Shown piece by piece: positions 1 through 64,000 of a stretch of 64,000 nucleotides of DNA. The notes beneath the pieces are model-generated. The model worked only from the letters and a program-made list of their open reading frames with translations. It made no database searches and was not told the origin of the DNA. The position numbers and the translations under genes were made by a program. Origin of the DNA: Janibacter terrae NBRC 107853 (lineage in GTDB: Bacteria > Actinomycetota > Actinomycetes > Actinomycetales > Dermatophilaceae). The stretch spans positions 1,054,001-1,118,000 of the forward strand of contig NZ_BCUV01000007.1 in NCBI RefSeq assembly GCF_001591405.1, in the 5' to 3' direction. Each line of letters begins with the position of its first letter. Within the stretch, counting starts at the first letter, position 1.

Positions 1-3000
1 CGCGAGTAGGTGACGTCGACGAGGTGGTGACCGCGCACACCGTCGACGGTGCCGGTGAGCCGTCGGTCGCCGGGGAGGGCGACCTCGATGTCGAACGAGC
101 GCGGCTCCTCGGCCGGCCCCTGCGCCACCTGGGCCATGAGCCCCTCGACGGCCCGTCCGATCTCCTCGAGCGCGAGGTGGCCGAGGCCGGCGGGCGGCAG
201 CTCGCCGCGGAGCAGCTCGGCCTGGTAGATCGCGTGGGGGTCGTGCCCGGCGACCCGGGCGCGCAGGGCGCGGTCGCCGATGGCCCACTTCTGGAGGCCG
301 TCGAGGTCGATCGGCAACCGGTCGCTCACCTCGTCGACCTCCCGGGAGACACCGACGCCGAGCCGCTCGCGCACGAAGCCGCGGGCCGGGTTGTCGTAGA
401 AGGAGATCAGCTCGGCGAGCGAGATGTCGTCGACGGCGCGGGCGGGCAACGGCGAGGTGAGCAACCGTCCGGGCGGGGTGCGCTCGCCCAGACTGGCCCG
501 GGCGGCCTGCAGCGCGGCCCGGTCGAAGCTGAACGGTCCGTCGTCACCCTGCCCACCCGAGAGGTTGCGCGCGTCGAAGGGCTGCAGCGGGTGCTGGCGG
601 ACCGGCACGGGCGCGGTGGTCGTCTCGCGGGCGGCGTCGATGAGCTCGCCGAGGGGGACGGCGGGCGGGCAGGGCTCGCCGCTGTGCTCGTCGGCGCCGG
701 TGTAGGTGATGACGAGGCGGTCCCGGGCGGCGAGGACGGCGTCGAGGAGGAGCTGCCGGTCCTCGCTGCGGGCGTCGCGCTCGCCGGTGAGCGGGGTGCG
801 GGCGAGCACGTCGTCACCGTCGACCGTCTGCTGCCGCGGGAAGGAGTCGTCGTCCATCCCGAGCAGGCACACGACGCGGTGGGGGACCGAGCGCATCGGT
901 GTCATCGTGCACACGGTGAGGCCGCCGGTGCGGAAGCTCGCGCGGCTCGGCCGCCCGGCCAGCTGGTCGCGCAGCAGCACGCGGACGTCGGCGAGGCGCA
1001 GCGGCACGTCGTCCCCGGCATGCCGGGCGGCCGAGGAGAGGGTGCGCCGCAGGTCGCCCACCTGCCACTGGTCGCGGGTGGGCACGTCGGTGAGCGACAG
1101 GACGGTCTCGGTGAGCCCGGTCATCCACTGCTCGGCCGTGCCGGCGCCCTCGAGGGTGTCGAGCCCTGCGCCGATGCGCCCGAGCATCTCGGTGACCCGG
1201 CCGACGAGATCGACGGAGCCGCTGCCGACGTCGTCGAGCGGCATGACCCCGCCGACCTCGAGCGGCCCGTCGGCGGAGACGGTGACGCCGAGCAGGAGCC
1301 GGTCGAGACCGAACCGCCACGTCCCCTGGTGCTCCACCTCCATGGCGAAGGGGGCCCGCCGCGCCTGGTCGTAGCCCCACCGGATCCCGGAGTCGGTGAC
1401 CCAGCGGGTCATGGTGGCGAGGTCGTCGTCGTCGAGGCGGAAGCGGCGCCGCACCGCGTCGCTCGCTGCCAGGTCGAGGACCTCGCTCGCGGTCAGGCGA
1501 CCACCGGCGAGGGCCACGACACGGTGGGCGACGTCGAGGAGCGGGTTGGTCGCGCGCAACGAGCGGTCGGCGAGGCGGACGCGCAGGCGGTGGGCGGGGT
1601 GGGTGTCGACGCCCTCGGCGTCGGTCCCGTGGTCACCGAGACCGAAGGCCGCCCCGATGAGCGGCGCGTAGGTCTCGACGTCGGGGCACATGACGAGCAC
1701 GTCCCGAGGCTCGAGGCCCGGGTCGTCCTCGAGCAGGCCGACGAGCACCTCGCGCAGCACCTCCACCTGCCGCGCCGGGCCGTGGCACGAGTGCACCTGG
1801 ATCGACCGGTCGTTAGCGGGCACCTGGCGCGCCGCCCGCTCGTCCTCGTCGGGCACGTGGTCGTCGCGGATGTCGGCCTGGAGCCACTCGAGCACGCTCC
1901 TCGGCGGCGCCGGCACCCCGTCACCCGCCCCCTGAGGAGGCGCGCCGTCACCCGCTCCCTGAGGAGGCGTCCCGTCACCCGCTCCCTGAGGAGGCGCGCC
2001 AGCGCCGTCTCGAAGGGCGGCCGGGCTCCCGCTGCTCCCCAGCACCCGCACCAGCTCGCGCGAGTCCCGCCCGAGCGAGGCCAGGAGGGGGTGGTGCACG
2101 AGGTCGCTCGTGCGGTCGTCCGCGCGGTCCACGACGCCCTCGTCGGCGAAGGGGGCGAGCCGCTCCCACAGGTCGGGCGAGGGCTGCGGCAGCCACAGGT
2201 GCACGTCGCGGGAGAGGGCGAGCGCCCGGAGGAGCTCGACGTCGGTGACCGCCAAGCGCGTGTGGCCGAAGAGCGAGAGCCGCTCCGGCAGCTCGAGCCC
2301 ATCTCCGTCCGCTCCCTGAGGAGGCGCGCCAGCGCCGTCTCCATCCGCTCCCTGAGGAGGCGCGCCAGCGCCGTCTCCATCCGCTCCCTGAGGAGGCGCG
2401 CCAGCGCCGTCTCCATCCGCTCCCTGAGGAGGCGCGCCAGCGCCGTCTCCATCCGCTCCCTGAGGAGGCGCGCCAGCGCCGTCTCCATCCGCTCCCTGAG
2501 GAGGCGCGCCAGCGCCGTCTCGAAGGGACGCGACCGTCTCGGCGTGGCGCACGTCCGGCGGGGGAGCGTCGACCCGCGCGACGAGCCGCCGCCACAGCTC
2601 GGCCTGCCACGCCAGGTCGGTGTCCAGGGCGGCGCCGGCGCCGTCGGTGTCCCGCCCCTCGCGCCAGTCGGTGAGCATCGTCGGTCGGCTCTGCGCGTAG
2701 CGGTGGAGGAGTCGGGCGAGGCGCAGCGCGACGGAGTACCGCCGCCCGGCCCGGACGCCGTCGGGGTCCTCGGTGCCGTGCCCGAGGTGCCGGCTGAGGG
2801 CCGTGCACCACGGCTCGCCGAGCGCGTCGTCGATGACCGACAGGAGCGGCCAGGCGAGGTGCTGCGGCAGCCAGGGGTCGTCGTCGTCACGGCCGGTGAG
2901 CATCGTGACGAGCGAGCGCGGCCGCAGGAAGGTGACGCCCGCGCACACCCCGTCCTGACCCCCTTCGCCTGTGCCGAGGCGGTGCGAGAGCCGCTGCGCG

Positions 3001-3137
3001 AGCCAGCGCTCGATGCCCTGCTCGGGCACGACGACGACCTCTTGGGCGAAGGGGTCCGGCAGCGGGCTCGCCAGCAGCCCACCGAGGTCCTCGGCGAGGG
3101 TGTCGGTGCGCTGCGCGCGGTGGAGGTGTAGGGCCAC
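1..3137 (-). CDS. recC: Exodeoxyribonuclease V subunit gamma RecC (3' end outside window)
   Basis: RecC recognises Chi-like sites and holds the DNA ends in the RecBCD helicase-nuclease that processes double-strand breaks. The reverse frame is open from a GTG at 3137 to the window edge, about 1,045 codons; the family is about 1,100, so little of the C-terminus is missing. Visible family segments are VVVVPEQGIERWLAQRL near residue 40, SCHGPARQVEVL near 440, VVCLLGMDDDSFPR near 750 and TVDGVRG at the edge. Two stretches (residues about 204-275 and 374-403) consist of DGAGAPPQGADG-type repeats encoded by in-frame hairpin DNA repeats and are absent from ordinary RecC; they probably form flexible linkers. 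recB and recD would be expected beyond position 1. It is divergent from the antitoxin gene at 3232. Confidence 0.9.
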   Translation of the reverse strand, partial: MALHLHRAQRTDTLAEDLGGLLASPLPDPFAQEVVVVPEQGIERWLAQRLSHRLGTGEGGQDGVCAGVTFLRPRSLVTMLTGRDDDDPWLPQHLAWPLLSVIDDALGEPWCTALSRHLGHGTEDPDGVRAGRRYSVALRLARLLHRYAQSRPTMLTDWREGRDTDGAGAALDTDLAWQAELWRRLVARVDAPPPDVRHAETVASLRDGAGAPPQGADGDGAGAPPQGADGDGAGAPPQGADGDGAGAPPQGADGDGAGAPPQGADGDGAGAPPQGADGDGLELPERLSLFGHTRLAVTDVELLRALALSRDVHLWLPQPSPDLWERLAPFADEGVVDRADDRTSDLVHHPLLASLGRDSRELVRVLGSSGSPAALRDGAGAPPQGAGDGTPPQGAGDGAPPQGAGDGVPAPPRSVLEWLQADIRDDHVPDEDERAARQVPANDRSIQVHSCHGPARQVEVLREVLVGLLEDDPGLEPRDVLVMCPDVETYAPLIGAAFGLGDHGTDAEGVDTHPAHRLRVRLADRSLRATNPLLDVAHRVVALAGGRLTASEVLDLAASDAVRRRFRLDDDDLATMTRWVTDSGIRWGYDQARRAPFAMEVEHQGTWRFGLDRLLLGVTVSADGPLEVGGVMPLDDVGSGSVDLVGRVTEMLGRIGAGLDTLEGAGTAEQWMTGLTETVLSLTDVPTRDQWQVGDLRRTLSSAARHAGDDVPLRLADVRVLLRDQLAGRPSRASFRTGGLTVCTMTPMRSVPHRVVCLLGMDDDSFPRQQTVDGDDVLARTPLTGERDARSEDRQLLLDAVLAARDRLVITYTGADEHSGEPCPPAVPLGELIDAARETTTAPVPVRQHPLQPFDARNLSGGQGDDGPFSFDRAALQAARASLGERTPPGRLLTSPLPARAVDDISLAELISFYDNPARGFVRERLGVGVSREVDEVSDRLPIDLDGLQKWAIGDRALRARVAGHDPHAIYQAELLRGELPPAGLGHLALEEIGRAVEGLMAQVAQGPAEEPRSFDIEVALPGDRRLTGTVDGVRGHHLVDVTYS
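1927..2017. repeat. Hairpin repeat array 1 inside recC (27-bp period)
   Basis: Three tandem copies of GCYCCCTGAGGAGGCG begin at 1927, 1954 and 1981. The first two are shortened 27-bp units (9 codons). The last is a full unit ending in CGTCTCGAAGGG at 2017. The period is a multiple of three, so recC stays open. The full unit can fold: GGCGC-GCCA-GCGCC in the centre, flanked by CCCT...AGGG at the ends. Confidence 0.85.
2311..2527. repeat. Hairpin repeat array 2 inside recC (six 36-bp units)
   Basis: Six near-identical 36-bp units start at 2311, 2347, 2383, 2419, 2455 and 2491; each begins GCTCCCTGAGGAGGCGCGCC. The last unit ends CGTCTCGAAGGG rather than CGTCTCCATCC, so only the terminal unit carries the full end. 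The period encodes exactly 12 residues in recC. Near-perfect identity suggests recent expansion or ongoing homogenisation by slippage or recombination. There are no spacers, so it is not a CRISPR array. Confidence 0.9.
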
Positions 3138-3231
3138 ATGCAGACCGTATCCGCGCCGACCGACAGCGCGTGGTGGACCATCCACATGCTCGACGTCCGC
3201 GGTCATGTGCTACAGCGCGCTACGGTGATCC

Positions 3232-3480
3232 ATGAGCACCATCAGCCAGCGGCAGCTGCGCAACGACAACGCGGAGATCATGCGCGGCGTCGAGCGGGGC
3301 GAGAGCTACACCGTGACGCGTCGCGGAGTCCCCGTGGCGACGTTGTCACCCTTCACCGAGCAGACGGACCTGCAGTGGCTGCGGCCGGCGACCAAGCGAT
3401 CGCCTTTCGCCGAGATCCGCCGGGCCCACGCCACCGAGTCCACTCAAGAGATCCTCGACGACGTGCGCGGCGATCGGTGA
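3232..3480 (+). CDS. Phd/YefM-type antitoxin (VapB-like)
   Basis: An 82-residue protein with the Phd/YefM fold signature: N-terminal ISQRQLRNDNAEIMRGVERGE, then YTVTRRGVPVATLSPF (the strand-turn-strand of the DNA-binding half), then an acidic C-terminal tail that would wrap the toxin. It would neutralise the PIN toxin encoded next and autorepress the pair. The stop overlaps the toxin start by GTGA, typical of translational coupling. The toxin is frameshifted (next entry), so this antitoxin is now probably an orphan, or may act against other PIN toxins. The divergent promoter is shared with recC in the 94-bp gap. Confidence 0.85.
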   Translation: MSTISQRQLRNDNAEIMRGVERGESYTVTRRGVPVATLSPFTEQTDLQWLRPATKRSPFAEIRRAHATESTQEILDDVRGDR

Positions 3481-3865
3481 GCTGCTGGTACCTCGACACC
3501 TCCGCGGCTCTGAAGCTCGTGATCGAGGCGCGGGAATCGAGCGTCCCGGCAGATCACCTGGACACCGAGACACCCGACCTCGTGGCCTGCCTGCTGCTCG
3601 AGACGGAGCTGCGTCGGGCAGCGCAGCGAAGGGGTGACCTCACCCAGGAGGTGGTGTCCCAGCTGGTCGAGCGGGTGAACCTCTTCGAGATGCCGGCCTC
3701 GCTCTTCCGCGAGGCGGGGCTGCTCGGCGGTCCTCGCCCGAGGTCGCTCGACGCCCTGCACTCGCGGCAGCCGTACGCATCGGGGCCGATGCCGTCGTGA
3801 CCTACGATCACCGCATGGCTGAGGCATCACGCGACCTCGGCTTCACCGTCATCGCTCCCACCTGA
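3477..3865 (+). pseudogene. PIN-domain toxin (VapC-like), frameshifted near the C-terminus
   Basis: VapC toxins are Mg-dependent RNases using four acidic residues. From a GTG at 3477 the frame gives YLDTSAALKLV (first Asp), LLETELRRA (Glu) and RSLDALH (third Asp). After the CAC codon ending at 3761 only two bases (TC) lie before the frame that continues as AAVRIGADAVVTYDHRM and DLGFTVIAPT, ending at 3865. The family normally reads DALHLA..., so one base is missing. The unshifted frame stops at 3800 and loses the fourth acidic residue (TYD). The downstream stretch still reads as clean PIN sequence, so the break is recent or a sequencing error. The next gene starts at 3867. Confidence 0.8.
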
Positions 3866-3866
3866 C

Positions 3867-4415
3867 ATGGGCGACCTGCAGCACGTGCGCACCGAGCGGC
3901 TCCGGCTCGACATCCCGACCATCGAAGACCTGTCGAACCTGCACGCCATCTACTCGGACCCGCGGACCTGGGCGCACTCCCCAGAAGATCTGCAGACCCA
4001 TGAGCGCACGACCTTCGTCATGCTCGCGGGCTGGCTGCACGGGTGGGAGCGCGACGGGCTGGGACCGTGGATCGTGCGCTCGCTCGACGACGGCACCTTC
4101 CTCGGCAACGCGGGGTGCTGGCTGCGGCCGGGTGGCTGGTGGAACCTCGGCTACGCCATCGCCCCCGACTCCCGTCGCGCGGGCCTGGCCACGGAGGCCT
4201 GCGCCCCCGCGCTCACCGCCGCGCGTGAGGTCAGGCCCGACGGCCCGGTCCTCGCCCGGCTCCTCGAGCACAACACCGCCTCCCGTCGGGTCGCCGAGCG
4301 GCTCGGGATGACCCTGGTCCACCGCGGCCCCGCTGAGGGGGCCCCTGACGCCGTCCGACTCGTCTACGCGGACCGGGAGGTCACGTCAGAGGAGCTGGCA
4401 GCACGCCTCGGCTGA
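3867..4415 (+). CDS. GNAT family N-acetyltransferase (RimJ/RimL type)
   Basis: A 182-residue acetyltransferase. The N-terminus TERLRLDIPTIEDLSNLHAIY and the central NLGYAIAPDSRRAGLATEA, which carries the acetyl-CoA pyrophosphate-binding loop, match the RimJ/RimL branch that acetylates protein N-termini or small amines. NTASRRVAERLGM near residue 140 is the conserved final helix. The substrate cannot be read from the sequence. The ATG follows one base after the remnant PIN-toxin stop. Its 3' end overlaps the convergent dehydratase gene by about 52 bp. Confidence 0.85.
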   Translation: MGDLQHVRTERLRLDIPTIEDLSNLHAIYSDPRTWAHSPEDLQTHERTTFVMLAGWLHGWERDGLGPWIVRSLDDGTFLGNAGCWLRPGGWWNLGYAIAPDSRRAGLATEACAPALTAAREVRPDGPVLARLLEHNTASRRVAERLGMTLVHRGPAEGAPDAVRLVYADREVTSEELAARLG

Positions 4416-5407
4416 GGGCCGCTGCCGGGCGGGCCTGACAGGCTCGCCGTCAGCACGTCGGCGAGGACCGGGGCGTCGACGTTGCCGCCGCTCGCCACGA
4501 CGACGACGGTCTGACCGGCGAACCGCTCCCGCTGTGCCAGCACCGCTGCCAGCGCGGCCGAGCCGCCCGGCTCGACGACGAGCTTGAGCGTGCGCACCGC
4601 CTCGCGCATCGCGACCCGCGCCTCGTCGTCGGTGACCTCGAGCGCGGTGACCGGGTGCCGCGAGAGCGCGGCGAGCGTGTGCTCACCGACGGTCGGCGAC
4701 CCGATCGCGTCGAGGAAGACCGGCACCGCCGGCACCTTCTCCACCCGGCCGGAGGCGAGCGAGCGCGCCATCTTGGGGTACCCGTGGCGCTCCACGACGA
4801 AGGGGGCGACGTCGTACGTCGAGCGGACCGCCTCGATGACCCCCGACGACAACCCACCACCGCTGCACGGGAGGACGACGGCGTCGGGGGAGTGGCCCCC
4901 TTCGCGCAGCTGGTCGACGATCTCCAGGCCCACGGTCCCCTGGCCCGACATCACGCGGACGTCGTCGTAGGGGTGCACGAGGGTCAGGCCGCGCTCGGCG
5001 ACGAGGCCGCGCCCGACCTCCTCGCGGTCCTGCGTCGCCGGGTCGTAGAAGACGACCTCAGCGCCCCACCAGCGGCACCCGTCGACCTTGATCCGCGGGG
5101 CGTCCTGCGGCATGACGATCGTCGCGGTCGAGCCGGTCATCCTCGCCGAGGCCGCGACCGCCTGGCCGTGATTGCCGGTGGAGAAGGCGAGCACGCCGGC
5201 CGCCCGCTCCTCGTCGTCCAGCGAGAGCAGCGTGTTGAGCGCGCCGCGGATCTTGAACGAGCCGGTCAGCTGCAGCGCCTCGGCCTTGACGAGCACGGTC
5301 GCGCCGACCAGCTCGTCGAGCATCGGTGAGGAGAGCAGCGGGGTCCGTCGGACGCGTCCGTCGAGCCGCCGCGCCGCGGCCCTGATCGTGTCGATGCCGA
5401 AGTCCAT
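4364..5407 (-). CDS. Threonine/serine dehydratase family PLP enzyme
   Basis: A 347-residue fold-type II PLP enzyme, probably a catabolic threonine or serine ammonia-lyase. LQLTGSFKIRGALNTL near residue 50 carries the Schiff-base lysine, STGNHGQAVAASAR the substrate-binding loop, and PCSGGGLSSGV near 175 the phosphate-binding Gly-rich loop. There is no C-terminal ACT regulatory domain, so it resembles the short catabolic type rather than biosynthetic IlvA. I start it at the ATG giving MDFGIDTIRAAARRL; a longer open frame upstream runs through the DUF305 gene. It could also be a 3-hydroxyaspartate or hydroxyectoine-type dehydratase. Confidence 0.82.
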   Translation of the reverse strand: MDFGIDTIRAAARRLDGRVRRTPLLSSPMLDELVGATVLVKAEALQLTGSFKIRGALNTLLSLDDEERAAGVLAFSTGNHGQAVAASARMTGSTATIVMPQDAPRIKVDGCRWWGAEVVFYDPATQDREEVGRGLVAERGLTLVHPYDDVRVMSGQGTVGLEIVDQLREGGHSPDAVVLPCSGGGLSSGVIEAVRSTYDVAPFVVERHGYPKMARSLASGRVEKVPAVPVFLDAIGSPTVGEHTLAALSRHPVTALEVTDDEARVAMREAVRTLKLVVEPGGSAALAAVLAQRERFAGQTVVVVASGGNVDAPVLADVLTASLSGPPGSGPQPRRAASSSDVTSRSA

Positions 5408-5412
5408 GGGAC

Positions 5413-6045
5413 TCACTCTGCCAGCGGCTTCGCGCCACGCTCCCGCAGCATCGTCGTCATCGTCTCGACCTCGCTGGTCTGGCTGTTGATGATCGAGGTG
5501 GCGAGGGTCTCGACGGCCTCGTTCTTGGCGTAGTCGCGAGCTGCCTCGGCCATCGGGACGCCGGCGTCGTGGTGGCGGATCATCAGCTGGAGGAAGTAGA
5601 CCTCCGCCTCTTCGCCCTCCAGGCCCTCGAGCCTGGTGATCTCCTCCTGGCTCGCCATGCCGGGCATGAGCCCGTCGTCGGTGAGCTCGGAGGCCTCGTC
5701 GCCGTGGGAGTGGCCCAGGCCCTTCATCCAGTCCATCGGCTTGCCGGGCCCGGTCGGGCTCAGGCCCCACGTCTGCAGCCAGCCGGCCATCTGGCCGGAC
5801 TGGTGCGACTGGGTGCGGGCGATGTCGTAGGCGAGCGAGCGCACGAACCGGTCGTCGGTGCGGTCGTAGATGATCCACGACATCTCGACGGCCTGGTCGT
5901 GGTGGGTCTGCATGTCGCGGGCGAAGCCTGCCGCGACGCTGTCGTCGGCCGGCAGGTCGTCCCCGCCGGCGCGGCTGACGAGCAGCCCGGCGACGAGCCC
6001 GACGGCCAGCGCGACGACGGCGGCGAGGACGACCCGGGGGGTCAC
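5413..6045 (-). CDS. DUF305 family protein, membrane-anchored
   Basis: A 210-residue protein with one N-terminal membrane helix (VVLAAVVALAVGLVAGLLVS) and a large extracytoplasmic helical domain. DUF305 hallmarks are present: DMQTHHDQAVEM near residue 45 and LQLMIRHHDAGVPMA near 155, two HH(D)-rich segments that suggest metal (often copper) binding. Some DUF305 proteins occur in metal-resistance loci, but the function is unproven. The GTG start overlaps the stop of the upstream DUF3105 gene (GTGA), so the two form a translationally coupled pair. Confidence 0.85.
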   Translation of the reverse strand: MTPRVVLAAVVALAVGLVAGLLVSRAGGDDLPADDSVAAGFARDMQTHHDQAVEMSWIIYDRTDDRFVRSLAYDIARTQSHQSGQMAGWLQTWGLSPTGPGKPMDWMKGLGHSHGDEASELTDDGLMPGMASQEEITRLEGLEGEEAEVYFLQLMIRHHDAGVPMAEAARDYAKNEAVETLATSIINSQTSEVETMTTMLRERGAKPLAE

Positions 6046-6683
6046 TTGACGAGGCTCGTCTCGGGGGTCACCCCGCCGGTGCAGGCGGCGCCGGGCTCAG
6101 GGGTCTGCGGCCCCTGGCGGTACTCCTTGATGAAGCCCTTGATCCGCGGGTCGTCCGCCGAGTCGACGGCGAGCTGGGTGCCCCAGGCGGACAGGACGAT
6201 CTTGCTCGGCATGTCGCCCTCGTACGGGGAGAGGATGGTGTACGTGTCCGGCAGGGTGTCGTCGAGCTTGTCGACGTCGGCCTCGGGCAGGGACGGGTCG
6301 TAGGTGATCCAGACGGCACCGTGCTCGAGCGAGTGGACCGCGTGCTCGTCGGGCACCGCCTCGTCATAGGTGCCGCAGTTGAGCCAGACGCCGTTGTGCT
6401 CGCCCCCGACCGGCGGCGACTCCTTGTAGTCGACCCGGCCGTTGACGTGGTTGCCGCCCTTGTAGTCGAAGGTCTTGACGGACCCGAGGTCGCCCGCGGC
6501 CGCGCGCTCGTCGCGCTCACCGAGGATCGCCCAGAGGACGGCGCCGGCGATGAAGACGATCACCAGGCCGGCGGCGCCGGCGAGGAGGAGCGACCGGCGG
6601 CGGTCGGCCGACTGCTGAGCCTTGCGGGCCTCGGCGAGCTTGGCCTCGCGGGCGGAGAGGTTGGTGGACTTCTTGCTGCTCAT
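6042..6683 (-). CDS. DUF3105 family membrane protein
   Basis: A 213-residue protein: a charged cytosolic N-terminus rich in Lys/Ala, one membrane helix near residues 32-52 (LLLAGAAGLVIVFIAGAVLWAIL), and an extracytoplasmic DUF3105 domain with DYKESPPVGGEHN, WLNCGTYDEAVPDEHAVHSLEHGAVWITY and a distal CTGG. The His- and Cys-containing segments are conserved in the family and may bind metal; no reaction is known to me. The ATG at 6683 is chosen because coding character begins there. It is coupled to the DUF305 gene and divergent from the hydrolase at 6774. Confidence 0.82.
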   Translation of the reverse strand: MSSKKSTNLSAREAKLAEARKAQQSADRRRSLLLAGAAGLVIVFIAGAVLWAILGERDERAAAGDLGSVKTFDYKGGNHVNGRVDYKESPPVGGEHNGVWLNCGTYDEAVPDEHAVHSLEHGAVWITYDPSLPEADVDKLDDTLPDTYTILSPYEGDMPSKIVLSAWGTQLAVDSADDPRIKGFIKEYRQGPQTPEPGAACTGGVTPETSLVK

Positions 6684-6773
6684 GGGTCCCTCGGGGTCGG
6701 GGGGCGGGTCTGGGCCGATTATTGCACCGTCAACTGAAAGTCCACTGGGGGCTCTCGCCACTAGTCTGGCGCC

Positions 6774-7712
6774 ATGCGCTCCGAGACGACCACCATCACC
6801 TCCCCGCAGGACGGTCTGCCGCTCTTCGTCCGCATCTGGCTCCCGGACGCGCAGGCGAAGGGGGTCGTGCAGATGGCCCACGGCATGGCCGAGCACTCGG
6901 GTCGCTACGAGCGCTTCGCGCAGGCCCTCACCGACGCCGGCTACGCGGTGTGGATGCACGACCACCGAGGACATGGGGAGACCTCGAGCGGTGTCGAGGA
7001 CCGCGGCTACTACGCCGACGACAACGGTTGGGACACGGTCGTCGAGGACCTGCACGCGATCTCGGACGCCATCGCCGAGCGGCACCCCGACCTGCCCGTC
7101 TTCTTCTTCGGGCACTCCATGGGTTCGCTCCTCGGCCGCGACTACATCACCAGGTACGGGCACACCCTCGCCGGCGCGGTCCTCTCCGGCACCGCCGGCG
7201 ACCCGGGCCTCCTCGGCAAGGTCGGCCAGGTGGTCGCGACCCTGCAGGCGCGCATCCGCGGTCGCCGCACGACGTCCCGGCTCATGGACGCGCTGACCTT
7301 CGGCGCCTACAACAAGCCCTTCAAGGACGAGGGCGACTTCGCCTGGCTCTCCCGCGACCCGGCCGAGGTGCGCAAGTACGTCGACGACCCGCGCTGCGGC
7401 GAGGTCTTCACCGCCGGGTTCTTCGCCGACCTGCTGGGCGGGGTCGGTCGCCTGCAGGGCCTCGCCGCCCGGGTCCCGCACGACCTGCCGCTGCTCGTGG
7501 TCTCCGGCTCCGACGACCCCGTCGGCGGCAAGGACGGCCGCGGCGCGCGTGCCGTGGCCGAGGCCTTCAGTGCCGGCGGCGTCCGGGACGTCACCGTGGA
7601 GATCTTCCCCGGTGCCCGGCACGAGCTGCTCAACGAGATCAACCGCGACGAGGTCACGGCGGACGTCATCGGCTGGCTCGATGCCCACCTGCCCGTGACG
7701 AAGGGAGTGTGA
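6774..7712 (+). CDS. Alpha/beta hydrolase, monoacylglycerol-lipase-like
   Basis: A 312-residue serine hydrolase. The oxyanion segment MAHGMAEHSGRYERFA near residue 38, the nucleophile elbow GHSMGS near 112, the acid in VVSGSDDPVGG near 245 and the terminal His in PGARHELLNE near 282 match the monoacylglycerol lipase / lysophospholipase branch. There is no signal peptide, so it is probably cytosolic and acts on lipid esters. It is first of a coupled trio; the next gene starts inside its last codons. Confidence 0.88.
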   Translation: MRSETTTITSPQDGLPLFVRIWLPDAQAKGVVQMAHGMAEHSGRYERFAQALTDAGYAVWMHDHRGHGETSSGVEDRGYYADDNGWDTVVEDLHAISDAIAERHPDLPVFFFGHSMGSLLGRDYITRYGHTLAGAVLSGTAGDPGLLGKVGQVVATLQARIRGRRTTSRLMDALTFGAYNKPFKDEGDFAWLSRDPAEVRKYVDDPRCGEVFTAGFFADLLGGVGRLQGLAARVPHDLPLLVVSGSDDPVGGKDGRGARAVAEAFSAGGVRDVTVEIFPGARHELLNEINRDEVTADVIGWLDAHLPVTKGV

Positions 7713-8053
7713 CTGACGTGACCGAGGACAAGCGTGATGCCCGCCGGGCCATCGAGGACCTCGAGCTCGAGCGGCGGCTCGGCGAGGCCGGTGCGGCCGC
7801 GGCGAAGATCGCCCAGGACGCGGTGGGACTCGTCGGGACCTTCGCCGCCGACCACCGCGAGCAGGCCCACGGGTTCCTCGATCGCGCCGAGAGCGAGGTC
7901 GCTCGGGTGACCGGTGGCACGGGCGCCGGGTTCCTCGGCAAGGTGCGCTCGGGGCTGGCCGCGGGCGTCGACCTCGTGGCCGACCAGAAGCCGGGCGGGC
8001 AGGAGCCGGGCGGCGACCAGCCGCCGGCGAGCCCCCCTTCGCCCGACGCGTGA
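7709..8053 (+). CDS. Small hypothetical protein, helical
   Basis: About 114 residues, starting at the GTG overlapping the hydrolase stop (7709) or at the GTG nine bases later. The first 45 residues are charged and helix-prone (KRDARRAIEDLELERRLGEAGAAAAKI), followed by an alanine/glycine segment and a Pro/Gly/Asp-rich tail (QEPGGDQPPASPPSPDA). There is no signal peptide or recognised domain. Coupling on both sides suggests co-expression with the lipase and the DUF998 membrane protein. Confidence 0.65.
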   Translation: MTDVTEDKRDARRAIEDLELERRLGEAGAAAAKIAQDAVGLVGTFAADHREQAHGFLDRAESEVARVTGGTGAGFLGKVRSGLAAGVDLVADQKPGGQEPGGDQPPASPPSPDA

Positions 8054-8676
8054 CGCGACTGCGGCTCGGCGGGCTGCTGCTCCTGCTCGCCGTGCTCTAC
8101 CTGCTCGGCGAGGCCTGGGCCGTCGGCGGCTGGCAGGGGCGTCCGTACAGCTGGACCCGTGACGCGATCAGCGCGCTCGGCGTGCCCGAGGTCATGTGGA
8201 CCGATGCCGACCGCGCCGAGTCGACGCGGCACGGGGCGATGAACGCGACCTTCGTCGTCTCGGGTGTGCGGGTCGCGCTCGCCGCGCTCGTCCTCGCCCC
8301 GTGGGTCCCGCGGTGGCGCTGGGCGGTGCTCCCTCTCGCCGTCGTGCACGGGCTCGGGGTCGTCGTCGTCGGTCTCGTGCCCACGGGCCTGACCTCCGAC
8401 CGGGCCAACGGGCACGGGACCGGCGCGGTGCTCGCGATCGTCGGCGGCACGCTGCTGCTCGTCGCGCTGACGATCGCCCTCGCGCGCCGGTACCCGGCCC
8501 TCGCCGGCTGGGCCGCGGTCTGCGCGCTCGTGTCGTGCGCGGGGATCGTCCTGATGTGGACCGGGGTGGTCGGCTTCGGGCTGGCCGAGCGGCTCGCGGT
8601 CGACGCGGTCATCGTCTGGCAGGTCGTGGCCGGGGCAGTGCTCCTGCTGCACGCCCGCCCGCCCGCCCAGCCCTAG
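8050..8676 (+). CDS. DUF998 family integral membrane protein
   Basis: A 208-residue protein with about six hydrophobic helices, starting GTG at 8050 and overlapping the previous stop. The early motif PYSWTRDAISALGVPE and the later GLVPTGLTSDRANGHGTGAVLAIVGG match DUF998 proteins, whose function is unknown. It ends four bases inside the end of the convergent LysR gene. Confidence 0.8.
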   Translation: MTRLRLGGLLLLLAVLYLLGEAWAVGGWQGRPYSWTRDAISALGVPEVMWTDADRAESTRHGAMNATFVVSGVRVALAALVLAPWVPRWRWAVLPLAVVHGLGVVVVGLVPTGLTSDRANGHGTGAVLAIVGGTLLLVALTIALARRYPALAGWAAVCALVSCAGIVLMWTGVVGFGLAERLAVDAVIVWQVVAGAVLLLHARPPAQP

Positions 8677-9614
8677 GAGGGTCTCGCCTCTTCCGGGGGC
8701 ACGCCAGCGACGGTGAGGCCCTGCTCGTCCGCAGCCGTGCGCACCGCCTCGACGAAGAGGTCGATCGACGGGCGCGGCGTCGAGCTGGCCCGGTGCGCGA
8801 CCGAGACCGTGCGCAGGATCGTCTCCTCGAGCGGCACGACGTCGACGCCCGGCGGCAGCAGCGTCAGGCCGAGGTCGGAGACGAGGGAGACCCCGAGGCC
8901 GCCGGCGATCATCGCCAGGGCGGTGAACTGCTCCTCGACGGTGTGCACGATGCGCGGCTCGAAACCGTGCGCGTGGCACTCCACCCGGACCGCGCGGCCG
9001 AAGTGCGACCGGGGCCCCGAGAGGATCCACGGGTACTCGGCCAGCTCGGTGAGGGAGACGCTGTCGCCGGGCAGGACACCCTCGGGGACGGCTGCGTGCA
9101 GCCGCTCGACGGCGACGACCGACCGCTGGACCGCGGGGTCCCAGTCGACGGGGTGGCCCGAGTAGTCGATGACGAAGGACATGTCGAGCAGCCCGTCGCG
9201 CACCGCGTCGGCGGTCTCCTCCGGGACGAGCTCGGTGGTGCGCACCGCGATGCCGGGGTGCTCGAGCGCCAGCGCCGAGAGGGCCCGCGGCAGCAGGCCG
9301 GAGGCGACCGACGCCCACACGCCCACGGTGAGGCGCGCGGTGATGCCGGACTGGGCCTGCTCGATGGCCGCGGTCGCCCGCTCGACGGAGCCGAGGATCT
9401 CCTCGGCGTGCTCGGACAGGAGGAGGCCGAGCTCGGTGAGCTGCACCCGCCGACCGTGCTTCTCGATGAGCTTGACGCCCACCTCGCGCTCGAGCTGGGC
9501 GAGCTGCTGGGAGACGCCGGAGGGGCTGTAGTGCAGGGCCTGGGCGGCAGCGGTGATCGTGCCGCGCCGGTGCAGCTCGCGCAGCATCTGCAGTCGTCGC
9601 AGGGACAGCTCCAT
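8673..9614 (-). CDS. LysR family transcriptional regulator
   Basis: A 313-residue LysR protein. The winged helix-turn-helix is at residues 3-60 (LRRLQMLRELHRRGTITAAA, then YSPSGVSQQLAQLEREVGVKL), and a periplasmic-binding-protein-like effector domain follows (ITARLTVGVWASVASGLLP; TVEEQFTALAMIAGGLGVSLV). It is divergent from the amino-acid dehydrogenase at 9744, and a perfect 10-bp inverted repeat lies between them. It therefore probably controls that dehydrogenase and itself, with an amino acid or keto acid as effector. Confidence 0.9.
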   Translation of the reverse strand: MELSLRRLQMLRELHRRGTITAAAQALHYSPSGVSQQLAQLEREVGVKLIEKHGRRVQLTELGLLLSEHAEEILGSVERATAAIEQAQSGITARLTVGVWASVASGLLPRALSALALEHPGIAVRTTELVPEETADAVRDGLLDMSFVIDYSGHPVDWDPAVQRSVVAVERLHAAVPEGVLPGDSVSLTELAEYPWILSGPRSHFGRAVRVECHAHGFEPRIVHTVEEQFTALAMIAGGLGVSLVSDLGLTLLPPGVDVVPLEETILRTVSVAHRASSTPRPSIDLFVEAVRTAADEQGLTVAGVPPEEARPS

Positions 9615-9635
9615 CCGCCCACAGTAGGCGGCGCG

Positions 9636-9660
9636 GATCGTGCACAGAAGGTGCACGATC
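9636..9660. promoter_or_regulatory. Perfect inverted repeat, probable LysR operator
   Basis: GATCGTGCAC and GTGCACGATC flank a 5-bp spacer, 21 bp from the LysR start and 84 bp before the dehydrogenase start. The contained T-N11-A-like dyad is the form LysR proteins bind. A half-related GCGCACCTT follows at about 9664. Confidence 0.75.
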
Positions 9661-9743
9661 AGGCGCACCTTCCGTAACTGGACGTCAACGGCGTCACACG
9701 CTGACGCTGGGGCCATCGCTCCTGACGCAGAAGGTGGTTCCCC

Positions 9744-10946
9744 GTGACCCTCACCCACAGCACCGACCCGTCCCACGCCTTCGTCGACCACGCCGCGGCC
9801 CACGAGGTCACCTGGGTCGATCCGGTGACCGGGGCCCACGGGTACCTCGTCGTCCACACCCTCGTCTGCGGCATCGCGACGGGTGGCACCCGGATGCGTC
9901 CCGGCTGCACGCGGGACGAGGTCGCGGACCTGGCGCGCGGGATGGCGACCAAGACGGCCGCCTTCGGTCTGCCGGTCGGCGGGGCGAAGGGGGGCATCGA
10001 CTTCGACCCGAAGGACCCGCGGGCCTTCGGTGTCCTCTCGAGGTTCTTCGACGCGATGCGCCCGTGGCTCGACGGCCACTGGGTCACCGCGGAGGACCTC
10101 GGCGTGACCCAGCAGCTCATCGACGACGTCTTCGAGGAGATCGGCCTGTCGCAGTCCTTCCACGCGGCGATCACCCGCTCCCCGGACCCAGAGGCGACCC
10201 TCGAGCGGGTGCACGCGGGACTGGCGGTCATGACCGACGGGCTGCCGCTCGGCGACATCATCGGCGGCTACGGCGTGGCGCAGGCCTGCCTCGGCGTCGC
10301 CGAGGGGTTCGACTGGGCGGTGCCCGAGACCGAGGTCACGATCCAGGGCATCGGGACGATGGGTGGCGGCGCCGCGTGGTACCTGCACGAGGCGGGCGCC
10401 CGGGTCACGGCGATCGCCGACGCGCGCGGCACGCTCGTCGACCCCGCCGGGCTGGACATCCCGACGCTGCTCGACCTGCGCGACCAGTACGGGGAGATCG
10501 ACCGCTCGCGGGTGCCGTCCCACGTGCAGCAGCTCGACCGCGACGCGATCCTGCAGATCACCGCGGACGTCTTCGTGCCGGCGGCGGTCTCGTACGCGAT
10601 CCGTGAGGACAACGTCGAAGGGGTGGCCGCCCGCGTCGTCGTCGAGGCCGCCAACGCCGCGACCACCTGGGGGGCCGAGGACACGCTCACCGCGCGCGGC
10701 ATCCCGGTCGTGCCGGACTTCATCGCCAACACGGGGGCCGCGGCCTGGGCCTGGTGGCTGCTCCAGGGGCAGGTCGGGACCGATCCGCAGGACTCTTTCC
10801 GGCGGCTGTCGACCGAGATGCGCTCGAAGGTCGCGGTGCTCGCCCGGGCGTGGAGGCAGGAGGGCACGCCGATGCGCGACACCGCCTTCGCACTCGCCGC
10901 GACCAACCTGCGGCTGCTCGAGGGCGCCCAGATCGTCATCCCCTGA
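9744..10946 (+). CDS. Glu/Leu/Phe/Val dehydrogenase family protein
   Basis: A 400-residue NAD(P)-dependent amino-acid dehydrogenase that would interconvert an L-amino acid with its 2-oxo acid and ammonia. ATKTAAFGLPVGGAKGGIDFDP near residue 75 holds the catalytic lysine loop, AEDLGVT near 115 the conserved Asp, and VTIQGIGTMGGGAAWYLHEAG near 195 the Rossmann nucleotide site. The length is between leucine (about 360) and glutamate (about 450) dehydrogenases, so substrate is open. The start is a GTG at 9744. It is divergent from the LysR gene and ends just before a long palindrome. Confidence 0.88.
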   Translation: MTLTHSTDPSHAFVDHAAAHEVTWVDPVTGAHGYLVVHTLVCGIATGGTRMRPGCTRDEVADLARGMATKTAAFGLPVGGAKGGIDFDPKDPRAFGVLSRFFDAMRPWLDGHWVTAEDLGVTQQLIDDVFEEIGLSQSFHAAITRSPDPEATLERVHAGLAVMTDGLPLGDIIGGYGVAQACLGVAEGFDWAVPETEVTIQGIGTMGGGAAWYLHEAGARVTAIADARGTLVDPAGLDIPTLLDLRDQYGEIDRSRVPSHVQQLDRDAILQITADVFVPAAVSYAIREDNVEGVAARVVVEAANAATTWGAEDTLTARGIPVVPDFIANTGAAAWAWWLLQGQVGTDPQDSFRRLSTEMRSKVAVLARAWRQEGTPMRDTAFALAATNLRLLEGAQIVIP

Positions 10947-10952
10947 CGTCCT

Positions 10953-11007
10953 GACACTCGGGTGATGGCTCCTATCCGGTCCGGATAGGAGCCATCACCC
11001 GAGTGTC
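10953..11007. terminator. 55-bp near-perfect palindrome between convergent genes
   Basis: Two perfect 27-bp arms (10953-10979 and 10981-11007) are separated by one base; the centre reads CCTATCCGG-T-CCGGATAGG. It lies 7 bp after the dehydrogenase stop and 8 bp before the end of the convergent GntR gene, so a bidirectional terminator is likely. There is no T-tract, as is usual in high-GC actinobacteria. Confidence 0.75.
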
Positions 11008-11014
11008 GGCGCGG

Positions 11015-11683
11015 TCAGGGCGTGCGCTTGGCGACGAGCCGCTCGACGGCATCGTCGAGGTGGGCCTGCAGCGCCGCCTTGGCGCGGGCAGGGGTCGCCT
11101 CGAGGATCGTGCGGCGCAGGGCCTCGTGCTCGTCGACCTGGGTCTCGAGCTCGGTGTAGGTCGTGCGCAGCTCGCCCAGGCACATCCGGGTCTCGACGAG
11201 CAGGGTGCGCATCGCCCGGATGAGGCGCGGGCTGGCGGAGGCCTCGACGAGCACCTCGTGGAAGTGCTGGTCGGCGTCCGAGACGGCCGGGCCGTCCCCC
11301 TTCGCGGCGGCCTGACGCATCCGCCGGACGACCTCGTCGAGCTCGCCGGCGGTGGCCTCGCGGCGGCCCTCGTCGAGGACGACCTCGAGGGCGCCCCGCT
11401 CGATGACCGAGCGGGTCCGGTAGACGTCGCGCACGTCCTCGAGGGTCAGCTCGCTGACGAAGACGCCGCGGTTGGTGATCGCGTGGAGGATGCCCTCGGA
11501 GACGAGGCGCTGCATGGCCTCGCGCAGCGGGCCGCGCGAGACCTCGAAGTGCGCGGCCAGGTCCGCCTCGCCGAGCTGCTCACCCGGCTCGAGGCGCCCG
11601 GTCATGACGGCGCCGCGCAGCTCGTCGGCGAGGTACTCGACCGTCGAGCGGCGCGGGTTGGGGGTCAGGTCACTGACGGGCAT
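11015..11683 (-). CDS. GntR family regulator, FCD (FadR/VanR) subfamily
   Basis: A 222-residue regulator: winged HTH at residues 13-75 (LADELRGAVMTGRLEPGEQL, SRGPLREAMQRLVSEGIL) and an all-helical FCD effector domain (VIERGALEVVL, DADQHFHEVLVEASASPRL, DEHEALRRTILEATP) with the Asp/His residues that bind metal and carboxylate ligand. It is last in a run with two maleate-isomerase-like genes and overlaps the upstream one by 14 bp. The likely operators are the matching TTGTTGACAA words at about 13178 and 17448. Confidence 0.9.
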   Translation of the reverse strand: MPVSDLTPNPRRSTVEYLADELRGAVMTGRLEPGEQLGEADLAAHFEVSRGPLREAMQRLVSEGILHAITNRGVFVSELTLEDVRDVYRTRSVIERGALEVVLDEGRREATAGELDEVVRRMRQAAAKGDGPAVSDADQHFHEVLVEASASPRLIRAMRTLLVETRMCLGELRTTYTELETQVDEHEALRRTILEATPARAKAALQAHLDDAVERLVAKRTP

Positions 11684-12401
11684 GGTCCTGCCTTTGCGCG
11701 AAGAGGGCCCCCAGCACGGAGGACGTGGGCCTCGACCCGGCGAGGGCCAACGCCTGCCAGATCGTCACCTGGTTGGCGGTGAGCACCGGCTTGCCCAGCC
11801 GCGCCTCGAGGTCGGGGATGACCGCGAGGGTACGCATCGCCGTGTCGGGCACGAGGAGCGTCTGCGCCTCGGGACGGTCGTGGGCGACGGCGAGCTCGAG
11901 GACCTGCTCGGGGGCCAGGCCCCCCACCTCCGCGGCCGTGTCGATGCCGGCGCTGCCCATCGCGACGACCTCGATGCCCGCGGCCGCGAGGTAGTCCACG
12001 AAGAGGGCGGCCACCTCGCGCGGGTAGCTCGCGGCGACCGCGACCCGGGTGAGGCCGAGGTCGGCGAGGGCCGCGACGAAGGCCGCGCTCGTGCTCGATG
12101 CGGGCACGCCTGTCGCAGCGGCGAGCTGGTCGATCTGCTGCTGCGCACCCTCCGGCCCGTAGACGAAGCTGCCCGACGTGCACGCCCAGACCACCGACTG
12201 GGGCGCGTGCTCGGCCAGCGCCGCAGCGCCCGCGGCGAGGCGGTCCGGCCGGCCGAGGTCGAGCAGCTCGGGCACGGCGTGCAGGTCGGTGCCGTAGACG
12301 TGCGTGACGGGCAGGTGCACGCCGAGCAGCGCGGCAGCCCAGGGGTACTCGTCCTCGGCCGCGTGGTCCGGGTAGATGATCCCGGCAGTGGGTGCGCTCA
12401 C
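11670..12401 (-). CDS. Maleate isomerase / Asp-Glu racemase-like protein, one catalytic Cys
   Basis: A 243-residue member of the maleate isomerase / arylmalonate decarboxylase superfamily. It has the first-lobe cysteine in WACTSGSFVYG near residue 70, but in the second lobe where the paralogue at 12398 has SCTNL this protein has VPDTAM, so Asp replaces Cys. Two-cysteine isomerases need both, so this copy may run a different reaction (one-base or decarboxylase-like) or pair with its paralogue. The GTG start overlaps the upstream stop (GTGA). The shared C-terminal segment GKPVLTANQVTIWQ confirms homology. Confidence 0.8.
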   Translation of the reverse strand: MSAPTAGIIYPDHAAEDEYPWAAALLGVHLPVTHVYGTDLHAVPELLDLGRPDRLAAGAAALAEHAPQSVVWACTSGSFVYGPEGAQQQIDQLAAATGVPASSTSAAFVAALADLGLTRVAVAASYPREVAALFVDYLAAAGIEVVAMGSAGIDTAAEVGGLAPEQVLELAVAHDRPEAQTLLVPDTAMRTLAVIPDLEARLGKPVLTANQVTIWQALALAGSRPTSSVLGALFAQRQDHARQ

Positions 12402-13144
12402 GGGCCGAACACCTCCCGGAGCCATCGGCCCGGCCCCGTCGTCGGCAGCCCCATGCGGGCCAGACAGGCCCACACGGTCAGCTGGTTGGCGGTGAGCACC
12501 GGTTTGCCGAGGTCCCGCTCGAGCGGACCGATGATGTCGTAGGTCGGCAGGTTGGTGCACGAGACGAAGAGCGCCTCGCTCGCGGGGTCGTCCGCGGCGC
12601 AGACGAGCTCGGCCACGGTGCGGTAGTTGACCCGCCAGATGCCGCCGCCGAGCCCGAGGTGCTGGGCCGTGACGACCTCGACCCCGAGCTCGCCGAGGAA
12701 GCCGACGAGCCGCTCGGTGAGCGGCTGGTCGTAGGGCGTGATGACCGAGACGTGCCGTAGTCCGAGGGCGGTCACCGCCTCGGCGAGGGCACCGGAGGAG
12801 GTCACGGCGTCGGGGGCGCCTGCCGCGCGGATCGCGTCACCGAGGGCGACCTCACCTTCGCGCCCGTGGACGAAGCTGCCCGAGCTGCACAGGTAGGCCA
12901 CGACCTCCGGCTCGACCCCGAGCAGCTCACGGGTCGCCGCCTGCAGCGCCGCCACGTCCGAGACACGCTGCGCCATCTCCAGGCTCACCGGGACCGGCTC
13001 GAAGGGGGTGCGCGCCAGGTGGAAGCTCACCTCCAGCGGCGCCCACCGCCACAGCTCCCGCTCGAGGGCGAGGTCGAAGGGGGCGATGACCCCGATGCCG
13101 CGCTGGGCCAGCGGACCGTCGTACTCGGTGCCGGTCAGCTCCAC
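12398..13144 (-). CDS. Maleate isomerase / Asp-Glu racemase-like protein, two catalytic Cys
   Basis: A 248-residue protein with both expected cysteines: YLCSSGSFVHG near residue 80 and FVSCTNLPTYD near 195, the arrangement used by maleate cis-trans isomerase and related racemases. GKPVLTANQLTVWACL near the end is conserved with the downstream paralogue. It starts at a GTG preceded by a GGGAGG-type ribosome site. It is first gene of the leftward operon, divergent from the 2-hydroxyacid dehydrogenase across an operator. With the amidase it suggests degradation of a cyclic imide or amide through a C4 diacid, but the substrate is unproven. Confidence 0.85.
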   Translation of the reverse strand: MELTGTEYDGPLAQRGIGVIAPFDLALERELWRWAPLEVSFHLARTPFEPVPVSLEMAQRVSDVAALQAATRELLGVEPEVVAYLCSSGSFVHGREGEVALGDAIRAAGAPDAVTSSGALAEAVTALGLRHVSVITPYDQPLTERLVGFLGELGVEVVTAQHLGLGGGIWRVNYRTVAELVCAADDPASEALFVSCTNLPTYDIIGPLERDLGKPVLTANQLTVWACLARMGLPTTGPGRWLREVFGP

Positions 13145-13173
13145 GCGAGGACCTCCCTTCGACCGGGATTGCC

Positions 13174-13214
13174 AGATTGTTGACAATCTAGGAACCCGCT
13201 CATACGTTGTCAAC
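13174..13214. promoter_or_regulatory. GntR-type operator over a strong promoter; leaderless start
   Basis: AGATTGT-TG-ACAATCT (13174-13189) is a palindrome of the FCD-GntR type. It overlaps a consensus -35 TTGACA at 13180-13185. Seventeen bases later is TACGTT (13203-13208) as -10, which puts the transcription start at about 13215, the ATG itself, so the mRNA is probably leaderless. A second half-word TTGTCAAC lies at 13207-13214. Confidence 0.7.
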
Positions 13215-14204
13215 ATGCCCAGGCAGTCCGTGGTCGTGGTGCTCCACGACGGTGATCTCCCGAGCGAGCAGGCGATGGCGCCGGTCCGCGAGCGGGCGCG
13301 CGAGGTGCGCTACGCGAGCGCCGAGGAGCTGCCGGAGGCGCTCGCGGGGGCGGACGTGCTCTTCGCCTACGACTTCTTCTCCAGCGCCATCCCCCAGGCC
13401 TGGCACGCGGCCGACGCCCTGAGGTGGATCCACGTCGCCTCCACGGGCGTCGACGCGATCCTCTCGCCGGAGGTGCGCGGCAGCGACGTGGTGCTGACCA
13501 ACTCGCGCGGGGTCTTCGACGAGGCCATCGCCGAGTACGTGCTCGGGCAGGTCGTGAGCATCGCCAAGGACCTGCCGCGCTCCTGGGAGCTGCAGCAGGC
13601 GCACCGCTGGGTCCACCGCGAGTCCGAGCGGGTCGCGGGCTCCCGCGTCCTCGTCGTCGGCACCGGCCGGATCGGGCGCGCCATCGCCCGGCTGCTGCGG
13701 GCGGTCGGCATGCAGGTGAGCGGGTCGGGGCGCCGCGCCCGCACCGACGACCCCGACTTCGGGACCGTCACCGCGCAGGAGGAGCTGCACCACGCGCTCG
13801 CCGCGGCCGACTGGGTCGTCTGCATCGCCCCGCTCACCGACGCGACGCGCGGCATGTTCGACGCCGCCGCCTTCCGCGTGATGCCCGACCACGCCCGCCT
13901 CATCAACGTCGGGCGCGGCGAGTCCGTCGTCACCGACGACCTCGTGGATGCCCTGCGCGAAGGGGACATCGCCGGCGCCGTCCTCGACGTCCTCGACACC
14001 GAGCCGCTCCCTGCCGACCACCCCCTGTGGGACATGCCGGGCGTGCACATCACGCCGCACAGCTCGGGGGACTTCGTCGGGTGGCGCGAGGAGCTCGTGC
14101 GCCTCTTCGCCGACAACTTCGCCCGGTGGGTCGACGAGGAGCCGCTGCTCCACGTCGTCGACACCTCGCTGGGCTACGTACCGACCGACGGGAGCCGTGC
14201 ATGA
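13215..14204 (+). CDS. D-2-hydroxyacid dehydrogenase family protein
   Basis: A 329-residue NAD(P)-dependent oxidoreductase that would reduce or oxidise a 2-oxo/2-hydroxy acid. VLVVGTGRIGRAIARLLRAVGM near residue 140 is the Rossmann GxGxxG; NVGRGESVVTDDLVDAL near 235 contains the catalytic Arg; DTEPLPADHPLW has the Glu; and ITPHSSG near 285 the catalytic His. It has no recognisable ribosome site and a promoter spaced for a leaderless message. The stop overlaps the amidase start (ATGA). Confidence 0.88.
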   Translation: MPRQSVVVVLHDGDLPSEQAMAPVRERAREVRYASAEELPEALAGADVLFAYDFFSSAIPQAWHAADALRWIHVASTGVDAILSPEVRGSDVVLTNSRGVFDEAIAEYVLGQVVSIAKDLPRSWELQQAHRWVHRESERVAGSRVLVVGTGRIGRAIARLLRAVGMQVSGSGRRARTDDPDFGTVTAQEELHHALAAADWVVCIAPLTDATRGMFDAAAFRVMPDHARLINVGRGESVVTDDLVDALREGDIAGAVLDVLDTEPLPADHPLWDMPGVHITPHSSGDFVGWREELVRLFADNFARWVDEEPLLHVVDTSLGYVPTDGSRA

Positions 14205-15571
14205 ACCCCACCGAGATGACCGCCGTCGAGCTCGTCGCCGCCTACGGGTCCGGCGAGCTCTCCCCGGTCGAGGCGACCGACGCGGTCCTCGACCGGATCG
14301 AGGCGGCCGACGGTGAGATCAACGCCTTCTGCCTCGTCGACCGCGAGTCGGCCCTCGTCCAGGCGCGCGCCGCGGAGGAGCGGTGGCGTGCCGGGCACCC
14401 GCAGGGCCTGCTCGACGGGGTGCCCATCTCGATCAAGGACATCTTCCTCACCGAGGGGTGGCCCACCCTTCGCGGCTCCAGGGCGATCGACCCGGACCAG
14501 CCGTGGACGGTCGACTCGCCCGTCGCGGCCCGGCTGCGCGCGGACGGGATGGTCTTCGTCGGCAAGACGACGACGCCCGAGCTCGCGTGGAAGGGCGTCA
14601 CCGACTCACCCCTGACCGGCATCACCCGCAACCCGGCCGACCCCTCGACGACCGCCGGGGGGTCGTCGGGGGGCGCGGCTGCGGCGGTCGCGGCCGGCAT
14701 GGGCCCGGTCGCGGTGGGGACGGACGGCGGCGGCAGCGTGCGGATCCCCGCGTCCTTCTGCGGGATCGTCGGCTTCAAGCCCACGCACGGGCGGATCCCG
14801 ATGTTCCCCGCGAGCCCCTTCGGCCCCCTCGCGCACGCGGGTCCGATGACCCGCACGGTCGAGGACGCGGCCGTGCTCATGGACATCCTCTCGATGCCCG
14901 ACCCGCGCGACCCCACCTCGCTCGCGCCACCGACTCGGACCTTCCGCGGTGAGCTGGCCCGTGACCTCACCGGGCTGCACGTGGCCTACTCGCGGGACCT
15001 CGGCTGGGCGCAGGTCGACGACGAGGTCGGCTCGATCGTCGATGCCGCCGTCGCGCGGATCGCTGCCGCGGGGATGGTCGTCGAGGCCGAGGACCCGGGC
15101 TTCGGGGACCCGCGGGAGGCCTTCGAGCTGCTCTGGGCGACCGGTGCCGCGACGCTCCTGCGCGGGATGCCCGGTGCGCGCGAGACGGTCGACCCCGGCC
15201 TCGGCCGCATCTGGGACGAAGGGGAGACCAGCTCCGGTGTCGAGTACCTCCAGGCGCGGGCCGTGGCGGCGCAGCTCGGCATCACGATGGGCGCCTTCCA
15301 CGAGCGGCACAACCTGCTGCTCACCCCGACGATGCCGATCGTCGCCTTCGAGGCCGGGCACGACGTGCCGCCGGGCAGCGGCCTGCGCGGCTGGCCCGAC
15401 TGGACCCCCTTCACCTACCCCTTCAACATGACCCAGCAGCCAGCGATCAGCATCCCGTGCGGCACGACCGCGGCGGGACTGCCCGTGGGACTGCAGATCG
15501 TCGGCCCGCGGCACTCGGACGACCTGGTCCTGGCCGCTGCGCGGTGGGTCGAGGGCGTCCTCGCGGGCTGA
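14201..15571 (+). CDS. Amidase, amidase-signature family
   Basis: A 456-residue amidase-signature hydrolase that cleaves an amide to acid and ammonia. The catalytic lysine is in DGVPISIKDIF near residue 80 and the Ser-cisSer pair in TAGGSSGGAAAAVAAG near 155; the conserved GTDGGGSVRIPASFCGIVGFKP follows. The substrate is not predictable from the signature. It is coupled to the 2-hydroxyacid dehydrogenase under the TTGTTGACAA promoter, with the maleate-isomerase-like genes divergent, so it probably acts early in the same pathway. Confidence 0.9.
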   Translation: MNPTEMTAVELVAAYGSGELSPVEATDAVLDRIEAADGEINAFCLVDRESALVQARAAEERWRAGHPQGLLDGVPISIKDIFLTEGWPTLRGSRAIDPDQPWTVDSPVAARLRADGMVFVGKTTTPELAWKGVTDSPLTGITRNPADPSTTAGGSSGGAAAAVAAGMGPVAVGTDGGGSVRIPASFCGIVGFKPTHGRIPMFPASPFGPLAHAGPMTRTVEDAAVLMDILSMPDPRDPTSLAPPTRTFRGELARDLTGLHVAYSRDLGWAQVDDEVGSIVDAAVARIAAAGMVVEAEDPGFGDPREAFELLWATGAATLLRGMPGARETVDPGLGRIWDEGETSSGVEYLQARAVAAQLGITMGAFHERHNLLLTPTMPIVAFEAGHDVPPGSGLRGWPDWTPFTYPFNMTQQPAISIPCGTTAAGLPVGLQIVGPRHSDDLVLAAARWVEGVLAG

Positions 15572-15584
15572 CCCCCTTCGCGCT

Positions 15585-15633
15585 GGGTGGAGGTGAACGC
15601 GCCGGAGAAACATCCGCGCGCATACCTCCACCC
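15585..15633. terminator. Inverted repeat between convergent amidase and DUF3830 genes
   Basis: GGGTGGAGGT (15585-15594) and ACCTCCACCC (15624-15633) are perfect 10-bp arms around a GC-rich, partly self-pairing loop. It lies 13 bp past the amidase stop and 10 bp from the end of the convergent gene, so a bidirectional terminator is likely. Confidence 0.65.
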
Positions 15634-15643
15634 GATGGGGGGC

Positions 15644-16138
15644 TCACCCCCGGGCGAAGACCAGTCGCTCCCCGGCGAACCCGTGGCGCCACAGGTCGTT
15701 GCAGGCCTCGGCCATCTCGGTGAGCCCCTCCTCGATCGCGCCGAAGACCGAGCCGGGCACCCAGCCCAGGTCGCCGTTGATGAGCAGGTTGTTGCGGCCG
15801 TAGAAGATCGCCAGGTCGGTGGCGCCCTGCTCGGCGTGCGCCGTCGACCCCGGGTCGTACCCGTAGGCGGGGTTGCCGATCTCCCAGGGCTCGAAGTCGA
15901 AGAGGCACACGTCGCCGGGGATCGGAGTGATCGTCGGGTTCTCCCGGTGGGGTGCGGCGGTGATCCGCGGGAGCAGCGTGTAGACCTCGTTGCGGGCGTA
16001 CTTCGCGTGGAAGGCGTCACCGCCTGCCGGCAGTGCGTCCCACACGGCGTCGCAGGTCAACGGCGCCTCGTCGTCGAGGAGCCGTGCCCGGCACACCACG
16101 CCGCGCGACTCGAGGGCGATTGTGATGTACCGGGGCAT
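15644..16138 (-). CDS. DUF3830 family protein (cyclophilin-like fold)
   Basis: A 164-residue protein of DUF3830: YITIALESRGVVCRARLLDDEAP at the start, GDAFHAKYARNEVYTLLP near residue 40, PGDVCLFDFEPWEIG near 75 and FYGRNNLLINGDLGWVPG near 110. DUF3830 proteins adopt a cyclophilin-like barrel and often sit beside Asp/Glu racemase-like and amidase genes in catabolic clusters, but their chemistry is unknown to me. Here it lies directly downstream of the aminotransferase on the same strand, 3 bp away, so it shares that operon. Confidence 0.82.
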   Translation of the reverse strand: MPRYITIALESRGVVCRARLLDDEAPLTCDAVWDALPAGGDAFHAKYARNEVYTLLPRITAAPHRENPTITPIPGDVCLFDFEPWEIGNPAYGYDPGSTAHAEQGATDLAIFYGRNNLLINGDLGWVPGSVFGAIEEGLTEMAEACNDLWRHGFAGERLVFARG

Positions 16139-16141
16139 GGC

Positions 16142-17422
<1,281 letters not shown>

Positions 17423-17442
17423 CGGTACCTCCGGTTGTTCGT

Positions 17443-17457
17443 CTGATTGTTGACAAT
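17443..17457. promoter_or_regulatory. Second copy of the TTGTTGACAA operator
   Basis: GATTGTTGACAAT at about 17445-17457 matches the word at 13176-13187 in the promoter of the 2-hydroxyacid dehydrogenase. It is in the divergent gap between gabT and the aldehyde dehydrogenase, 22 bp from the gabT start. The same GntR repressor probably binds both. I could not fix a convincing -10 for either direction here. Confidence 0.65.
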
Positions 17458-17505
17458 ACGTCTACGGTGAGGGGGACGGCAAGGACGCTGACGAAGGAGC
17501 CTTCC

Positions 17506-18987
17506 ATGACCACGACCCACACGCCAGAGGTCACCCGCGAGCAGGAGCGCGAGGCGATCGCCTCGGTGCCGACGGGCCTCTTCATCGGGGGTGAGTGGCG
17601 CCAGACCCGGGAGACGATGCCGGTCGTCGACCCGTCGACCGGCGAGCCCCTCGTCGAGGTCGCCGACGCCTCCCCCGAGGAGGCCGCGGCCGCTCTCGAC
17701 GCCGCGGCGGAGGCCCAGGCCGACTGGGCCAGGACGCCACCTCGGGAGCGCAGCGAGATCCTCACCCGGGCCCGTGACCTCATGCTCGCCGACGTCGACC
17801 GGCTCGCGCTGGTCATGACGCTCGAGATGGGCAAGCCGCTGACGGAGGCGAAGGGGGAGATCGCGTACGCCGCCGAGTTCTTCCGCTGGTTCGCGGAGGA
17901 GGCCGTGCGCATCGACGGCGGGTACATGACGGCACCCGCCGGCGGCTCGCGCTTCCTCGTCGCCAAGCAGCCCGTCGGCCCGTGCGTGCTCATCACCCCG
18001 TGGAACTTCCCCATGGCGATGGGCACCCGCAAGATCGGCCCGGCCATCGCCGCCGGCTGCACCTCGGTCATCAAGCCGGCCGCCGAGACCCCGCTGTCGA
18101 CCCTCGCGCTCGCGGACATCCTCGTGCGGGCCGGCCTGCCCGCGGGCGTCGTCAACGTCGTGACGACGAGCCGGAGCGACGAGGTCATGCGGCCGATGAT
18201 CCTCGACCCGCGCTCGCGCAAGCTCTCCTTCACCGGCTCGACCCCGGTCGGCAAGCACCTGCTCGAGCTGGCCGCCAGGACGGTCATGCGCACGTCGATG
18301 GAGCTCGGGGGCAATGCCCCCTTCCTCGTCTTCGACGACGCCGACCTCGACGTCGCGGTCGACGGGGCGATGGCGGCCAAGATGCGCAACATCGGCCAGG
18401 CCTGCACCGCGGCCAACCGGATCCTCGTGCAGCGCTCCGTCGCGGGCGAGTTCGCGCAGCGCCTGGCCGAGCGGATGGGCGCGCTGCCCATGGGGCGGGG
18501 CGTCGAGGAGGGCGTCGTCGTCGGGCCCCTGGTCAACCAGAAGGCGGTCGACAAGGTCGACGAGCTCGTCCGCGACGCGGTCGGGCGGGGAGCGACGGCG
18601 CAGCTGGGCGGCGAACCGGCCGACCGGGAGGGCTACTTCTACCCGGCGACGGTCCTCACCGGCGTGCCCGCCGACGCGCAGATGGCCGAGGCCGAGATCT
18701 TCGGGCCGGTCGCGGCGATCACCGAGTTCGACACCGAGGAGGAGGCGATCCGCCTGGCCAACGACACCCCCTTCGGCCTCATCTCCTACGTCTTCACGCA
18801 GGGGCTCGACCGCGGCCTGCGGGTCAGCGAGGCCCTCGAGGCGGGCATGGTCGGCCTCAACCAGGGCGTGGTGTCCAACCCCGCCGCCCCGTTCGGTGGC
18901 ATCAAGGAGTCCGGGCTCGGGCGCGAAGGGGGGACGACGGGCATCGAGGAGTTCCTCGAGACCAAGTACATCGGGGTGCGGGTGTGA
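17506..18987 (+). CDS. gabD: NAD-dependent succinate-semialdehyde dehydrogenase
   Basis: A 493-residue aldehyde dehydrogenase, the expected partner of a GABA-type aminotransferase: it would oxidise succinate semialdehyde to succinate. Motifs: VLITPWNFPMAMGTRKIGPA near residue 160, LSFTGSTPVGKHLL near 240, MELGGNAPFLVF near 265 (catalytic Glu) and NIGQACTAANRI near 300 (catalytic Cys). The ATG at 17506 has GAAGGAG about 8 bp upstream; an in-frame GTG upstream would add a non-conserved tail. It is divergent from gabT with a shared operator between them. Confidence 0.9.
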   Translation: MTTTHTPEVTREQEREAIASVPTGLFIGGEWRQTRETMPVVDPSTGEPLVEVADASPEEAAAALDAAAEAQADWARTPPRERSEILTRARDLMLADVDRLALVMTLEMGKPLTEAKGEIAYAAEFFRWFAEEAVRIDGGYMTAPAGGSRFLVAKQPVGPCVLITPWNFPMAMGTRKIGPAIAAGCTSVIKPAAETPLSTLALADILVRAGLPAGVVNVVTTSRSDEVMRPMILDPRSRKLSFTGSTPVGKHLLELAARTVMRTSMELGGNAPFLVFDDADLDVAVDGAMAAKMRNIGQACTAANRILVQRSVAGEFAQRLAERMGALPMGRGVEEGVVVGPLVNQKAVDKVDELVRDAVGRGATAQLGGEPADREGYFYPATVLTGVPADAQMAEAEIFGPVAAITEFDTEEEAIRLANDTPFGLISYVFTQGLDRGLRVSEALEAGMVGLNQGVVSNPAAPFGGIKESGLGREGGTTGIEEFLETKYIGVRV

Positions 18988-19004
18988 CGCCTCAGGTGCC
19001 CCAG

Positions 19005-19070
19005 GATTCTCGGGTCACCCGATAAACCTCGCCTTCGCAAGAGTTTGAAACTCTTGCGAAGGCGAGGTTT
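19005..19070. repeat. Hairpin repeat, family 3, after gabD
   Basis: GATTCTCGGGTCACCCGATAA (19005-19025) is followed by a palindrome with two perfect 23-bp arms (19024-19046, 19048-19070) whose centre reads GCAAGAGTTTGAAACTCTTGC. Both blocks recur in reverse order and orientation at 58930-58992. It could act as the gabD terminator, but the shared composite structure marks it as a repeat family. Confidence 0.78.
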
Positions 19071-19253
19071 CTCTTGTCGAGTGGTCAGGCCCCGGACCCT
19101 CCTGCGCGGAGCCCTCGGCCGAAGGGATGTCCAGCGGGCTGCCGTGGTCACGGCCCATCGTGTCGGGGCCACGCAGCAGGCGGCGGTTGTGCTCCTCCCG
19201 CGCGTTCGTGGCAACCCCTCGAATCCACGCGCGGCGCGCGGGATGATGGCTGC

Positions 19254-19604
19254 ATGACCCTCCAGCACATCGCCCTCGAGTCCGACTGGCAGGCCGCCCA
19301 GGCGTCCGGGACGTACCCCGTCTCGACGCGCGGGCGGCTCATCTCGCAGGAGGGATTCATGCACTGCAGCGGGTCGCCTGCCCAGCTCGAAGGGGTCCTC
19401 GCCCGCTTCTACGCCGACGTCACCGAGCCGCTGCTGCTCCTGACGCTCGACGCGCAGTCCCTCGCCGCCCGGGGCCTCACCGTCCGGCTCGAGCCGGCCG
19501 TCCCCGGCACGCCGGTCGGCAGCGACACCGAGCTCTTCCCGCACGTCTACGGCGGCGACCTGCCGGTGGGCTGCGTCAGCCAGGTGGACCGCCTCCGGCC
19601 GTGA
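19254..19604 (+). CDS. DUF952 family protein
   Basis: A 116-residue DUF952 protein: IALESDWQAAQASGTYPVST at the start, ISQEGFMHCSGSPAQLEGVLARFY near residue 32, LEPAVPGTPVGSDTELFPHVYGGD near 82. The family resembles glutathione-transferase-associated or ADP-ribosyl-fold proteins, and its role is unknown. I chose the ATG at 19254, where the family alignment begins, over an upstream ATG in the intergenic region. It ends immediately at the convergent YbaK-like gene. Confidence 0.8.
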   Translation: MTLQHIALESDWQAAQASGTYPVSTRGRLISQEGFMHCSGSPAQLEGVLARFYADVTEPLLLLTLDAQSLAARGLTVRLEPAVPGTPVGSDTELFPHVYGGDLPVGCVSQVDRLRP

Positions 19605-20111
19605 TCAGGCCCGCCCGATCGCCGCGACGACCGCGCCCGTCATCTCCACGAGGGCCGCGGGGGCCAGCTCCAGGTCGAGCCCTCGTCGCCCGCCGCTGAT
19701 GAGGACCGTGTCGTGCCCGAGCGCAGAGGCGTCGAGGACCGTGACGAGGGCGCGCTTCTGACCGACTGGGCTGATCCCGCCCACGACGTAGCCGGTGGTC
19801 CGCTCGGCGAGCGCCGGGTCGGCCATGCTCGCCCGCTTCGCGCCGACCGCCGCGGCCAGGGCCTTGAGATCCAGCTGCCCGGCGACTGGGACGATGCCCA
19901 CGACGAGTCCGTGGTCGCGGGGCAGGTCGGTCTGGGCGAGCAGGGTCTTCAAGACCCGCTCGGGTGGGACCCCGAGCACCTCGGCGGCCTCCATCCCGTA
20001 CGACGCCACTGCAGGGTGGTGCTCGTAGGGGTGCGCCGTGTACGCCACCCCGGCCGCCGCCAGCGCCTGCGTCGCGGGGGTGGCGCCACCCCCCTTCGTC
20101 CTCCTGGCCAT
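19605..20111 (-). CDS. ybaK: Cys-tRNA(Pro) deacylase, YbaK/EbsC type
   Basis: A 168-residue trans-editing protein that would hydrolyse Cys-tRNA(Pro). It begins MARRTKGGGATPATQALAAAG, continues with HPYEHHPAVASYGMEAAEVLGV near residue 27, FKTL-like VLKTLLAQTD near 54, and GYVVGGISPVGQKRALVTVLD near 103, all YbaK hallmarks. The length is typical. It is divergent from ppk2, with 64 bp between starts. Confidence 0.88.
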   Translation of the reverse strand: MARRTKGGGATPATQALAAAGVAYTAHPYEHHPAVASYGMEAAEVLGVPPERVLKTLLAQTDLPRDHGLVVGIVPVAGQLDLKALAAAVGAKRASMADPALAERTTGYVVGGISPVGQKRALVTVLDASALGHDTVLISGGRRGLDLELAPAALVEMTGAVVAAIGRA

Positions 20112-20175
20112 GGATCCCAGTCTCGGACACCCGCTCCGACACCTGCGCGACAGGTCCACGTGGTACCCACGTCCC

Positions 20176-21069
20176 ATGCAGAAGCAGAACCTCCGCGAGT
20201 ACATCGACCGGCTCATCGACGAGGGCTACACCGTCCGCGACGACCAGGGTGACGACCCGATGCTCATCAGACCGGACGGGCTGGCCGTCGAGACGTGGCG
20301 GGAGAACTACCCGTACGACGAGCTCATGACCCGCAACGACTACGACGTCGAGAAGTACCTGCTCCAGATCGAGCTGCTGAAGTTCCAGTACTGGGCGCAG
20401 GACACCGGCCGCAAGTTCGTCGTCCTCTTCGAGGGCCGTGACGCCGCCGGCAAGGGCGGCACGATCAAGCGCTTCACGGAGCACCTCAACCCCCGGGGCG
20501 CCAGGGTCGTCGCGCTCACCAGGCCGAGCGAGCGGGAGGAGGGCGAGTGGTACTTCCAGCGCTACCTGCGGCACCTGCCGACGAGCGGCGAGATCGTCCT
20601 CTTCGACCGCTCCTGGTACAACCGCGCCGGCGTCGAGCGGGTCATGGGCTTCTGCAGCGACGAGCAGTACGAGGGCTTCATGGACCAGGCGCCGAAGATC
20701 GAGCGGATGCTCATCGACGCCGGGGTCCACGTCACCAAGCTGTGGTTCTCCGTGACCCAGCAGGAGCAGCGCACCCGCTTCGCCATCCGCCAGATCGACC
20801 CGGTGCGCCGGTGGAAGCTCTCCCCGATGGACCTCGAGAGCCTCGACAAGTGGGAGGCGTACACCGCCGCCAAGGAGGCGATGTTCGAGCGGACCGACAC
20901 CAAGCACGCGCCCTGGACGGTCATCAGGTCCAACGACAAGAAGCGCGGCCGGATCAACGCCATGCGCTTCTTCCTCAACCAGTTCGACTACGAGGACAAG
21001 GACACCCAGATCGTCTACGCGCCCGACCGCAAGGTCGTCGCCCGCGGCAAGCAGACCGTGGGCGACTGA
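20176..21069 (+). CDS. ppk2: Polyphosphate kinase 2
   Basis: A 297-residue PPK2, which transfers phosphate between polyphosphate and nucleoside diphosphates. Walker A is FEGRDAAGKGGTIKRFTEHL near residue 85; the lid and Walker B region is LFDRSWYNRAGVERVMGFC near 145; and QIDPVRRWKLSPMDLESLDKW near 210 is family-specific. The length fits single-domain class I enzymes that phosphorylate NDPs. The ATG gives MQKQNLREYIDRLIDEGY, the usual start. Confidence 0.93.
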   Translation: MQKQNLREYIDRLIDEGYTVRDDQGDDPMLIRPDGLAVETWRENYPYDELMTRNDYDVEKYLLQIELLKFQYWAQDTGRKFVVLFEGRDAAGKGGTIKRFTEHLNPRGARVVALTRPSEREEGEWYFQRYLRHLPTSGEIVLFDRSWYNRAGVERVMGFCSDEQYEGFMDQAPKIERMLIDAGVHVTKLWFSVTQQEQRTRFAIRQIDPVRRWKLSPMDLESLDKWEAYTAAKEAMFERTDTKHAPWTVIRSNDKKRGRINAMRFFLNQFDYEDKDTQIVYAPDRKVVARGKQTVGD

Positions 21070-21094
21070 TCTCGTCGAGCCCTACGCTGACCCG

Positions 21095-21763
21095 GTGACC
21101 GACGACGCGCCACCCCGCGGGCGACAGCTCGCCGACATCGGCCCCCTCGAGCAGCTGCGTGCCGGGCGCCTCGGGGTCCGTCTGCCGTTGCTCCTCGCGG
21201 GCCTCTTCCTCTACGGCGCGTCGATGGCGATGGTGCTGCGCGCGACGCTCGGCCAGATCCCCTGGGACGTGCTCCACGTCGGCGTCTCGCGCCACGTCCC
21301 GCTGAGCTTCGGCACGATCGTCGTCGGCGTCTCGCTGCTCGTGCTGCTCGGGTGGATCCCGTTGCGGCAGAAGCCCGGCGTCGGCACGATCGGCAACGCT
21401 CTGCTCATCGGCCCCTCCGCCGACCTCGTCCTCGCGCACCTCGACGAGCCGGGCGACCTCGGCTGGCGCATCGTGCTCCTCGTCGGGGGCGTGGTGCTCA
21501 ACGGCATCGCGACCGGCATGTACATCGGCTCGCAGTTCGGGCCCGGTCCGCGCGACGGCCTGATGACGGGGATCGCGCGCCTCACCGGCCACTCGATCCG
21601 GTTGGTGCGCACGGGGATCGAGGTCACGGTGGTCGTCGTCGGGTGGCTGCTCGGCGGCACGGTCGGCGTCGGCACCTTCCTCTACGCGCTCGCCATCGGG
21701 CCGCTGGCCCAGCTCTTCCTGCCGCTCTTCACGGTCGACCTCAGGCGCGGTCCCACTTCCTGA
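21095..21763 (+). CDS. YczE/YitT-like integral membrane protein
   Basis: A 222-residue membrane protein with about five helices. LFLYGASMAMVLRATLGQIPWDVLHVGVSRH near residue 38 and NGIATGMYIGSQFGPGPRDGLMTGIARLTG near 138 match the YczE branch of the YitT-type family. Function is unknown; some members neighbour transporter or stress genes. It starts at a GTG, 26 bp after ppk2 on the same strand. Confidence 0.8.
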   Translation: MTDDAPPRGRQLADIGPLEQLRAGRLGVRLPLLLAGLFLYGASMAMVLRATLGQIPWDVLHVGVSRHVPLSFGTIVVGVSLLVLLGWIPLRQKPGVGTIGNALLIGPSADLVLAHLDEPGDLGWRIVLLVGGVVLNGIATGMYIGSQFGPGPRDGLMTGIARLTGHSIRLVRTGIEVTVVVVGWLLGGTVGVGTFLYALAIGPLAQLFLPLFTVDLRRGPTS

Positions 21764-21805
21764 TACATAACTGGACGTTATGGGTTGCTGTGTGTCATCT
21801 TATGG

Positions 21806-21890
21806 CCAGGTCATGAGTCCCAGCGCGAAGCCCCGGCTTGCTGGGCGGCAACCCTCCACCCTCGGTGGGGTGCCCCGGGTGACGACCTGG
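21806..21890 (+). promoter_or_regulatory. SAM-IV riboswitch upstream of the OsmC-like gene
   Basis: The leader has GGTCATGAGT at 21809, CAGCG...GCCCCGGCTTGCTG, GGCAACCCTCC at about 21846, a GGTGGGGTGCC block near 21866 and GACGACC closing the first stem near 21887. This order matches the actinobacterial SAM-IV class, where GGCAACCC and the GGGGTGC pseudoknot strand build the S-adenosylmethionine pocket. It lies 64 bp before the OsmC-like ATG, implying that the gene is shut down when SAM is plentiful. Confidence 0.88.
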
Positions 21891-21953
21891 GCGTCGGCCG
21901 ACCGGCCGCGCCAAGCGCGGGTTCACGAGAGCCCCTGATCCACGGAGCCGTCC

Positions 21954-22418
21954 ATGACTGCCACCACCGCACCCACCACGCTGCTCGAGGTCACGACCCG
22001 GGGCGCGCTCGTCACGGGGACCGAGGTCGCCATCACGAGCCGCCAGTTCAGCTACACGATCGACGAGCCGCCGGCCCTCGGCGGCACCGACAAGGGCGCC
22101 AACCCGGTCGAGCACCTGCTGGCCGCCCTCGCCTCGTGCACCGTCATCAGCTACCAGGTCTGGGCCGACAAGCTCGGCCTCCGGGTCGACACGATCGACG
22201 TCGACCTGCGCGGCGACCTGGACCTCGCCGGGTTCCTCGGCACGGACGAGTCGGTGCGTCCGGGCTTCCAGGGCATCGAGCTGGCCATCACGGTCAGCGG
22301 CCCGGAGAGCGAAGGGGAGTACCGCCGCCTCGAGCAGGCCGTCGCCGAGCACTGCCCCGTCCTCGACAACCTCACGCACGGCGTGCCGGTGACGACGAGC
22401 CTCGAGGTCGCTGCCTGA
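21954..22418 (+). CDS. OsmC family protein under SAM-IV control
   Basis: A 154-residue OsmC/Ohr-fold protein. GANPVEHLLAALASCTVISYQVWADKLG near residue 45 carries the central helix with the family cysteine; the second conserved cysteine is in AVAEHCPVLDNLTHGVPV near 135. Classic members reduce organic hydroperoxides with paired cysteines. Control by a SAM-IV riboswitch instead links this one to sulfur metabolism, perhaps handling of reactive sulfur or sulfonate-derived species. A long shadow frame in +2 is not coding. Confidence 0.86.
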   Translation: MTATTAPTTLLEVTTRGALVTGTEVAITSRQFSYTIDEPPALGGTDKGANPVEHLLAALASCTVISYQVWADKLGLRVDTIDVDLRGDLDLAGFLGTDESVRPGFQGIELAITVSGPESEGEYRRLEQAVAEHCPVLDNLTHGVPVTTSLEVAA

Positions 22419-22425
22419 GCGCGGC

Positions 22426-24267
22426 CTAGCGCACGACCTGCCGCAGACTCCCGTCCACCCGCCGGGTCCACCCGCGGGCGTCGAGGTGCTCGAGCAGGGG
22501 CACGGCGACGCGCCGGGTGGTCCCGAGCGCCTGTCGCGCGAGGCTGAGGGTGAAGGGTTGCTCCAGCCCGGCGAGCACCCGCATCGCCCGCGCCGGCGCG
22601 TCGGGGAGCAGCACGACGTCGTCGGGCAGACGCATGATCCGTCCGAGGCGCTCGGCGGCCGCGAGCTCCGCGGTCCCGAGACCGAGCTCGGCGAGCTCAC
22701 CCCGCTCCGCCGCCACGAAGGGGGTGGCCCCCAGCCGTGCCTCGAGAGCCGCGATCCCGGCCTCCGCGGCTCCGAGGCCGCCAGCCTCCGGGTCGTGGAC
22801 GCGGCCGTCGGCGACGGCGAGGCCGGCGTCGGTGGCCAGTCCCGGCACCAGGGCCTGCCCGAGCACCGCAGGGAGGTGCTCGGGCAGGCCGAGCGACCTG
22901 GCCGCCTCGGCGACGGGCAGCCCGGCGCTGAGCGGGTCGGCGGCATGGTGCCGGCGGACGGCCTCGCCGAGCCGGTCGCGCCACGTGCTCACGGCCCCCG
23001 CGTCGACCCACCAGTCACCGTGCCGCACGGCACCCGCTGGCGCGGGGAGACCCAGCCGGTCGAGCACGTCCGCCCGCTCGGCTGCGCGCGAGCGCAGCCG
23101 AGCGGTGGCGAGGTCGGCGGGGTCCGCGCCTGCAGAGGCGAGGGCCTGCCCCCTTCGCCCTGGGGCACCGCGGCGGGTGAGCGGCAGGGGGTCGACGTCC
23201 ACGACGCGGACGGCCCACAGGCGACGACTCCCCGCGTCGCGCAGGATCGCCCGGTCGCCCACGCGCCACGGGAGGACGGTCGCGGCCGAGAGGCGGGCGT
23301 GGTCCGGCCCGAGCGGGCGCACGTGCACCTCGACGTCGACCGACCCGACGTGCAGCGTCCCCTGCTCGACCATCTGCATTGCCCTAGGGGAATGCGCGCT
23401 CCCGTGACCGTTCGTCTGCATTGCCCTAGGGGAATGCAGCTCGGTGGCGGACACGTCGACGACCGACGCGAGCGCGAAGGCGTCGGGCGTCAGCAGCGCG
23501 ACGGATCGGCCGACCTCGTCCACGCGGCGCAGGTTGACGGCGACCCGGGAGACCGGGCCGACGGCTTCGTGCGCCTCGTCCTGGCTGTGCAGGCCACGCA
23601 CCGTCACCTCGCGTGCGGACCCGCGGTCGAGCAGCACCAGCCGGTCGCCGACGTGGACCGTGCCCGCGCCGAGGGTGCCCGTGACGACCGTCCCCGCGCC
23701 GGAGACGGAGAAGCTGCGGTCGGACCAGAGCCGCACCGGCGCCCGGGCGTCCGGCTCGGGCAGCCGGGCAGCGAGCTCGTCGAGCGCCGCGCGAAGGGAG
23801 TCCATCCCGTCGCCCCGGACCGCCGAGACCTCGACGGCAGGGAGGTCGAGCCCGGCCTCGGCCAGGTGTCGCCGCGACTCGGTGAGCACGTCGGCTCGCT
23901 GCTCGTCGTCGGCCAGGTCGCACCGGGTGATGACGAGCAGGCCGTCGGTGATGGCGAGCGCCTGCACGGCGGCGAGGTGCTCGCTGCTCTGCGCCTGCCA
24001 GCCCTGGTCGGCGGCGACGACGAAGACCACCGCCGGCGCCGGCCCCAGCCCCGACAGCATCGTCCCGAGGAACCGCTGGTGCCCCGGCACGTCGACGAAG
24101 GCGACCTCGGCCCCGCTCGGCAGGGTCGTCCAGGCGTAACCGAGCTGGATGGTCAGCCCGCGCTCGCGCTCCTCGCGCAGCCGGTCGGGGTCACGCCCGG
24201 TGAGCGCGCGCACGAGCGTCGACTTGCCGTGGTCGACGTGCCCGGCGGTGGCGAGCACGCGCCTCAT
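22426..24267 (-). CDS. selB: Selenocysteine-specific elongation factor SelB
   Basis: A 613-residue GTPase that delivers Sec-tRNA(Sec) to UGA codons marked by a SECIS hairpin. G1 is TAGHVDHGKSTLVRALTG near residue 5, G2/G3 include RERGLTIQLGYAW and DVPGHQRF near 35-60, and NKxD is represented by TRCDL near 113. The C-terminal winged helices end at LEHLDARGWTRRVDGSLRQVV. Residues about 277-297 are two 14-residue repeats (HSPRAMQ...) translated from inserted hairpin DNA in the region after domain II. The ATG overlaps the selA stop (ATGA). Confidence 0.93.
   Translation of the reverse strand: MRRVLATAGHVDHGKSTLVRALTGRDPDRLREERERGLTIQLGYAWTTLPSGAEVAFVDVPGHQRFLGTMLSGLGPAPAVVFVVAADQGWQAQSSEHLAAVQALAITDGLLVITRCDLADDEQRADVLTESRRHLAEAGLDLPAVEVSAVRGDGMDSLRAALDELAARLPEPDARAPVRLWSDRSFSVSGAGTVVTGTLGAGTVHVGDRLVLLDRGSAREVTVRGLHSQDEAHEAVGPVSRVAVNLRRVDEVGRSVALLTPDAFALASVVDVSATELHSPRAMQTNGHGSAHSPRAMQMVEQGTLHVGSVDVEVHVRPLGPDHARLSAATVLPWRVGDRAILRDAGSRRLWAVRVVDVDPLPLTRRGAPGRRGQALASAGADPADLATARLRSRAAERADVLDRLGLPAPAGAVRHGDWWVDAGAVSTWRDRLGEAVRRHHAADPLSAGLPVAEAARSLGLPEHLPAVLGQALVPGLATDAGLAVADGRVHDPEAGGLGAAEAGIAALEARLGATPFVAAERGELAELGLGTAELAAAERLGRIMRLPDDVVLLPDAPARAMRVLAGLEQPFTLSLARQALGTTRRVAVPLLEHLDARGWTRRVDGSLRQVVR
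23376..23437. repeat. Hairpin repeat, family 2, two copies in frame inside selB
   Basis: GCATTGCCCTAGGGGAATGC occurs at 23376-23395 and 23418-23437, a 42-bp period that keeps the selB frame (14 residues). Between them lies GTGACCGTTCGTC, the same sequence found at the edge of the palindrome at 28280. Each 20-mer is itself an imperfect palindrome centred on CCTAGG. An inverted pair of the same 20-mer lies at 61580-61641. Confidence 0.88.
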
Positions 24268-25592
24268 GGGGTGGGCGTCCCCGGGTCGGGCCCGTCGTCG
24301 CCGAGCGCCGCCCGCAGTGCCGCTTCGACGTCACCGTCCCGATCGGCCGGGACGCAGCGCAGGTCGACCAGGCCGCGCCCCCCTTCGACCCGGGCGAGCA
24401 CGACCGGCTCGCCGACGCGCAGGCGCTCGACGGCGTCCGCGGGGATCTCGACGGCCCAGCCGGGCAGGGGCACGCCGGGCGCCCCGCCGCCGCCGACGCG
24501 GCCCTCGACCGCCACGACCCCACGACCGAGGGCGGCGGCGAGGGCCTCGACCCGCGGCCGCAGCTCGTCGGCGCTCACGTGCAGCGCGGCAGTGACCGGT
24601 GGGACCGGGCCGCGCAGGGTCGCCTCGAGTGCGGCGAGGGTCAGCTTGTCGACGCGCAGGGCGCGCTGGAAGGGGTGGCGACGCAACCGCTCGACGACCT
24701 CGGCGTCGCCGAGGACGAGACCCGCCTGCGGGCCGCCGAGGAGCTTGTCGCCGCTGGCGGTGACGATCGTGGCGCCCGCGCGCAGCCACGTCGTGGCATC
24801 CGGCTCGTCGGGCAGCAACGGGTCGGGCCGCAGCAGGCCGGACCCGATGTCGGCGACGACCGGCACGGGGGAGCCGTCGGGCCGACGCAGCCCGCGGAGC
24901 TCACCGAGGCCCACCTCGGCCGTGAACCCGTCGACGCGGAAGTTGCTCGGGTGCACCTTGAGCACGCACCCGGTGCCCGGACCGATCGCGTCGGCGTAGT
25001 CCCTCAGGTGCGTCCGGTTCGTCGTGCCGACCTCGCGCAGCCGAGCGCCGGTCGAGGCGATGAGGTCGGGCAGGCGGAACCCGTCGCCGATCTCGACCAT
25101 CTCCCCGCGCGAGACGACGACCTCGCGCCCGGCGGCGAGCGCGGTCGTGGCGAGCACGAGCGCGGCCGCGCCGTTGTTGACGACCAGCGCGCCGGTCGCG
25201 TCGGGGACGGCGTCGAGCAGGGTGGCGAGTGCCCCGGCGCCGCGTCGGCTCCTCGCTCCCGTGGCCAGGTCCATCTCGACGTCGACGTAGCCGGCGGCGG
25301 CGACGACGGCCTCGATCGCGCTGGGGGACAAGGGGGCCCGGCCGATGTTGGTGTGCACCACGACGCCGGTCGCGTTGAGGACCGCGGTGAGCGAGCTGGC
25401 CCGGGTCGGGAGCCCGGCGAGTGCGGTGGCAGGGACCTCGTCGGGGCCGATGCTCCCGTCGCGCGCCTGCTGCTGGGCGGCGGTGATCGCGACCCGGACG
25501 ACATCCCGCCCGAGTCGCTCCGCCGCGGCGACGAAGGGCGCCGAGGCCAGCAGCGTGTCGGTGCGCGGGATGGCCCGCCGGGGGTCGGTCAC
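24264..25592 (-). CDS. selA: L-seryl-tRNA(Sec) selenium transferase SelA
   Basis: A 442-residue PLP enzyme that converts Ser-tRNA(Sec) to Sec-tRNA(Sec) using selenophosphate. LNATGVVVHTNIGRAPLSPSA near residue 88 and TASGDKLLGGPQAGLVLGD near 280, which holds the PLP lysine, are diagnostic. The length is slightly under the E. coli enzyme. It starts at a GTG 24 bp downstream of tRNA-Sec on the same strand, so tRNA, selA and selB are probably one transcript. Confidence 0.95.
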   Translation of the reverse strand: MTDPRRAIPRTDTLLASAPFVAAAERLGRDVVRVAITAAQQQARDGSIGPDEVPATALAGLPTRASSLTAVLNATGVVVHTNIGRAPLSPSAIEAVVAAAGYVDVEMDLATGARSRRGAGALATLLDAVPDATGALVVNNGAAALVLATTALAAGREVVVSRGEMVEIGDGFRLPDLIASTGARLREVGTTNRTHLRDYADAIGPGTGCVLKVHPSNFRVDGFTAEVGLGELRGLRRPDGSPVPVVADIGSGLLRPDPLLPDEPDATTWLRAGATIVTASGDKLLGGPQAGLVLGDAEVVERLRRHPFQRALRVDKLTLAALEATLRGPVPPVTAALHVSADELRPRVEALAAALGRGVVAVEGRVGGGGAPGVPLPGWAVEIPADAVERLRVGEPVVLARVEGGRGLVDLRCVPADRDGDVEAALRAALGDDGPDPGTPTP

Positions 25593-25616
25593 CGTGCTCC
25601 CTTCGGGTCGGACGTG

Positions 25617-25712
25617 TGGCGGAGGCGGACGGGAATCGAACCCGCCAGACCGAGATGCTCGGCCTCACCGGTGTTGAAGACCGGGGGGACCACCAGGAAC
25701 CCAGACGCCTCC
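25617..25712 (-). tRNA. selC: tRNA-Sec, anticodon UCA
   Basis: A 96-nt tRNA with acceptor arms GGAGGCG and CGCCTCC, discriminator G and an encoded CCA (25617-25619). The anticodon loop CTTCAAC contains TCA, which reads UGA. The very long variable arm (GAGGCCGAGCATCTCGGTCT region) and the T arm GGTTCGATT are typical of selenocysteine tRNA. It lies just upstream of selA on the same strand. Confidence 0.95.
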
Positions 25713-25776
25713 GCCGCCCACCCTAGGACAGGTCGTCCCCCGAGACACCGGAGCGTCCTTCTCCTACGGTGACGAC

Positions 25777-26841
25777 GTGAGCACCGCACCGTCTCCCGGC
25801 CGGCCGCGACACCTCGACCGCTGGGTCCTCGGGGTCGCGATCACCGCCCTGGTCTTCGTCGTCGGTCTCGTCTGGGCCAAGTGGTGGCCCTACGCGCTGA
25901 AGATCGACGGCCTCGTCGGCAGCCGGGCGTGGGACGGGGGTGCGCTCGTCGACGTCGCGCGTGACGCGCCGACGTGGTGGCAGGGGGCCTGGGACTTCAC
26001 GCTCGCGTACAGCCTGGCCGTCTGGAAGGCGCTGCTCGTCGGCCTGCTCGTCGCCGCGGCCATCGACGCGCTCCTGCCCCGGGAGCACCTGCGCCGGGTC
26101 CTCGCCGGCCGCGGCTCCACCTCCGGCGCGGCCATCGCGGGCGCTGCCTCGCTGCCGAGCATGATGTGCACCTGCTGCGCCTCGCCGGTGGCGGTCTCGC
26201 TGCGTCGCAGCGGGGTGCCGCTCCCGTCGGTCGTCGCCTACTGGCTAGGCAACCCGGTCCTCAACCCGGCCGTCCTCGTCTTCCTCGCGCTCGTCGGGCC
26301 GTGGGAGTGGGCCGCGACCCGGCTCGTCGTCGGGGTCGGGCTGGTCCTGGGGGCGGCGGCGCTCGCCGCCCGCCTCGCCCAGGGACGAAGGGTGGACCCC
26401 ACCGTCGCGGACATCGCACCGGAGACCGTGGACGAGGACGGGCCCTCGCTGGGGCGGTTCGTCCGCTCGCTCGTGCGGTTCACGCTCACCCTCGTGCCGG
26501 AGTACCTCGTCGTCGTCGCGCTCGTGGGCGCGGCCGCGCACGTCTTCAGCTTCGAGGCGGCGTGGGTGACCGGCGGGGGGTTCGCCCTGGTGGCCGTTGC
26601 TGCCGTCGTGGTCCTCCTCGTCATCCCGACCGGTGGCGAGATCCCGGTGCTCCTCGCCCTGGCCGCCGTCGGTGCCAGCCCGTGGGTGCTGGGGCTCGTC
26701 CTCATCGCGCTGCCGGCCGTGAGCCTCCCGTCCCTGGTCATGGTGGGCCGCGCCCTCACCTGGCGGGTCACGGCGGTCACCGCGGGTGTCGTCACCGCCG
26801 CCGGCCTCGCGGCGGGCGCGGCGCTCGTCGTCCTCGGCTGA
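25777..26841 (+). CDS. COG0701-type permease in the sel locus
   Basis: A 354-residue membrane protein with about eight to ten helices, of the permease family that includes ArsP-like exporters. Two homologous halves each end in a conserved turn: SLPSMMCTCCASPVAVSLRR near residue 127 and VLLVIPTGGEIPVLLALA near 285. The first has a CTCC cluster near membrane helices, suited to a soft or chalcogen ligand. It begins 64 bp from tRNA-Sec, divergent, and runs toward selD 44 bp downstream. I infer a selenium or thiol-reactive oxyanion transporter; no substrate has been shown. Confidence 0.82.
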   Translation: MSTAPSPGRPRHLDRWVLGVAITALVFVVGLVWAKWWPYALKIDGLVGSRAWDGGALVDVARDAPTWWQGAWDFTLAYSLAVWKALLVGLLVAAAIDALLPREHLRRVLAGRGSTSGAAIAGAASLPSMMCTCCASPVAVSLRRSGVPLPSVVAYWLGNPVLNPAVLVFLALVGPWEWAATRLVVGVGLVLGAAALAARLAQGRRVDPTVADIAPETVDEDGPSLGRFVRSLVRFTLTLVPEYLVVVALVGAAAHVFSFEAAWVTGGGFALVAVAAVVVLLVIPTGGEIPVLLALAAVGASPWVLGLVLIALPAVSLPSLVMVGRALTWRVTAVTAGVVTAAGLAAGAALVVLG

Positions 26842-26885
26842 GCCCCTGCCGCCCCTCGGTGGGGCCGGCGTCCTAGGGTGAGGCC

Positions 26886-27887
26886 ATGGAGCCGGTCCGA
26901 CTGACCCAGTTCGCCCGCGGCGGAGGGTGCGCCTGCAAGATCCCCGCCGGAGAGCTCGAGCAGATCGTCGCCGGGCTGCACGTCGCGGCGCCCCCCGGCG
27001 CGGACGTCCTCGTCGGCCTCGACGACGGCGACGACGCGGCGGCCGTGCGCATCGAGGGCGGCCGGGCGGTGCTCTCGACCGCGGACTTCTTCACGCCCGT
27101 CGTCGACGACCCCTACGACTGGGGCCGGATCGCCGCCGCCAACGCCGTCTCCGACGTCTACGCGATGGGCGGCGACCCGGTGATGGCGATCAACCTCGTC
27201 GCCTGGCCGCGTGAGCTGCTCCCGACCGACCTCCTGCGGGAGGTCCTGCGGGGTGGTCTCGACGTCGCGACCGAGGCGGGCTTCCCGGTCCTCGGCGGCC
27301 ACAGCATCGACGCCCCCGAGCCGATCTACGGCATGGCCGTCACCGGGACCGCCGACCCCCAGCGGCTGATGCGCAACGACGCCGCCGAGCCCGGCCTGCC
27401 GATAAGCCTCACCAAGCCGCTCGGTGTCGGCGTGCTCAACAACCGGCACAAGGCGACCGGCGAGCGCAGCGAGGAGGCGATCGCCTCGATGGTCGCCCTC
27501 AACCGCGACGCCTCCCGCGCCGCGCTGGCGGCCGGGGTGCGGGCGGCGACCGATGTCACCGGCTTCGGCCTGCTCGGTCACCTGTACAAGATGTGTCGGG
27601 CCTCGTCGGTGGCCGCGCGGATCGATGCCGCGGCCGTCCCCTACGTCACAGGCGCGCGCGAGGCGCTCGCGGCGGGCCACGTACCCGGCGGCTCCAAGCG
27701 CAACCTCGACTGGGTCCGCCCGCACCTGTCCGCCGACGGCACCAGCGAGGACGAGCTCATCCTGCTCGCCGACGCGCAGACCTCCGGGGGCCTGCTCGTC
27801 GTCGGCGAGGTGCCGGGTGCGCCGGTCGTCGGCGAGACCGTCGCCGCGGGCACGCTCGGGCACGGGGTCCTCGTGCAGGTGGCGTGA
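26886..27887 (+). CDS. selD: Selenide, water dikinase SelD
   Basis: A 333-residue enzyme making selenophosphate from selenide and ATP. The N-terminal TQFARGGGCACKIPAGELEQI near residue 7 holds the catalytic Cys and Lys (a cysteine, not selenocysteine, at the first position). STADFFTPVVDDPYDWGRIAAANAVSDVYAMGG near 63 is the ATP/Mg site, and TDVTGFGLLGHL near 222 is conserved. The stop overlaps the rhodanese start. It is the last core gene needed for Sec synthesis in this locus. Confidence 0.95.
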   Translation: MEPVRLTQFARGGGCACKIPAGELEQIVAGLHVAAPPGADVLVGLDDGDDAAAVRIEGGRAVLSTADFFTPVVDDPYDWGRIAAANAVSDVYAMGGDPVMAINLVAWPRELLPTDLLREVLRGGLDVATEAGFPVLGGHSIDAPEPIYGMAVTGTADPQRLMRNDAAEPGLPISLTKPLGVGVLNNRHKATGERSEEAIASMVALNRDASRAALAAGVRAATDVTGFGLLGHLYKMCRASSVAARIDAAAVPYVTGAREALAAGHVPGGSKRNLDWVRPHLSADGTSEDELILLADAQTSGGLLVVGEVPGAPVVGETVAAGTLGHGVLVQVA

Positions 27888-28276
27888 GCGCGGTCGATCG
27901 CGTCCTCGCCGCCGCCCGGGCCGGCCTCGTCCGGCTGACCCCGCAGCAGGCCCACGACGCGGCGAAGGGGGGAGCCCTCCTCGTCGATACCCGCACCGCC
28001 GCGCAGCGCACCCGTCAGGGTGAGGTGCCGGGGGCGCTCGTCATCGACCGGACCGTCCTGGAGTGGCGGCTCGACCCGACCAGCCCGCACCGCATCCCCG
28101 AGGCGATGCCCGGGACCCGCGTCATCGTCCTGTGCCGGCAGGGCTACAGCTCGTCACTGGCGGCGGTCTCCCTTCGCTCCCTGGGGGTCGACGCGACCGA
28201 CGTCATCGGAGGGGTGGAGGCCTGGACCGCCTCCGGCCTGCCCCTGCACGACGGTCCGGCGGACGTCCGCGAGTGA
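27884..28276 (+). CDS. Single-domain rhodanese coupled to selD
   Basis: A 130-residue rhodanese from a GTG that overlaps the selD stop (GTGA). LLVDTRTAAQRTRQGEVPGALVIDRTVLEW near residue 37 is the CH2A-type entry motif; the active-site loop is VLCRQGYSSSLAA near 82 with the catalytic Cys; GGVEAWTASGLPL closes the fold. Rhodaneses carry persulfide, and some bind selenium as perselenide. Tight coupling to selD supports selenium delivery as the role here, by inference. Confidence 0.87.
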   Translation: MSAVDRVLAAARAGLVRLTPQQAHDAAKGGALLVDTRTAAQRTRQGEVPGALVIDRTVLEWRLDPTSPHRIPEAMPGTRVIVLCRQGYSSSLAAVSLRSLGVDATDVIGGVEAWTASGLPLHDGPADVRE

Positions 28277-28279
28277 GCA

Positions 28280-28327
28280 GTGACCGTTCGCCTGCACTGC
28301 CACGGGGCAGTGCAGGCGAACGGTCAC
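28280..28327. terminator. Palindrome between rhodanese and OFA transporter; repeat-related
   Basis: Perfect 22-bp arms (28280-28301, 28306-28327) enclose a 4-nt loop. The left arm begins GTGACCGTTCGCCTGCA, close to GTGACCGTTCGTCTGCA inside selB (23404-23420), so it belongs to the same repeat family. Position between convergent stops fits a bidirectional terminator. Confidence 0.75.
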
Positions 28328-28335
28328 CGGGATGC

Positions 28336-29622
28336 TCAGGCGTGCTTCGGCGGCTTGGCGATGAAGGGGATCACCAGGCCCACGAGGGCGATGATGCCCA
28401 TGACGGTGAAGGCCATCGTGTAGGCCTGGTCCTCGCCGATGAGCCACGAGATGAGCAGCGGGCCGACGACGCCACCGATCGACCACCCGATGAGCATCAG
28501 GCCGTAGATGCCACCCGAGTTCTTCACGCCGAAGAAGTCACCGGCCGTCGAGGGCATGGTGCCGAAGGCGCCGCCGTAGCAGGTGTAGACGACCGCGCAC
28601 AGGACGTAGAAGAGCGCGGCGTTGCCCGCGTGCGGGATGGCGAGCAGCGCCAGGCCCTGCAGGCCGAGGATGCCGAGGAAGGCCGGCATGCGCCCGATCT
28701 TGTCCGAGATCGCGGCCCACAGGATGCGGCCACCACCGTTGAACAGGCCCATGATCCCGACGAGGGTCGCAGCCGCGGCAGCGCTCATCCCGGCGACGTC
28801 GGTGGCGGTGCCGGCGGCGACCGAGATCAGCGAGATGCCCGCGGTGACGGAGATCGTCAGGATGAGCGTGAGCATGTACCACTGCGGGGTGCTCAGGGCC
28901 TCCTGCTGGGTGAAGTCGCGGCCGGCCTTGGCCACGGTCTCCTCCCGCTTGGTGTCGTGCTGCGCGTGCGCCTTGGCCACGCCCGGCGGGACGTAGCCGG
29001 CCGGCGGGTTCTTGAAGACCGAGGCGCCGATGAGACCGAAGATGAGATAGGCGATGCCCAGCCACAGGAAGGCCTTGGTGGGGTGGACGTCGTAGCCGTC
29101 GATCCCGGAGATCATCCGCTGCGCGAGGGGGGAGGTGATGACGGCACCGAAGCCGAAACCGCCGACGGCGATGCCGGTGATCAGGCCGCGCCTGTCCGGG
29201 AACCACTTCTGCAGCATGGCAATGGGCACGATGTAGGCCAGGCCGAGACCGAAACCGCCGAGGACGCCGTAGCCGAGGATGAGCAGCCACAGGTCGGAGG
29301 CGTCCCGGGTGAAGCTCGCGACGATGATGCCGATGGAGTAGATGACCACGCCGGTCAGGGCCACGAGGCGCGGCCCCTGCTTGTCCTGGATCCGGCCACC
29401 GAGGAAGGTGCCGAGGAAGAGCATGCCGATGGCCACCTCGAAGGGGATGGTCGCCTGCACCTTGGACAGCTCGATCGCCGAGGTGTCGCTCTGGATCGCC
29501 TTGCTGAAGGTGCTCCAGGCGTAGACGGCGCCGATCGTCAGCTGGACGAGGACACCTCCCGCCAGGATGATCCAGCGGTTGCCCACCCCGGTGGTGGGGG
29601 CCTGCTCGGTCTCCGTGCTCAT
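28336..29622 (-). CDS. MFS transporter, oxalate/formate antiporter (OFA) family
   Basis: A 428-residue, 12-helix major facilitator. The start GNRWIILAGGVLVQLTIGAVYAWSTFSKAI and the later LGTFLGGRIQDKQGPR and GYGVLGGFGLGLAYIVPIAMLQKWFPDRRG are characteristic of the OFA family, whose known members exchange oxalate for formate. It is the last gene of the formate dehydrogenase run, 30 bp below the NrfD-like gene. It probably imports or exchanges formate or oxalate for that enzyme; other organic anions remain possible. Confidence 0.88.
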   Translation of the reverse strand: MSTETEQAPTTGVGNRWIILAGGVLVQLTIGAVYAWSTFSKAIQSDTSAIELSKVQATIPFEVAIGMLFLGTFLGGRIQDKQGPRLVALTGVVIYSIGIIVASFTRDASDLWLLILGYGVLGGFGLGLAYIVPIAMLQKWFPDRRGLITGIAVGGFGFGAVITSPLAQRMISGIDGYDVHPTKAFLWLGIAYLIFGLIGASVFKNPPAGYVPPGVAKAHAQHDTKREETVAKAGRDFTQQEALSTPQWYMLTLILTISVTAGISLISVAAGTATDVAGMSAAAAATLVGIMGLFNGGGRILWAAISDKIGRMPAFLGILGLQGLALLAIPHAGNAALFYVLCAVVYTCYGGAFGTMPSTAGDFFGVKNSGGIYGLMLIGWSIGGVVGPLLISWLIGEDQAYTMAFTVMGIIALVGLVIPFIAKPPKHA

Positions 29623-29652
29623 GGAACCTCCCGGTGTGTTGGTGCGTGAGTG

Positions 29653-30795
29653 CTACCGCACGGTGACGGCACTGTCGTGGACGATCCCCTGCTCGCGCCG
29701 CGCCTCGAGGCGAGCCTTCTGGACGCGGACGGTGTACCTGGGGTCCTTGGCGGACTCGATCCCGGCCTCGACGACCCCCATGCGCGTGAGCGCGGAGGCC
29801 GCCGCCAGGGCCGCGCCGGAGGCGACGGCGAGCAGACGGCTGCGCCCGGAGAGCAGCGTGCCGAGCCCGCCCGCGATGACGAGCCCCTTGGCCAGTCGCA
29901 GCTTGCCGGCTCCCTGCCCGGACGTCACCGGCTCGTCGATGTCGAGGTGCGCCAGGTGCTCCTCGAGCCGGTGCATCGCGGCGAGGTCCGTCGCCGCCCC
30001 CACCAGGGCGAGCCGGCGAGCCGGCCCTGCGACGCCGGTGGGGTTGAGGACCATCTGGATCCCGCCGGAGGCGAGTGCCGCCGACCCGACGAAGACGAAG
30101 GGGAGCTCCCGCCGGCTCTCGTGCCACACCGGGTGCGCGGTGTCGGAGAGCAGGACCGCGGTGTACGCCGCGAGCGGCGCGCCGAAGGCGGCCTGCCCGA
30201 TCGTCGACGGGACGCCGAGCACGTCGGTGACGCGGGTGAGGGCCGCGACCGGGCCGCGCGAAGGGAGCAGCCGGAGGACCTCGGAGGCGGTCGTGACCCC
30301 GGCGAATCCCGCGTAGGCCGACAGGATCCAGGTGCCGACCGACATCGGCGAGGTGAGCTTGACCGTGCGCATCATGTTGAGGAAGCGCTCCGGCCGGCCG
30401 AGGTCGGCGACGAGCGCGGCACCGCTGAGGGCGACGCAGGTCATCGCGGTCAGGCGCGAGCTGCGTTGCAGGACCGTGTTGCCCGTCGCTGCGGCACCCG
30501 CCTGGATGATGCCGGAGGCGCCGGCGATGCCGCCGACGAAGAGGTACGCGGAGATCTTGTGGTCCCACGGGACCGGCTTGACGATCGGCTGGCCGTAGTA
30601 GCTGGAGAACTCGGCGTCCGGGACGGCCGGCGCCTCGCGCCGGCCACCACCGTCGCGGGAGAGCCAGCTGCGCTGACCGCCCTTCGCGAGGTCCCGGGCC
30701 GCGCCGGTCACCGCGCCACGGACGCCGGAGTCACGGCGGCGCTTGCGGCGGCCCTCCTCGGGCGGGCGGTAGGCGTCGAAGGGGGAGGTCGTCAC
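29653..30795 (-). CDS. NrfD-like membrane anchor of formate dehydrogenase
   Basis: A 380-residue NrfD/PsrC-type quinone-linked membrane subunit. A charged, Arg/Gly-rich cytosolic N-terminus of about 75 residues precedes YGQPIVKPVPWDHKISAYLFVGGIAGAS, the standard entry to the first helix, and eight or so helices follow. It would take electrons from FdhB to the quinone pool. The GTG start overlaps the fdhB stop (GTGA). The N-terminal extension is longer than usual. Confidence 0.88.
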   Translation of the reverse strand: MTTSPFDAYRPPEEGRRKRRRDSGVRGAVTGAARDLAKGGQRSWLSRDGGGRREAPAVPDAEFSSYYGQPIVKPVPWDHKISAYLFVGGIAGASGIIQAGAAATGNTVLQRSSRLTAMTCVALSGAALVADLGRPERFLNMMRTVKLTSPMSVGTWILSAYAGFAGVTTASEVLRLLPSRGPVAALTRVTDVLGVPSTIGQAAFGAPLAAYTAVLLSDTAHPVWHESRRELPFVFVGSAALASGGIQMVLNPTGVAGPARRLALVGAATDLAAMHRLEEHLAHLDIDEPVTSGQGAGKLRLAKGLVIAGGLGTLLSGRSRLLAVASGAALAAASALTRMGVVEAGIESAKDPRYTVRVQKARLEARREQGIVHDSAVTVR

Positions 30796-31901
30796 GACTT
30801 GCTCCCGATGAAGGAGACGGCGACCGCGCCGAGGAGCCCGACACCGGCCAGGCCGGCGGCCCGGAACATCTCGGGCAGCCGCTTGCTCGGCACCTCCGGG
30901 TCCGGCGGGAGCCCGTAGACCTCGGGCTCGTCGAGCAGCAGGAAGACCGAGCCGGTGCCGCCGACGCCGTCCTGCTCGTTGGCGCCGTACAGGCGGGCCT
31001 CGGTGAAGCCCTGCTCGTGCAGCTGGACGACGCGCTCCCGGGCGGTCGCGACCATGTCGTCGTGCGCGCCGAACTTGATCGAGGTCGTCGGGCAGGTCTG
31101 CGCGCATGCGGGCGTCTGGTCGTGGCCGAGCCGGTCGTAGCAGAGCGTGCACTTCTGCGCGACGCCGACGTGGGGCACGTGGTCGTCGGCCGTCACCGAG
31201 ACGCTCTGGTCGTTGCGGCGCTCGATGACCCCGAAGGGGCAGGCCCCGACGCAGTAGCCGCACCCGTTGCAGATGTCGGCCTGCACGACGACGGTCCCGT
31301 GCTCGCTGCGGAAGAGCGAGCCGGTCGGGCAGACGTCGAGGCAGCCCGCGTGGGTGCAGTGCTTGCACACGTCGGAGGACATCAGCCAGCGGAACTCCGG
31401 GACCGGCCCGACCATCGGCACCCCGTCCACGGTGAGCCCGTGGTCACCGGTGCCGCCGGCCTCGATGTTGGCCTTCTCGGTGAGCATGTCGCCCAGCGCC
31501 GGCCCGTGGCCCTCGATCGGTGCCGGGAGCGTGCCGTAGCCCGCAGGGGCCCCGCCCGAAGGGGGGTCGGCCGCGGGGGCGCCGAGGGCGGGCATCCCGA
31601 GGTCGACGAGCTTGCGGCCGGACTCGCGCGCGGCCTCGATGCGGTCCTTGGTCTGCTCGACGAAGGCGACGTGCCGCCACGTGCTCGCGCCCAGGTCGCC
31701 GGTGTTGTCGTAGGAGTTGCCGGTGATGGCCAGCCCGTCGAGCGGGATGCCGTTCCACTCCTTGCAGGCGACCTCGCAGGCCTTGCACCCGATGCAGATG
31801 GAGGTGTCGGTGAAGAAGCCCTTGCGCTCCGGGGCGTCGGCCCACCCGGCGTCCACCGCCGGGTTGGTCTCCCCCGAGAGCTGGCGTGACAGGTAGCCCA
31901 T
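30792..31901 (-). CDS. fdhB: Formate dehydrogenase iron-sulfur subunit FdhB
   Basis: A 369-residue electron-transfer subunit with four [4Fe-4S] ligand sets: CIGCKACEVACKEWNG near residue 33, CKHCTHAGCLDVCPTG near 175, CNGCGYCVGACPFG near 205, and CTLC...CAQTCPT near 245-265. A C-terminal hydrophobic helix (AAGLAGVGLLGAVAVSFIG) would fix it to the membrane and NrfD. The ATG overlaps the fdhA stop (ATGA). It passes electrons from the molybdopterin subunit to the quinone-reactive anchor. Confidence 0.92.
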   Translation of the reverse strand: MGYLSRQLSGETNPAVDAGWADAPERKGFFTDTSICIGCKACEVACKEWNGIPLDGLAITGNSYDNTGDLGASTWRHVAFVEQTKDRIEAARESGRKLVDLGMPALGAPAADPPSGGAPAGYGTLPAPIEGHGPALGDMLTEKANIEAGGTGDHGLTVDGVPMVGPVPEFRWLMSSDVCKHCTHAGCLDVCPTGSLFRSEHGTVVVQADICNGCGYCVGACPFGVIERRNDQSVSVTADDHVPHVGVAQKCTLCYDRLGHDQTPACAQTCPTTSIKFGAHDDMVATARERVVQLHEQGFTEARLYGANEQDGVGGTGSVFLLLDEPEVYGLPPDPEVPSKRLPEMFRAAGLAGVGLLGAVAVSFIGSKS

Positions 31902-34900
31902 CAGAGCGCTCCTTGCTCGTCGCGGCGGGTGTTGCCGGTCTCGACCGTCGTGCCCGAGCGGGACTGGTACTCGGCGACGAAGCGCAGCAGCTCCTCGCCG
32001 CGCGGCCGGCGGCCCGGGATGATGTCGCAGGAACCCACCTTCGACTCCTGGATCTGGACGTTGGGGTCGAGCGCGATGCCGAGCAGGTCGTTGGCGCCGT
32101 CGCCCTCGACGACCGCGTCGCGGCCGACACCCCAGTGGTACGGGAGCCCGATCTGGTGGACCGTGCGCCCGCGGATCGTCAGCGGGGTCATCCGCTCGGT
32201 GACGAGCACGCGGGCCTCGATCGCGCTGCGCGCGGAGACGATCGTCGCCCACTCGCCGTTGACCAGGCCCTGCTGCTCGGCCAGCTCGGGGGAGACCTCG
32301 CAGAACATCTCGGGCTGCAGCTCGGACAGGTACGGCAGCCACCGACTCATGCCGCCGGCCGTGTGGTGCTCGGTGAGCCGGTAGGTCGTGAAGACGAAGG
32401 GGTAGACCTCCGCCCCCGGCTCGTCGCCCGAGGGACTCCACAGGTTGTCCTTGCGCGGGTACACCAGGCGGGCCGGGTTGCGCTGCTGCGAGTACAGCGG
32501 GTTGTCGACCGGCGACTCCTGCGCCTCGTAGTGCGTCGGCAGCGGACCGTCGACCATCCCCTTGGGTGCGAAGAGCCAGCCCTTGCCGTCGGCCTGCATG
32601 ATGAAGGGGTCGTCGCCGGCGATCGCCGCCGGACCGCCCTGCTCCGGGTCGGGCCGGAAGGACGGGTCGCGGTCGACCGGGAAGTCGGGGACGTCCTTGC
32701 CCGTCCACTTCCCGGCGTCGGCGTCCCACCACACGTACTTCTTCCGCTCGCTCCAGGGCGTGCCGTCCGGGGCAGCGGACGCGCGGTTGTAGAGGATGCG
32801 GCGGTTCATCGGCCAGGCCCAGCCCCACTCGAGGGCGGTCTCGTCCTGCTCGCGCCCGGGGACCCGGTTGGCGGACTTGTTGACCCCGCCGGCGAAGACG
32901 CCGGTGTAGATCCAGCACCCGCCGGAGGTCGAGCCGTCCGCGCGCATGTCGGCGAACTTGTCGAGGGTCTGGCCCGCGCGCTCACCGGTGAGGTAGTAGC
33001 CGTTGATCTCCTTCAGGACCGCCTCGGCATCGGTCTCGCCGAACTCGTCCTTGGGGTAGTCCCAGGTCATGTCGAGCAGCGGGCGGTCGCGCTCGTCGGT
33101 CGAGTCCTTGAGGCGCTCCCGGATGCGCACGCCGAGCTCGTGGAAGAACTCGAGCTCGCTGCGGGCATCGCCGGGCGGCTGGACCGCCTGGTGGTGCCAC
33201 TGGAGCATCCGCTGGGTCTGGGTGAACGTCCCGGACTTCTCGACGTGGTTGGCGGCCGGGAAGAAGAAGACCTCGGTGTCGATGTCCTCCGTCCTCAGCT
33301 CGCCGCTGGCGATCTCGGGGGAGTCCTTCCAGAAGGTCGCCGACTCGATGAGCTGGAAGTCGCGCACGACGACCCACTTCAGGTGCGTCATCGCCAGCCG
33401 CTGCATCTTGCCGTGGGCCGAGCCGACCGCTGGGTTTTGCCCGAGGATGAAGTAGCCCTCGACCTCGTCGTCGAGCATCGACATCACCGTCTGGTAGGTG
33501 CCGTGGGCACCCGTCAGCCGGGGCAGGTAGTCGTAGCAGAAGTCGTTCTCGGGCGTCGCGGCATCGCCGAACCACGCCTTGAGCAGGCTGGCGGTGTAGG
33601 ACGGCGCCTCGGTCCAGAAGCCCTTCTGCAGCGGAGAGCTGATGCTGGATAGGTAGTCCTCGTAGGTGTCGTGCAGACCGACGGTCGGCATCGGCAGGTA
33701 CCCCGGCAGGATGTTGAAGAGCGTCGGGATGTCGGTGCAGCCCTGGATGCTCGCGTGCCCGCGCAGCGCCATGATCCCGCCACCGGGCCGACCCATGTTG
33801 CCCATGAGCAGCTGGAGGATCGCTGCGGTGCGGATGAACTGCGCGCCCAGGCTGTGCTGGGTCCAGCCCAGCGCATAGGCGAAGCAAGTGGTGCGCTCGC
33901 GACCGGAGTTCGCCGTCAGGGCGTCGGCGATCTCGTGGAACTGCGACTGGGGGATGCCGCAGAGGTCCTCGACCATCTGCGGCGTGTAGCGGGCGTAGTG
34001 ACGCTTGAGGACCTGGAAGACCGACCGCGGGTGCTGCAGGGTGTCGTCGCGGATGACCCGGGCGTGCTCGAGCGCGGGTCCGGCACCTCCGTGCTGGTCG
34101 CCCGCCGCGCGGGCACTCTTGTGCGCCCCGTGCTCGTGGCCCCCGGAGGGTCCGCCGACGTCATCGCCGCCTGCGCCCCCTTCGTCGCTGGTGCCGCCCC
34201 CTTCGGCAGGTCGCTCGTCGTAGGCCCACGAGGACATGTCATAGGTGCCGGTCTCCGGGTCGTAGCCGGAGAAGACGCCGTCGAGGTCCTCGGTGTCGAC
34301 GAAGTCCTCGCTGACCAGCGTGGCCGCGTTGGTGTAGGCGACGACGTAGTCGTGGAAGTAGAGGTCCTTGGCCAGGACGTGGTTGATCAGCGCGCCGAGC
34401 AGGACGACATCGGTACCGGCCCGGATCGCGGCGTGCGTGTCAGCGATCGCGGAGGTGCGGGTGAAGCGGGGGTCGATGTGGATCACCCGGGCGCCGCGGG
34501 CCTTGGCCTCGGCCACCCACTGGAAGCCCACGGGATGGCACTCGGCCATGTTGGAGCCCTGGATGATGATGCAGTCTGCGTTGGCCATGTCCTGCAGAGA
34601 CTGGGTGGCGCCGCCGCGCCCGAAGGAGGATCCCAGACTGGGAACCGTGGCGGAGTGTCAAATACGCGCCTGGTTCTCGATCTGTATCGCGCCAGAAGCC
34701 GTGTACAGCTTCTTCATCAGATAGTTCTCTTCGTTGTCGAGGGTCGCGCCCCCGAGCGAGGCGATGCCCATCGTGCGCCGCAGCCGACGACCCTGGTCGT
34801 CGACCTCCTGCCACTTGTTGGCGCGGGCCTGGAGATACCGGTCGGCGACCATGTCCATCGCCTCGTCGAGCTCGATCCGCTGGAACTCCGTGGCGCCCGG

Positions 34901-35230
34901 CGCGCGGTAGAGCACGTGGGTCTGACGCGAAGGGGAGTTGACCAGCTGCTCGCTCGCGGCACCCTTGGGGCACAAGCGCCCTCGGCTCACCGGCGAGTCC
35001 GGGTCGCCCTCGATCTGCACGACCCGCTCGTCCTTGACGAAGACGCGCTGGCCGCAGCCGACGGCGCAGTAGGGGCACACGCTCTGCACGACACGGTCGG
35101 CCGTCGAGGTGCGCGGCTCCATCTCCCTCGTGCTGCGCGAGGTGACCGCGTTGCCGCGGCCGAGGAAGTCGCCCGATGCTAGCTGACGCAGCACGGGCCA
35201 GCCCAGGAAGGTCGAGTCCTTCGGTGCCAT
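31901..35230 (-). CDS. fdhA: Formate dehydrogenase alpha subunit, selenoprotein (UGA read as Sec)
   Basis: A 1,109-residue molybdopterin-bis(MGD) enzyme oxidising formate to CO2. The N-terminal [4Fe-4S] site is CPYCAVGCG with CPKG following, residues about 47-90. At codon 191 the frame reads QARI-UGA-HSATVPSLGSSFGRGG, exactly where FdnG/FdhF-type enzymes have catalytic Sec followed by His; standard rules would split it into two genes at 34658. A SECIS-like hairpin follows. There is no twin-arginine signal, so the active site is probably cytosolic. Residues about 337-385 are a Gly/His/Asp-rich insertion just before RDDTLQHPRSVFQVLKRHYARY. The ribosome site GAAGGGAG precedes the ATG. Confidence 0.94.
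34628..34660 (-). promoter_or_regulatory. UGA selenocysteine codon and bacterial SECIS hairpin in fdhA
   Basis: The UGA is at 34658-34660. Eleven bases downstream is GGTTCCCA-GTC-TGGGATCC (34646 to 34628), an 8-bp stem with one mismatch and a small loop containing the G-U that SelB needs. The apex is about 20 nt from the UGA, within the spacing of known bacterial SECIS elements. Confidence 0.85.
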
Positions 35231-35357
35231 GGCCGCTGCTCCCTTCGTCGACGTGGTGTGACGCCCTTCACCGTAGCGTCAAACACCACGCGACGGGCTA
35301 CCAGGGGGCACGCCTTGAGGGTGAGACCCCGCTGGCCGAGCGCCGCTGCGAGTCCAC

Positions 35358-35376
35358 GTGTCAGGTTCCCTGACAC
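35358..35376. promoter_or_regulatory. Inverted repeat upstream of fdhA
   Basis: GTGTCAGG-TTC-CCTGACAC, perfect 8-bp arms, lies 128 bp before the fdhA start and 71 bp before the Fic start. It could be an operator for either gene or a small terminator; nothing in the window identifies its binder. Confidence 0.45.
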
Positions 35377-35446
35377 ATCCCGAAAACATGTTAGGTTTCA
35401 CGAAAATTCTTAACGCGTTGTGCGGATACGGTGAAAGGAGCGACAC

Positions 35447-36529
35447 GTGACGTGGAGCCCTGAAACTCCCTTCAACGACCTCCCGCCCCTGCCCCCAGCG
35501 GACCTGGACCTTGAGCCCAAGGCTGTGCTCAAGGCGACCGTCGAAGCCCGGACGGCGCTGGCGACACTTGCCCAAGCCGGACTGGTGCTCCCGAACCCGA
35601 ACATCCTGATCCACGCCGTCCCGTTGCTCGAGGCCCAAGCCAGCTCCGAGATCGAGAACATCGTGACCACGGCCGATGAACTCTTCAAGCACGTCGACTC
35701 GGGTGGGGGGGACCATGCCACCAAAGAGGCGCTGAGATACCGCAGCGCCCTATTCGCTGGGGTTGAATCGATCAGGAGCCGGCCCCTCACTGCGACGACA
35801 GCCGCTCGAATCTGCTCTGAGTTGCAGGGGCGCGACATGGCTGTTCGCGCAGTGCCCGGCACAAGAATCGTGAACCCGGCCACGCGTCAAATCGTGTATG
35901 CCCCACCCGAGGGAGCCGACCTCATCCGGGGGAAGCTCTCGGAGTGGGAGCGCTTTGTTCATTCCGGAGACGATCTTGATCCGCTGGTGCGCATGGCGGT
36001 GGCTCATTACCAGTTCGAGGCGATCCACCCCTTCCACGACGGCAATGGCCGCACTGGTCGCGTCATCAACATCCTGATGTTGATCGAGGCGGGTCTCCTC
36101 CACGACCCCATCCTCTATCTCTCCCGCGCGATCATCGCGCGGAAGAATGACTACTATCGACTGCTGCGCGCTGTGACGGCCGAGGGTGCTTGGATCGAAT
36201 GGATCCTCTACATGCTTGACGTCGTAAGGGAGTCGGCGACGTCGACCACGCAGAAGATCGGGTCCATCCGTACGTGCCAGGAGGACATTGCTGAGCGTGC
36301 TCGAGCGGCCACCCCGGGTGGGAAAGACGCGCACTTCTTGGCCGTCCTCTTCGAACAGCCTTACTGCCGCATCAACACTGTGGCCGAGCGATGCGACATC
36401 TCCCGTCAGACCGCCTCCTCTTGGCTACACGCACTGGTTGACGCTGGGCTCCTCAGTGACGTGAAGGTTGGCAGGGAGCGTCTCTTCGTCAACCACGAGT
36501 TTCTCGATGTGTTGACGCGGCCTGAATGA
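35447..36529 (+). CDS. Fic family protein with inhibitory helix and C-terminal winged helix
   Basis: A 360-residue Fic enzyme that would transfer AMP to a protein. The core loop HPFHDGNGRTGR near residue 197 is complete. ASSEIENIVTT near 65 is the (S/T)xxxE(G/N) inhibitory helix, so it is class II, autoinhibited. A C-terminal winged helix (RCDISRQTASSWLHALVDAGL) could bind DNA. It starts at a GTG with AAAGGAG upstream. Base use is visibly less GC-rich than its neighbours and intergenic AT-rich stretches flank it, pointing to horizontal acquisition beside the fdh locus. Confidence 0.92.
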   Translation: MTWSPETPFNDLPPLPPADLDLEPKAVLKATVEARTALATLAQAGLVLPNPNILIHAVPLLEAQASSEIENIVTTADELFKHVDSGGGDHATKEALRYRSALFAGVESIRSRPLTATTAARICSELQGRDMAVRAVPGTRIVNPATRQIVYAPPEGADLIRGKLSEWERFVHSGDDLDPLVRMAVAHYQFEAIHPFHDGNGRTGRVINILMLIEAGLLHDPILYLSRAIIARKNDYYRLLRAVTAEGAWIEWILYMLDVVRESATSTTQKIGSIRTCQEDIAERARAATPGGKDAHFLAVLFEQPYCRINTVAERCDISRQTASSWLHALVDAGLLSDVKVGRERLFVNHEFLDVLTRPE

Positions 36530-36576
36530 GGGCGGGTGATGCTCGTGAGTGAACAACTCGCCTCACGAAGTAAGCC

Positions 36577-38097
36577 TCACCAAGCGTACGGCTCGTAGTT
36601 CTTCAGGAAGACACCGTAGAGGTCCTCGCCGCGTTCGCCGCGCACGACCGGGTCGTACACGCGGGCAGCGCCGTCGACGAGGTCGAGCGGGGCGTGCCAG
36701 CCCTGCGCCGCGATCTCGAGCTTCTCGTGGTGCGGACGCTCGTCGGTGATCCACCCCGTGTCGACAGCGGTCATGAGGATGCGGTCGGTCTCGAACATCT
36801 CGCCCGCCGACGTGCGGGTCAGCATGTTGAGCGCGGCCTTGGCCATGTTGGTGTGGGGGTGCCCGGCGCCCTTGTACCGCCGGGAGAACTGCCCCTCCAT
36901 CGCGGAGACGTTGACGACGTAGGCCCGGGCCGCGTCGCCGACCTCGGCACGACGGCGCTCGACCGCCGCACGCATCGCCGGCCGGAGCCGGGAGACGAGG
37001 AGGAAGGGGGCGACCGAGTTGCACATCTGCACCTCGAGCAGCTCGAGCGGGTCGACCTCGTCGACGGTCTGCTTCCACGAGTTGGTCGCCACGACGTCGG
37101 GCAGCAGCCCGCCGGCGTCCACCGCGGTGCCCGCGAGGTGCGCCTCGAGCGAGGCGTGGCCGGCGGAGAGGGCCAGGCGGGTGAGGTCGGCGGCGCTCTG
37201 CGTGGCGACGTCGGCGTGCGGCACCGGGTGCGAGCCCAGGGTCCCGATGAGGGCCGCCGGGTGTGCCTCGCTCACCCGGTCGAAGGTCAGCATCCGCGGT
37301 GTGACGCCACCGGTCTCGAGCGGCTGCGACTCGCCGTCGACGAGGTGCGAGTAGGCGCCGGGGGAGCGGCGCACCGTCTGGCAGGCGTTGTTGATGAGGA
37401 TGTCGAGCGGTCCTGCGGCAGCGACCTCGTCGGTGAGGGCGACGACCTGGGTGGGGTCGCGCAGGTCGATGCCGATGATCGTCAGCCGGTCGATCCACTC
37501 GGGGGAGTCGGCGAGCTCGGCGAAGCGTCGCGCGGCGTCGCGGGGGAAGCGCGTGGTGATCGTCAGGTCGGCGCCGTCGCGCAGCAGCCGCAGGGCGATG
37601 TACATGCCGATCTTCGCCCGGCCGCCGGTGAGCAGCGCGCGGCGGCCGCGCAGGTCCGTGCCCTGGTCGCGGCGGACGTGGCTGCGGGCCGCGCAGTCCG
37701 GGCAGAGCCAGTGGTAGAAGGCGTCGACGAGCGTGTAGTCCGCGTGGCACATGTAGCAGCCGCGGGGGATCTGCAGCTCCCCGACGAAGCGGCCCTCGCT
37801 CGTCGGGGCGAGCGGGATCCCCTTCGTCTCGTCGTCGATGCGCATCGGCGAGCCGGTCGCGGTCCGGTCGAGGATCGCCTGGTCGTGCGCCATCTTGGGG
37901 CCGCGCTCGGCCTGCCGGGCCTCGCGCCGGCGGGCCTTCTTCACCCGGTTGTACATCGAGCCCGCGGCGCGCTTGACCGTGGCGATGTCCTCGTGGCCGG
38001 GTGGCAGCTCGTGGAGCATCCCGAGGACGCGAAGGGTGGTGGCCAGGTCATCGGGGTCGACGCCGTCCACGGCACGGTCCAGCTGCACGTCACTCAC
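36577..38097 (-). CDS. SDR family oxidoreductase with N-terminal zinc ribbon
   Basis: A 506-residue protein, twice a normal SDR. Residues 1-115 are a charged helical segment (HELPPGHEDIATVKRAAGSMYNRVKKARR). Residues about 128-155 hold CYMCHADYTLVDAFYHWLCPDC, a CxxC...CxxC zinc ribbon. The rest is a short-chain dehydrogenase with ALLTGGRAKIGMYIALRLL as the nucleotide site, ILINNACQTV, VNVSAMEGQFSR and the catalytic YKGAGHPHTNMAK. Substrate unknown. The GTG at 38097 (or one three codons on) is chosen; the frame remains open far upstream through the aldolase gene, which is not coding here. Confidence 0.85.
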   Translation of the reverse strand: MSDVQLDRAVDGVDPDDLATTLRVLGMLHELPPGHEDIATVKRAAGSMYNRVKKARRREARQAERGPKMAHDQAILDRTATGSPMRIDDETKGIPLAPTSEGRFVGELQIPRGCYMCHADYTLVDAFYHWLCPDCAARSHVRRDQGTDLRGRRALLTGGRAKIGMYIALRLLRDGADLTITTRFPRDAARRFAELADSPEWIDRLTIIGIDLRDPTQVVALTDEVAAAGPLDILINNACQTVRRSPGAYSHLVDGESQPLETGGVTPRMLTFDRVSEAHPAALIGTLGSHPVPHADVATQSAADLTRLALSAGHASLEAHLAGTAVDAGGLLPDVVATNSWKQTVDEVDPLELLEVQMCNSVAPFLLVSRLRPAMRAAVERRRAEVGDAARAYVVNVSAMEGQFSRRYKGAGHPHTNMAKAALNMLTRTSAGEMFETDRILMTAVDTGWITDERPHHEKLEIAAQGWHAPLDLVDGAARVYDPVVRGERGEDLYGVFLKNYEPYAW

Positions 38098-38117
38098 GAC
38101 GTCCGAGGATACGTGGC

Positions 38118-38891
38118 TCAGGTGAGGTCGAGGACCGCCTCGGCGCCCAGGGCGACCAGGGCGATGTCGGTGGCGACGGCGACCCGGGTGATGCCCAGGG
38201 CGCGCAGCGCGGGGACGTGGTCGGGGTGACCGGCGAAGGCCGCCACGTCGGTGCCGTGGCGGCGGGCCGCCGCGAGGATCCGGGGCACCGGACCACTCGG
38301 GGAGGTGTCGGCGAGCATCTGCGCCATCGGCACGCCGAGGGCGAGGGAGAGGTCGACCGGTCCGAGGAAGAGGAGGTTGACCCCGTCGACGGCCGCGATC
38401 TCCTCGACCGCCTCGAGCGCCCCGGCGGTCTCGATCATCACGGCGCACTGCACCTGGGCGTTGGCGCGCTCCGCGTCCGGCGCGTAGCCGTCCCACATCG
38501 GGGTGAGCGGGCCCCAGCTGCGCTCGCCGAGCGGCGGGTAGAAGGCGGCCCGCACCGCGGCGCGCGCGTCCTCGAGCGAGGCGACGGAGGGGATGACGAC
38601 GCCCGCGGCGCCGGCGTCGAGCGAGGCCCCGATCCAGACGTGGTCGACCCCCGGTACCCGGACGACGAAGTTGGCGCCGACGTCGCCGAGGGCCCGTCCC
38701 AGGTCGACGAGGGCGGAGCGGTCGATCGCCCCGTGCTGGGCGTCGAGCGCCAGCCAGTCGAAGCCCGTGCCGGCGAGCCGCCGGGCGAGGTCGACGTCGT
38801 TGCCCATGAGCCACAAGCCGCGGGAGTCGGGCCCGATGGCGGCCCGCCGGGGCTGGTCCTCGGCGCTCGGCCCGGATGAAGACGCGTACAT
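38118..38891 (-). CDS. HpcH/HpaI family aldolase
   Basis: A 257-residue class II aldolase of the HpcH/HpaI type, which cleaves 2-oxo-4-hydroxy acids to pyruvate or another oxo acid plus an aldehyde. DWLALDAQHGAIDRSALVDL near residue 44, PGVDHVWIGASLDAGAAGVVIPSV near 78, and metal ligands in CAVMIETAGALEAVEEIAAVDGVNLLFLGPVDLS near 145 are the family blocks. It follows the HAD gene divergently; the SDR is 20 bp downstream, so the two may share a transcript. Confidence 0.87.
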   Translation of the reverse strand: MYASSSGPSAEDQPRRAAIGPDSRGLWLMGNDVDLARRLAGTGFDWLALDAQHGAIDRSALVDLGRALGDVGANFVVRVPGVDHVWIGASLDAGAAGVVIPSVASLEDARAAVRAAFYPPLGERSWGPLTPMWDGYAPDAERANAQVQCAVMIETAGALEAVEEIAAVDGVNLLFLGPVDLSLALGVPMAQMLADTSPSGPVPRILAAARRHGTDVAAFAGHPDHVPALRALGITRVAVATDIALVALGAEAVLDLT

Positions 38892-38941
38892 GGTGACCTC
38901 CGTGGTTCGGGTCCACCCTAGGGTCTCCCTAAGGTCGTCCC

Positions 38942-39598
38942 ATGGACTCCGACCCCTTCGACGGCCGCACCTTCGCCGCGGTGATCTTCGACAACGACGG
39001 CACGCTCGTCGACTCCACCGGCTCGGTCGAGCGGTCGTGGGTGAGGTGGGCGATCGAGCACGGCGTCGACCCGGTGGCCCTCGTCGGTCACCACGGGATG
39101 CCCGCGCCCGCGATCATCGCCTCGGTCGCGCCCCACCTCGACCCCGACGACGCCTTCGCGCGGATCGAGCGGCTCGAGGTCGACGACGTCGAGGACGTCC
39201 TCGCGCTCCCCGGTGTGCACGACGCGCTCGCGGCGCTCGTCGACGTGCCGGTCGCCGTCGCGACCTCCGCCACCCCGGAGCTGGCCCGGGTCCGCCTCAC
39301 CGCCGCCGAGATCGGCATCGACGAGGTGGTGACCTTCGACGACGTGGAGCGCGGCAAGCCGCACCCCGACCCCTTCCTCCTCGCGGCGCAGCGTCTGGGG
39401 GTCGACCCGAGCGAGTGCCTCGTCTGCGAGGACGCCCCGAGCGGCGTCGCCGCGGCCCGGGCGGCCGGCTGCGCGGTCCTCGCCGTGACGACGACGAGTG
39501 GCGCCGACGCCCTCGCGGACGCGGACCTCGTCGTGGACTCGCTGGCCGACGTGACCTTCGAGGTCGTCGACGGCCGCGTGCGCGTGCGCCTGCGCTGA
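38942..39598 (+). CDS. HAD family phosphatase
   Basis: A 218-residue HAD hydrolase. Motif I is VIFDNDGTLVDSTG near residue 15, where DxD is kept as DND; motif II is VATSATPELARVRL; motif III has ERGKPHPDPFLLAAQRLG; motif IV is CLVCEDAPSGVAAARAAGC. This is the beta-phosphoglucomutase / phosphoglycolate phosphatase branch; it would dephosphorylate a small sugar phosphate. It starts at the ATG 50 bp from the divergent aldolase. Confidence 0.87.
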   Translation: MDSDPFDGRTFAAVIFDNDGTLVDSTGSVERSWVRWAIEHGVDPVALVGHHGMPAPAIIASVAPHLDPDDAFARIERLEVDDVEDVLALPGVHDALAALVDVPVAVATSATPELARVRLTAAEIGIDEVVTFDDVERGKPHPDPFLLAAQRLGVDPSECLVCEDAPSGVAAARAAGCAVLAVTTTSGADALADADLVVDSLADVTFEVVDGRVRVRLR

Positions 39599-39602
39599 CC
39601 GC

Positions 39603-40391
39603 TCAGACGAAGGGGAGGTCGCGCGCCATCCCCTCGGCGCGGCCCGGCTCGGCGTAGTGCTCGACGCCGAAGGCCTCGGCGAAGACCTCCGGCGGCATCG
39701 CCAGCATCTCCTGCACGTCGGACTGCGAGCCGTGGGCAGCCAGGGCGGCCCGCTTGAGGTCGATGACCTCGGTGACGTCGACGGCGTGGTGGATCTCGTG
39801 CTGCGGCAGGCCGATCGGGTTGCCGTCGTCCATGGGGGCGTCGGCGTCGAACCCCGGGTCGATGCCGAGCGAGCGGGCCGCGGCGAGCTGCTCGCGCACG
39901 CGGTCGCGGTTGATGGTCGCCTCGAGCAGACGGGGCCGGCGGGCGGCGAGCGCGGCCGCGCGGTGGGCGACGTGGTGGACCTTGACGTGGTCGGGGTGGC
40001 CGTAGCCGCCGTGCCAGTCGTAGCCGACGAGCACGTCCGCGTCCTCCTCGTCGAGGACCGCGGCCAGCCGCCCGGCGGCCTCGTCGAGGTCGGCGGAATG
40101 GAAGGCGCTCTCGTGACCGTTCTCCTCCCACCCGGTCATCCCGGAGTCGGCGTACCCGAGCCACTCGACGCGGGCCGTGCCGGTGATCGCCGCGGACGCG
40201 TCGGCCTCGCGCCGGCGGTGCTCGGCGAGGCTCCCCCCTTCGCCCAGGTCGTCCGGGACGGTGCCGTGCTCGCCGTGGGTCGCGTAGACGACGACCACCC
40301 GGCCCCCCGCGCGCGAGGTGAGGGCCATCGAGCCGGCGGTCCCGCTGGCCTCGTCGTCGGGATGGGCGTGGAAGAAGACGGTGGTCGTCAC
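39603..40391 (-). CDS. LmbE/PIG-L deacetylase, mycothiol conjugate amidase-like
   Basis: A 262-residue zinc amidase. HAHPDDEAS near residue 8 has the metal-binding His-Asp pair, and GYGHPDHVKVHHVAHRAA near 137 the second histidine group. Mca and MshB of actinobacteria cleave mycothiol S-conjugates or N-acetyl-glucosaminyl-inositol. This one has the MTGWEENGHESAFH substrate-loop region seen in Mca-like proteins. The GTG start is preceded by a large open frame that is a shadow of the MDMPI gene. It is divergent from that gene. Confidence 0.82.
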   Translation of the reverse strand: MTTTVFFHAHPDDEASGTAGSMALTSRAGGRVVVVYATHGEHGTVPDDLGEGGSLAEHRRREADASAAITGTARVEWLGYADSGMTGWEENGHESAFHSADLDEAAGRLAAVLDEEDADVLVGYDWHGGYGHPDHVKVHHVAHRAAALAARRPRLLEATINRDRVREQLAAARSLGIDPGFDADAPMDDGNPIGLPQHEIHHAVDVTEVIDLKRAALAAHGSQSDVQEMLAMPPEVFAEAFGVEHYAEPGRAEGMARDLPFV

Positions 40392-40460
40392 CGGACCATC
40401 GTGCACCGGCGCGCCGTCACCCCGGTTGCCGACGAGCACGAAGGGGGGAAGTCTCGCCCC

Positions 40461-41297
40461 ATGAACGCCGACGTGCAGGCCCACTGGCTCCCCTTCGACC
40501 GCTACCTGGACGCGATCGAGCGGGAGAGCCGCCGGTTCCGCGAGTGCCTCGCCGACGCCGACCCGGACCTGCGGGTGCCGAGCTGCCCCGACTGGAGCGC
40601 CGAGGACCTGCTGTGGCACCTGGGCGGGGACGTGCAGCACTTCTGGGCGTGGGTGATCGCCCAGCGACCCGAGGGGCCCGAGTCCTACCCCGAGCCGCAC
40701 CGGCCGGGCGGCCACGCGGGCGTGCTCGCCTTCTACGACCAGGCGCACGAGGACCTGCTGCTGCGTCTGCGCAACGCCGACCCGGCCGACGGTGCCTGGT
40801 CCTGGAGTGCCGACCCGCGGCTGCACACCGTCGGCTTCACGATGCGTCGGCAGGCGCACGAGGCGCTGGTCCACCGCGTCGACGCCGAGCTGACGGTGGG
40901 CGCGCGGACCCCGCTCGACCCGGTGCTCGCGGCCGACGGGGTGCTCGAGTGCCTCGACGTCATGTACGGCTCCCACCCGCGGTGGGGGCGGTTCACGCCC
41001 GACGGCACGCGCGTGGTCGTCGAGCTCACCGACGTCGGACGGCGACTGCTCGTCGGGCTCGGGCGCTTCGCCGGGCGCGACCCGCGCTCGGGCGAGGTCG
41101 TCGACGTCGACGATCTCGCCGTGCTCGACCCCGCCCTGCACGAGCACACGGGCGCCGCGGACGTGACGGTCCGTGGCAGCGCCGAGCAGGTCGACCTGTG
41201 GCTGTGGCACCGGGGCATCGAGGACGCCCTCGCCGTCGACGGCGAGGAGGGCGTCCACGAGCGGCTCGTGGCGATCCTGGGCGCCCCGATCGGCTGA
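40461..41297 (+). CDS. Maleylpyruvate isomerase family mycothiol-dependent enzyme
   Basis: A 278-residue DinB/MDMPI-fold protein. VPSCPDWSAEDLLWHLGGDVQHFWAWVI near residue 40 gives the first metal-ligand His, and RRQAHEALVHRVDAEL near 133 the second HxxxH ligand set. A C-terminal domain (residues 170-278) matches the MDMPI C-terminal fold. These enzymes attach or use mycothiol in isomerisations; substrate unknown. The ATG at 40461 is chosen; the earlier in-frame sequence is opposite the Mca-like gene. Confidence 0.83.
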   Translation: MNADVQAHWLPFDRYLDAIERESRRFRECLADADPDLRVPSCPDWSAEDLLWHLGGDVQHFWAWVIAQRPEGPESYPEPHRPGGHAGVLAFYDQAHEDLLLRLRNADPADGAWSWSADPRLHTVGFTMRRQAHEALVHRVDAELTVGARTPLDPVLAADGVLECLDVMYGSHPRWGRFTPDGTRVVVELTDVGRRLLVGLGRFAGRDPRSGEVVDVDDLAVLDPALHEHTGAADVTVRGSAEQVDLWLWHRGIEDALAVDGEEGVHERLVAILGAPIG

Positions 41298-41338
41298 CCG
41301 GTGTCCCCGCAGTGCGGGGCCGGTGTACGAGCGCGAGG

Positions 41339-41357
41339 ATTGGTGAGGCTAACCTCA
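41339..41357. promoter_or_regulatory. IdeR/DtxR-like iron box
   Basis: ATTGGTGAGGCTAACCTCA matches 15 of 19 positions of the mycobacterial/corynebacterial iron box TTAGGTTAGGCTAACCTAA; the core GTGAGGCTAACCTCAC is a clear dyad. It lies 63 bp before the siderophore-binding lipoprotein, so the import operon is probably repressed by iron-loaded IdeR/DtxR. Confidence 0.82.
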
Positions 41358-41420
41358 CACGACCTGATCGCCTCGTGGCGTGGCCCGTGCGGTGACGCCC
41401 TTCCGGAAGGACCTCCCTTC

Positions 41421-42395
41421 GTGCTGACGCGCACCCGCTCGCTCGCCCTCGTCGGCGGCCTCGCCCTCACCCTCTCCGCCTGCGGCGGGCAGACCGACGC
41501 CGCCGAGGGAGGCTCCGGCGAGACCATCGAGGTGACCGACAACCACGGCACCCAGCAGGTCCCCGCGCCGCCGACCTCGATCGTCGCGACGGACAACCGC
41601 ACCTTCGAGACGCTCTCGGACTGGGGCGTCGACCTCTCCGCCGCCGCCGTGAGCCTGATGCCCGACACCATCGAGTACGTCGAGGACGACGCCATCGTCG
41701 ACCTGGGTACCCACCGCGAGCCCGACCTCGAGGCGATCGTCGCGGCCGAGCCGGACCTCGTCATCAACGGCCAGCGCTTCACGCAGCACGAGGCCAAGCT
41801 CAAGGAGCTCGCGCCCGACGCCGCCTTCCTCAACCTCGACCCGCGCGAGGGCGAGCCGCTCGACGCCGAGCTCAAGCGCCAGACCGAGGTCCTGGGTGAG
41901 GTCTTCGGCAAGGAGAGCGAGGCCGAGGAGCTCGGCCGGGACCTCGACGCGCAGGTCGCCCGGGTCAAGGCGGCCTACCAGCCCGGCGAGACCGTCATGG
42001 CGATCAACACCTCGGGTGGCGAGCTCGGCTACATCGCGCCGACCGTCGGCCAGACCCTCGGCCCGGTCTTCGACCTCTTCGACCTGGAGCCGGCGCTCGA
42101 GGTCGAGGGCGCGAGCGACGACCACCAGGGCGACGAGGTCTCCGTCGAGGCGATCGCGAAGGCCGACCCCGACTGGATCCTCGTCATGGACCGGGACGCC
42201 GCAGTCGCTGCCGACGAGGAGGGCTACACGCCCGCGAAGCAGCTCATCGAGGACTCGGAGGCGCTGCGGGACGTCACCGCGGTCTCCACGGGCCAGGTCG
42301 TCTTCATGCCCGCCGACAGCTACACCAACGAGGGCATCCAGACCTTCACCGAGTTCTTCACGACCTTCGCCGACGCGCTCGAGGACAAGAGCTGA
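41421..42395 (+). CDS. Iron-siderophore ABC transporter substrate-binding lipoprotein
   Basis: A 324-residue binding protein. The signal peptide ends in the lipobox LTLSACGGQ, residues about 15-23. IEVTDNHGTQQVPAPPTSIVATDNRTFETL near 38 is the FepB/FatB-like N-terminal lobe entry, and LGTHREPDLEAIVAAEPDLVI near 97 the conserved hinge strand. It delivers ferric siderophore to the two permeases encoded downstream. The GTG start has GGAAGG upstream. The operon has an iron box. Confidence 0.9.
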   Translation: MLTRTRSLALVGGLALTLSACGGQTDAAEGGSGETIEVTDNHGTQQVPAPPTSIVATDNRTFETLSDWGVDLSAAAVSLMPDTIEYVEDDAIVDLGTHREPDLEAIVAAEPDLVINGQRFTQHEAKLKELAPDAAFLNLDPREGEPLDAELKRQTEVLGEVFGKESEAEELGRDLDAQVARVKAAYQPGETVMAINTSGGELGYIAPTVGQTLGPVFDLFDLEPALEVEGASDDHQGDEVSVEAIAKADPDWILVMDRDAAVAADEEGYTPAKQLIEDSEALRDVTAVSTGQVVFMPADSYTNEGIQTFTEFFTTFADALEDKS

Positions 42396-43375
42396 GCACG
42401 ACGACCGCCGGGCGCGCCGCCACCAAGGGGCGCCTCCTCGACGCGAAGCTCGCCCTCGGCGCCCTCGCCGTGGGCGGGCTCCTCGTCCTGTCCCTCTTCA
42501 CCGGCGTCTACGACATCTTCGGCGGGGAGCGCGGCGGCGAGATGTTCGCCATCACCCGCATCCCGCGCACGGTCGCGCTCGTCCTCGCCGGTGCCGCGAT
42601 GGCGATGTCTGGCCTGGTGATGCAGCTGCTCACGCAGAACCGCTTCGTCGAGCCGACGACCACCGGCACCACGGAGTGGGCCGGCCTGGGGCTGCTGACG
42701 GTGATGATCCTCTTCCCGGGCGCCAGCCTCATGGAGCGGATGGTCGGGGCGGTCGTCGCGGCCTTCATCGGCACGATGGTCTTCTTCCTCTTCCTGCGCA
42801 GGGTGACCCTCAGGTCCTCGCTCATCGTCCCCATCGTGGGGATCATGCTGGGTGCGGTCGTGGGGTCGGTCTCGACCTTCGTCGCGCTGCAGACCGACAT
42901 GCTGCAGAACCTGGGCATCTGGTTCGCGGGCAGCTTCACCTCGATCCTGCGCGGGCAGTACGAGGTGCTCTGGGTCGTCGCCCTCGTGGCCGTCGCGATC
43001 TTCGTCGTCGCCGACCGGTTCACCGTCGCGGGGCTCGGTGAGGAGATCTCGACCAACGTCGGGCTCGACTACGACCGGGTCATCCTGATCGGCACCTGCC
43101 TCATCGCCGTCGCCACCGGGGTCGTCACCGTCGTCGTCGGCAACCTGCCCTTCCTCGGGCTGATCGTCCCCAACATCGTCTCGATGTTCCGCGGGGACGA
43201 CCTGCGCAGCAACCTGCCGTGGGTCTGCCTGCTCGGCATCGGCATCGTCACGGTCTGCGACCTCGTCGGCCGCACGATCATCGCGCCCTTCGAGGTGCCG
43301 GTCTCGCTCATCCTGGGCGTCGTCGGGGCGGGCGTCTTCATCGCCCTCCTGCTCAGGCAGCGCCGTCGTGGCTGA
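42392..43375 (+). CDS. Iron-siderophore ABC permease 1 (FecCD type)
   Basis: A 327-residue permease with about nine helices; RIPRTVALVLAGAAMAMSGLVMQLLTQNRFVEPTTTGTTEWAG near residue 48 is the FecCD signature. LPFLGLIVPNIVSMFRGDD near 258 is the coupling helix that contacts the ATPase. The best start is a CTG at 42392 overlapping the previous TGA (CTGA), giving MSTTTAGRAATKGRLLDAKLALG; the next GTG, at 42470, would cut into the first helix. It heterodimerises with the next gene's product. Confidence 0.88.
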   Translation: MSTTTAGRAATKGRLLDAKLALGALAVGGLLVLSLFTGVYDIFGGERGGEMFAITRIPRTVALVLAGAAMAMSGLVMQLLTQNRFVEPTTTGTTEWAGLGLLTVMILFPGASLMERMVGAVVAAFIGTMVFFLFLRRVTLRSSLIVPIVGIMLGAVVGSVSTFVALQTDMLQNLGIWFAGSFTSILRGQYEVLWVVALVAVAIFVVADRFTVAGLGEEISTNVGLDYDRVILIGTCLIAVATGVVTVVVGNLPFLGLIVPNIVSMFRGDDLRSNLPWVCLLGIGIVTVCDLVGRTIIAPFEVPVSLILGVVGAGVFIALLLRQRRRG

Positions 43376-44435
43376 GGCACCCGCACGGGCCCGCGTCACC
43401 CCGGTCACCACCGAGCCGGTGGTGACCGAGGGCGGACGTGCGTCCGGCCCCCTTCCCACAGTCCGCGCCCGCCGGCGCTACCGGGTCGTCCTCGCCGTGC
43501 TCGTCGTCCTCGCCCTCGGCTCCGCCTTCGGGCACCTGGCGTGGGACAACCCGATGCCGGTCGGGTCGCGGGGCTTCTGGCTCGTCGCCGAGCTGCGGGC
43601 GAGCTCGCTCGTGGCCATGGCGGTCGTCGCCGTCTGCCAGGCGATCGCCACGGTGAGCTTCCAGACGGTGACGAACAACCGGATCATCACGCCCTCGATC
43701 ATGGGGTTCGAGTCGCTCTACGTCGCGGTGCAGACCGCAGCCGTCTACGTCCTCGGTGTCGCCGGGCTGGGGATGATGACGGGGCTGCCGCAGTTCGTCC
43801 TGCAGGTCGCCGTCATGGTCGGGCTGTCGCTCGCCCTCTACGGGTGGCTGCTCTCCGGGCGCTACGGCAATGTGCAGATCATGCTGCTCATCGGCATCGT
43901 GATCGGCGGCGGGCTCGCGTCGGTGTCCTCCTTCATGCGGCGGATGCTGACCCCGAGCGAGTTCGACGTCCTCACCGCGCGGATGTTCGGGTCGGTGGCC
44001 AACGCCGACCCGGGGTACTTCCCCGTCGCCATCCCGCTGTGCGTCGTCGCGGCCGCGCTGCTGTGGCGGCGGTCCCACCGTCTCGACGTCGTCGCCCTCG
44101 GCCGCGGCGCCGCGACCAACCTCGGGGTCGACCACCGCCGCGAGCTGATGACGACGCTCCTGCTCGTCTCGGTCCTCATGGCCGTCTCGACCGCGCTCGT
44201 CGGGCCGATGACCTTCCTCGGGTTCCTCGTCGCCACGCTGGCCTACCAGCTCGCCGACACCTACGACCACCGCCGGATCTTCCCCGTCGCCGTGCTCACC
44301 GGCTTCGTCGTGCTCTGCGGGGCCTACGTCGTCATGAAGCACGTGTTCTACGCGCAGGGCGTCGTCTCGATCATCATCGAGCTCGTCGGTGGCACCGTCT
44401 TCCTCATCGTCATCCTCCGCAAGGGGCGCCTGTGA
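43368..44435 (+). CDS. Iron-siderophore ABC permease 2 (FecCD type)
   Basis: A 355-residue FecCD permease, start GTG at 43368 overlapping permease 1 by 8 bp. A 40-residue cytosolic N-terminal tail leads to RYRVVLAVLVVLALG, then LRASSLVAMAVVAVCQAIATVSFQTVTNNRIITPSIMGFESL, the equivalent of the FecCD signature, and GPMTFLGFLVATLAYQLADTYDHR near 282 as coupling helix. The stop overlaps the ATPase start (GTGA). Confidence 0.9.
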   Translation: MAEAPARARVTPVTTEPVVTEGGRASGPLPTVRARRRYRVVLAVLVVLALGSAFGHLAWDNPMPVGSRGFWLVAELRASSLVAMAVVAVCQAIATVSFQTVTNNRIITPSIMGFESLYVAVQTAAVYVLGVAGLGMMTGLPQFVLQVAVMVGLSLALYGWLLSGRYGNVQIMLLIGIVIGGGLASVSSFMRRMLTPSEFDVLTARMFGSVANADPGYFPVAIPLCVVAAALLWRRSHRLDVVALGRGAATNLGVDHRRELMTTLLLVSVLMAVSTALVGPMTFLGFLVATLAYQLADTYDHRRIFPVAVLTGFVVLCGAYVVMKHVFYAQGVVSIIIELVGGTVFLIVILRKGRL

Positions 44436-45187
44436 TCACCCTGACCGATGTCCGCAAGACCTACGGGAGCGAGGTGACGATCGGCCCGGTCGACCTCGAG
44501 ATCCCGGCCGGGGGCGTCACCGCGCTCGTCGGGCCCAACGGCGCGGGCAAGTCGACGCTGCTGACGATGATCGGGCGCCTGCTCGACCTCGACGAGGGCA
44601 GCATCGAGGTGGCCGGCTACGACATCGCGAGCACCGCGTCCAAGGACCTGGCCAAGATCATCTCGATCCTGCGGCAGGAGAACCACTTCATCACCCGGCT
44701 CACGGTGCGCCAGCTCGTGGGCTTCGGACGGTTCCCGCACTCGCAGGGCCGGCTGACCGTCGCGGACGAGGAGGTCATCTCCCGCTCGATCGACTTCCTC
44801 GACCTCACCGAGCTCGAGGGCCGCTACCTCGACCAGCTCTCCGGCGGGCAGCGGCAGCGGGCCTATGTCGCGATGGTCCTGTCGCAGGACACCGACTACG
44901 TGCTGCTCGACGAGCCGCTCAACAACCTCGACATGCAGCACTCGGTGCACATGATGCGCCTGCTGCGTCGGGCAGCGACCGAGCTGGGCCGCACGATCAT
45001 CGTCGTGCTCCACGACATCAACTTCGCCGGGCACTACGCCGACCGGATCTGCGCCGTCAAGGAGGGGCGGGTCGTCGAGTTCGGCACGCCGGAGGAGATC
45101 ATGACCGACGAGGTGCTCACGCGGGTCTTCGACACCGACGTGCAGGTGATCGCCGGGCCCAACGGCCCGCTCGCCGTGTACTACTGA
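44432..45187 (+). CDS. Iron-siderophore ABC transporter ATP-binding protein
   Basis: A 251-residue ATPase: Walker A GPNGAGKSTLL near residue 35, Q-loop ILRQENHF near 80, signature QLSGGQRQRAYVAMVLSQ near 135, Walker B YVLLDEPLNNLDMQHS near 157, switch His VLHDIN near 195. It matches FepC/FhuC. It powers ferric-siderophore import through the two upstream permeases and is last in the iron-boxed operon. Confidence 0.93.
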   Translation: MITLTDVRKTYGSEVTIGPVDLEIPAGGVTALVGPNGAGKSTLLTMIGRLLDLDEGSIEVAGYDIASTASKDLAKIISILRQENHFITRLTVRQLVGFGRFPHSQGRLTVADEEVISRSIDFLDLTELEGRYLDQLSGGQRQRAYVAMVLSQDTDYVLLDEPLNNLDMQHSVHMMRLLRRAATELGRTIIVVLHDINFAGHYADRICAVKEGRVVEFGTPEEIMTDEVLTRVFDTDVQVIAGPNGPLAVYY

Positions 45188-45199
45188 GTCGCGGGGGAG

Positions 45200-46024
45200 T
45201 CAGCCACCGCCGGGCTCGACCTGCCGCGGCGCCACGAACCGCGCGCGGGGCGGACGGGCGTCGGCAAGGTGACGCCCCATCGCGGTCTCGGCGGCCACAG
45301 GGTCGCCCGCGACGACGGCCGCCCGGACGAGGTCCAGGTGCACCAAGAGCTTCTCGCCGTCGAGGCCCAGAGGGGCGATGTCGCGGTCCTGGAAGGCGAT
45401 GATCGAGCCGCTCGCGAAGGCGACGAGCAGGGGGTTGTTGCTGCACTCCGCCAACCGTCGGTGGAAGTGCATGTCGTACCGCACCGCATCCTCCAGGCCG
45501 ACCCCCCGGTCCGCCGGAGACAGCCCGAGCTGCTCGTCCAGTGCCAGCAGGTCGTCCAGCTGGGTGTCTGTCCGGCGTTGCGCGGCCAGCCGCGCCGACA
45601 ACGGCTCCAGCTCGTCGCGGACCTCTGAGATCTGGTCGTAGGTCAGCTCCGCCCCGTCGAGCGCCAGGCTCATCCGACCGCTCAACCCGTCCGCGATGAC
45701 GGCGGGGTCGATGTCCTCGACGATGTGCCCTCCCTTCGGCCCCCGGACCACCCGGATGGCCCCCTTGACGCGCAGCGCTCGCAGCGCCAGGCGCATCGTC
45801 GGTCGGCTCACTCCGTGGTTCTCGGCCATGACGTCCTCGGAGGGCAACCGGTCACCGGGGCGCAACGAGCCGTCGAGGATGGACTCCGTCAGCAACGTCG
45901 AGATCTGCTGGACCGCGCTCAGCACCTTGCGGTTGAGTCGAGGGTCGAGTGGGCGGACCTCGACGGGAGTCGAATTGCCTTGGGGCGCAGGGGGGCTCGG
46001 GTCCTCGCCAGTTCCGCGCATCAT
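45200..46024 (-). CDS. GntR family regulator, FCD subfamily, for the Rieske operon
   Basis: A 274-residue regulator. A 30-residue leader precedes the winged HTH (ILDGSLRPGDRLPSEDVMAENHGVSRPTMRLALRALRVKGAI) at about 48-92; the FCD domain follows (EVRDELEPLSARLA, VRYDMHFHRRLAECSNNPL). The LPSEDVMAENHGVSRPT HTH is close to FadR-type. It is divergent from the dioxygenase operon at 46211, so it probably responds to that operon's aromatic amine or acid product. It is unlike the GntR at 11015 in sequence and operator. Confidence 0.88.
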   Translation of the reverse strand: MMRGTGEDPSPPAPQGNSTPVEVRPLDPRLNRKVLSAVQQISTLLTESILDGSLRPGDRLPSEDVMAENHGVSRPTMRLALRALRVKGAIRVVRGPKGGHIVEDIDPAVIADGLSGRMSLALDGAELTYDQISEVRDELEPLSARLAAQRRTDTQLDDLLALDEQLGLSPADRGVGLEDAVRYDMHFHRRLAECSNNPLLVAFASGSIIAFQDRDIAPLGLDGEKLLVHLDLVRAAVVAGDPVAAETAMGRHLADARPPRARFVAPRQVEPGGG

Positions 46025-46183
46025 CGCGCAGCCACCTCTCGCTCACCAGACGACTCTCTTCAGGCTACCCGGTGCCGGCCGGCAGGCACCCGACCGTTCC
46101 GCTCCCGATACGCCAAGTTTTCTTCGTTTACGCCAGCCCGGACGTGGGACACCGTCATAGGCCTACCGGCCGTGACGACCCCT

Positions 46184-46201
46184 CGGTCGTCTGCCTGACA
46201 A
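46184..46201. promoter_or_regulatory. Inverted repeat before the dioxygenase operon
   Basis: GACGACC-CCTC-GGTCGTC, perfect 7-bp arms, ends 9 bp before the ATG at 46211. It may be the operator of the divergent GntR regulator, but no second copy is present to test it. Confidence 0.4.
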
Positions 46202-46210
46202 GGAGCCTGC

Positions 46211-47512
46211 ATGACCGTCACGCGTGAGACCTCGACGAGGTCCTGGTCCAACCTGGTCAAGCCCGACCGGGTCCATCGGGACCTGTACACCGACCCCACC
46301 GTCTTCGCCCGGGAGATGGCGGTGATCTTCGGGCAGACCTGGGTCTACCTCGCCCACGAGAGCCAGCTCCCCGAGCCCAACTCGTTCTTCCGCGCGAAGC
46401 TCGGCCTCCGCCCGCTCCTCATCACGCGCGACCGCAAGGGCGAGATCCGGGCACTGTTCAACAGGTGCTCCCACCGCGCCGCGACCGTCTGCCGCGAGGA
46501 CTCGGGCATCGCCAAGCAGTTCCAGTGCCCGTACCACGGCTGGACCTTCCGCAACACCGGCGAGCTGGTCGGGGTGCCCTGGCCCGGGGGCTATGGAGAG
46601 GACTTCGACAAGTCCGAGCTCGGTCTCACGGCGGTCCCGCGCGTCGAGTCCTACCGCGGCTTCATCTTCGGCACCCTCTCGATGGACGCGCCGTCGCTGA
46701 CCGAGCACCTCGCCGGCGCGACCGAATGGCTCGACTACTGGATCGACCGTGCGCCCACCGGCCAGGTCCAGCTGCGCAGCGCCGCCCACCGGATGGCCTA
46801 CCGCGGCAACTGGAAGCTGGCCTTCGACAACGCCGGCGACGGGTACCACCCTGCGTTCTCGCACCGCTCGCTGCTCGACATGGCCGGTCGCCTCGGTGAC
46901 AGCAAGGACATGGCCTACTTCGGCAAGAGCCCCGACGAGGGGACGATGACGGTCCGTCAGCTCGGCAACGGGCACAGCGTCATCGACCAGCGCACCAACT
47001 TCGCTGCCCCCGGCGACATCTGGCGCAACCAGCGTCCCCAGCCGGGCCGCGAGTGGATCGAGGAGACCCTGCGGGAGCGGTACCCCGACGAGGCCGACCA
47101 GTACCTCGACCTGTGCTCGGGCTCGATGATCAACCTCAGCATCTTCCCCAACCTGCTGATCATCGGCAACCAGGTGCAGGTCGTCGAACCGCTGGCGATC
47201 GACCAGACCGAGCTCGTCTGGTGGGCCAGCACCGTCGAGGGTGTCCCGGAGCTGGTCAACACCATGCGCATGCGCACCCAGGAGGACTTCCCCGCCTTCG
47301 GTGAGCCGGACGACCAGGCCAACTTCGAGGAGGCCCAGATCGGCCTGGGGATCGGCGAGGTCGAGTGGATCCTCATGAACCGCGGGCTCGGTGTCGATGG
47401 TTGGGACGGTACCGACGAGCACGGTCGCCGACTCAGCCCCGTGACCGACGAGCTGCACATGCGGGGGTACTACGCCGAGTGGACCCGCCTCATGGAAGGA
47501 GCCGGCCGATGA
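46211..47512 (+). CDS. Aromatic-ring-hydroxylating dioxygenase large subunit (Rieske)
   Basis: A 433-residue Rieske oxygenase alpha subunit. The [2Fe-2S] ligands are in FNRCSHRAATVCREDSGIAK...CPYHGW near residues 82-107 (CxH...CxxH). The mononuclear iron site is in AFDNAGDGYHPAFSHRSLLD near 204-222. It would dihydroxylate an aromatic ring with O2. First gene of the operon; start ATG with AAGGAG upstream. Its downstream partners (GS-like and amidotransferase-like) make an aromatic amine the likely substrate; a benzoate-type substrate is an alternative. Confidence 0.92.
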   Translation: MTVTRETSTRSWSNLVKPDRVHRDLYTDPTVFAREMAVIFGQTWVYLAHESQLPEPNSFFRAKLGLRPLLITRDRKGEIRALFNRCSHRAATVCREDSGIAKQFQCPYHGWTFRNTGELVGVPWPGGYGEDFDKSELGLTAVPRVESYRGFIFGTLSMDAPSLTEHLAGATEWLDYWIDRAPTGQVQLRSAAHRMAYRGNWKLAFDNAGDGYHPAFSHRSLLDMAGRLGDSKDMAYFGKSPDEGTMTVRQLGNGHSVIDQRTNFAAPGDIWRNQRPQPGREWIEETLRERYPDEADQYLDLCSGSMINLSIFPNLLIIGNQVQVVEPLAIDQTELVWWASTVEGVPELVNTMRMRTQEDFPAFGEPDDQANFEEAQIGLGIGEVEWILMNRGLGVDGWDGTDEHGRRLSPVTDELHMRGYYAEWTRLMEGAGR

Positions 47513-48099
47513 CCGCCACCGACTACTCGGACACCTCCCGCTGGTCGTACCACGTCGACGAGGTCTGGTACGAGCGGCTCACCGGGTTCGTCGCCACCCT
47601 CGGCGAGGACTGGCCGATCGCCGACCCGACGACGACCGCGGAAGCGGCGGCCTACCTGCACCGGGAGGCGCGGTACGTCGACGAGGGCCGGTTCAACGAG
47701 TGGATCGACCTCTTCTCGGACGACTGCCTCTACTGGGTGCCGATCACCGCCGGTTCCGGCGACCCGCGTCGCGAGGTCAGCCACGCCTTCGACGACCGCC
47801 GCCGGCTCACCGACCGGGTGCACTGGCTGCGCACCGGCTTGGCCTACTGCCAGATCCCGCGATCGCGCACCCGTCGTCTGATCACCAACGTCGAGGTCCT
47901 CGACGACACCACCAGCGGGCTGCGGTTCATCCGCTCCAACGTCCTGGTCACCGAGTTCCGCGCCGGCGTCACCAAGCTCTACTCCGGATGGTGCGGCCAC
48001 GTGCTGCGGCCGAAGGGGGAGGGCTGGGAGATCGTGCTCAAGCAGACCAACCTGCTCGACTCCGAGCACGGCCACGAGAACCTCACGTTGGTGCTGTGA
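47509..48099 (+). CDS. Aromatic-ring-hydroxylating dioxygenase small subunit
   Basis: A 196-residue beta subunit with the NTF2-like fold: EAAAYLHREARYVDEGRFNEWIDLFSDDCLYWVP near residue 40 is the family block, and TRRLITNVEVLDDTTSGLRFIRSNVLVTE near 122 follows. It has a structural role, building the alpha3beta3 oxygenase. It is coupled to the large subunit by ATGA. Confidence 0.9.
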   Translation: MTATDYSDTSRWSYHVDEVWYERLTGFVATLGEDWPIADPTTTAEAAAYLHREARYVDEGRFNEWIDLFSDDCLYWVPITAGSGDPRREVSHAFDDRRRLTDRVHWLRTGLAYCQIPRSRTRRLITNVEVLDDTTSGLRFIRSNVLVTEFRAGVTKLYSGWCGHVLRPKGEGWEIVLKQTNLLDSEHGHENLTLVL

Positions 48100-48395
48100 T
48101 GTCCGACGAGCTGCAGGACGCCATCGCACAGCTGCGGTCGGAGACGGAACGTCTGCGCCACCGGTGCGCCGCGCTCGAAGCCGTCGTCGAGCGCCAGGGA
48201 CGGCGCCTCGTCGCGCTCGACGAGCTCGCCGTCCAGGTCCGGGCGATGCACTTCTGGGACCACTCGGTCTACGAGGTCGTCCCCGACGAGAGCTTCGTGG
48301 CGGTCGACCGGGACGAGGCCGTCGGGCTGCTCGGCGCCCTCGCCGAGGTCGACCACTGGCGCCCCTGGCACACCACGGTGGAGCACACCCGGTGA
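48099..48395 (+). CDS. Unknown 98-residue protein inside the dioxygenase operon
   Basis: I do not recognise this protein. Residues 1-40 form a heptad-like coiled coil (ELQDAIAQLRSETERLRHRC, then ALEAVVERQGRRLVAL). The remainder is acidic and aromatic (MHFWDHSVYEVVPDESFVAV; VDHWRPWHTTVEH), with four Trp/His-rich positions. The start overlaps the small-subunit stop (TGATG), and its stop overlaps the next start (GTGA), so it is an obligate member of the operon. It may be an assembly, oligomerisation or regulatory factor; I see no counterpart in the classic tdn/atd/dca gene sets. Confidence 0.78.
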   Translation: MSDELQDAIAQLRSETERLRHRCAALEAVVERQGRRLVALDELAVQVRAMHFWDHSVYEVVPDESFVAVDRDEAVGLLGALAEVDHWRPWHTTVEHTR

Positions 48396-49084
48396 CCGAC
48401 GAGACGATCATCATCAGCCACATCGACACCCCCGACGTCGCGTGGATCATCGAGGAGCTCGACGCTCGCGGGATGCCGCACCGGATCGTGCACACCTTCG
48501 GCGGCGAGACCCTGCCCGACGACCCGCAGCGGGTCGTCGTCCTGGGCGGGCCGACCAGCGTGTACGACGAGCTGGACGATCCTCCCTTCGTCGCAGAGAT
48601 GGAGTGGATCCGCGCCGCGATCGACGCGGGCGCCCCCACCCTCGGCATCTGCCTCGGGTCGCAGATCCTGGCGCACGTGCTCGGCGGGGCGGCGGTGCCG
48701 GGCACGCAGGGTTTGGAGTACGGGCAGACGCAGGTGCGCCGCACCGACGTCGAGCACCCCCTGTCCGATGCCATGGACGGGACCTTCTTCTCGTTCCACA
48801 GCGACACCTTCGAGCCTCCGCCGGGGGTCGACATCCTCGCCACCAGCGACCGTTACCCGCAGGCGTGGTCCCTCGGGAGCGCGCTGGCGGTGCAGTTCCA
48901 TCCCGAGATCTCCCCGGACGGCATCCGGGACCTGATCGCCCGGGAGGGCCCCAAGCTGCGCGCGGCGGGGCTCGACGTCGACGCCATGCTCGCCGACGCA
49001 GAGGCCGCCGCCCCGACCTCCCGCGCCGCGGCGGCCGCCCTCATCGGCGGCTGGCTGGACCTCCCCCCTTCGACCCACCGGTAG
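48392..49084 (+). CDS. Class I glutamine amidotransferase-like protein (TdnT/AtdA2-like)
   Basis: A 230-residue GATase domain. The nucleophile elbow is LGICLGSQILAHVLGG near residue 86 with catalytic Cys, and AVQFHPEISPDGI near 165 supplies His-Glu. In aniline pathways the equivalent (TdnT/AtdA2) is thought to hydrolyse gamma-glutamyl conjugates, controlling glutamylanilide levels. It starts at a GTG coupled to the 98-residue gene. A GMP-synthase-like role is possible from fold alone, but the operon argues otherwise. Confidence 0.87.
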   Translation: MTDETIIISHIDTPDVAWIIEELDARGMPHRIVHTFGGETLPDDPQRVVVLGGPTSVYDELDDPPFVAEMEWIRAAIDAGAPTLGICLGSQILAHVLGGAAVPGTQGLEYGQTQVRRTDVEHPLSDAMDGTFFSFHSDTFEPPPGVDILATSDRYPQAWSLGSALAVQFHPEISPDGIRDLIAREGPKLRAAGLDVDAMLADAEAAAPTSRAAAAALIGGWLDLPPSTHR

Positions 49085-49137
49085 CCGGCCCACCTGCGGC
49101 CGGACGGCGACCCATCTCCCCACGAAAGAAGACCCAC

Positions 49138-50628
49138 ATGAGTGCAACCAGCAACTTCATCGAGCGGCACGGCATCTACTCGGAGGAGCAGCGCGCCGCG
49201 GCGAGCGAGCTCCTCGCGCGGATCGACGAGCTCGGTCTCGACGCGATCCGGATGACCTGGCCCGACCAGCACGGTCAGCTGCGCGGCAAGAGCATGTCTC
49301 GCGACGGTTTCGAGAGCGCACTCAAGGGTGGCATCGAGATCACCATGGCGCCGTACTTCTTCGACACGGCCAACGGGATCGTGTTCAACCCGTTCTCGCC
49401 CGACGGTGGCTTCGGCATCCCCGAGCTGGCGGGTTCACCCAATGTCGTCATGGTCCCCGACATCCCGACCTTCCGGGTCCTGCCGTGGGCCGAGGGCACC
49501 GGCTGGGTGATGTGCGACCTGTACTCCCGCCACGGGTCCCCGTTCCCGTTCTCGCCGCGCTCGATCCTCAAGCGCACCCTCGCGGACCTCAAGAGCGAGG
49601 GGTACGACCTCGTCACCGGTCTGGAGATCGAGTGGTACCTCACCCGGCTGCTCGACGACAACGTGGTGAACGGTTCGCTCGGAGCACCCGGCATCGCCGC
49701 CGACGCCCCGATCGTCGCGCCGGTCGCCCGCGGGTACAGCTACCTGCTCGACGACCACCTCGACGAGATCGACGAGCAGCTGCGCCCGATCCGTCGCGCG
49801 GTCCAGGCGCTCGGGCTGCCGCTGCGCTCCACCGACGACGAGTGGGCACCCAGCCAGGTGGAGTCGACATTCGACGTGCTGCCCGGTCTGGAGGCGGCCG
49901 ACTCGGTGACCCTCTTCCGGATGGCGGTCAAGCAGGTCGCCAAGCGCAACGGGCACCTGGCGTCGTTCATGTGCACCCCGGCGATCGCGGGCTTCTACGC
50001 CAGCGGGTGGCACCTGCACACCTCGCTCAACGATGTCACCGGCGCCAACGCCTTCGTCCCGGGGGAGGGCCAGGAACTCTCGGACGTCGGCATGCACTAC
50101 ATCGGCGGGACCCTCGCGCACGCGCAGGCGGCCTCGGTCTTCACCACGCCGACCGTCAACGGCTACCGTCGTCGCCGTCCGTACTCCCTGGCCCCCGACC
50201 GGCTCACCTGGGGCAACGACAACCGGGCCGCCCTCATGCGGGTCATCTCCAACCCCGGCGACCCGAGCTCTCACGTGGAGAACCGCGTCGGGGAGCCGAG
50301 CGCGAACCCGTACCTCTACATCGCCTCGCAGGTTGCCGCCGGCCTCGACGGCATCCGCCGCAAGACCGCCCCGGGCGCCGCGAGCATCGACCCCTACGCG
50401 GCCGACGTGCCGCAGCTGCCGCAGTCGCTCGGCAGCGCGATCGACGCCCTCGAGAGCGACTCCTTCTTCCGGGAGGCCTTCGGCAGCAGCTTCATCGACT
50501 ACCTGGTGACGATGAAGCGCTTCGAGGTGGGGCGGTACGAGGAGTGGGTCGCGAGCAACCCCGACCGGGAGGCCGACGTCAACGGCGTGACCGACTGGGA
50601 GCACCGCGAGTACTTCGAGAAGTTCTGA
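49138..50628 (+). CDS. Glutamine-synthetase-family ligase (gamma-glutamylanilide synthase-like)
   Basis: A 496-residue GS-fold enzyme. MTWPDQHGQLRGKSMSRDGF near residue 41 is the beta-grasp start; YDLVTGLEIEWYLTRLLDD near 160 the Glu cluster; GWHLHTSLND near 286 the ATP/Glu site; and ENRVGEPSANPYLYIASQ near 381 the distal site. It would glutamylate an amine with ATP. In tdnQ/atdA1 this makes gamma-glutamylanilide as the dioxygenase substrate. 53 bp separate it from the amidotransferase, with CGAAAGAAG upstream. The amine specificity is inferred from context. Confidence 0.87.
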   Translation: MSATSNFIERHGIYSEEQRAAASELLARIDELGLDAIRMTWPDQHGQLRGKSMSRDGFESALKGGIEITMAPYFFDTANGIVFNPFSPDGGFGIPELAGSPNVVMVPDIPTFRVLPWAEGTGWVMCDLYSRHGSPFPFSPRSILKRTLADLKSEGYDLVTGLEIEWYLTRLLDDNVVNGSLGAPGIAADAPIVAPVARGYSYLLDDHLDEIDEQLRPIRRAVQALGLPLRSTDDEWAPSQVESTFDVLPGLEAADSVTLFRMAVKQVAKRNGHLASFMCTPAIAGFYASGWHLHTSLNDVTGANAFVPGEGQELSDVGMHYIGGTLAHAQAASVFTTPTVNGYRRRRPYSLAPDRLTWGNDNRAALMRVISNPGDPSSHVENRVGEPSANPYLYIASQVAAGLDGIRRKTAPGAASIDPYAADVPQLPQSLGSAIDALESDSFFREAFGSSFIDYLVTMKRFEVGRYEEWVASNPDREADVNGVTDWEHREYFEKF

Positions 50629-50652
50629 CCCGCACAACCAAGGAGAACGATC

Positions 50653-50976
50653 ATGATCACCGTCCGGCTCACGTCCCCCTCGGGCGAGCTCCACGAGGTC
50701 GTCGGCAGGCCCGGCAGCTCCCTCATGGAGACGGCCGTCAAGCACGGGGTGCCCGGCATCGTCGCGGAGTGCGGCGGAGCCTGCTCCTGCGCGACCTGCC
50801 ACGTCTACGTCGACGAGGAGTTCGCGACGCAGGTCGGCGGAGCGGACGACTGGGAGGACGAGATGCTCGAGGAGGCCGTCGCCCCGCGGCGGCCGACGAG
50901 CCGCCTGTCCTGCCAGATCAAGTTGAGCGAAGAGCTCGAGGGACTGTCGGTCACGATCGCGCCGGAGCAGGAATGA
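50653..50976 (+). CDS. [2Fe-2S] ferredoxin, adrenodoxin/putidaredoxin type
   Basis: A 107-residue ferredoxin with the Cx5Cx2C...C set: AECGGACSCATCHVYV near residue 38 and a last Cys in RLSCQIKLSEEL near 86. It carries electrons from the reductase encoded next to the Rieske cluster. Start ATG with AAGGAG. Its stop overlaps the reductase ATG (ATGA). Aniline dioxygenases of Proteobacteria use one fused reductase instead, so this two-protein chain is a difference. Confidence 0.92.
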   Translation: MITVRLTSPSGELHEVVGRPGSSLMETAVKHGVPGIVAECGGACSCATCHVYVDEEFATQVGGADDWEDEMLEEAVAPRRPTSRLSCQIKLSEELEGLSVTIAPEQE

Positions 50977-52193
50977 GCGCCGGCGTCGTCATCATCGGCG
51001 GGGGCCAGGCGGGCGCCCAGGTCGCGCAGTCACTGCGCGAAGGGGGCTACCCCGACCCGGTCGTCATCGTCGGCGAGGAGGCGATCTCCCCGTACCAGCG
51101 CCCGCCGCTGTCGAAGGCCTACCTCGCCGGCGAGGCGGACCGGGAGAGCCTGGTCCTGCGGGACGACTCGTACTACGAGGCGCAGGACATCACGGTCATC
51201 ACCGGTGACCGGGTCGAGACGCTCACCCTCGACCCGGGCGAAGGGGGCCGCGCCACGACGGCCAGTGGCGCGGACCTCCCCTTCGCCCACCTGGTGCTGG
51301 CGACCGGCGCAGCGCCCCGGTCGCTCACCCTGCCCGGGTTCACCGGTGACGCGGTCCACGTCCTGCGGGACCTCGAGGACGCCGACCGGCTCGCCGAGGG
51401 CCTGGCGAGCGCGCAGCGGGTCGTCGTGGTCGGTGGCGGGTTCATCGGGCTGGAGGCGGCCGCCGTCGCTCGAGCCCGTGGGTGTGCGGTCACCGTGCTC
51501 GAGGCGGCGCCGCGGCTGCTCGGGCGGGCTGCACCACCGGAGATCTCGACGTTCGTGCAGCAGCACCATCAGGCTCGCGGGATCGAGTTCCATCTCGACG
51601 CGCGGATCGCCGGGCTGCGGCAGGCCGACGGCGGGCTCGAGGTGGTGCTCGAGGACGGCGCGAGCCTGCCGGCGGACCTCGTCGTCGTGGGTGTCGGTGC
51701 TGCCCCGCGGACCGAGCTCGCCGAGGCGATCGGCGCCGAGGTCGACCAGGGAATCGTCGTCGACGAGTTCGCCCGGACCACCCTGCCGGGTGTGTACGCC
51801 GCGGGCGACTGCACCAACGGCGGGCACGTCGAGTTCGTCGGTCGGATGGAGTCGGTCCAGAACGCCATCGACCAGGCCAAGACGGTCGCCGCGTCCATCC
51901 TCGGGCAGCAGCAGCCGTACGCGACCGTGCCGTTCTTCTGGTCGGACCAGGCCGATCTGCACCTGCAGATGGCCGGGATCGTCGGTCCGGGTGACGACTG
52001 TGTCGTGCGCGAGGGCGCTGATGACCTGGCGGTCCTCGCCTTCCGTGAGGACGGGAGCTTCCGCGGGGTCGCCACGGTCAACCGGCCTCGCGACTTCATG
52101 GTCGGGCGGCGGGCCCTGCACCACGGGCAGCAGCTCGACCGGACCCGGCTCGCCGACCCTGAGGTGTCGATGCGGGACCTGCTCCTGGGGTGA
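50973..52193 (+). CDS. NAD(P)H-ferredoxin reductase, FAD-dependent
   Basis: A 406-residue reductase of the putidaredoxin-reductase type. FAD site GVVIIGGGQAGAQVAQSLRE near residue 4, NAD site RVVVVGGGFIGLEAAAVARARG near 147, and TTLPGVYAAGDCTN near 268 are the diagnostic GxGxxG and ATG/GD motifs. The C-terminal HYDE-like FFWSDQADLHLQMAGI near 315 fits the family. It feeds electrons through the ferredoxin to the oxygenase and ends the operon. Confidence 0.92.
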   Translation: MSAGVVIIGGGQAGAQVAQSLREGGYPDPVVIVGEEAISPYQRPPLSKAYLAGEADRESLVLRDDSYYEAQDITVITGDRVETLTLDPGEGGRATTASGADLPFAHLVLATGAAPRSLTLPGFTGDAVHVLRDLEDADRLAEGLASAQRVVVVGGGFIGLEAAAVARARGCAVTVLEAAPRLLGRAAPPEISTFVQQHHQARGIEFHLDARIAGLRQADGGLEVVLEDGASLPADLVVVGVGAAPRTELAEAIGAEVDQGIVVDEFARTTLPGVYAAGDCTNGGHVEFVGRMESVQNAIDQAKTVAASILGQQQPYATVPFFWSDQADLHLQMAGIVGPGDDCVVREGADDLAVLAFREDGSFRGVATVNRPRDFMVGRRALHHGQQLDRTRLADPEVSMRDLLLG

Positions 52194-52209
52194 GGCCGTG
52201 CCGGCCCGC

Positions 52210-53379
52210 TCAGCCCGCCACCGGCTCCGACACCCGGCTGACCGGCTCCGCGACAGGGGCCAGCTCGGCACGGCGCTCGTAGGCCCACCCGGGTCCGCGC
52301 AGCAGGAACCCGAAGCGGTCGGCCCAGGTCGGGGCCGTGGCGACGTCCGTGGCGATGTCCCGCCACTCGTGCGTGGCGATCGTCCTGACGTCGAAGGTCT
52401 CGATGTTGCGGGTCAGCCCGTAGCGCACGCGTTCGACCTCGGGCTCGAAGGTCCCGAAGAGCTTGTCCCACAGGATGAGGATCGAGCCGTGGTTGATGTC
52501 CAGGTACTGCCGCTGGCTGCCGTGGTGGGCCCGGTGGTGGCTCGGGGTGTTGAGCACCCGCTCAAGCCAGCCGATCGAGCGCACCGCCTCGGTGTGGATC
52601 CAGAACTGGTAGATGAGGTTGAGCGCCCGCGCGTCCTCGATGTACCTCGGCGGCACGCCGGCGAGGGCGAGCAGCCCGTACGGCACGGCCATCGTGAAGC
52701 CCTCGGCGACCGGCTGCCGCAGGGCGGTCGAGAGGTTGTAGCGCTCGCTGCTGTGGTGCACGACGTGCACGGCCCACAGCCAGCGCGACTCGTGGGACAG
52801 GCGGTGGTTCCAGTAGTAGATGAAGTCCCAGCCGGCGATCCCGAGCAGGTAGCTCGCCGCACCCGTGCGCAGGCCGAAGGGGGCGAGCCGCGCCAGCCGC
52901 GTGGCCGAGGTCTGAGCGGTCCAGACGGTGGCGGCGGCGACGGCCGTCGAGGCGACCGCGGCGACGGCCGAGCCAGCGGTCAGGAGGCCGAGGGCGTCGG
53001 CGCGGGAGCGCACGGTGACCGGTGGTGCCGCGTCGGAGGGCAGGGTGCCGGCCTCCGGGAGGGTGCCGCCGTGCTCGCGGCGGCGGCGCAGGACGTCCCC
53101 GACCGTCGTGGCCGCGCCCGCGGCGGCGCCGAGGGCGAGGAGGGCGGTGCCCCCCTTCGTGCTGCCGGGGGTGAGGCGACGCAGGAGCGGGCCGGTGACG
53201 AAGGGGGTGACGAGGCTGCCGACTCCCATCGTCAGCGAGGCGATCGTGTCGCCCAGCTCGTAGTCGCCCGCACGCTCCTCGCCCGGTGCGGCCGGGTGCC
53301 GGCGCTGCCACCACAGCTCGGCGCCCATCGCGCCGATGAAGGCCGGGATGGCGAGCACGGTGAGGTCGGGTCGTGCCAT
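52210..53379 (-). CDS. Sterol desaturase / fatty acid hydroxylase superfamily membrane protein
   Basis: A 389-residue di-iron membrane enzyme. The His cluster is complete: YYWNHRLSHESRWLWAVHVVHHSSE near residues 175-200 and NTPSHHRAHHGSQRQYLDINHG near 255. Several membrane helices surround it, with one charged loop near 75-110. It hydroxylates or desaturates a lipid; substrate unknown. It is divergent from a TetR regulator, with the operator between them, and not part of the dioxygenase operon although it lies convergently 16 bp past it. Confidence 0.88.
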   Translation of the reverse strand: MARPDLTVLAIPAFIGAMGAELWWQRRHPAAPGEERAGDYELGDTIASLTMGVGSLVTPFVTGPLLRRLTPGSTKGGTALLALGAAAGAATTVGDVLRRRREHGGTLPEAGTLPSDAAPPVTVRSRADALGLLTAGSAVAAVASTAVAAATVWTAQTSATRLARLAPFGLRTGAASYLLGIAGWDFIYYWNHRLSHESRWLWAVHVVHHSSERYNLSTALRQPVAEGFTMAVPYGLLALAGVPPRYIEDARALNLIYQFWIHTEAVRSIGWLERVLNTPSHHRAHHGSQRQYLDINHGSILILWDKLFGTFEPEVERVRYGLTRNIETFDVRTIATHEWRDIATDVATAPTWADRFGFLLRGPGWAYERRAELAPVAEPVSRVSEPVAG

Positions 53380-53408
53380 GTCGGGGCTCCTTCGCCTCGG
53401 GACGGGAC

Positions 53409-53430
53409 GAACTGACCATAGAGTCAGTTC
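53409..53430. promoter_or_regulatory. Perfect palindrome, probable TetR operator
   Basis: GAACTGAC-CATAGA-GTCAGTTC, perfect 8-bp arms, lies 30 bp before the desaturase-like ATG and 42 bp before the TetR start. Length and spacing fit a TetR dimer site, so the regulator probably represses both divergent genes. Confidence 0.75.
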
Positions 53431-53471
53431 GGGTCGGTGACAAGATGTGCCGCACCACGACAGGAGGTTCG

Positions 53472-54074
53472 GTGAGCACGATCGGGACGAAGGGGGTCGC
53501 CCGCGCCGAGCGCAGGCGGCAGCTCGTGCAGGCCGCCGTCGAAGAGCTCGGCCGCAAGGGCTACGACGGCGCCTCGATGACCGACATCGCCGAGCGGGCC
53601 GGCGTGTCCAAGGCGATGGTGCACAACGTCTTCGGGTCCAAGGCCGACCTCGCGGCCGCCTGCCTCGAGGAGGTGGGGCCCCCGCTCGTCTCCTCGATCG
53701 CCGCGGCCCAGACGGCCAGTGACCCGGGCCGGCGGGCGCAGGAGACCTTCACCGCGATCTTCTCCGCGATGGCCGAGCACCGGCACGCCTGGGCCCTCAT
53801 CAACGACGAGACCCTGCCTGCCGGCTCCGCCGCCGCCGCGCTCGCCGTGGACCACCGGGTCCGGCTGCGCACGATGGGCACGGTCGGCACCCGCGACGTG
53901 CTCGCCGCGGCGGGGCTCGAGGACCCGCTCGACCACGACCTGCTCGACCACATCTGGGAGTCGATCGTCGACGCCGCGGTGACGTGGTGGCAGGAGCACG
54001 AGGACCACACCGCCGAGGACATGGCCGAGCGGCTCGCGCGTCTGCTGGCCGTCGTCACGCTGCCCCGTGGGTGA
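53472..54074 (+). CDS. TetR family transcriptional regulator
   Basis: A 200-residue TetR protein. The HTH is ARAERRRQLVQAAVEELGRKGYDGASMTDIAERAGVSKAMVHNVFGSKADL at residues 10-58, followed by a helical ligand domain. The GTG at 53472 has AGGAGG 5 bp upstream; the earlier ATG at 53445 lies within the control region. The ligand is probably a lipid or hydrophobic compound linked to the divergent desaturase-like gene. Confidence 0.9.
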   Translation: MSTIGTKGVARAERRRQLVQAAVEELGRKGYDGASMTDIAERAGVSKAMVHNVFGSKADLAAACLEEVGPPLVSSIAAAQTASDPGRRAQETFTAIFSAMAEHRHAWALINDETLPAGSAAAALAVDHRVRLRTMGTVGTRDVLAAAGLEDPLDHDLLDHIWESIVDAAVTWWQEHEDHTAEDMAERLARLLAVVTLPRG

Positions 54075-54075
54075 G

Positions 54076-54741
54076 TCAGGAGCTACCGGTCTGCCAGTGC
54101 GGCGCGTGCACGGGCTTGGACTCCGCTGACCCGCGCTGCCGCAGCCAGATCGAGGCGAAGACGATCGCCGCGACGGCGAGGAACTCCGACTGCCAGTTCT
54201 GGAAGGACTCGAACCAGAACTGGCTCGTGGTCACGTACGACAAAGCCCCGACGGGCTCGCCGCCGTGCTGGACCTGCTCCTCGCTGTAGGCCGCCGCCCC
54301 GCCGAGTGCGTGCAGGACGATGCTGAGCAGGAACCACGCGAGGAACCACAAGCCCAGGGAGTGCTCGTAGAGGCGCAGCAGCCACCCACCGCGACGCACC
54401 GGTCCCGGGGCGTCGGGGTCGTGCGCATGGTCGCGCGGGTCCTCGTCGCCCTCGAACCCTTCCAGGGGCTTGGACTCCGAGGATCCGACCGTGACGAGCT
54501 TGGCTGTCAGGAGCACGTACATCCCCATCTGCAAGAACTCGGATTCCCAGTTCTCGAAGGTCGCTTCGACCAAGTCGGGCGTCTTGAGGTAGCCCAGGAG
54601 CGATGTGCCCGGCTGGCCGTGCTCCATCTGCGTCTCGTTGTAGACGCTGGTGCCGGCGACGACCATGCCCACGAGGAAGATCACGAACAGGGCGAGGTTG
54701 GCCAGCAGCAGCGCGTGGTCACGAATCCATGATCGGCTCAT
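54076..54741 (-). CDS. DUF6766-like membrane protein with internal duplication
   Basis: About 221 residues. Two halves repeat the same pattern: an N-terminal helix, then ENWESEFLQMGMYVLLTAKLVTVGSSESKP near residue 62, and again QNWQSEFLAVAAIVFASIWLRQRGSAESKP near 185. A His/Asp linker (DPRDHAHDPDAPG) joins them, so four helices are predicted. I know DUF6766-type proteins only as domains of unknown function. The ATG at 54741 is used; a GTG six codons upstream is possible. It ends at the end of the TetR gene. Confidence 0.72.
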   Translation of the reverse strand: MSRSWIRDHALLLANLALFVIFLVGMVVAGTSVYNETQMEHGQPGTSLLGYLKTPDLVEATFENWESEFLQMGMYVLLTAKLVTVGSSESKPLEGFEGDEDPRDHAHDPDAPGPVRRGGWLLRLYEHSLGLWFLAWFLLSIVLHALGGAAAYSEEQVQHGGEPVGALSYVTTSQFWFESFQNWQSEFLAVAAIVFASIWLRQRGSAESKPVHAPHWQTGSS

Positions 54742-54793
54742 CCGGCCATGATGGTCCACTGCCTGCCAGATGCCCCGCCGAGGGCTTCGCGCG

Positions 54794-55669
54794 TCAGCTG
54801 CCCGCCATGCCCCACCGCACCAACCGGGTGGAGGTGTGACCCGCGGCGCGGGCGAGCGTGCGCCGACCGCCGCGGGTCGCCGGCAGGTCGAGCATCTCGC
54901 CCGCCCAGGGCGGCAGGACCGAGAGGGCGCCGGCGGCGATGAGGGCGTATCCGGGACGAGCAGCCAGCGGGAGGGGCGGCTCGCGCAGGAGGAAGGTCGC
55001 CGCGTCCCGGGCCGCTTCGGTCACGACGAGCTCGGGCCGGTAGTCGGCGAGCTGGACCTCGAGCTCGGCCACCGACATCGGCAGGTCGCGGGCGCCGAGG
55101 CGGAGCGCCGGGACCGCGGTCTGGGCGACGTAGGTGTCCTCCTCCTCGACGGTGAGGGGCCGCGCCCCGAAGAGCTGGTGCGCGCGCAGGAAGCACCACA
55201 CCTCCGCCACGTGCACCCAGCGCAGCAGGTGCGGGTCGTCCGCGGCGTACGGGACGCCCAGGTCGCTCGTGCCGCGCACGCGCGCGTGGACCGCCCGCAC
55301 GACGTCGATCGCCTGCTCGGCGTGCTCGACCGTGCCGTACGTGGTCGTCGCGAGGTAGTGGCTGGTGCGCTGCAGCCGGCCCCACGGGTCGCCGCGGAAC
55401 CCGCTGTGCCCGGCGACGCCCGCCATCGCCGAGGGGTGCAGCGACTGCAGCAGCAGGGCGGCGACACCCCCGGTGAACATCGACGCGTCCCCGTGGACCC
55501 GCCAGATCGGGTCCTCGCGGGTGAACCAGCGCGGCCCGGGGGTGTCCCAGATGCGGGCTGCGGCCTCGTGCGCGTCGGGGCCCGCGACCCGGCTGCGCAG
55601 CGCCGTGGCCAGACGTCGCTGCGCAGCGCCGACCGTCCGTGCGGTGAGGGTGCGGGGATCCGGGGCCAC
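54794..55669 (-). CDS. Oxygenase MpaB family protein (DUF2236)
   Basis: A 291-residue protein. VHGDASMFTGGVAALLLQSLHPSAMAGVAGHSGFRGDPWGRLQRT near residue 57 and DDPHLLRWVHVAEVWCFLRAHQLFG near 140 are the blocks of the MpaB / latex-clearing-oxygenase-related family, with conserved His residues that bind haem b in studied members. Substrate is unknown. The start is a GTG giving MAPDPRTLTARTVGAAQRR. It is divergent from the SRPBCC gene. Confidence 0.83.
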   Translation of the reverse strand: MAPDPRTLTARTVGAAQRRLATALRSRVAGPDAHEAAARIWDTPGPRWFTREDPIWRVHGDASMFTGGVAALLLQSLHPSAMAGVAGHSGFRGDPWGRLQRTSHYLATTTYGTVEHAEQAIDVVRAVHARVRGTSDLGVPYAADDPHLLRWVHVAEVWCFLRAHQLFGARPLTVEEEDTYVAQTAVPALRLGARDLPMSVAELEVQLADYRPELVVTEAARDAATFLLREPPLPLAARPGYALIAAGALSVLPPWAGEMLDLPATRGGRRTLARAAGHTSTRLVRWGMAGS

Positions 55670-55734
55670 TCACTCAGCCTACGGTCGCCCGGTCGGCCGT
55701 AGTGTCGACGCATGGCCACCCGTGCAGGTCGAGG

Positions 55735-56136
55735 ATGACGAGCGGTCCGGGGCGCCCCCTTCGCGTCCGGGCGGACGGCTCCGCGGCCGTCGACGAGGTG
55801 TGGCGCAGGTACACGACGCCCGCCCTGTGGGCCGGCTGGGCACCGCAGATCCGGGGCGTCGACCACCCGCCCGGACGCATCACCGCCGGTGGCGAAGGGG
55901 TCGTGCGCGGCCCGCTCGGGCTCCGCGTCCCCTTCGTCGTGGAGGCGGTCGACGACGAGGCGCTGCGCTGGGTCTGGATGCCCGGGCCGGCCCCGCTCCG
56001 GGTGCGGATGCGCCACGGCGTCGACGCAGGACGAAGGGGGAGCAGCGCGTGGGTCGAGATCGCGGCGCCGCGGCCGCTCGCGCTCGCCTATGCGCCGATC
56101 GCGCGGATGGCGCTGCGACGACTCGTGCGAGCGTGA
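55735..56136 (+). CDS. SRPBCC family protein
   Basis: A 133-residue START/Bet v1-like fold protein that would bind a hydrophobic ligand. The ATG at 55735 is preceded by GGTCGAGG; ADGSAAVDEVWRRYTTPALWAGWAPQIRGVDHPPG near residue 13 and LRWVWMPGPAPLRVRMRHGV near 78 fit the family. Lower conservation than typical, so the call rests on the pattern of W and hydrophobic strands. Confidence 0.7.
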   Translation: MTSGPGRPLRVRADGSAAVDEVWRRYTTPALWAGWAPQIRGVDHPPGRITAGGEGVVRGPLGLRVPFVVEAVDDEALRWVWMPGPAPLRVRMRHGVDAGRRGSSAWVEIAAPRPLALAYAPIARMALRRLVRA

Positions 56137-56145
56137 CGAACGAGG

Positions 56146-56757
56146 TCACTCACCGTCTGCCGGCTCCGCGCCCCACAGGACGGTCACGTCGGTGTAGCCG
56201 AGCCCGCCGAGCAGGTCGTCGAGCATCGCGCTCGTGTTCTTCTTGGCCTGCTCGACGAGCTTGTCCTCCGCGCTGGCGGCGGCGGTGATCTGCTCGACGG
56301 CCTTGATCTGCGCTTTGCGCTCGCGGTCGGAGCCCTTGAACTTCGTGATCAGTCCTCGCTCGTGCGTGAAGACCTTGCTCTCCTCGAGATCGAGAGAGGG
56401 CTTGCTCAGGCTCGGCTCCGGCAGACGGATGGTGGCCGACGTGCGGTCTGCTGTCGTGGTGATCGCGTCCTCGTCCAGGCCGCCGAAGTCCACGGCGACG
56501 TCGACGTTGCCCTTGCCCACGTAGACGAGGCGGTCGCCGGTGAGGAAGTCAGGGACGCGCGAGTCGTCCTCGAGGAGGACGACGGTCTCGTAGTACCCGC
56601 TCACGGCGTGGAACTCGCTCATGTCGGTCAACGACTGGAGGACCGTCCTGCTGGCCGGCTCCTCTTCAGGGGTGAAGGGGTTGAGCGCTGGCCGCCACAG
56701 GACCAGGGCGAGCGCGCCGACGAGGACCAGCACGACGAGGCTCAGGAAGCGGCGCAT
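56146..56757 (-). CDS. DUF4230 family protein, secreted or anchored
   Basis: A 203-residue protein: one N-terminal hydrophobic helix (LSLVVLVLVGALALVLW), then an extracytoplasmic DUF4230 domain with SRTVLQSLTDMSEFHAVSGYYETVV near residue 35 and YVGKGNVDVAVDFGGLDEDAI near 78. The C-terminal third is charged and helical (RERKAQIKAVEQITAAASAEDKLVEQAKKN). Function is unknown. The ATG at 56757 gives MRRFLSLVVLVL; upstream sequence is the intergenic region facing the LOG gene. Confidence 0.82.
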   Translation of the reverse strand: MRRFLSLVVLVLVGALALVLWRPALNPFTPEEEPASRTVLQSLTDMSEFHAVSGYYETVVLLEDDSRVPDFLTGDRLVYVGKGNVDVAVDFGGLDEDAITTTADRTSATIRLPEPSLSKPSLDLEESKVFTHERGLITKFKGSDRERKAQIKAVEQITAAASAEDKLVEQAKKNTSAMLDDLLGGLGYTDVTVLWGAEPADGE

Positions 56758-56805
56758 GAGCGGAGAGTAGCCGTGCGCGCAGACAGGGCCGCATAGGGTC
56801 GACGG

Positions 56806-57381
56806 GTGATCGAGCGACTGACCTGCTTCTGCGGTTCCACCCCCGGCAACGACCCCGGGTGGGTCGAGCTTGCGCACGCGGTCGGGTCCGACCTCGCCGG
56901 GCGCGGCATCGGCGTGGTCTACGGCGCGGGCGGGTCCGGCCTCATGGGCGCGCTCGCACAGGGTGCGCTCGACGCAGGGGGAGAGGTCATCGGTGTGATC
57001 CCCTCCTTCATGGTGGAGCGCGAGTGGGGCCGCGACGACCTCACCGAGGTGCACGTCGTCGAGACGATGCACGAGCGCAAGGCGCTCATGGCGGACCTGA
57101 CGAGCGCCTTCCTCGCGCTGCCCGGCGGGATGGGCACGCTCGAGGAGATCTTCGAGGTGTGGACCTGGCGGCAGATCGGTCTGCTCGACAAGCCGGTGGG
57201 CTTCCTCGATGTCGACGGCTTCTGGACGCCGCTGCTGGACTCCCTTCGCGGCATCTCGCAGGCCGGGTTCATGTCGCCGGCGAGCCTGGACGACATCGTC
57301 GTGGCGCCCGACCTGGACTCCGCCCTCGAGGAGCTGGAGGCCCGCGGGGTCGGGACCCGGGTGCTCCGGTCGCTCACCTGA
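56806..57381 (+). CDS. LOG family protein (TIGR00730-type)
   Basis: A 191-residue Rossmann protein. [12 protein letters not shown] near residue 9, [22 protein letters not shown] near 38, and the hallmark [20 protein letters not shown] near 105 define the LOG/YgdH family, which releases cytokinin bases or cleaves nucleoside monophosphates (PpnN-like). The start GTG gives [10 protein letters not shown]. It is 24 bp ahead of fumC on the same strand. Confidence 0.92.
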
Positions 57382-57404
57382 GCGCTCCGAGTAGCGTTGG
57401 CCCC

Positions 57405-58808
<1,404 letters not shown>

Positions 58809-58823
58809 CGCCCAGCCGGCAGC

Positions 58824-58864
58824 ACGAAGGGGAGGGGAGACGCGTCGTCTCCCCTCCCCTTCGT
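58824..58864. terminator. Hairpin terminator after fumC
   Basis: Perfect 19-bp arms (58824-58842 and 58846-58864) around a CGT loop, beginning ACGAAGGGGAGGGGAGACG. It starts 15 bp past the fumC stop. Both arms contain the CGAAGGGG octamer. Confidence 0.75.
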
Positions 58865-58929
58865 CGTGGACGGGCCCAGACGTCCTGACCGACCGCACGC
58901 GGACGACGTGCTCCGCTGAGCAAGACTTT

Positions 58930-58992
58930 CCCGGGGTTCGCAAGGGTTTCAAACTCTTGCGAACCCGGGGATTATCGGGTCACCCGAGAATC
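58930..58992. repeat. Hairpin repeat, family 3, second copy
   Basis: CCCGGGGTTCGCAAG at 58930 pairs with CTTGCGAACCCGGGG at about 58956-58970, and TTATCGGGTCACCCGAGAATC follows (58972-58992). Inverted, this is the same composite as 19005-19070: the GCAAGAGTTTGAAAC core and the GATTCTCGGGT-ACCCGATAA block. It lies between the fumC terminator and the convergent TPR gene. Confidence 0.75.
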
Positions 58993-59010
58993 GTGGGACA
59001 CGTGGGGCGC

Positions 59011-59427
59011 TCAGAAGCCCTCGTCAGCCACCTCGGCGGCAGCGTCCGCCGGCGTCGCGTAGTCACCGAGCAGCTCGGCGAGGCGAAGGGGGCCGCGCGC
59101 CTCGTCGTGCCGCCCGGCCCGCTGGAGGGTGCGGCCGAGCAGCAGGTGCGCGTAGGCGTCGTCGGGGGCCTCGACGAGGACCTGGCGGCAGGCGGACTCG
59201 GCCCGCCCGAGCTGCGCGGAGTGGAAGTAGGCGCGGGCGAGCAGCAGGTGCAGCTCGGCCGTGCCGTGGCCGATCGGGTCCGCGTCGCCACCGGCGCGCG
59301 CCGCGGCGAGGTCGATGAGGAAGTCCTCGAGCTCGCGAGCGGCATCGGTGTACCGGGCGGCATCGAAGGCGTGCTTCGCGCGCTCGTACCGCTCGAAGCC
59401 GTAGAGGGTGTCGTTGCGCGTCATCAT
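59011..59427 (-). CDS. Small tetratricopeptide-repeat protein
   Basis: A 138-residue TPR protein with three helix pairs: YERAKHAFDAARYTDAARELEDFL, AELHLLLARAYFHSAQLGRAESACRQVLVEAP, and AYAHLLLGRTLQRAGRHDEARGPLRLAEL. A protein-protein adaptor; partner not evident. It starts with two consecutive ATGs. It lies 37 bp downstream of the nucleosidase on the same strand. Confidence 0.83.
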   Translation of the reverse strand: MMTRNDTLYGFERYERAKHAFDAARYTDAARELEDFLIDLAAARAGGDADPIGHGTAELHLLLARAYFHSAQLGRAESACRQVLVEAPDDAYAHLLLGRTLQRAGRHDEARGPLRLAELLGDYATPADAAAEVADEGF

Positions 59428-59464
59428 GTGGTGCTCAACCCCGACGAGTCGAGAACCATTCCCA

Positions 59465-60013
59465 TCACCCGGCGAAGTCGGCCAGCCACGCCGCGAGCTC
59501 GCGCGCGCACCCGTCGACGGCCGCCGACCAGTCGTGCGCGGTCTCGTCGGCGTTGTCGCTCACCATCTTCACGAGATGGACCGGGACGCCGAGCTCCTGG
59601 CAGGCGAGGGCGATCGCGTAGCCCTCCATGTCGACGAGGTGGGCCTGCTCGGCGAGCCGGTCGCGGACCGCGGGGTCGGTGACGAAGAGGTCCCCGCTCG
59701 CGAGCGTCGTCGGGTGAGCGGGGTCCAGCTCGAGCCGCTCCCGCGGGTCGAGGCCGAGCCGGCGGATCGGCTCGGCCGACAGGTCGTGGTTGAGCACCGT
59801 GCCGATCTCGTGGAGCCCGGTGACGTCCGGGCGCAGCGCACCGGCGGTCCCGATGTTGACGACGACGAGGTCCTCGCGGTGCGGGTGCTCGCAGACCGCA
59901 CGGGTCACGGCGACCGCCGCGAGGCTCTTGCCGACGCCGGTGAGGAGGACCTCGACGTCCTCGGGGACGTGGGCGGCCTCGGCCGCGATCGCGGCGACGA
60001 CGAGCAGGTGCAT
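59465..60013 (-). CDS. Purine-nucleosidase family protein (MTAN/futalosine hydrolase-like)
   Basis: A 182-residue nucleosidase of the PNP/UDP-1 superfamily. TGVGKSLAAVAVTRAV near residue 26, VVNIGTAGALRPDVTGLHEIG near 50 and VDMEGYAIALACQELGVPVHLVKMVSDNADE near 128 are the sugar- and base-binding blocks, with the MEGYA signature and catalytic Asp. It would cleave 5'-methylthioadenosine, S-adenosylhomocysteine or futalosine; shorter than typical MTAN. Divergent from the amidohydrolase. Confidence 0.85.
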   Translation of the reverse strand: MHLLVVAAIAAEAAHVPEDVEVLLTGVGKSLAAVAVTRAVCEHPHREDLVVVNIGTAGALRPDVTGLHEIGTVLNHDLSAEPIRRLGLDPRERLELDPAHPTTLASGDLFVTDPAVRDRLAEQAHLVDMEGYAIALACQELGVPVHLVKMVSDNADETAHDWSAAVDGCARELAAWLADFAG

Positions 60014-60045
60014 GGCGCCACGGTAACCGTCGTAGGGTGCCGGGC

Positions 60046-61548
60046 ATGACCCCCTTCGCCCCGCACGCGCTGCTCACCGGCGCCCGGCTGCGACCCGGCG
60101 CCTCGCCCGTCGACATCCGGATGGACGCAGGGCGGATCGTGGAGATCGGCGCCGGTCTCGCCGCCCGCGGCGCGGCCGTGCACGACGCCGGGGGAGCGCT
60201 GGTGATCCCGGGTCTGTGGGACGGTCACGTGCACTTCGGCCAGTGGCCCGCGATGGCGCGAAGGGTGGACGTCTCGGACACCGAGAGCCCGGACGAGGTC
60301 ACCGCGAGGGTCGCGCGACACCTCGCGGCGGAGCGTCCGGCGCCGGGCGCGGTCGTGCAGGGCTTCGGGTGGCGGGTGGCCGGCTGGGACCGGCTGCCGA
60401 GCACCGCGGAGCTGGACGCCGTCGTCGGCGACCGACCGGTCATCCTCATCAGCGGTGACTGCCACGCGGGCTGGCTGAGCAGCGCCGCCTTCCGCGCGCT
60501 CGGGCTGCCGGTGCGCGAGGGCCACCTCGACGAGGACGACTGGTTCCCCATCTACTCGCGCCTCGCGGACCTGCCGGAGGACCCGGCCGTCGTGCGCGCC
60601 AGCCTCGACGGCGCGATGCGAGCGGCCGCGGCGAAGGGGGTTGTCGGCGTCGCCGACATGGAGTTCGAGACCGGTCGCCTGGAGTGGCCGGCCCGCACGG
60701 CGGCGGGGCTCGACCTGCTGCGGGTGCGCACGTGCACGTACCCGGAGGGGCTCGACGACGCGATCGCCGCCGGTGCCCGCACCGGTGACGTCCTCGACGC
60801 CACCGGCCTGGTGACGATGGGTCCGCTCAAGGTCATCACGGACGGCTCCCTCAACACCCGCACCGCGTGGTGCTGCGAGCCCTTCGTCACCGACGACGAC
60901 CTCGGCGACCCACGGGGCAAGCGCAATGTCGACCCCGAGGAGCTGACCGCGATGCTCGCCCGGGCACATGCCCACGGCCTCGACGGGGCCGTGCACGCCA
61001 TCGGCGACGCGGCCCTGCTCGACGCCCTCGACGCCTACGCGGCCAGCGGCGCCCGCGGCAGCATCGAGCACGCCCAGCTCGTGCGGATGGAGGCGCTCGG
61101 CCGCTTCGCCGAGCTCGGGATCGTCGCCAGCGTGCAGCCGGCCCACCTGCTCGACGACCGCGACTCGACGGAGGCCCTGTGGCCCGACCGGCTGGAGCGC
61201 TGCTTCGCCCTGCGGTCGATGGTGGACGCGGGGATCCCCCTTCGCCTGGGCTCGGACGCGCCCGTCGCGCCGCTCGACCCGTGGCTGGCCATGTCGGCCG
61301 CCGTCCACCGCAGCGCCGACGAGCGCGAGCCGTGGGCTCCCGAGCAGGCGATCACCCCGCGCGAGGCCCTGCTCGCCTCGACGGACGGAGTGGCCGAGCC
61401 GGCCGTCGGGGGCCCGGCCGACCTCGCGCTCGTCGACGACGGCGCCCGCCCCGCCGGCCTGTCCGGCACCGCCGAGCAGGCCGCGCTGCTGCGCACGACC
61501 CGGGTCCTCGCGACCTTCGTCGCCGGGCGCCTGACCCACTCCGCCTGA
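60046..61548 (+). CDS. Amidohydrolase family 3 protein (YtcJ-like)
   Basis: A 500-residue metal-dependent hydrolase. VIPGLWDGHVHFGQWPAMA near residue 50 is the HxH metal motif; GPLKVITDGSLNTRTAWC near 262 and GSDAPVAPLDPWLAM near 404 with the final Asp complete the site. The family includes exoenzyme regulators and N-acyl hydrolases; substrate unknown. An in-frame GTG three codons earlier is the only alternative start near. Two hairpin repeats follow. Confidence 0.86.
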   Translation: MTPFAPHALLTGARLRPGASPVDIRMDAGRIVEIGAGLAARGAAVHDAGGALVIPGLWDGHVHFGQWPAMARRVDVSDTESPDEVTARVARHLAAERPAPGAVVQGFGWRVAGWDRLPSTAELDAVVGDRPVILISGDCHAGWLSSAAFRALGLPVREGHLDEDDWFPIYSRLADLPEDPAVVRASLDGAMRAAAAKGVVGVADMEFETGRLEWPARTAAGLDLLRVRTCTYPEGLDDAIAAGARTGDVLDATGLVTMGPLKVITDGSLNTRTAWCCEPFVTDDDLGDPRGKRNVDPEELTAMLARAHAHGLDGAVHAIGDAALLDALDAYAASGARGSIEHAQLVRMEALGRFAELGIVASVQPAHLLDDRDSTEALWPDRLERCFALRSMVDAGIPLRLGSDAPVAPLDPWLAMSAAVHRSADEREPWAPEQAITPREALLASTDGVAEPAVGGPADLALVDDGARPAGLSGTAEQAALLRTTRVLATFVAGRLTHSA

Positions 61549-61578
61549 TCCGGCGGCGCCCGCCCTGACCCGAGACGC

Positions 61579-61641
61579 TGCATTCCCCTAGGGCAATGCA
61601 GACGAGCGGTCGCCGACCTGCGCATTGCCCTAGGGGAATGC
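61579..61641. repeat. Hairpin repeat, family 2, inverted pair
   Basis: GCATTCCCCTAGGGCAATGC (61580-61599) and GCATTGCCCTAGGGGAATGC (61622-61641) are perfect inverted copies separated by AGACGAGCGGTCGCCG... The 20-mer is the one duplicated inside selB, and GACGAGCGGTC matches the selB linker. Between the amidohydrolase and the DUF294 protein, it may also stop transcription. Confidence 0.85.
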
Positions 61642-61668
61642 GGGGGACCGGGCTGCCACCATGGGGGC

Positions 61669-63546
61669 ATGGCCGAGACCGAGCTGACCGAGGTCGTCGA
61701 CTTCCTCGCGCAGCACGCCCCCTTCGACGCGCTGCCGGACCGGGTGCGCCGGGACCTGGCGCGCCGCCTGAGGGTCCGCTACCACCGCCGCGGCAGCCAC
61801 CTCATCACCGTGGGGCGGGACAGCGACGAGCTCATCATCATCCGCTCGGGAGCCGTCGAGACCCGCGACGCGGAAGGACGGCTCGTCAGCCGCGGCGCCG
61901 AGGGGTGGGCCAGCGGCTCGACGACCCTCGTGGGCAGCAACCCGTCGCGCTTCGACGTCGTCGCCATCGAGGACACGCTCGGCCTGCACATGCCGGCGGA
62001 GGTCTTCCACGAGCTGCGCCGTGAGCAGCCGCGCTTCGCCGACCACTTCGAGGTGCAGCGGGCGGGCCTGCTGCGCGCAGCGGCCACGGCGGTCGCGACG
62101 AGTCGGCACGGCGAGGCGATCATGCGCACCTCCGCCCGTGACCTGGTCCACCGCGCCCCCATCACCGTCGGGTCGGGGACGGGCATCGCGCAGGCGGCGG
62201 GCGTCATGACGGACGAAGGGGTCTCCAGCCTCCTCGTCGTCGACGACGACGTGCTCGTCGGCATCCTCACCGACCGGGACCTGCGGCGCCGGGTGGTCGC
62301 CGCCGGGGTCGACCCGGCGCGTCCGGTGCGCGAGGTGATGACGCGCGAGCCGATCGTCGCGCCCGTCGACGCCCCGGCGCTGGAGATGCTCCTGACGATG
62401 ACGCGGGCCAACGTCCACCACCTGCCGGTCGTCGAGGGGCGCCGCCCGGTCGGCGTGGTCACCGCCACCGACCTCATGCGGCTCGAGCGCGCCAACGCCG
62501 TGCACATCGTCGGCGAGGTGACCAAGCAGCCCGACGTCGACGGGGTCGTCGCGATCGCTGCCCGCACACCGAGGCTCGTGCAGCAGCTGCTCGAGCAGGA
62601 CGTGAGCGCCGACGGCATCACCCGGGTCGTCACCTCGGTCGGCGACGCGGTGGAGCGCCGCCTCATCGCCCTCGCCCACGAGGACCTCGCCTCCCGTGGG
62701 CTCGGCCCCGCGCCCCGGATGTGCTGGATGGTCCTCGGCTCCCGCGCCCGGCACGAGCAGGCCCTCGGCAGCGACCAGGACCACGCGGTGATCATCGCCG
62801 ACGACGCCCCGGAGGGTGCCGAGGAGTACGTCGCCGCCTTGGCCGCGCAGGTGGTGGCGGGGCTCGAGGCGGCCGGGCACCCGCGCTGCCCCGGTGACGT
62901 CATGGCGACGAACCCCCGCTGGCACCAACGACTCTCGGGCTGGCGCGCCGAGTTCCGCCAGTGGCTCGACGAACCGGTCCCCGATGCCGTGCTCGGCGCC
63001 AGCATCTTCTTCGACTCCCGACCGCTGGCCGGCGACCACGAGCTGCACGCCCGCCTCGTCGAGGGGGTCGCCGCCCGGGTGCCGCAGGCCCGCAACCTCC
63101 TCGCGCACCTGGCCGCCCAGGCCGTGGCCAACGAACCCCCGCTCGGGTTCTTCCGCGGCTTCGTCCTCGCCCGCAGCGGGGAGCACAAGGACATGCTCGA
63201 CCTCAAGCGCGGCGGCGTCGGGGCGATCGTCGACCTCGCCCGCGTCCACGCGCTGGGCTCGGGCCTGACCGTCGTCAACACTCGCGCCCGGCTGCGCGCC
63301 GTGGCCGGGCCCGGCGGGCTCTCCCCGGAGACGGCGGAGGGCCTCGTCGACGCGCTCGAGTTCATCTCGCACGTGCGTCTGGCCCACCAGTCCCGAAGGG
63401 AGGTCGCCGGGCTCCGCCCGACGTCCTGGCTCTCCCCGGACGAGCTGACGACCTTCGAGCGCCGCGCGCTGCGCGAGGCCTTCCACATCGTCCGCGAGGC
63501 CCAGCGGGGCCTGGCGCAGCGTCACCCCGGGCAGCACCTCGCATGA
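61669..63546 (+). CDS. cNMP-binding, CBS, DUF294 nucleotidyltransferase-like protein
   Basis: A 625-residue multidomain signalling protein: cyclic-nucleotide-binding-like domain (residues 1-140), two CBS repeats (about 150-280: VMTDEGVSSLLVVDDDVLVGILTDRDLRRR; VMTREPIVAP...VVTATDLMRL), the DUF294 nucleotidyltransferase (LGSRARHEQALGSDQDHAVI near 362, with the GS and DxD metal residues) and a helical DUF294 C-terminal domain. It probably senses nucleotides and modifies a partner. It is coupled (ATGA) to the exonuclease, a pairing common in bacteria. Confidence 0.88.
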   Translation: MAETELTEVVDFLAQHAPFDALPDRVRRDLARRLRVRYHRRGSHLITVGRDSDELIIIRSGAVETRDAEGRLVSRGAEGWASGSTTLVGSNPSRFDVVAIEDTLGLHMPAEVFHELRREQPRFADHFEVQRAGLLRAAATAVATSRHGEAIMRTSARDLVHRAPITVGSGTGIAQAAGVMTDEGVSSLLVVDDDVLVGILTDRDLRRRVVAAGVDPARPVREVMTREPIVAPVDAPALEMLLTMTRANVHHLPVVEGRRPVGVVTATDLMRLERANAVHIVGEVTKQPDVDGVVAIAARTPRLVQQLLEQDVSADGITRVVTSVGDAVERRLIALAHEDLASRGLGPAPRMCWMVLGSRARHEQALGSDQDHAVIIADDAPEGAEEYVAALAAQVVAGLEAAGHPRCPGDVMATNPRWHQRLSGWRAEFRQWLDEPVPDAVLGASIFFDSRPLAGDHELHARLVEGVAARVPQARNLLAHLAAQAVANEPPLGFFRGFVLARSGEHKDMLDLKRGGVGAIVDLARVHALGSGLTVVNTRARLRAVAGPGGLSPETAEGLVDALEFISHVRLAHQSRREVAGLRPTSWLSPDELTTFERRALREAFHIVREAQRGLAQRHPGQHLA

Positions 63547-64000
63547 TCCGGTGGCGTGACCCGGGCGGCGGCTCGGCCCGGCGGCGCGAGGCCGCCGCGC
63601 GCCGGGCCCCGGCCGGCCCGCTGCGGGACCACCTGGCGGTGCCACCCCCTTCGCCCGACACCCCGGTGGCCGAGCTGCCCCTGCTCGCCCTCGACCTGGA
63701 GACGACCGGCCTGGACGCCGGCAGCGACCGGATCGTCGCGATGGCCTGGGTGCCGGTCGACGGGCCGGCCGTCGACCTCGGGGGAGCGCGGCGTCTCGTC
63801 GTGGCTGCGGACGCCGGCGTCGGGGAGTCGGCGACCGTGCACGGCCTGACGGACGACGCGGTCGCAGCCGGCCAACCGGAGGCCGACGCGCTCACCGAGC
63901 TGCTCGCCGCGCTCACCGGACGGGTCCTGCTCGCCCACCACGACTCCATCGAGACCACCTTCCTCGCCGCTGCCTGCGACCGGGTCTTCGCGGCCCCCTT
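63543..64000 (+). CDS. DnaQ-like 3'-5' exonuclease (3' end outside window)
   Basis: 152 residues are visible before the edge. A 45-residue Arg/Pro-rich start leads to ExoI LLALDLETTGLDAGSDRIVAMAWVP near residue 47, with the catalytic Asp and Glu, and ExoII VLLAHHDSIETTFL near 129. It is a DEDD exonuclease of the kind often encoded after cNMP-CBS-DUF294 proteins. The C-terminal ExoIII is outside the window. Confidence 0.88.
   Translation, partial: MIRWRDPGGGSARRREAAARRAPAGPLRDHLAVPPPSPDTPVAELPLLALDLETTGLDAGSDRIVAMAWVPVDGPAVDLGGARRLVVAADAGVGESATVHGLTDDAVAAGQPEADALTELLAALTGRVLLAHHDSIETTFLAAACDRVFAAP

Follow-up and report, generated by a model that had tools for sequence, protein, structure and literature searches.

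What does an operon encoding a two-subunit Rieske oxygenase together with glutamine-synthetase-like (GS-like) and amidotransferase-like proteins do in Janibacter terrae NBRC 107853, and where does its product go? The operon lies in a 64,000-nucleotide stretch of contig NZ_BCUV01000007.1, here termed the window. An earlier note had read it as an aromatic-amine (aniline-type) dioxygenase cluster with an altered gene order and electron chain. The explanation considered probable here is a horizontally gained aniline-type operon, with catechol passing to a meta-cleavage gene set in the same genome.

The operon and its insertion

Seven genes run in one direction (+ strand, 46211–52193) in the order A1-A2-orf-T-Q-Fd-Red, and neighbours overlap or are closely spaced (Table 1). 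All seven reading frames are intact. Except for orf98, every protein has a best Pfam E-value of 1.5e-9 or lower. This is the gene set that had been described for the locus, i.e. the two-subunit Rieske oxygenase, an orf, amidotransferase-like and GS-like genes, a separate ferredoxin and an FAD reductase, and all members are present on the + strand at the positions listed.

Table 1. Features of the inserted block in the window
Feature	Coordinates	Strand	Evidence or remarks
Inserted block: regulator and seven genes	45188..52208	.	Between ABC-transporter ATPase gene and fatty-acid-hydroxylase gene
GntR/FCD regulator, divergent from A1	45200..46024	-	PF00392, PF07729
A1, Rieske oxygenase large subunit, aniline-type	46211..47512	+	PF00355 (Rieske), PF00848 (Ring_hydroxyl_A); tree; alignment with Delftia and JS3066 proteins
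A2, oxygenase small subunit	47509..48099	+	PF00866 (Ring_hydroxyl_B), E 2.2e-27
orf98, small conserved protein, 98 aa, N-terminal helix and conserved C-terminal motif	48099..48395	+	23-sequence alignment
T, class-I glutamine-amidotransferase-like protein	48392..49084	+	PF00117 (GATase); motifs GICLGSQ, QFHPE
Q, putative GS-like gamma-glutamyl-arylamide synthase (by homology)	49138..50628	+	Gln-synt_C; top PDB sequence match 8wwu
Fd, [2Fe-2S] ferredoxin, Fer2, not Rieske type	50653..50976	+	PF00111, E 1.5e-9; four Cys in translation
Red, FAD ferredoxin reductase with Reductase_C domain	50973..52193	+	PF07992 (Pyr_redox_2), PF14759; nearest NCBIfam models HcaD, AndAa, both under cut-off

The regulator and the operon constitute an insertion of ~7 kb. 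In 5 of the 12 congener regions examined, the block is missing and the flanking ATPase and fatty-acid-hydroxylase genes are direct neighbours, 56–163 bp apart. DNA similarity to loci L159 and L163 breaks off once the stop codon of the ATPase gene is passed and returns where the hydroxylase gene ends. The GS-like gene is absent from all 15 congeners searched, and the cluster is found in one of 16 genomes of the genus. The block is probably a recently and horizontally gained chromosomal aniline-type operon of the actinobacterial kind, a judgement that covers the whole explanation, including the reactions and the meta outlet.

The GntR/FCD regulator gene, absent from the earlier description, sits within the same inserted block as the operon. 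A regulator with 49–51% identity stands upstream of A1 in three other loci (L008, L017 and L019). Inverted repeats are present upstream of A1. Scanned for promoters and terminators, the block yielded a single promoter-like site and two terminator-like ones; all were inside genes and near shuffle levels, and they were set aside.

Relationship of Q, T and A1 to aniline-type enzymes

The best PDB sequence match of Q is 8wwu, i.e. NpaA1 (E 4.5e-174), and the next PDB sequence is at 3.2e-50. Against the NCBIfam GlnA model Q scores 219.5, which does not reach the cut-off of 429. In alignments, the identity of Q is 53% with NpaA1, 59% with its counterpart on Delftia pNB8c, and 63–68% with the actinobacterial partners. 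Residues F75, F86 and W235 of NpaA1, at the bottleneck of the amine tunnel, are required for activity on aniline (PMC11335346), and all three aromatics are kept in Q as F75, F86 and W236. E234 of NpaA1 is also kept, and E232 is replaced by Asp. T retains the Cys and His-Glu motifs, GICLGSQ and QFHPE, in an alignment of five proteins.

A1 falls inside a 21-row actinobacterial clade (99/99), nested in a 36-row aniline-type (TdnA1/NpaA3) clade (99/98) to which the Delftia and JS3066 oxygenases also belong. The tree omits L011 (same cluster as L010), L026, L027 and L038 (no full A1), L033–L036 (near-identical to L089 where tested) and L039–L085 (GS <50%, other or no oxygenase).

The top NCBIfam models for A1 are those of BenA and AntA, which raises the question of whether this could be a conventional benzoate or anthranilate dioxygenase that merely happens to have a glutamine synthetase gene in its vicinity. 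However, both scores lie far under the curated cut-offs (230.9 vs 780.95 bits for TIGR03229, BenA; 209.9 vs 671.9 for TIGR03228, AntA), and the tree places the BenA proteins recovered with TIGR03229 outside the aniline clade. The tree contains no AntA sequence: a profile search found no true AntA among 148 genomes, and the control genomes were also without signal. Identity with BenA is therefore rejected on score and phylogeny and identity with AntA on score, and we give a chance association almost no credence. The phylogeny of the large subunit, which had been suggested as a check, thus puts A1 in the aniline-type clade and outside the benzoate clade. Together with the closeness of Q to NpaA1 and the tunnel aromatics, it bears out the reading as an aromatic-amine dioxygenase cluster, and by homology the cluster very probably converts aniline-like compounds to catechol.

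The same machinery might act on another amine, e.g. an aminobenzoate yielding protocatechuate for PcaHG, a naphthylamine, or an alkyl- or chloroaniline, with a product that bypasses catechol 2,3-dioxygenase. The A1 branch is the longest in the 21-row clade (0.52; next 0.27), and at residue 81 Q has Ile, against Met in NpaA1 and Trp in AtdA1 (alignment; PMC11335346); thus the substrate may differ. NpaA1, for its part, accepts a broad range of amines (PMC11335346). In addition, PcaH and PcaG are above cut-off on contig C10, with pcaB, pcaC and pcaF homologues adjoining, and would be the other outlet if the product were protocatechuate. However, Q has Tyr at position 201 in the alignment, the residue reported for AtdA1, an aniline enzyme (PMC11335346), and A1 groups with loci where catA adjoins the cluster. 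A carboxylated amine would also have to fit a pocket that is described as hydrophobic in NpaA1 (PMC11335346). A different amine is therefore judged unlikely, although it is the most serious competitor to aniline.

Proposed pathway and outlet for the product

By analogy with the named homologues, Q would join glutamate to the aromatic amine, presumably aniline or a simple substituted aniline, in an ATP-dependent reaction. Electrons would pass from NADH through Red and Fd to A1A2, and A1A2 would dioxygenate the gamma-glutamyl arylamide, which would then break down to a catechol. T may hydrolyse excess gamma-glutamyl arylamide, and the GntR protein probably controls the operon. In Pseudomonas sp. 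JS3066, NpaA1, A3, A4 and A5 are enough for conversion (PMC11335346).

No ring-cleavage genes were found next to the operon, in agreement with the earlier note: when the whole genome was searched with PF00775, TIGR03211 and PF02900, none of the matches lay inside the window. A phenol-hydroxylase/catechol meta-cleavage gene set is present on the contig of the operon, at a distance of ~230 kb. Its catechol 2,3-dioxygenase, encoded at 867 kb of this contig (C7), is above the curated cut-off (340.6 vs 320.2), the aldolase and acetaldehyde dehydrogenase are above theirs, and the hydratase, semialdehyde dehydrogenase and tautomerase are under the NCBIfam cut-offs. Phenol-hydroxylase subunits adjoin, and the set probably serves phenol. 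A catechol 1,2-dioxygenase was not found in the genome, where the sole PF00775 matches are PcaH and PcaG; with a draft assembly in 11 contigs and a completeness rating of 99.99%, this absence is strong but not final. Because no catechol 1,2-dioxygenase is seen, the resident meta-cleavage set is the likely outlet, and catechol would most likely be cut by its catechol 2,3-dioxygenase (C23O). The suggestion that the product may feed another locus has thus gained a candidate destination; the routing itself we infer.

Such meta-routing would be unusual, since catA is found in 10 of the 25 actinobacterial loci tested and a host-type C23O in none of the 25. C23O is also found near tdn genes in L033–L035. 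The catA count further indicates that this gene is not a constant feature of the actinobacterial subtype. A block that lacks a ring-cleavage gene, compared with these 10 loci, might no longer be a growth pathway but be retained for detoxification of aromatic amines, or be decaying. Its presence in just one of the 16 genomes of the genus fits such a fate, as do some Pseudonocardia loci with neither Fd nor Red beside Q. Yet the seven frames are intact, the catalytic motifs are kept and the same genome has a catechol-cleaving gene set, which makes this very improbable. With the growth pathway as the preferred reading, the module entered the chromosome of this host with no ring-cleavage gene of its own and apparently leans on the resident meta-cleavage set.

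Gene order, orf98 and known systems

The gene order differs from the Q-T-A1-A2-reductase order of Delftia plasmid pNB8c, as had been pointed out. However, order and electron chain are not an unusual alteration. Of 23 genome loci from related actinobacteria, 20 have the order A1-A2-orf-T-Q, as do three plasmids; Fd-Red (Fer2 ferredoxin and Reductase_C-type FAD reductase) comes after Q in 16 of the 23 and in all three plasmid loci. A [2Fe-2S] ferredoxin and a reductase are also listed for the Rhodococcus sp. DH-2 cluster (PMC11596033). The electron chain is not a constant feature: in L010, L011, L021 and L023 no Red was detected downstream of Q, and the ferredoxin is represented by a short match at best. 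L124 (genome G445; Q, 62%) consists of A1-A2-Q, and neither orf nor T, Fd or Red was detected there. L027 has a rearranged gene set with an orf match of 34%, and for L026 and L038 the sequence covered contains only Q, the L038 locus starting inside Q.

The conservation of orf98, with 14 invariant residues in 23 aligned sequences, argues that it is a real gene, as there is no Pfam support. At a threshold of E 0.001, neither Pfam nor NCBIfam has a family that matches the window protein. Membership in a known family was rejected after a Pfam scan of the 23 members gave scattered weak matches (bZIP_2 in 4/23, best 1.6e-4; one CATRA-C, 6.6e-4). The best hit of a PDB profile search (E 0.0019) is a designed coiled coil, likewise set aside; the matches shown cover the helix. 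A structure model predicts this helix at residues 3–48 (mean pLDDT 77, <50 at the C-terminal end; pTM 0.47) and was judged of insufficient quality for fold comparison, and the C-terminal conserved motif is WD(F/H)xxY...(V/L)A(V/L)DR...ALAxxDHWxPW. Wherever A2 and orf98 are both detected, orf98 comes after A2, and it was seen in the analysis only with such clusters, but L124 shows that it is not an invariable companion of Q. No published account was found in the open-licence PMC literature. Speculatively, orf98 might be a dedicated, previously undescribed coiled-coil component of the actinobacterial arylamine dioxygenase that docks the oxygenase, and either passes the gamma-glutamyl arylamide, which is toxic, on from Q to the oxygenase A1A2 or assists the latter in taking up electrons from a ferredoxin that is not of Rieske type; we hold this to be a doubtful proposal. 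If orf98 is needed for activity, actinobacterial aniline dioxygenases expressed heterologously without it would fail.

Among known systems, the JS3066 npa cluster for 1-naphthylamine has a GS-like protein of solved structure (NpaA1, 8wwu) with the same tunnel aromatics as Q. It differs in its Q-T-A1-A2-reductase order, its single reductase NpaA5 and its two-ring amine substrate (PMC11335346). Delftia plasmid pNB8c (L089), of the proteobacterial tdn/atd type, has orthologous Q (59%), T, A1 and A2, but there is one ferredoxin-NADP reductase, a LysR regulator, and orf98 was not found there. The window cluster does not have the Q-T-A1-A2-single reductase arrangement that defines this proteobacterial subtype.

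The plasmid clusters of Corynebacterium occultum, Dietzia kunjamensis and Rhodococcus gordoniae (L086, L087 and L088) have A1-A2-orf-T-Q-Fd-Red as in Janibacter. They are plasmid-borne, catA adjoins all three, and the GntR regulator at that place is different or missing; in L088 an IS3-family transposase gene separates orf from T. The aniline cluster of Rhodococcus sp. DH-2 (cadA1, A2, B1, B2, Q, T, catA), stated to resemble that of Rhodococcus sp. AN-22, shares the large and small oxygenase subunits, the [2Fe-2S] ferredoxin, the separate reductase and the GS-like and GAT-like proteins (PMC11596033). catA belongs to the DH-2 cluster and not to that of Janibacter, and the DH-2 description used here does not name the small orf (PMC11596033). 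The Janibacter cluster is a further example of the pathway form already described in Rhodococcus. Thus, rather than being a local rearrangement, the aniline pathway in its Gram-positive form is a mobile module of fixed gene order that is widespread in actinobacteria.

Gene content and phylogeny

The cluster is a further example of a known, already described type of system, which is well supported; its substrate we infer. Seven tightly packed genes, all on the + strand, lie where the earlier note placed them. A domain search agrees with its account of their content, including a separate ferredoxin and FAD reductase in place of a single reductase: Fd is a Fer2-type ferredoxin and Red an FAD reductase with a Reductase_C domain. 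Such a pairing forms its own class in the usual Rieske oxygenase schemes.

The GS-like protein, Q, has 8wwu as its top PDB sequence match (E 4.5e-174; runner-up, E 3.2e-50). According to the data-availability passage of PMC11335346, 8WWU is NpaA1, the GS-like protein of Pseudomonas sp. JS3066, with AMPPNP. In a ten-sequence alignment (alignment A2), seven actinobacterial proteins show 63-68% identity with Q, the Delftia plasmid pNB8c protein 59% and its JS3066 counterpart 53%. All three aromatic residues of the NpaA1 tunnel bottleneck are retained in the aligned Q. Q has Tyr where NpaA1 has Val, and the aniline counterpart AtdA1 is given as Tyr there; position 81 is Ile in Q, Met in NpaA1 and Trp in AtdA1.

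The aniline-type assignment in the earlier note, for which it proposed a phylogeny of the oxygenase large subunit (A1), is supported by a maximum likelihood tree of 48 large subunits. A1 falls in a 21-row actinobacterial clade (support 99/99), nested with the Delftia and JS3066 proteins in a 36-row aniline-type clade (99/98). Outside the latter are three BenA proteins above the TIGR03229 cut-off, indole-acetate-type plasmid proteins and four same-genome paralogues. The tree program warned of long branches in the outer rows, and the window A1 branch (0.52) is the longest within the 21-row clade.

Coordinates of features in the window, elsewhere in the host genome and in comparison loci
Feature	Position	Strand	Remark
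GntR/FCD regulator	45200-46024		divergent from cluster genes
orf98	48099-48395	+	sole frame between A2 (small subunit) and T (amidotransferase-like); 98 aa, no domain assignment
Selenocysteine genes	21795-27884		SelA, SelB-like protein (just under cut-off) and SelD around tRNA-Sec
tRNA-Sec	25617-25712	-	
Catechol 2,3-dioxygenase (C23O)	C7:867024-867947		about 230 kb from cluster, same contig
Second amidotransferase or gamma-glutamyl hydrolase gene	L086:10545-11273; L088:15172-15885		after Red in some actinobacterial clusters; also in L006, L007
A2-A1-Q set, Nostoc sp. UHCC 0926	L091:7143-10800		plasmid of lichen-associated cyanobacterium; A1 58% identical to window A1
Repeated 420-aa frame	L096:4749-6011; 8576-9838		contig C10; looks like insertion element

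Ring cleavage and orf98

The cluster is of interest in lacking a ring-cleavage gene of its own in a host with a resident meta set. As noted earlier, no such gene is adjacent; the four LigB-type matches in the host genome are all outside the window. Genome-wide, PF00775 matches only PcaH and PcaG, and TIGR03211 has one match above cut-off, the C23O, a cut-off reached by none of 14 control genomes. Nearby are phenol-hydroxylase subunits, an aldolase and acetaldehyde dehydrogenase (both above cut-offs), and a hydratase, semialdehyde dehydrogenase and tautomerase (all below). The suggestion that the product may feed another locus gains a candidate destination. Among 25 actinobacterial loci tested, 10 have catA and none a relative of the host C23O; such a relative is present in three proteobacterial loci (L033-L035). 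Host contig C10 (132 kb; L096-L100, L129, L130), perhaps a plasmid, carries three further Rieske oxygenase large subunits and a pca gene set.

The second point of interest is orf98. In 23 aligned sequences (the window, 19 genome loci and three plasmid loci; L011, identical to L010, omitted) it has 14 invariant residues, every one in the C-terminal half, and the predicted structure is a single long helix with a poorly defined end. Across 394 genomes from the class, its profile matches just two, the host genome and G376, each of which has the cluster; among 72,556 plasmid records it matches three, every time within such a cluster. Q occurs at E 1e-120 in nine out of an equal number of genomes, three at >=62% identity; one of these three, G445, is without orf98. 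Its locus has A1-A2-Q at 61%, 48% and 62%, with no T, orf, Fd or Red found within the 20 kb examined. The open-licence text covered of PMC11596033, PMC4539516 and PMC11335346 mentions no orf98-like small protein.

Genomic setting of the block

The Q gene is rare within the family: of 186 genomes, two contain it at E <=1e-100, namely G141 and the one that the window comes from, and none of 15 congeners does. Knoellia koreensis supplies one related actinobacterial locus (L015). The fatty-acid-hydroxylase gene adjoining the block is present in 16/16 genomes of the genus. Across 12 congener regions, none with any cluster gene, it abuts the ABC ATPase gene (56-163 bp) in five, is 1.0-1.5 kb away in two, is separated by another gene in one, and lacks ABC genes beside it in four. 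Third-position GC is 0.895-0.959 in block genes and 0.956-0.977 in five flanking genes; no mobile-element genes were seen at the block edges.

Comparison with known layouts

The Q search kept 80 loci of 207, among them 23 actinobacterial loci with >=62% Q identity (L006-L027, L038). The order A1-A2-orf-T-Q occurs in 20 of these, with Fd and Red also after Q in 16, so the altered order and electron chain are not the peculiarity that the earlier note took them for. The exceptions are L026 (Q alone in the locus DNA), L027 (a rearranged set) and L038 (contig starting inside Q). All seven genes keep the same order on three plasmids, from Corynebacterium, Dietzia and Rhodococcus. Proteobacterial loci, in contrast, read Q-T-A1-A2-reductase-LysR, as against A1-A2-orf-T-Q-Fd-Red, and the Delftia plasmid has a single ferredoxin-NADP reductase where the window has the Fd and Red pair. 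The aniline cluster of Rhodococcus sp. DH-2, as listed in a passage of PMC11596033, comprises genes for an oxygenase, for GS-like and GAT-like proteins and for a ferredoxin and a reductase, together with catA; all but catA are shared with the window cluster. Given the order common to the 20 loci and three plasmids, and the enzymes listed for DH-2, the layout seen here represents the actinobacterial form.
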